A DNA stretch of 21,135 bases, taken from the NCBI GenBank assembly GCA_009602725.1, contig WELB01000002.1, positions 1,346,069-1,367,203 on the forward strand. The letters run 5' to 3'. The notes under the pieces are model-generated. The model searched no databases and was not told the origin of the DNA. It was given only the letters and a program-made list of their open reading frames with translations. Of the stretch, positions 1 through 21,135 are shown in pieces. Position 1 is the first letter of the stretch. Each line of letters opens with the position of its first letter. The stretch comes from Spirogloea muscicola. Taxonomy: Eukaryota; Streptophyta; Zygnematophyceae; Spirogloeales; Spirogloeaceae. Position numbers and translations under genes: made by a program.

Positions 1-116
<116 letters not shown>

Positions 117-154
117 TGGGGGGGAGGTGGGCGGGCTGGCCCGGCCCCTTCGAA

Positions 155-214
155 TGTGCTTACCTCTGTACTTGGCCATACTGGCCTTCGATTGTTTCAA
201 ATACACGAAATTTT
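155..214 (+). mobile_element. Type-B micro-cassette with 7-bp target duplication
   Basis: A 60-bp unit is flanked by the direct repeat CTTCGAA (148-154 and 215-221). It carries the type-B core GTGCTTRCC..GTACTTGGCC, the hairpin GGCCA-TAC-TGGCC, and the end AATACACGAAATT. The same unit occurs inverted at 4659-4713 and 11927-11986, and interrupted at 5265-5390. Flanking bases are CCCGGCCC on the left and CGGCCCCC on the right. Confidence 0.7.
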
Positions 215-631
215 CTTCGAACGGCCCCCGGGGGGGGATGGGGTCAACGGCGCGGCGCCGGGCGGCCGCTGGGCGGGGGGGTGTGGGGGGTGTGCGACCC
301 GCCGCCCGAGGCAGGCCCCATTCCGTCATCTAATACAGCTCCGCTATCATAATAGCGAAAGACCTTTCTAGCTGTCACAGATGCGCGACCATTGATAGCC
401 ACACGTGGGGAGGGAGAGAGCGCCCCGGCTTGCTGTCCTCTGCGGCAACCCGGCCGGCCCCTCCCCGCGGCCGCCGCCCACCCTCACTCCTCCTGCGGCC
501 CGCAGAGGACGCGATTTCTCAGCATGGCGTTGACCCGGCGGAGAACGCCACGGACTAGCTCTCGACTCTCGTTAACGTCGGGGCTGGCATCGGTGCCACT
601 GGCGCCTGAAGGACGTGGAAGAAAGTGTCTT

Positions 632-680
632 TCAGAAGGGGGCTGGGTAAAGCCAGCTAAACCCAAGAAAGAACATGGGA
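632..680 (-). repeat. Type-A hairpin cassette, diverged
   Basis: Read on the minus strand, this stretch has TTCTTTCTTGGGTTTAGCTGG followed by a complementary CCAGCCCCC arm and a CTTCTGAAAG end. It matches the hairpin cassette repeated many times at 4.9-12.2 kb. It lies downstream of the BCKDHB stop codon. Confidence 0.45.
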
Positions 681-1015
681 CGTGGGCGCCCAGTGGTAGT
701 TCTCGCACCACCTACAGAGTACATAAGGGCCTCTACTGATACTGGTACACAGTTAGCAAGCAAGCTGTGATCAGAGCTGCACGTTTCGTAGTGCCCAAGT
801 CAATGGCAACAGCGCAGCCTGCACTGCCTGAGGCCTGATGCCATACAGGGGAGCTTCCGGCCTGCACTTGCTTCAGCGGTGCCAAAACCTCCATGCGGCG
901 GCCTCGGCGAGCCTCCGACTCATGCTGTATGCCTCTGGCGCAGCACACTAACATGTGCAGCGCAGGGGAGAGCGGCGTGGCTAACGGCTGGCGCTGAGGC
1001 CCAAGGGCGCGCGAC

Positions 1016-4000
1016 CTAATAGCCTACGGTGGCCTTGATGGCATGAAGGACCTGCATGAAACAGCAGGGGCACAGTGAGGGACGAGACTGCAGCCGTCAC
1101 ACAGTTGGTCACACTGCGCAGGCTGTACAGCGCAGAGGAGCTTCAGATCCAATTATGTGCTGGAATTTCACATAAGCTGCGACGCAGGACCATTGGCGCC
1201 TGCTGTCCCAAAGCAACACCCGGCACTTCGAGCAAACCTTATGCTCATTGGGAAGGTAGAACGGCTCAAAAACGAGGGGGAACGGCGTGTCTGCACCACA
1301 TACTCGCGCCACCGGCGCCTCAAGCTGTCAGCCAGACAAGACCACGCCGGCATTAGCCGTGCTGCTGTAGTCACTGGAGTGCAGATCGAGAATCTCTTCT
1401 CGACTTCATAGCGCCTGGCAATGGCCGGCTTGAAAGATTGACAGATATCACTGTGCATATAAACCACCAAAAAGACGAGCTCTCTTGGGGTCCACTTCTT
1501 GCAGCTCACTCTCAGGAAGCAGCGCTCAGCGATGCTTGCTGCCACCTCTGCGCCGAAGCCTCCAGTCACAGGAGCCTCATGGCTGACCTGAGATACAGGA
1601 GGAATAACCTTAATGGCAATATAAGTAGCCTTTGCTACCGTCCTGGTAAGGGTTAGCTCAGCTGGGCTCTCCACCATGAGAAAGAGGCCACGAGTGCACT
1701 GCAATTTTCCACTATTTTGCGACCCAGCGCTCCACGCAATATCCGGACTCCCTCTGCGTCTGCCCCGCACAAGCGCTCAGCTCCTTGATGACGCCCTCAC
1801 CAGGAGGCGCCCAGTCTTGCTGACAGATTCCTCCACGGATTGCCGGTCCCATGGCAAGAGAGTGCGGAGGTCTAGCAGCTCGCAGGAGATGCCCTCCTGT
1901 GACAGGGGCGTGCAGAGAATGACTAAGTGTTTGTAGGGCATGTGCTTACCAGCACCGGCGGCAGGACCAGCACCTTTTATCGAGCACACCGACCGATGGA
2001 ACCTTGCCAATATCTCCTACCTTTGCCCCGAGCCTGCCAGCAAGCAAAGGGGAACGGCAGTAGCTGCAGGAGCACAAGGGGAGCTCACATCACTTGCTGC
2101 TGTGCACGCCCTCTCCATTGGGCCCAGCTGCGCTCCCCACCCGACCAATGTAATGTCCGTCCCCTCCCGCATGACCTGGACGAATTTGGCAGATGATCAA
2201 TCAGCATGCTTCTTGCCCGCTGCTAGTCCAACATACAATTTTGCCTCCTGATCTGTGATTGCAGGCCACATAAACGAGGGGGTGATTGCACAATGGAGGC
2301 AGAGGCCCCAGCGAAGATTCTGCAGGGAGCTACAAGTGCATGGAGCGAGAAGGGAGACCTCAGCCTGGCTGAGCGGCAGGCTGTAGTCGTCCACAGGCAC
2401 CTCCTCCACAGCCATGCGGTACAGGGACTGCAGGAGCAACATGTGCCGGAGGCGCGCCAGACTCATTGAGGTTTTCACTTCCGATGCCTTTTTATGAAAC
2501 TGGCATTCAATCGGCTTGGCCTCCCTTTCATGTCATGGCACACTGCGCCTTCTGAAAATCTGACATGTTCGACGGAATACGGCAAGAAGACACAGTGCAG
2601 AGCCTTGGCCACCGCATGCGTGGTACACTTTCTGAGACGCTCCTCTCCAGGCAGCTCGCTCACGCCCAGCCGCAGGGCTGCTGCTCTATAACATGACCCT
2701 CTCATATTGACCAACCTCGCTGGTGGTCAGGCCTGGAAATCCTGCGCTGCATCTCACGTCGGCAGCTACTCGATGGCTGCACAGTGTGAAGCCATCCTCC
2801 GATGAGGATGTCGGAGGGAAGCCGCCGCGTGGCCAGGACTCACCTTGGGCTCCAGGAAGATGACGGGGTTGGGGTCGCGAATGGACGCCAGCAGCAAGCC
2901 TTTGGCCTGCGCAGGGCTGCGCGGAACAACGACCTGCACATCAGGTAATTGCACTTGTAACCTTGAAATTGGGCTCAGAGTTAGCCTCACTATCGCTCGT
3001 TCAAGCTGCACTCGAGCCTCATATCCACATTGCTAAGGGGAGCATCGTTATGATAGCCCCTTGAGGAGCTCTCTACCAGCGCAGCACGTCCCGATGCAGA
3101 AGTGGCCCTCACCTTGATGCCTGGAACGTGGATGAAGAAGGCCTCGGGCGACTGCGAGTGGTAGTGACCACCGTGGCCAACCGCCCCATATGGTGCACGC
3201 ACCGTCAGCCCTGCGGGCGCGCGAGCGTCTCAGTCCTCCTTAGCTGTGTCTGCCAAGTGGATAGGGCGACGTCGCCAAGCGCCGAGCCCCGCCCACGCTC
3301 ACCGCCGCAATTGAATTCGCCGCCGCTGCGGTACCGGTACTTGGCCGCCTCATTGACGATCTGCAGGCGCCGCCGCAGCAGCAGCGTAGGGCACGACAGC
3401 AATTGAGGTTGGCGCAATTGCTCAATAGCCGCAGCAGAGCCACTGCCGCATTGACTGCAAGAAGCAGCGGGCCGAGTGATTGCCTCAAGGTGCAACCCCG
3501 CCGCAACGTCCTGTACGGACCTGGTCAAAGGCCGGGTGCATGTAGTCCGCAAACTGGATTTCGGCAATCGCTCGGTTGTTCTGGACGCATCAAGACGTCA
3601 AGCTGCGAGGCACGTCACGGCTTCGGTTGAGCAGCCATTGGTACATGAACAACCTTCCCGGCTAAGCTAAGAACTTCAGATTGATTGTCCTAATTAATCT
3701 CACTCCTCAGAAAACAATATCCGCTACCGATGCACAGTTCTGAGACGGTGATATGGATAACGGGAGCATGGCCAAAGCTCAGCCAGGCACGCCCATGACG
3801 ACGAGCTAGTTCGCTCACCATGGCGGCCAAGCCTATGCCAAAGCCGATGATGCCCTGCAGCAGCGACGGCAAGCGCCAGGAGGTGGTCCGTGAGCAACCG
3901 TGGCTGCTCCATTGTCATCGGCAGCAATACCAGAGGCTCGAGATTTGCCCCTCAACTGCAGCGGCGCCAGCGGAAGTCGCAAGCTGCCGGCCCAGTCCGT

Positions 4001-4417
4001 CATGCCTGCTCACAGAGGGGCGTGTTGAAGACGCGGGCGCCGCCAAAGCGCTCGGCGAGGCCGATGGTGCAGCGGAAGACGCCGCCGAAGCTCACATCCT
4101 CGCCGAACACGAACGCCCTGCAGAGCCGCGCCCGCCGCTTCCCCGAGCTCAACAATTGGGCATGGAAATGGCGGCGAGGAGCGGCGCTGAGTATCAAATC
4201 ATTTCTCTTCCTATTTAGCTTCAGCGCAAGCCAACCTGGGGTCCGAGTCGAGCGCGGTGCTCAGGGCGTCGTTGACGGCCGTGAAGAGGTTCATGCGCCG
4301 CGTCGGGGCCCTCCCCGGCTCCGCCGCCGCAGCCGCCGCCGCCGCCTCCGACGAGGCACCGCCGTGGAGGCGCCGGCCGCGCGCCGCGCAGGGCCGCCCG
4401 CCGGCGAGCGCCGCCAT
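1016..4417 (-). CDS. BCKDHB: Branched-chain 2-oxoacid dehydrogenase E1 subunit beta, 13 exons, complete
   Basis: Exons in transcript order: 4417-4236, 4117-4006, 3854-3819, 3580-3521, 3360-3303, 3210-3113, 2933-2844, 2427-2359, 2175-2089, 1896-1801, 1587-1510, 1324-1238, 1051-1016. They join in frame to 362 codons plus TAG. The ATG is the first after an in-frame stop. Residues 1-41 are Arg/Ala-rich, including eight Ala, and look like a mitochondrial presequence. The mature start is [11 protein letters not shown]. Family signatures are [11 protein letters not shown] (about 65-75), [47 protein letters not shown] (about 161-175), [23 protein letters not shown] and [14 protein letters not shown]. 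With E1-alpha it forms the thiamine-diphosphate E1 that decarboxylates 2-oxo acids from Val, Leu and Ile in the mitochondrial matrix. The length fits plant and animal orthologues. All donors are GT except exon 2 (GC). Repeats begin within about 250 bp upstream of the start codon. Confidence 0.96.
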
Positions 4418-4514
4418 GGCGCCCCCGGCTCGCGGCTAGGCGAGGAGAAGCTGGCCTGCAGTGGGAGATGTATAAGGAAAGGGAAGAACAGAAGAATGCA
4501 GCTTCTCAATTGAA
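4418..4514 (-). promoter_or_regulatory. Short BCKDHB 5' flank
   Basis: This is the only non-repeat sequence between the BCKDHB start codon and the retroelement island. It must hold at least part of the 5' UTR or core promoter. No clear TATA box or initiator motif is visible, so the call rests on position alone. Confidence 0.35.
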
Positions 4515-4830
4515 TGAGTGGCTGTCAAAGCCAGCGAGGTGAATACAGAGGGTGTTCATGACGATGTGGAGTGTATAGTGGGTGATGGATGTAGCCCGAA
4601 TACGGGATGTATACGAGCAAGAGAGAAGGCGCGCGGTGCGCGATGAAATGAAAAGGAGAATCCGTGTATTTGAAACAAACGAAGGCCAAATGGCCAAGTA
4701 CAAAGGCAAGCACAAAAGGAGGCCAATTTAAAGTGGCGTGTACGCTGTTCAGGCAAGAAGAGCTGGTGCAGAGAGTGGGGCTACACAAAGCGGAGCCCTA
4801 TGCCAGGGTGGCTGAGGTGACAGGGTGACG
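4515..4830 (-). mobile_element. Retroelement 3' UTR fragment near the BCKDHB start
   Basis: Read on the minus strand, the segment shares TGTCACCT..AG.CACC, GCCTGAACA, AATTGGCCTCC and CGCGCGCCTTC with the 3' UTR below the copy that ends at 6868. It is interrupted by a type-B cassette (4659-4713). No coding part of the element is recognisable here. It lies in the upstream region of BCKDHB, so it may contribute regulatory sequence. Confidence 0.55.
4659..4713 (-). mobile_element. Type-B micro-cassette with 8-bp target duplication
   Basis: A 55-bp unit is flanked by AAAAGGAG at 4651-4658 and 4714-4721. Uninterrupted versions of the target can be read at 6765-6790 (GAAATGAAAGGGAGGCCAAT) and, in the opposite orientation, at 5322-5345. 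This makes it a clean insertion. It contains the hairpin GGCCA-AA-TGGCC. Confidence 0.8.
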
Positions 4831-4929
4831 CGGACCGCCCAGGGGCGCGGAGGCTGCGACGAGAAAGTGGCTCTCGCAAGGGGCCTAAGTGATTATCCTA
4901 CCGGTGTATGGTTACTGTGTAATTTAGAG

Positions 4930-5062
4930 GAAAGGGCTCGCCCATTGAGGATAAGCCAGCCCAAAAATGAATAAACAAAGTACGAGAAAAAAACAAAGGC
5001 GCCTTCCGGCCCTTTGTTTTTGGGGTGGCTTTGCCAGCCCCTCTTCTCTATGGGCTCGTCCA
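4930..5062. repeat. Inverted pair of type-A hairpin cassettes
   Basis: A minus-strand cassette (about 4933-4975) and a plus-strand cassette (about 5015-5062) face each other. Each holds the GGGCTGGC / GCCAGCCC hairpin or a close variant, and the ATGGGCGAGCCC or ATGGGCTCGTCC tail. Between them is an A-rich stretch and a short GC-rich arm. The pair could fold into a long hairpin if transcribed. Confidence 0.65.
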
Positions 5063-5147
5063 GAAAGCTGGACGAGCTCTAGTTGGTGGTAGAAGGGCTT
5101 CGTATCTGACATCTAGTATTCAGGCATCGATTAGCGACCTTTATGTT

Positions 5148-5199
5148 CTTTTTGGGCTGGCTTTTCCAGCCCCTATCCTCAATGAGCGAGCCCTTCTCT
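5148..5199 (+). mobile_element. Type-A micro-cassette with 9-bp target duplication
   Basis: A 52-bp unit is flanked by CTTTATGTT at 5139-5147 and 5200-5208. It contains the near-palindrome GGGCTGGCTTTTCCAGCCCC and ends GCCCTTCTCT. The pre-insertion sequence reads S-D-L-Y-V-L-T-R-G-Y-stop, the same C-terminus as other copies, so the empty site is independently predicted by the reading frame. Confidence 0.85.
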
Positions 5200-5308
5200 C
5201 TTTATGTTTTGACCCGTGGTTACTGAGCGGGTCAATCTGCTGTAGGTTATGTAGGTCTTTAGGTGTGCTTGCCTATGTACTTGGCCATTTGGCCTTCGTT
5301 TGTTTCAA

Positions 5309-5364
5309 TGTAATGGCTTGAATTGGCCTCGCTTTGATTTCATGCGCACCGCGCGCCTTCTCTC
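5309..5364 (+). mobile_element. Type-C micro-cassette inside a type-B unit
   Basis: A 56-bp unit lies between TTCAA direct repeats (5304-5308 and 5365-5369). The host type-B unit is uninterrupted at 155-214, 4659-4713 and 11927-11986 (GTTTCAAATACACG or variants). The insert carries AATTGGCCTC, the self-complementary GCGC-ACC-GCGC, and the end CCTTCTCTC. Related sequence is in the 3' UTRs at 4620-4740 and 6725-6800 on the minus strand. Confidence 0.7.
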
Positions 5365-5403
5365 TTCAAATACACGAAATTCTCTTCTCTATGGGCGGGC
5401 ACT

Positions 5404-5572
5404 TCAGAAGAAAGGGCTCGCCCATAAGAAGAGGGGCTGGCAAAGCCAGCCCAAAAAGAATGGACAATGTCCAAAGCCAAAGAAAGAGATGCCGAAGAAG
5501 GACTACTCTACCAAACACAACATCACACTAGGGAAGCTCAATACCCACGAGTAAGCAACAGCAGGTCAGAAT
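5404..5572 (-). pseudogene. Retroelement copy b: C-terminal end and 3' UTR
   Basis: On the minus strand S-D-L-L-L-L-T-R-G-Y ends with TGA at 5540-5538. About 70 nt of UTR follow, then GGACATTGTCCATTC and a type-A hairpin cassette (about 5470-5404) ending GGGCGAGCCCTTTCTTCT. It shows the usual order in the family: stop, short UTR, hairpin, CT-rich end. The body 5' of S-D-L is missing or too decayed to recognise. Confidence 0.65.
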
Positions 5573-5574
5573 AG

Positions 5575-5889
5575 CTCGATGCGGGGAAGGAGGCGCTCCG
5601 CCGAGACCCGGAGGCGGCGGCCAGAGCGCTTCTCTCTTTGGACCTTGTCCATTCTTTCTGGCCTGGCTATCTACAGCCCCTTGCCTCCGATCGTTCCTTC
5701 AGGTCAACGCTCTTCTGCCCTTTTCCGACTATCCATGGCCCACGCCTTGCACCTGCGTTCTAGCCGCGTTCTCGTACTTTGTTCATTCCATTTTGGGCTG
5801 GCTTTTTCCCAGTCCTTGCCCCCATTGGGCGAGCCACTTCTCTCTTTTCCCAGCCCCTATCCTCAATGGGCGAGCCCTTCTCTCTCTCA
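5575..5889 (+). repeat. Cassette cluster and coding scrap
   Basis: The stretch holds a type-A cassette at about 5638-5690 (GGACCTTGTCCATTC then CTGGCCTGGC), a retroelement coding scrap at about 5726-5775 (M-A-H-A-L-H-L-R-S-S-R), and two partial type-A cassettes at about 5790-5842 and 5845-5885. The open frame across it is a by-product of these repeats, not a gene. Confidence 0.55.
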
Positions 5890-6236
5890 CTCTCTAGAGC
5901 CTTCAACGCCGCTGGCTCGTGGGCGCAAGTCTACCGTATGAGATTGTCTGTATCCCTTCAGCGGTCCATGGCCCACGCTCTGCATCTGCGTGCTGGCCGT
6001 GCTCTCGCTGCGGCCTCCGGCTTTCGTCGGGGGATAGTTTTCCAGCAGCTAGTTTGTCGGATCTGAGGCTCCTCACTCGTAACTATTGAGTGATCCATCC
6101 TCCCCCTGTTCTGACATAGCATCTTCCGACCCCTTTGTAGCTGCTCCACGTTTGTAGGCCCCTCCGAACCTTTTTCAATTCTTTTTGGGCTGGCTTTTCG
6201 CAGCCCTTGCCCCCATTGGGAGTGCCACTTCTTCTC
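5890..6236 (+). pseudogene. Retroelement copy c: frameshifted C-terminus plus full 3' UTR
   Basis: The copy encodes Y-R-M-R-L-S-V-S-L-Q-R-S-M-A-H-A-L-H-L, then loses one base near 6032 relative to copies d and g, which throws the frame to an early stop. In the shifted frame the family ending S-L-S-D-L-R-L-L-T-R-N-Y is still readable to about 6088. The UTR runs through a type-A cassette (about 6180-6236) ending CCACTTCTTCTCT. It is a close inverted match of 9520-9205, and a direct match of 11992-12195 in its 3' part. Confidence 0.8.
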
Positions 6237-6485
6237 TAGCTGCAGCCTCTGGCTTTCGTCAGGGGGATTGCTTTCCCTTTTTTGTACCATGGGGAGCAGG
6301 CGGATGCCCATGAAGAAAGGGCTCGGGATTGCTTTCCGGCTGCTAGTCTTTCAAATCGGCGGCTCCTCACTCGTGGTTACTAAGAGATCCATCCTACCCA
6401 AGCTCTGAGACAGCGCTTTTGGCCCCTTGGAACCTTGTCAATTTTCTTCGGGCTGGCTGGCAGTTCTTCTCACAGCCCTTGCTGA
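6237..6485 (+). pseudogene. Retroelement copy d, split by a micro-insertion
   Basis: A-A-S-G-F-R-Q-G-D-C-F-P is followed by a 48-bp insert and its target repeat, then A-A-S-L-S-N-R-R-L-L-T-R-G-Y with TAA at 6381-6383. The downstream UTR matches copies c, g and h in a diverged form and ends in a degenerate type-A cassette (about 6440-6485). It abuts copy c directly. Confidence 0.7.
6277..6324. mobile_element. 48-bp insert with 13-bp target duplication
   Basis: GGGATTGCTTTCC is repeated at 6264-6276 and 6325-6337 around a 48-bp insert. The insert holds a CATGGG / CCCATG stem with a 13-nt loop and an edge AGAAAGGGCTC that matches the minus-strand tail of type-A cassettes. Deleting insert plus one repeat restores the retroelement frame. 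Confidence 0.75.
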
Positions 6486-6533
6486 CTAGAGGGTTATAGA
6501 GCGCCAACTTGCCGACGTCTTGGAGACTAGTAC

Positions 6534-6553
6534 TTGGGAGTGCCACTTCTTCT
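6534..6553 (+). mobile_element. 20-bp insert with 7-bp target duplication
   Basis: CTAGTAC at 6527-6533 and 6554-6560 flanks 20 bases matching only the last part of the type-A cassette of copies c and g (GGGAGTGCCACTTCTTCT). This looks like an extremely 5'-truncated cassette. The short repeat length leaves some chance of coincidence, but the matching insert makes that less likely. Confidence 0.55.
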
Positions 6554-6654
6554 CTAGTACAGCGCTTCTTGGCCCCTCGGACAAGAATGAGCTGGCTGGC
6601 AGTGGAATAATTTGACAAGGAATGGAAGTTGACAAGGCCCAAAAGTAATGAACC

Positions 6655-7530
6655 TATAGAGCCAGCCCAAGATGAACGACGAGGTACACAACAGCGAGTG
6701 GAAGAGAAATAGCTCTTCAAATGAAAGCATGTGAAGGCGAGGGGGGAAGGCGCGCGGGGCGCATGAAATGAAAGGGAGGCCAATTCAAGCCAGTACATTG
6801 TTCAGGCGAAGGCTACGGCAGACTAAACAAGGCTAAATATACCTAAAGTAAGGTGCCTAAGGTGACATCAATACCCACGGGTGAGCACAAACAAATCTGA
6901 CAAGCTAACTTGGGCAGCTGGAGCGCCGCCACGAAAGCCGGAGGCCTGACTTAGAGCGCGCCCGGCACGTTGATGAAGAGCCAATGCTTGCGAGCGCTGC
7001 AAACTAAGCGAGAGCCGCATTCTGTAATGTACAACTAAGGCCTGCGGAATGCTGGAGTGGCCCAAGCTGCCCCCCCGACTTCGACGACGCGCATCAACCA
7101 GCCGGGCCAGATGCTGGATCAGGGTGGACCATTTCACGCCGCAGCCTCCGTAGATATCCATGGCACACGGGTAAAGATGGTCCCCTCGAGGATGATCATA
7201 GTAGTGCCGCTCCTTCTTGCGCTCCGCGCTGGACGTGGCCCAACCAGACACGGTTGACGTGGGTGCGCCAGCCTTGCATGCGTCAATCAGGACCACGTCC
7301 AGGAGCAAACGAGGCCCACCGCCCCGGGGGGTGGCGACCACGTCCAGGCGCCGCACGTAGGGCTTGCCGCGCCTTGAGGAGATGGGCATGATACCAGACA
7401 CTTGCAGCGCCGGGTGGTACCCCGCCTCGCGCACAATTCCAAACATAGCATCCCTCAGTAAGTCGTGCGAGGCGATGCGCTCACCCCCCTCAAAGGGAAA
7501 GAGATGCAAATGTTCTGCATATTAGCCTCT
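6655..7530 (-). pseudogene. Retroelement copy e: longest coding remnant (nuclease-like C-terminal domain)
   Basis: On the minus strand about 220 codons stay open from about 7530 (after an upstream in-frame stop) to TGA at 6870-6868. There is no convincing start, so it is a 5'-truncated copy. Counting from the TTG at 7509, visible features are a G-E-R-I-A-S-H-D-L-L motif (9-18), R-R-L-D-V-V (53-58), L-L-L-D-V-V-L-I-D (68-76), A-E-R-K-K-E-R-H-Y-Y-D-H-P (95-107) and Y-P-C-A-M-D-I-Y-G-G-C-G (113-124). The D...D...K spacing recalls the putative PD-(D/E)XK-like tail of reverse-transcriptase ORFs in green algae; that is recall, not a search. The last 50 residues match copies c, d, g and h. The 3' UTR continues to about 6655 and includes a type-C unit. 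No reverse-transcriptase motif is in the window. Confidence 0.6.
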
Positions 7531-7639
7531 ACACTCTTAAGACGTCACACTTTCGTGGGGGGCGCCTGTCGCTTTCTGGAGGCGACTTGCTCGGGCCACC
7601 TGGGCACAAAGAGTGGTTTCGTGCTTTTAGGAAGCTCTT

Positions 7640-7845
7640 CCAAGTCAAGAAAGCGCGGCCAGATTGACTAGTGGCTGGGAGAGTCCAGCCCAAAGGAATG
7701 GACAAGGTCTGAAGGAGCCGGAGTGTGAAGGACTAGGACCAGTACTCTTTGGTCTGGCTTCTCACAGAGAAAGCGCGGCCGCGCGTAAGTCAAGGTAGTG
7801 GCTGGGAAAGGCCAGCCCAAGAATGGACAAGGTCCAAAGAGCCAA
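7640..7845 (-). repeat. Duplicated type-A cassette segment
   Basis: Two direct copies (about 7640-7720 and 7766-7845) share AGAAAGCGCGGCC, TAGTGGCTGGGA, CCAGCCCAA and AATGGACAAGGTC. Each carries a minus-strand type-A hairpin. The second is the 3' end of copy f, and the first may be a tandem duplicate. The sequence between 7531 and 7640 shows no recognisable feature. Confidence 0.6.
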
Positions 7846-8023
7846 AAGGCTCCTGAACCACACAGCTGTGCACAAGACTACAGCGGAGGGGAATGGAGTG
7901 TATATTAAGAGATGAAGGGCCTGTGTGGCCGAGTACAAAGGCAAGCACATAGACAAACGTGCATCACCTGCTGCTAAGCTGACCCGCTCAGTAACCACGA
8001 GTCAGCACATAGAGGTCGCTAAC
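7797..8023 (-). pseudogene. Retroelement copy f, 3' half (interrupted by solo LTR)
   Basis: On the minus strand V-S-D-L-Y-V-L-T-R-G-Y ends with TGA at 7990-7988. The UTR includes a diverged type-B unit (about 7915-7955, GGCC-ACACA-GGCC hairpin) and ends in a type-A cassette near 7797. Its upstream codons continue at 8725-8760 on the far side of the LTR, in frame once the LTR and one CTAAC are removed. Confidence 0.75.
8019..8023. repeat. Target-site duplication, left
   Basis: CTAAC directly precedes the LTR and is repeated at 8720-8724 directly after it. The 5-bp length is typical of LTR-retrotransposon integrases. Confidence 0.85.
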
Positions 8024-8719
8024 TGTAACGATTTTACATGGCTGGAATGTCAATGCAGCAGTAATGTATTGACAGATGCCTGGAGACTAGACACCTCATC
8101 CGGCTGATAAGTAAATTGACTGTCAGTGCCGCAGGAAAGGCTTGACAGATGCCTGGAGACGGACACTTCACCAGGCTGGGAAGCGTGAATTCAACCTAGA
8201 GCTGAGAGCGGCGCAACCCGAAGTCGTGACGCGCGAGACAGCATGATGCTGGCGCTGGAACGGCGACGGGAGGCGGCAGCGCTGTAGACTGCCTTGACGG
8301 CGTTGTTAGCCGTATGTTGACGGGAACGTAGACGGCGCACGATAGCCTGGGGTTAGTGACCGTCAGCTGCTAGTGACGGGGAGGACCGTTAGTATGTCAG
8401 TGGTTGCTGATGGATGGGTAGATTGTCGGTGGTAGCCCGTTGATAGCCGTCGACAGATCGTGGACGGGTCGTGAACGCTAGACTGGGTGCCAGTTATCCC
8501 ACCCGGGCCCTTGTGGCCGGGCTCGCAGTCTGTTGGGCTATATAGGGGGCACCCGAGATGGGAGAGGGGGTGAGTTCTTCACCCAACCTCAGACCCCTGG
8601 ACCCTTGCTCCTGCAGTATCCGTTGCTCAATTTTACCGTTGCAGCCCCATTCTAATGCCTCCCCGCTTTTCCTTGCGCCGCCGGCAGCCCGGGCTTGGCA
8701 ATCCACAGCATTCGTTACA
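8024..8719 (+). mobile_element. Solo LTR, 696 bp
   Basis: The unit starts TGTAACG and ends CGTTACA, a 7-bp inverted terminus with TG...CA ends, and is flanked by 5-bp CTAAC duplications. A TATA-like TATATAG lies at 8539-8545, consistent with a promoter in plus orientation. Two 19-bp direct repeats (TTGACAGATGCCTGGAGAC, 8069-8087 and 8142-8160, period 73) lie near the left end. No gag, pol or second LTR is present, so recombination between two LTRs probably removed the interior. It is younger than the retroelement copy it splits. Confidence 0.9.
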
Positions 8720-8760
8720 CTAACTGATACCCGGATACTGGACCGCAGTCGACAAGCTTT
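8720..8760 (-). pseudogene. Retroelement copy f, upstream remnant
   Basis: After the right-hand CTAAC, the minus strand reads S-S-I-R-V-S and continues across the LTR into V-S-D-L-Y-V. The coding signal fades beyond about 8760. Confidence 0.55.
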
Positions 8761-9150
8761 GGTGCTACCAGCTAAGGCTCAACCAGCTTTCTGGTGCAAC
8801 AATGATGGAGGGGAGCTTAGTAACCCCGAAGAGCCTGGAAGGGCACACTTCCTCTCACAGCCATTGCCTTACAGTGGAGGAGCTGTTCTGGCCATTCGTT
8901 GGGGTCTTGGAGACAAGTGTCCTGCTTTTTGCGCCATCCGGCCCTTTCAGACCCTGTCCATTCATCTTTGGGCTGGCCTCTCACAGCCATTGCTGTCAAT
9001 ATCAAGAGCTTCTCTCTTTCCTTCGGAAGAGCTCACTTCTCACAACCATTGCCTTATATAAGGAGCTGTTCCTCCCTGCCGCGGCCGCCTGTCGCCACAG
9101 TTGCAGGTGAGTTATCAGTGCACCAGCTGACTTACAGGACATCTGCAGGC
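8761..9150. other. Repeat mosaic without a gene
   Basis: Contains a plus-strand type-A cassette (about 8955-9000, GGGCTGGCCTCTCACAGCC) and two direct copies of a 40-bp segment (about 8848-8887 and 9029-9066) sharing CACTTC..CTCACARCCATTGCC and GGAGCTGTTC. Open frames across it are made of repeats. No gene is supported. Confidence 0.5.
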
Positions 9151-9154
9151 GGAC

Positions 9155-9191
9155 CCCAAGGGGCCAGCTCGTTTGAGCTCGGCCCCTTGGG
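9155..9191. repeat. Strong hairpin
   Basis: CCCAAGGGGCC (9155-9165) pairs perfectly with GGCCCCTTGGG (9181-9191). Inside, AGCTC (9166-9170) pairs with GAGCT (9175-9179) around the loop GTTT, with one bulged base (9180). The total stem is 16 bp. A run of C follows. It lies just beyond the 3' end of copy g. Confidence 0.85.
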
Positions 9192-9204
9192 CCTCCCCCC
9201 CCCG

Positions 9205-9520
9205 AAAAGAGAAAGAAGTGGCACTCCCAATTGGGGCAAGGGCTGCGAAAAGCCAGCCCAAAAAGAATTCACCAAGGTTCAGAGGGGCCTAAGAGCGGTG
9301 AGCAGCTACAAAGGGGCCTGAGGATGCAATGGTAAAACAGGGGGAGGATGGATCACTCAATAAGTACGAGTGAGGAGCCTCAGATCCGACAGACTAGCTG
9401 CCGTGAAGCTATCACCCTGACGAAAGCCAGAGCCCGCAGCGAGAGCACGGCCAGCTCGCAGATGCAGAGCGTGGGCCATGGACCGCTGCAGGGATACAGA
9501 GAGGCGCATCCGATANATAC
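9205..9520 (-). pseudogene. Retroelement copy g: C-terminus and 3' UTR, intact frame
   Basis: On the minus strand the frame runs Y-R-M-R-L-S-V-S-L-Q-R-S-M, then G-F-R-Q-G-D-S-F, S-L-S-D-L-R-L-L-T-R-T-Y and TGA at 9359-9357. It keeps the base lost in copy c. The UTR and type-A cassette (about 9268-9210) match copy c closely, making an inverted repeat with 5890-6236. The 5' break is next to the only N in the window (9516). Confidence 0.8.
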
Positions 9521-10205
9521 TATAAGTACCAGCCCTTGCTGGTTGGGTCAGATGGTGTACATGATAGCCACCCGAGTTTCAATTTGCAAACCGAATGAAA
9601 TTGTCGGTCGCATTTGCCAGGCTGACAAGGCAGTCTGACGAGGCCAATATTGGCGAATGTCTCGTCTTGTTGATTACAGCACCGTCATTAAAGATAAAAA
9701 CTGGCCCGACTTTGAAATTGTGGTTTCATCTTGGCCTACAAATGCACGTTGAATAGCCAGTGCTAGAGCAGAAGCTACCCAGGGAGGTTCCAAAGAGGAG
9801 CCTAGAGTTGTTGTGGATACTACAGCAAGATTAATAGCAGACTGTCAGTAAAAACTGTTGGACAGGATGTACACGAAGCATGTCCTGAGCCTCAAAGCTC
9901 TAGGGTGGTCAAGTGAACGACCAACCAGCATGCTCCAGAGTAGCATTGCCGTTAGAAAGAATCAAGAGTGTGTAGGTTGCGGCTGATCCTGCTCTAGCAT
10001 CTGCCAAGCTGAATGTGAGTCCTATTTGCTCTGGTGTTGCACCTCGCAGGCCATTTGAGGAAATACAGAGACAATATATTCTGTTACGATTCTTGCCCAC
10101 ACCTCAGGCATACCGCGGCTTGGAAACATGAGGCCGAAACTACTTTTGCTGGACACTGGTGCACCCAGTGCTCCTGGGCCGGAATTTGACTCCGGACGAT
10201 CTACC
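9521..10205. other. No recognisable feature
   Basis: Lower-GC sequence with no convincing coding frame, repeat copy, tRNA or hairpin on either strand. The open frames are short and unlike the codon use of the spliced genes. Confidence 0.4.
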
Positions 10206-10207
10206 TG

Positions 10208-10735
10208 TTGGTAATGATCCCCAGCGCTGTAAAGAACGTCTACAGGATAAAGAACGACTACCAGCAGCACGAGACTTTCCAGGACAGGAAAAATATGTCG
10301 AAGGTGTTGAACTACGTAGCAGTACATGAGGGAGGGCACGGTCAGGGACGTCAAGAAGTTCCCGTTCGAGAATTTGCCCACAAGAGCCCCCTTCATAGCA
10401 ATTCACGGCAACATTGTGGCTAGCAAGGGGGGCGTGAAGGTGTCCTCGATCACCAACCTGCTCCCGGCATACATGGAGGCCAGCACGCCGGCCAGTTCAA
10501 CTTGGAGGACGAGACCACGCACAAGGAGTGGGAGACGTACTACTGGGCGGAAGTGGTGCAGCAAGCGCGCGCAGAACTGCATCGAGCCGGGGTTCCACGA
10601 GGACTACTGCGAGACCTCGAAAAGTGACAAGCACTTGTTGCACATCTTTGGCGAAGCTCATAAAGGACGCCATCAAGCCTCCACACAACTCGGCGGTGAT
10701 GAAGTTGTACAAGGGCTTGATCGCGTCGTTTAGAA
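10208..10735 (+). pseudogene. Decayed gene fragment, unknown family
   Basis: A coding signal switches frame at least twice: K-N-V-Y-R-I-K-N-D-Y (about 10228-10260), then V-K-K-F-P-F-E-N-L-P-T-R-A-P-F-I-A-I-H-G and V-S-S-I-T-N-L-L-P-A-Y (to about 10475), then a one-base loss, then Q-F-N-L-E-D-E and H-K-E-W-E-T-Y-Y-W, and finally L-I-K-D-A-I-K-P-P-H. GC-rich third positions suggest real ancestral coding. The middle part loosely recalls an OB-fold segment of RPA-type proteins, which I hold only weakly. Its last third is duplicated, inverted, at 10944-10738. Confidence 0.4.
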
Positions 10736-10737
10736 GC

Positions 10738-11087
10738 TACGTCATTTCGTCAGACATGTGCAACAAGTACTTGTCGGTCTTCGAGTTCTTGTAGTACTCC
10801 TTGTGGAAGCCCGGCTCGTAGGCAGTATTGTTGGGGTTCTGCGTGCGCTTGACCACTTCCGTCCAGTAGTACTTGTCCCACTCCTTGTGCATGTTCTGTA
10901 TCGTGTCCTCCAAGTTGAACTGTCCCGCATGCTGGGCCTCCATGTTACAGCAGTGACAAGTTGGCTCAGTGTCAAGATCTACTCCTGCTGAAGCAGTATC
11001 ACCTTCACGATCCAGATTGACAATACTGCCCGACCTCAATCTCAAGTAACAGTGGACGAGAAAGTAGGTCAAAGATCCAAACAACAA
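10738..11087 (-). pseudogene. Inverted relative of the 10.2-10.7 kb fragment
   Basis: On the minus strand M-E-A-Q-H-A-G-Q-F-N-L-E-D (from 10944), H-K-E-W-D-K-Y-Y-W-T-E-V-V, E-P-G-F-H-K-E-Y-Y and K-Y-L-L-H-M stay open to TAG at 10740-10738. This portion is clearly homologous to the plus-strand fragment at about 10468-10660 but keeps bases that copy has lost. The portion above 10944 is not recognisable. No start codon, splice context or known domain was identified. Confidence 0.4.
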
Positions 11088-11767
11088 TTGATCTGGAATA
11101 CTTCAAGCATTTGATTCCACAAGCAACAGTCACGCTAGCAGTCTTAGGCGAAGTTTCAAGCAACGGTACAAGAAGCAGTCCAATGCAACAACAATCAAGC
11201 TTGAGAGTCCACTTCGCAAGCAAAGAAGTGTGTAAGTGGCTAGTGAATGCAATTGTTCCGAGTACCCAAGTCAATGAAGCTTTCTGAAAGAGAACCGCTG
11301 TCTAAATGACCTGAACAAGGCTGATGGCTCGAGACAAGCAAACAAGCAGATCCTGACAGATGCAGTACACTCGAACACAGTGACAATGCTATGCGTGTAG
11401 CCGCAAGCGCACAAAAATATCAAAGTTCAGACCGCAACCTTAGCTGAGAAGATGTGTGTAATGACAGGCGATGACAGGACTATATGCAAGTCTGCTCACC
11501 GCGAGTCCTCCGAGACTCTCGCAGCCGTGCGCGGGGCCAGCTTAGATTCACTAGCTGCTGCGTGCCTTCTGCCCCAGGCTCGACGCTCTCAAGGCGCGGG
11601 CGCGGGCGCAGGCGCGGGCGTGCGGAGGGACGCGCAAGAGGGTGAAGCTGGCGAAGCCGGCATGCTTGGCAGGAGCCGCTCGCCCCCGGCTTGGGCCGCT
11701 CACGGTCACTGCAGCCATGGCCGTCAATCTGGATCAGCTGTTTCGTTTAAGCTGGTGGGCCGGTTCT
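11088..11767. other. No gene seen; short GC microsatellite
   Basis: Lower-GC sequence to about 11500, then GC-rich sequence with a GCGGGC-type microsatellite at about 11593-11622. A long frame starting at 11452 runs through the microsatellite and downstream cassettes and has no protein-like features. I treat it as chance. Confidence 0.4.
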
Positions 11768-11926
11768 CCCTTTTGGGCTGTGGCCTCTCAGCGCTTTTCG
11801 GCTCGTCAATCTTCCGGCCCCTTCAATCCTATTCTTTTCGGCAGTTCTTGTCGGCTCCTCTTTCTTTGGCTTGGGATATTGTCCATTCTTTTTGGGCTGT
11901 TTTGCCAGCCACTCTTCTATGTGATA
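11768..11926 (+). repeat. Type-A cassettes, diverged
   Basis: Two plus-strand cassette relatives: TTTTGGGCTGTGGCCTCTCAGC at about 11768-11790, and TGTCCATTCTTTTTGGGCTG with a CCAGCC arm at about 11880-11918, ending ACTCTTCT. The second runs directly into the coding end of copy h. Confidence 0.5.
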
Positions 11927-11986
11927 AAAGATCGTGTATTAGAAAGAAATGTAGGCCAAATGGCCAGGTACAAAGGCAAGCACAAA
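11927..11986 (-). mobile_element. Type-B micro-cassette with 8-bp target duplication
   Basis: A 60-bp minus-strand type-B unit lies between ATGTGATA at 11919-11926 and 11987-11994. It holds the GGCCA-AA-TGGCC hairpin. Removing it leaves the sequence running straight into G-D-S-F-P-A-A-S of copy h. Confidence 0.75.
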
Positions 11987-11991
11987 ATGTG

Positions 11992-12195
11992 ATAGCTTCC
12001 CAGCAGCTAGTCTGTCGGATCTGAGGCTCCTCACTCGTACGTACTGAGTGATCTATCCTCCCCCTGTTTTACCATAGCATCCTCAGGCCCCTTTGTAGCT
12101 GCTCACCGCTCTTAGGCCCCTCTGCACCTTTGTGAATTCTTTTTGGGCTGGCTTTTCGCAGCCCTTGCCCCCATGAGTGCCACTTCTTCTATTCG
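11992..12195 (+). pseudogene. Retroelement copy h: last 18 codons and 3' UTR
   Basis: D-S-F-P-A-A-S-L-S-D-L-R-L-L-T-R-T-Y ends with TGA at 12045-12047. About 90 nt of UTR follow, then a type-A cassette (12137-12192). The match to copies c and g is close along the whole length. The 5' part is absent. Confidence 0.75.
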
Positions 12196-12214
12196 CTCCA
12201 AAGGTACAACGAGT

Positions 12215-12506
12215 TCTCAGGGCCCATGCACACCGGGACGGATGGACGCCGCCGCGGGGTACGTGTCACGCGGTGTATGGAGCGTCTGGGGTCAAAGTCT
12301 TGCCAAGTAGAGGCTAAATCGAGGTCAATTTGCGTCCGTCCGTCCCGGTGTAAAATTGGCTCTCAGGGCCCATGCACACCAGGGACGGACGGCCGCGCCG
12401 AGAGGTACGTGTCGCGCGGCGTATGGAGCGCTTTGGATCCAAGCATTTCCAATTCGGGGCCAACTCGAGGCCAATTGCGTCCGTCCGTCCCTTCGTGTGA
12501 ATCGGT
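12215..12506. mobile_element. Tandem pair of miniature TIR elements
   Basis: Two direct units of 146 bp begin TCTCAGGG at 12215 and 12361. Each contains a small element with near-perfect terminal inverted repeats. Element 1 (12230-12351, 122 bp) has 20-bp arms matching 19 of 20, starting ACACCGGGACGG. Element 2 (12376-12498, 123 bp) has ACACCAGGGACGG against the complement of GTCCCTTCGTGT. They look like MITEs, but no target duplication is evident and the superfamily is unknown. They end about 100 bp before the first TRAPPC11 coding sequence. Confidence 0.75.
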
Positions 12507-12609
12507 CCTCAGACTGCGGCCGTTAAATCGGAGCGCTCCGGCAATCGGCAACGAAACGGGCGGCGGAGGCGGCTGCCGTCACCGTTACCTACGGCGGGGC
12601 TGCAAGTGA

Positions 12610-15600
12610 CCGTTCCCCTCCCTTCAAAAGCCACCGCCGCGCCGGCCCCGTGGCCGCTCGGCGGCGGCGGCGGCGGCTGCGGCGCTGCCGCCGGCGGGCA
12701 TCCTGCCGGCGGACTGGCTGGCCAAGAAGCGGGCGCGCAGCCCGGCGGTGCTGGCGCTGCTGCTGCCCCGCGACCGCATCTTCTACAGCGACGCCACGCT
12801 CTGGGCCGCAGTCTGCTCCCAAGTCGACTCCGTCAAGTGAGCCCCCGCCGCCGCCGCCGCCGCTGCCACCGCCGCCGCCGACGCCGCCGCAGCCGTGACC
12901 ATGCGTTTGCAGCGGCAGCCTCCGCCTCCTCCCCGCCATCAGGCGTGTCATGGCGACACGACTGATAGCGCGCGGCGCTCCCCCGCTGCTTCTCGCGGGG
13001 CGGCGGGCAGGCAGCTGCTCCTTGGGCGCAACACCCGGATGATTGTGCTCATGACGCAGGCCACGCTGGCCGGTGAGCGTGGCTGGCTCGCACACCGCCG
13101 CAATCGTTGTGGACGTGTAGTCGCTCCTGAGCCAGCGGCCTTGAGGTGGACACGCTGCCGACGAGCTTGTGGTTGGCGCCGGCTGTGCGGTGATGGCAGC
13201 TGAGCATTGCAGCGGTCCAGCGAGCATCTGACGGCTTCGCGTGTGCGCCTGGCAGGGGAGGTGAACGAGGACAGGTTGTCGGCGCTGCGCAAGCGCGCGG
13301 AGGTGGAGGCCCGAGCCTGCCTGCAGTTCGTGACCGATGACCCCGGCGAGCTCAAGCGATCGCTGGCCAGGTCCGCCTGCCCGCCAACGCCTCCTGCAGG
13401 TGGCACAACTGGCGGTTGCGAGCGTGTGAGCCAGTCCCTGGCTGGCCAGAGGCAGCCGTAGTGGCGGCTTCATGACGGAGCTTGCTTGCTCACTCACCAC
13501 CACTTGTTCTCAAATTTTCAATGAGCACTTGCAAACAGGTTTGCAGCTGCGGCTGCCGAGAATGCCAGCCAGTTCTACCGCGACGAGGCCAAGCGCCTCA
13601 AGGGCCGCATGGACCGGAGAGCGCACCTCCATCCTGACCTCGCTGTGCGCTACAACTTCAAGGTCGCTCGTTCACATTCACAAGCATTTGAGCATCAAGG
13701 CCCTCTATGAAATACTTCAATTGTCTATATGTTCAGTCTGCAAGCATGCCAGCACTCGCCCTGCTGGTGCCGCTTGACTTTCTTGGTTCATGTAGAGCGC
13801 CAACACTGTGTTATCCCTGAGGAACAGTAGATTGACTTTGGTCATGCTTTGCAAGGCTTTAGGCTGCAGATCCTGATTGCATCCAGCTTTCGCTCATGAC
13901 GTGGATGTAAAGGTAGATTAGGATAAGATGAGGCAAAGTGCCAAATTCATGTTTGCTAGACTACTCGTGGGGCATACACGCCAAGCTGAGACATTTAAGT
14001 GGTCCCTTGTCATGTGGTAGCTTGCTTGCAGGCTGCCGTGCTTGTGGAGTTCTTGCGTGACTGGGTGTCTGCTTTGAAGAATTATGAGTTTGCCTACTCG
14101 ATCCTGCTGGAGGTATGGAAGGCAACTTCTGGCAGTCTCTGCATTGTAACATAGCCAACAGTTGATCAGATCACTTGTTGGGGGCAAGTACGTTGCAGCA
14201 TCTCAGCCTACATCAGAAACACCGAATGGATGAGATTCAAGCTTTGTGTTGTATGCAATTCTTGCAGTGTCGTGCACAGTCGCCTGATGATATGATGATT
14301 GCGAGATGCAGAGTCTGAAGGCCGGACCGGCGCCACTGCCGGTGCAGAGGATGGTGGAGGTGCGGGCGGTGGCCGGGCAGCTCCACTTCAAGATCTGCAC
14401 GCTGCTCCTGCACTCCTCGAGGGAGGCTGAGGCTGTGCGGCGCCAGCGAGCACATGTGGCGTACTTCCGGGCCCGCATTGGCCCCCCTGACGGCTCCTTC
14501 CTCCACTGGGCCTGGCTGTCCAATCAGTACAAGGTTTTTGCGGAGCTCGTTCAGCAGCGACTTGCTTCGGGCCTGCCTCCGCTGCCGGTGGCCAGTGGGC
14601 CTGCTGGCACTGCTGTCACGGACAGAGAGCTGCAGCCCGCTTACTACTACCAGGTACTGAGTGTCCCATTCTAGCCTGTTTCGATCTTCTTAGGCATTGG
14701 TGAGTGTCTGTATTGCAATGTCATGTGAGATGTGACAGAGCACCGCTTTTGCATGCTTCTGCAGAAGCACCATCTCTACTTTTAAAGTGATGAAAACAGT
14801 AGCCAACAGAAGCGCTCTACTTTACTTCCAATGGCACCTATGCAAGACAGGGCAGTTGGTGCCCTTCTTTCAAGGTTGCTTCTTATGTCGTTGCTTGAAA
14901 CTCGGGTCAGCTGATGATTTCTGAATTCCGCGACCAGATGGCAGGCCAGTATGCAACTCAGAAACAGAGGAGCTTTGAGGCCGAGCTGGCAACCTCGGAG
15001 GCCTTTGGCCTAATTGACACAGAGGACGTGCTATCAGGCAGCAGCGAAGCACTTGCTCCCCCCGTTTACGTGGGGCAGTCCTCTCGGCTGGTCAACAGGG
15101 GGCCGAAGCTCGAAATGCAGAGGTTTGTGTTGCGATTGATTCTCTCGCGTAGTAAAACTTCCTATGTAGCTGTTACAGGTTCTCTGTCAGACCTTTAACA
15201 AAGACAGTGCATGTTCAGATGGGCCTGCTGTCGGAGTTTGACTTCAAGTACAGGCATCCAGGGCTTGATTGAGTTCAAGCCTGACCTTTGACGCAATTTA
15301 AAATCTATCATGGGTCGCACCTTGCATCAGGGCGTCGGAGGCGGAGTTTGTGCGCCACGCGCTCCTGGTGGAGCGCCTGGTGTCGCCCCCTCATGCTACA
15401 GCACTTGCGCTACTTACGCGCGCCCATGAGGAGTATCGGAAGGCCGGGCATGCCAGCCGGGCCATCTTCGCACTGGGCACCGTGATGGCCCGCCTGTACT
15501 GGCAGGCCAGGGACTTTGCGAGCTGTCGCCGGCTCCTGGACTCAGTGGCGAGCGTATACCGGCGTGAAGCGTGGGCTGCCCTCTTGGCGGCCAGCTTGCA

Positions 15601-18270
15601 CAACCTCCGGGCCTGCTGCCGGCACCTAGGCTTGATCACAGACTATGTAGAGTACACCCTGGAGCTGGCGGCGCTGCCGCTCCCCAACAACCAGTTCCAG
15701 GGCTTGGCGTCGGCCTTGTTCAGCCCCGAGGCTAGTCCAGGTCAGGCATTTCCTGCTAAGGTAGCTAGTCGAGCACAGTAGCACATGCACAGATTGCCCA
15801 TTCTGCAACTATGCACTTCTGCTGAATTGACTTTCTTGCGTCAGCTGTGAGACCGCAGGGTCAACTGAGTAACACTTAGTGGGCTGCACTAGCTCTTGCA
15901 GAGAAGTGCTCACAATACTTTTCTACCCCTTTGCGCCAGATGATCTTAGCATAAGCAGCATCCAGAGGGGGGTCTTCAATCTGCTTCGAGGAGGAACGGT
16001 GCCGGCGTGTGGGGACGGTCAAGCTGAGATCAGATTGGATAGTGGTGGGCCACCGCTGGAGGTTGTGATCCAGGGCAGAGGGCCGCTGCGAGGTGTCCTG
16101 GTGGCGGCCGCGTCCTTCATGGACCAAAGTGCTCAGCCGGGCAAGGCAGCGCGGCTCACGCTGGCCCTGCTGACGCACCTGCCCCTGCCTCTTCGCCTGT
16201 CGCACCTGTCGCTGGTGTTCTCAAGCAGAGACTGTGAGTCTATGCTGGTCGGTGTGGAGCCACAAGGACGCTCGGCTAAGAATACCAATGGGATATTCGA
16301 AGCACCAGGACAGGAGCAAAATGGCATGTTCGACAATAAAGCTACTGGTGGGACAGAGATTGTCGTGTGTCCGCGGGAGTGGCTGCTTCTGCACTACGAC
16401 GTGACAGCCCGTGAGCACACTAGGCACTTCTGCAGTGCAGACAATGTCAAAGCATTACTGTAGAGGTCAGTCTAATTTGTAGCAACCAAGAGATCCCTTG
16501 CGTCTTGTTTTCCGAATCTAAGGTGCATGTTCTGAGCCTTTAACTGTTGCCTATTGTCATGGCAGATCAAGGAGGACTGCTGGATTGCTTGGGCGTGGTA
16601 GCTGGCATTGGCCCGCATGCATCAATCTCGTGCCAGGTTGATGCGCTTGGAGGTAGCGAGGCAGAGCACCCTTACATTTAATCTCTTCATGTGTCTCTAT
16701 TGCTGACCTTCTGTTACGATTGGTGATGGTGACATGGACCTTGCTCACCTTGCAATCGTATGTATATTCATTAATCATTTGCTGAATCTGGGTACCCTTG
16801 TGGTGTGCCTCCCCTGCAGCTGTGCTTGGAGAGGAAGTGGCGCTGCCATGTGCAACGGAGGCCGCTGCGCCCCATCTGCCAACTCTGCGCTTGGAGCTGG
16901 CCAGCGAAGGCCACCGGGCAGTCCAGGTGGAAGAGCCGCGCCCGCTGGTGGACGTGATCCTGGACTGTGCAGGGCCGGGCCTCGTGGGGGAGTGCCTGCC
17001 TGCCAGAGTCGGCGTCGCGTCGCGGGGGCACAGTGTCCTCGGCGGTGAGTTGAGGCTGGCGTTGGCGCCCCTCGCTGAGGCCGCTGCCACCGAGCCCGCT
17101 CGCACCTCTGGAGAAGCTCTGCCGATCTGGATCCTGGTCCGAGACGACAGCGGCAATGGCGCTGCGGTGCTGAGGGACAGCCCCAGCATCCTGGCGGTGC
17201 CCGATATTGCAGCTGGCGGCCAGTGGTTTTCAGATGTCTACCTGCGGTGGCAGGGACCTATAGGTGTGCGGCTGACAGCGTCAATCACGTACACTGCTGC
17301 GGACAGCGAGCAGGGAGGTGGCCACGGGCGCCGCTTCGAGGCGCAGAAGAGCATGCACGCGCAGTGCGAGGCTGCGCTGCTCGCCAGCTGCCGCCTCGTG
17401 GCGCCGTACCGGCAGGCATCGCTCCTGCCCGGGGCAGCGGCGGCATCTTTGGCTGAGGGCAGCAGTGAAGCGCTGGCGATCGGGGAGCCGTGCACGCTCA
17501 TCGCGACAGTGCGATCAGGCGCCTCCACACCCATCACATTGCTGTCTGTCTGTTTTGAGGAGGCTGATGCTGCGAGCTGCTCGGTCGTTCCGGCAGGCTC
17601 AGGCAGTGACAACGACGCTGGCAACGAGCTAGGCTGGGGCCTGGTTAAAGGCGGTGGCAGCATGGCCGGTGTCGAGCTCTCACAGGAGGCCACATTCGTC
17701 CGCCTCTTCAATGTCACCGCCCTCGTGGCCTCCCCGCACTTGCAGCTGGGCTCTCTCATCCTCCGCTGGCGTCGGGCGCAGCCAACAGCAGCGCTTGGTT
17801 GCAGCGGCAACGGGGACGGCGGCCAGCCCAGCGAAGTGGTGACGGTGCGGGTGAAGGTCCTGCCGGTGCTGTCGGAGGCTGCCTGCCTTACAGCCACGCT
17901 GGTCACACCCGACTCGGCTCTGCTTGGGCGGCCGTTCCATGCGAGCATGACCATCACAAACAACACGCCGTTGCTCCAGGAGGTTGCCTTCTTCGTGGCG
18001 GATAGTGGCAGCTTTGTCTTTGCGGGTGCTCGTACGGGGACAATCTCCATCCTGCCATATAGCTCCCATAGCCTCCCCCTCTGCCTGGTCCCACTTTCGT
18101 CCGGCATGCTGGCTCTGCCCCAGCTGCAGCTGCAAGTCACGCGGTACAGAGCAGCATTCAGGGCGTCGCAGGACAGCTCCAAGCTCTTTGTCCACCCCTC
18201 TGCGCCAGCCTCCAAGCCGGAGAGCATCGTGCAGGCAATGACCCTGATGAGCGAAGTTGGAGTCACATGA
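12610..18270 (+). CDS. TRAPPC11: TRAPP complex subunit TRAPPC11 (foie-gras/gryzun), 11 exons, 5' end not found
   Basis: Exons: (12610 or later)-12836, 13011-13072, 13256-13370, 13539-13662, 14032-14112, 14312-14653, 14911-15122, 15331-15740, 15940-16410, 16566-16652, 16820-18270. All junctions are GT-AG and keep one frame. Family landmarks: GILPADWLAKKRARSPAV, EDRLSALRKRAEVEA, ASQFYRDEAKRLKGRMDRR, the foie-gras core MVEVRAVAGQLHFKICTLLL, FLHWAWLSNQYKVFAEL and LQPAYYYQ, a helical repeat part (ARLYWQARDF, LELAALPLP), and a beta-rich gryzun part from GVFNLLRGG to LQVTRYRAAF. It acts in TRAPPIII in membrane traffic and autophagy. About 1,190 residues fit plant orthologues. In-frame TGA at 12607-12609 and no in-frame ATG before GILPADWL mean that about 65 expected N-terminal residues are missing or lie in an upstream exon. 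The exon 6 acceptor could be 14306 instead of 14312. Confidence 0.93.
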
Positions 18271-18422
18271 AAGCTATTCTTACTCGCCCCATTACTGGCC
18301 CCACCTGATAAGCCTGACGCCTTCTTGCTGGCATACCTTATGCTGACAGATTTATCTTTTAGCTAGTGACGGGACACCCTGCTTCCACGTGTACTATCTT
18401 GTTCAAACGCATTCTTCAAGCA

Positions 18423-18427
18423 TGTAA
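18423..18427 (+). terminator. TGTAA poly(A) signal of TRAPPC11
   Basis: TGTAA lies 153 nt after the TRAPPC11 stop codon. This pentamer is the usual poly(A) signal in chlorophyte nuclear genes. The cleavage site is not known. Confidence 0.5.
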
Positions 18428-18746
18428 TGCTGACAGTCAAATGTCTGGCGCTGCCAGCTCAATAAGATTTGATAGTCTAGTCACGCGTTAAGACCTCAAT
18501 CCCAAGTTGATCAAGTGCAAGCTCTAGAAGCAGCACTTTTTATGTATGGCAGCCAGGGCCTATTCTGTCAAGAGCCTTCTGCTCCTTAAAGCAACTCGCA
18601 GAATCTAGATTGTCCTGTGTAGGGGGTGCCCTTGCCGACACGATGCATGAGCAGACTGGTACGTGGTAACAGCAAGTCCGAAGCAATCATCTGCTATGAT
18701 TGCGTTGAACATGAGATTTAAATTCACAGACTTTCTTCACCTTCCT
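18428..18746. other. Convergent intergenic / 3' UTR region
   Basis: The space between two convergent genes. No repeat cassette or coding frame is seen. No TGTAA was found on the minus strand for the downstream gene, so its 3' end is open. Confidence 0.5.
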
Positions 18747-20715
18747 TCAGTGGGTCTTATTGCTGGCCGGAGAGGGAGCCTCTGGGCCTTGTCCCACAGG
18801 ACTAGGTGCAGCGGCAGGGTTGCCGTGTCCGGCTGGAGCTGGAGCTGGAGCTGCGGCTGGATGAGAGTGTGTGAGAGCAGGACCATTGAACGTCGGCACT
18901 TGGGCAGCAACTGGAGCGGGTGTAGGTGGAGGTGGGGGTGAAGGCGGGCTCGGGGACGGAGTTGGAGGAGCAACATAAGTGGGCCGTGGCGCTGGCGCAA
19001 GATATGGGGGAGGCACTGGCAATGGTGGGGGAAGGGGCGGAGGCGTAATACTGGGACTAGGAGCAGGTGTTGGAGGAATGGGAGTGGGCTGCCAGCCTGT
19101 GGGTGCCGCAGCGGGGCTGATCGACGCCAGCGGCGCCCCTTGGTAACAACTGTCCGAATGGCGGGCTGTGTGGAATGCCACGCATCGCCGGTTCTGGGGG
19201 AAGTCCTCGTTGTGAGCTCCGGGGTTTATGATGACGCCGCTAGTCAGCTGGGCCTCCGTGATCTGTAGGATGATGAGCTGCCCCAAGAAGCGCCCAGCCT
19301 GGCATGAACGGGAGAGTTTGAGCAATTTTCCATTGCCTGATTATTGCTCGAGTACTATTCATGGGATCGTGACGCGATGACCAGACGTGCCCAGAGATAA
19401 GTATCACAGGTACATGCTTTTATGAAGCTATAGGATCCCAATTGGAAACTAGGATCCCAATGCGGGCAGTATGCTTACTTGTTGTGAGTTCCGCGATGCA
19501 ACGAGATTATTGGCGACGTAGAAGATGTCATAGCATGACTCGCTTGTGTTGTAAGCAAACGCACATTGGCTGCACCCGTCGCAACTTGCAGCATTTTCCG
19601 CTGAGCAGTTGGTCTGGTTCACAGAGGGCGACGCCAGCCTGGAGTTACTGTGGTGAAATCACGTTACTCGGGAACAAGATATGGCAGACCACCCAAGTAA
19701 TGAGCAGGACTTTCAGTTTGGATCAAGCCCTGCCGCATACATGTCCTTATGCAGATGACAGGGAAGCTTCACAGAGGCCCTCTCTGGCCCCCCACAACTT
19801 ACGGGAAAGCAGCTGTTAGCCGCAGGCTGTGTGTTTTGGCATGAGGAAGACGAAGAGTATTGAGATCCGCAGGTATGCGAGCAGCAGCAACAGGTCTTGG
19901 TAGCAGCATCAAAGTCACAACCAGGGTTGCTAGCCGAGCTGGCCATGCTGGCAGGCGTAGCACGGCAGCACCCTTCTGGAGCTTGATTCGTTGTGCAGTA
20001 GCTCCTGGCGTGGCTCAGAGAGCAGCAGTCCCCGTTGGTGTTGACTGCAACGACGTCATAGCCTTGCCTGCACGAGGAAGGAGGCAACCCCAGTGTCAAA
20101 GCTGAGCCTGCCTGACAAACTTCGCCACGCCGAGATGCTCAGAATCACTGCAGCCTCTCGTAAAAGGACGGAGCTACAGCAGCGCTTGTTTGCTCGAGAA
20201 TGCTGAACAATCAACTTGCGTCAATCTTTGACCAATCTGCAAGCGACCACTGTATGCACAGGCCGACGAAGTCATGCGTATGACGCTGTGTGCTGACTTT
20301 TACATCAAAACCCAACAAGACGACAGATGGGTAGCTCGCAAAAAATGCACGAGACTACAGTTGCAAACAGATCAGCCGGTGGTCAGTGCGTGGCCAATCA
20401 GATATTTCCATCGGAAAATAACCTGGTGGTCAGGGGGCTGCCGTAAGTGTGGTCTCCAGGCGAGCAGTCGAGGGGTATCTGCGGGAGGCGGTCCCGGTGG
20501 CCCTCCATGTAGAAGTCGCACCACTCCAGAGGCGACGGCTGGTGCCGGCAGCCGGCGCATCGGAGGAGGCAGTTGGAGCCTGACGAGCAGACGCTCGTTG
20601 GAGAGCCTGGTACTGCGGCTGGTGCACCATTCCCATGAGCCGTGGCCGCTAGACGCAACGTCAAGACGATCGCCAGGAGGTGTGCGATGATGGTGAAGCG
20701 GATCGGCGGCGCCAT
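18747..20715 (-). CDS. Secreted Cys-rich protein with Pro-rich tail, 4 exons
   Basis: Exons in transcript order: 20715-20423, 20067-19803, 19613-19479, 19298-18747 (414 codons plus TGA). Residues 1-28 (MAPPIRF, then a run of hydrophobic residues ending A-T-A-H-G) form a signal peptide. Residues 30-231 are Cys-rich with paired or clustered Cys (G-D-C-C-S-L, E-G-C-C-R, K-T-C-C-C-C-S, S-C-D-G-C-S-Q-C). Residues 232-291 carry F-L-G-Q-L-I-I-L-Q-I and two more Cys. The tail from about 292 is rich in Pro, Ala, Ser and Thr (PTPSPSPPSPPPPP), like hydroxyproline-rich wall glycoproteins. I do not recognise the Cys-rich domain; the overall plan resembles pherophorin-type matrix proteins but the motifs differ. 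The exon 3 acceptor at 19613/19614 was chosen because it alone keeps the Cys-rich frame; the nearer CAG leads to a stop. Confidence 0.8.
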
Positions 20716-21135
20716 GGCCTGCAAGGCATCACTCGCGGCGTCAGCGCTGGCCCGACGTCCTCTCACGAGACGCTGAGGCGACGAGTCACAGGCCAGGCTT
20801 GATGGTACGAGACGTATAGACATGGCTGACGAGCCAACAGCGTACGAGTAGGCCCGCTCCACTGACGTCTCAAGCAGAGCCCTGCAAACGATCTACCTGC
20901 TTCAGCTGCCTCCAGTCCCCAGGCTGCCGTCGGGAAGGCCCGGCACTCCGCTTCTGGCCGCCTTCTCTGCCGACAGCGTACAGGAGGAGCGCCGGCCGTC
21001 GCGGCGCAGCCCCGGCGCTGATCACCGCCGTCAGCACGATGGTGGCGGCGGCGGCGGCGGCGGTTGACGGCAGAGCCGGAGGTCCGGGGCGAGCGCGGGG
21101 CCTTGGCGGCGCGGCGGAAGGCGCGGGCCATGCGG
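20716..21135. other. Upstream flank of the secreted-protein gene
   Basis: GC-rich flank with a GGC-repeat tract (about 21043-21063). A minus-strand frame (21131-20763) is Arg-rich and spans the trinucleotide run; it may be chance or the edge of another gene cut by the window. No promoter motif is clear. Confidence 0.35.

What the first reader, a model, noticed from the sequence alone, without database searches (positions are those of the whole stretch)
155..11986. A family of 52-60 bp hairpin micro-cassettes that insert with target duplications
Five insertions of nearly constant size (52, 55, 56, 60, 60 bp) are each bounded by direct repeats: 155-214 (7 bp), 4659-4713 (8 bp), 5148-5199 (9 bp), 5309-5364 (5 bp), 11927-11986 (8 bp). 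They fall into three unrelated sequence types: A (GGGCTGGC stem), B (GGCCA stem) and C (GCGC stem). Yet each has a short hairpin, and the type-A, type-C and best-preserved type-B copies end in a CT-rich TTCTCT-like tail. Empty sites are visible for 4659 and 5309, and the frame predicts the one for 5148. Variable duplication length suggests target-primed reverse transcription rather than a cut-and-paste transposase. The constant size is odd for random 5' truncation. They may be miniature SINE-like units moved by the local retroelement. Short palindromic repeats are known from algal organelle genomes; I do not know of a nuclear family like this.
Basis: partly seen in the sequence, partly recalled or inferred. 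Interest (0 to 1): 0.9.

Follow-up and report, generated by a model that had tools for sequence, protein, structure and literature searches.

The report
Broken-off tail ends of LINE retrotransposons
The tiny hairpin inserts are the last few dozen letters of ordinary copy-and-paste jumping genes in a green-lineage genome, left behind when copying stopped early, and not a new kind of miniature mobile cassette.

Summary
The five insertions are real, at the stated coordinates, with exact direct repeats of 7, 8, 9, 5 and 8 bp. The reading as a fixed-size family of hairpin micro-cassettes fails. Types A, B and C are the extreme 3' ends of several related LINE families. In longer copies each tail follows the C-terminal codons of one homologous protein ("...SDLxxLTRGY*"-like). 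One copy elsewhere in the genome has an open frame of 1267 aa: zinc finger, reverse transcriptase, zinc knuckle and restriction-like-endonuclease motifs. Copies are 5'-truncated at very many points. In 78 type-B copies anchored only on 21 nt near the 3' end, the 5' extent runs from 0 to beyond the fetched flank (300-430 nt), with no significant peak at 52-60 bp (4 seen, 2.4 expected). One copy with a 9-bp duplication is 24 nt long and lacks the hairpin. New member of a known kind; the co-resident LINE families with separate tails are the mildly interesting remainder.

The parts
155..214 (+). type-B (subfamily TTCGATTG) LINE 3'-end copy, 60 bp, 7-bp TSD CTTCGAA
4623..4740 (-). type-C 3'-end copy (sense on - strand), interrupted by the B copy 4659-4713; outer limit near 4740 set by eye
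4659..4713 (-). type-B 3'-end copy, 55 bp, TSD AAAAGGAG, inside the C copy
5060..5382 (+). longer type-B copy (end of reading frame + 3' UTR), itself hit by an A3-type and a C-type insertion; limits set by eye
5148..5199 (+). A3-type 3'-end copy, 52 bp, TSD CTTTATGTT, inside the B reading frame
5309..5364 (+). type-C 3'-end copy, 56 bp, TSD TTCAA, inside the B tail
5410..5580 (-). type-A2 copy: end of reading frame (...YSDLLLLTRGY*, stop at 5538) and 3' UTR with GGGCTGGC hairpin tail; upstream limit set by eye
5932..6233 (+). type-A1 copy: C-terminal coding remnant (stop codon ends at 6089) and 3' UTR tail 6179-6231
6746..7521 (-). type-C long copy: endonuclease-region reading frame 6868-7521 ending ...SLSDLFVLTRGY*, then 3' UTR ending in the type-C tail
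7898..8020 (-). type-B2 copy (GGCCACACAGGCC hairpin): ...VSDLYVLTRGY* (stop at 7988) and 3' UTR; upstream limit set by eye
9215..9515 (-). type-A1 copy with coding remnant and 3' UTR
11927..11986 (-). type-B 3'-end copy, 60 bp, TSD ATGTGATA
11995..12190 (+). type-A1 copy with 3' UTR

Best explanation
The micro-cassettes are 5'-truncated ('dead on arrival') copies of at least six related LINE (non-LTR retrotransposon) families, told apart by their 3' UTRs, probably of the restriction-like-endonuclease (RLE) kind. The element protein nicks the target, primes reverse transcription at the 3' end of its own RNA and often stops or is cut short after a few dozen to a few hundred nucleotides. Second-strand joining then leaves a short 3' fragment between target duplications of variable length. 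Shown by sequence: homologous protein C-terminus in front of each tail type, fixed 3' end, variable 5' end, target duplications, empty sites, and an open 1267-aa frame with RT. Inferred: the enzymatic steps, and any role of the hairpin in RNA recognition.
For: Of 20 loci picked only by an exact 27-mer of the B tail, 18 continue upstream into one coding sequence (aligned 144 to 646 nt) and 2 (L024, L026) end within the 3' UTR; they part from each other at different points. Extents in 61 such copies run from 28 nt to beyond the fetched flank; in 78 copies anchored on 21 nt near the 3' end, from 0 up. C (23 copies) and A2 (22 copies) are also spread. Insert lengths defined by repeats of >=9 bp alone: 24 to 664 nt in 17 of 110 copies, null rate 3.1%. 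Tails A1, A2, A3, A4, B, B2 and C each follow '(S/A)DLxxLTRGY*'-like codons. Open 1267-aa frame: RVT_1 E 1e-18, zf-C2HC_2 E 4e-4. K-x2-[KH]-Y in 9 of 9 aligned proteins and D-x14-D in 8 of the 9. 9 of the 150 scored protein matches have a 1267-aa open frame, which suggests recent activity.
Against: The zinc-knuckle spacing (C-x1-C-x11/12-H-x3-C, 6 of the 6 proteins that cover it) differs from the published CX2-3CX7-8HX4C. Repeats of at least 7 bp are found in only 13/51 B, 10/32 A1, 5/20 A2 and 3/20 C copies; for A1 the excess nearly vanishes at >=8 bp (3/32 vs 5.4%), and for C it is slight at >=5 bp (7/20 vs 27.6%). Decay and short duplications could account for this, but that is not shown. 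There is a mild, non-significant excess of inserts of about 45-60 nt (8 vs 4.3 expected, P 0.07).
Confidence: 0.94

Rival explanations
1. A genuine non-autonomous SINE-like family: a discrete ~55-nt RNA made of the LINE tail hairpin is transcribed on its own and moved in trans by the LINE.
For: Several short B copies begin at or next to the same bases (TGTGCTTGCC); slight excess of 45-60 nt inserts, P 0.07.
Against: No significant size peak; each tail type named here also occurs in longer copies continuous with the protein frame; an insert shorter than and lacking the hairpin exists (L107); no Rfam family matches the window at gathering score.
Confidence: 0.04
2. Miniature inverted-repeat DNA transposons (cut-and-paste) with a short hairpin.
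For: Small size, internal hairpin, target duplications.
Against: Duplications vary from 5 to 16 bp; one end fixed and the other end variable; continuity with an RT-encoding element.
Confidence: 0.01
3. Filler or templated DNA captured at double-strand breaks from abundant LINE RNA or DNA.
For: Many copies lack a clear duplication.
Against: Conserved 3' terminus and a duplication that starts beside it in the same orientation are what TPRT gives, not break filling. I did not search for inserts from internal or 5' parts.
Confidence: 0.01

Closest known systems
RLE-encoding LINEs (R2, R4, CRE, NeSL/Utopia, HERO clades)
   Same: One open frame with N-terminal zinc finger, RT, CCHC-type knuckle and RLE with a K-x2-K-Y-like motif (domain order as described in passages of PMC5678591 and PMC4640811); 5'-truncated copies.
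   Different: Copies examined here are dispersed and not site-specific (different flanks and duplications); knuckle spacing unlike the published one; clade not placed because no RT reference set was at hand.
Dualen LINEs of Chlamydomonas and its relatives
   Same: RLE-bearing LINEs of green algae (passages of PMC8226300, and PMC4640811).
   Different: Dualen encodes both APE and RLE; Pfam found only RVT_1 and zf-C2HC_2 in the 1267-aa frame at E<=1.
5'-truncated R2 copies of Drosophila
   Same: Truncated 5' ends with variable 5' junctions (passages of PMC2718515).
   Different: R2 sits in 28S genes; here the inserts are dispersed and one reaches down to 24 nt.

Membership tests
RLE-encoding LINE | reverse transcriptase of retroelement type | tested here: met
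   RVT_1 E 1e-18, residues 554-752 of the 1267-aa frame
RLE-encoding LINE | single frame with N-terminal zinc finger | tested here: met
   zf-C2HC_2 E 4e-4, residues 244-267, below Pfam's curated cut-off; one 1267-aa frame
RLE-encoding LINE | CCHC knuckle between RT and endonuclease, spacing CX2-3CX7-8HX4C | tested here: inconclusive
   C-x1-C-x11/12-H-x3-C in all 6 proteins that cover it; residues present, spacing different (published spacing read)
RLE-encoding LINE | RLE catalytic pattern D...D with distant K in KX2KY | tested here: met
   D-x14-D in 8 of the 9 aligned proteins (the ninth is too short at that end); K-x2-[KH]-Y in 9 of 9, exact K-x2-K-Y in 4. Motif only, no null; no profile support, fold not run
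RLE-encoding LINE | fixed 3' end, 5' truncation, target duplications | tested here: met
   duplications strong for B, weak for A1 and C
RLE-encoding LINE | site-specific insertion (usual in CRE, R2, R4, NeSL; HERO contains many non-specific families) | tested here: not met
   different duplications in the copies examined; only a tendency to begin with C or T. Not a defining feature for HERO (passages)
HERO / NeSL / R2 clade | position in an RT tree | not tested
   no reference RT set available
SINE | discrete size and own small-RNA-derived promoter head | tested here: not met
   no significant size peak; no Rfam match in the window. Pol III boxes were not searched for separately
MITE | two fixed ends with terminal inverted repeats, constant duplication length | tested here: not met
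   variable 5' end and duplications of 5-16 bp

The most novel reading that the evidence does not exclude
A so far undescribed green-lineage clade of APE-less RLE LINEs with relaxed target choice and an unusual zinc-knuckle spacing. It has split into at least six co-resident families that share a protein C-terminus but each evolved its own 3' tail, and it completes integrations with cDNAs as short as about 24 nt that lack the hairpin, so very many sub-60-bp scars go unannotated.
Probability: 0.3. Interest if true: 0.45.

Novelty: new member of a known kind. Interest (0 to 1): 0.27.

Why it matters
It removes a claimed new class of mobile micro-cassette and replaces it with a measured truncation series. 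The residue is useful: several related LINEs with different tails in one genome offer a natural comparison of 3'-tail recognition and of how short a target-primed reverse transcription product can be and still integrate. It also suggests that repeat annotation with length cut-offs would miss many tiny LINE scars.

Tried and rejected
Searched the window against Rfam (no match at gathering score) and the endonuclease region against solved structures (no match at E<=10). Weighed a separate SINE-like unit, MITEs and break filler (see rivals). Host identity: no RuBisCO large subunit found in the assembly; 68 chlorophyll-binding matches; one such protein matches solved chloroplast chlorophyll a-b binding proteins, the best being a chain named LHCI-2. 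That chlorophyll a/b proteins mark the green lineage is recalled; the species is unknown. Literature searches: (no paper); the listings show, by title and abstract start, no report of APE-less RLE LINEs in green algae, which is weak evidence. Papers: passages of PMC4640811, PMC5678591, PMC8226300 and PMC2718515, and section 5 of PMC4640811; the others only in listings.

Sampling limits: the 78-copy set mixes loci chosen by the 27-mer up to contig C12 with 27-mer-negative places up to C14, so it slightly over-weights the latter. All samples use exact anchors and favour young copies; the C and A2 anchors include the hairpin, so shorter copies of those cannot appear. In one search, 19 of 70 B, 4 of 24 C and 2 of 34 A1 copies were left out because the 5' end was not reached or the flank held N; copies of the window itself are among those counted. 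The 9 aligned proteins are a choice from 72 tblastn matches. L122 was cut to 72 bases. Tail families A1-A4, B, B2 and C were told apart by eye.
Full report
Observation. The window is G000:C2:1346069-1367203, from a 153-Mb assembly of 471 contigs. All five reported insertions are exact: 155-214, 4659-4713, 5148-5199, 5309-5364 and 11927-11986 sit between perfect repeats of 7, 8, 9, 5 and 8 bp. The tails are very abundant: with at most two mismatches B 1100, C 2211, A1 3607 and A2 3746 places, all reversed controls 0.

What they are. Twenty 10-kb loci were taken only because they hold the exact 27-mer of the B tail, and read upstream. In 18 of the 20 the sequence continues through a common 3' UTR into a reading frame ending like '...ALHQKAGRALVGGRRASYLTSSIQASISDLYVLTRGY*' (aligned lengths 144 to 646 nt); L024 and L026 end within the 3' UTR (84 and 66 nt). 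The copies leave the common sequence at different points. A motif scan finds a homologous protein C-terminus in front of each tail type, the tail ending about 100-170 nt after the stop codon: B, B2, C, A1, A2, A3 and A4. The A, B and C types are therefore 3' ends of related families. In the window itself the type-C tail at 6746-6790 belongs to the frame 6868-7521 on the minus strand.

The protein. One copy elsewhere (L069) has an open 1267-aa frame with a reverse transcriptase (RVT_1, E 1e-18) and an N-terminal C2HC finger (E 4e-4, below Pfam's cut-off). Of 12 solved sequences matched weakly (E<=0.1), the best are group II intron or retron-type reverse transcriptases (from E 3e-4), followed by R2 (from 7e-4) and LINE-1 ORF2 (from 0.0035). 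Nine related C-terminal regions, chosen from 72 tblastn matches, align. All 9 have K-x2-[KH]-Y, 8 have D-x14-D, and all 6 that reach far enough have a Cys-Cys-His-Cys knuckle. This fits the published description of LINE restriction-like endonucleases, including the first K and the Y of KX2KY (PMC5678591, passages). The knuckle spacing does not fit the published one, the motifs were sought after seeing the alignment, and a profile of the region finds no solved structure, so the endonuclease assignment is probable rather than shown.

Size. In 61 B copies with the exact 27-mer (recounted), the length up to the end of the 27-mer runs 28, 33, 33, 36, 42, 53, 59 ... to 467, where the read flank ends. 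To avoid demanding the hairpin, I anchored on 21 nt near the 3' end only (1147 places with at most one mismatch) and measured 78 copies: 5' extents 0, 3, 6, 13, 17 ... to beyond the fetched flank. Taking insert length as extent + 25, there were 4 copies at 52-60 bp where 2.4 are expected from the local density (P 0.22) and 8 at 45-60 bp against 4.3 (P 0.07); the densest 9-nt and 16-nt windows are matched by 30% and 15% of simulations. Twenty-three C and 22 A2 copies, anchored on sequence that includes their hairpins, are also spread (extents 12 to at least 320 and 3 to at least 275). Insert lengths taken only from repeats of at least 9 bp are 24, 53, 71, 78, 80, 82, 92, 95, 95, 149, 164, 223, 399, 412, 432, 454 and 664 nt (17 of 110 copies; null rate 3.1%, so three or four may be chance). 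The 24-nt insert in L107 has the duplication CTTCCGACG and no hairpin. I infer that the constant size seen in the window comes from choosing short copies.

Target duplications. Against pairs of flanks from different copies, B copies have repeats of at least 9 bp in 8 of 51 (null 0.1%) and at least 7 bp in 13 of 51 (null 2.7%).

Nested insertions. The B copy at about 5060-5382 was hit by an A3-type copy in its reading frame and by a C copy in its tail; uninterrupted counterparts are found at 57 and 115 places in the loci held. A B copy sits inside a C copy at 4659-4713; type-C sequence uninterrupted at that site is found at 30 places.

Hairpin. Stems such as GGCC..GGCC and GGGCTG..CAGCCC are seen across families with different loops (by eye), but single-sequence folding is not exceptional (z -0.62 to -2.40 for five tails). 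A role in recognition by the element protein is plausible from other LINEs (recalled) and untested here.

Host and activity. 68 chlorophyll-binding matches, one of them compared with solved chlorophyll a-b binding proteins, place the host in the green lineage. Of 150 scored protein matches, 9 have a 1267-aa open frame and 25 share the identical score 453.8, so some families look young.

Verdict. What remains of interest is the set of co-resident LINE families with different tails and the very short integration products.

Noticed in passing
window 12230-12351 and 12381-12492: Two adjacent related units with terminal inverted repeats (20 nt 95% and 16 nt 94% complementary, 82 and 80 nt between arms), MITE-like, just upstream of a TRAPPC11-like gene.
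   Followed up: partly
window about 12600-18270 (+): TRAPPC11-like gene: Foie-gras_1 matches in frames 14291-14674 (E 1.6e-20) and 15302-15781 (E 3e-12); gene limits by eye.
   Followed up: partly
window 10480-10935: Long imperfect inverted duplication: arms 10480-10510/10905-10935, 10512-10562/10847-10897, 10583-10655/10746-10818.
   Followed up: no
window 1-112: Run of over 100 A at the window start, possibly an assembly feature.
   Followed up: no
window 18747-19340 (-): Proline-rich reading frame near cysteine-rich frames at 19713-20138 and 20398-20892; no Pfam match at E<=0.01.
   Followed up: no
window 2516-2537: 22-nt stretch 95% like part of the type-C tail within the gene-bearing part (E 1e-5).
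   Followed up: no
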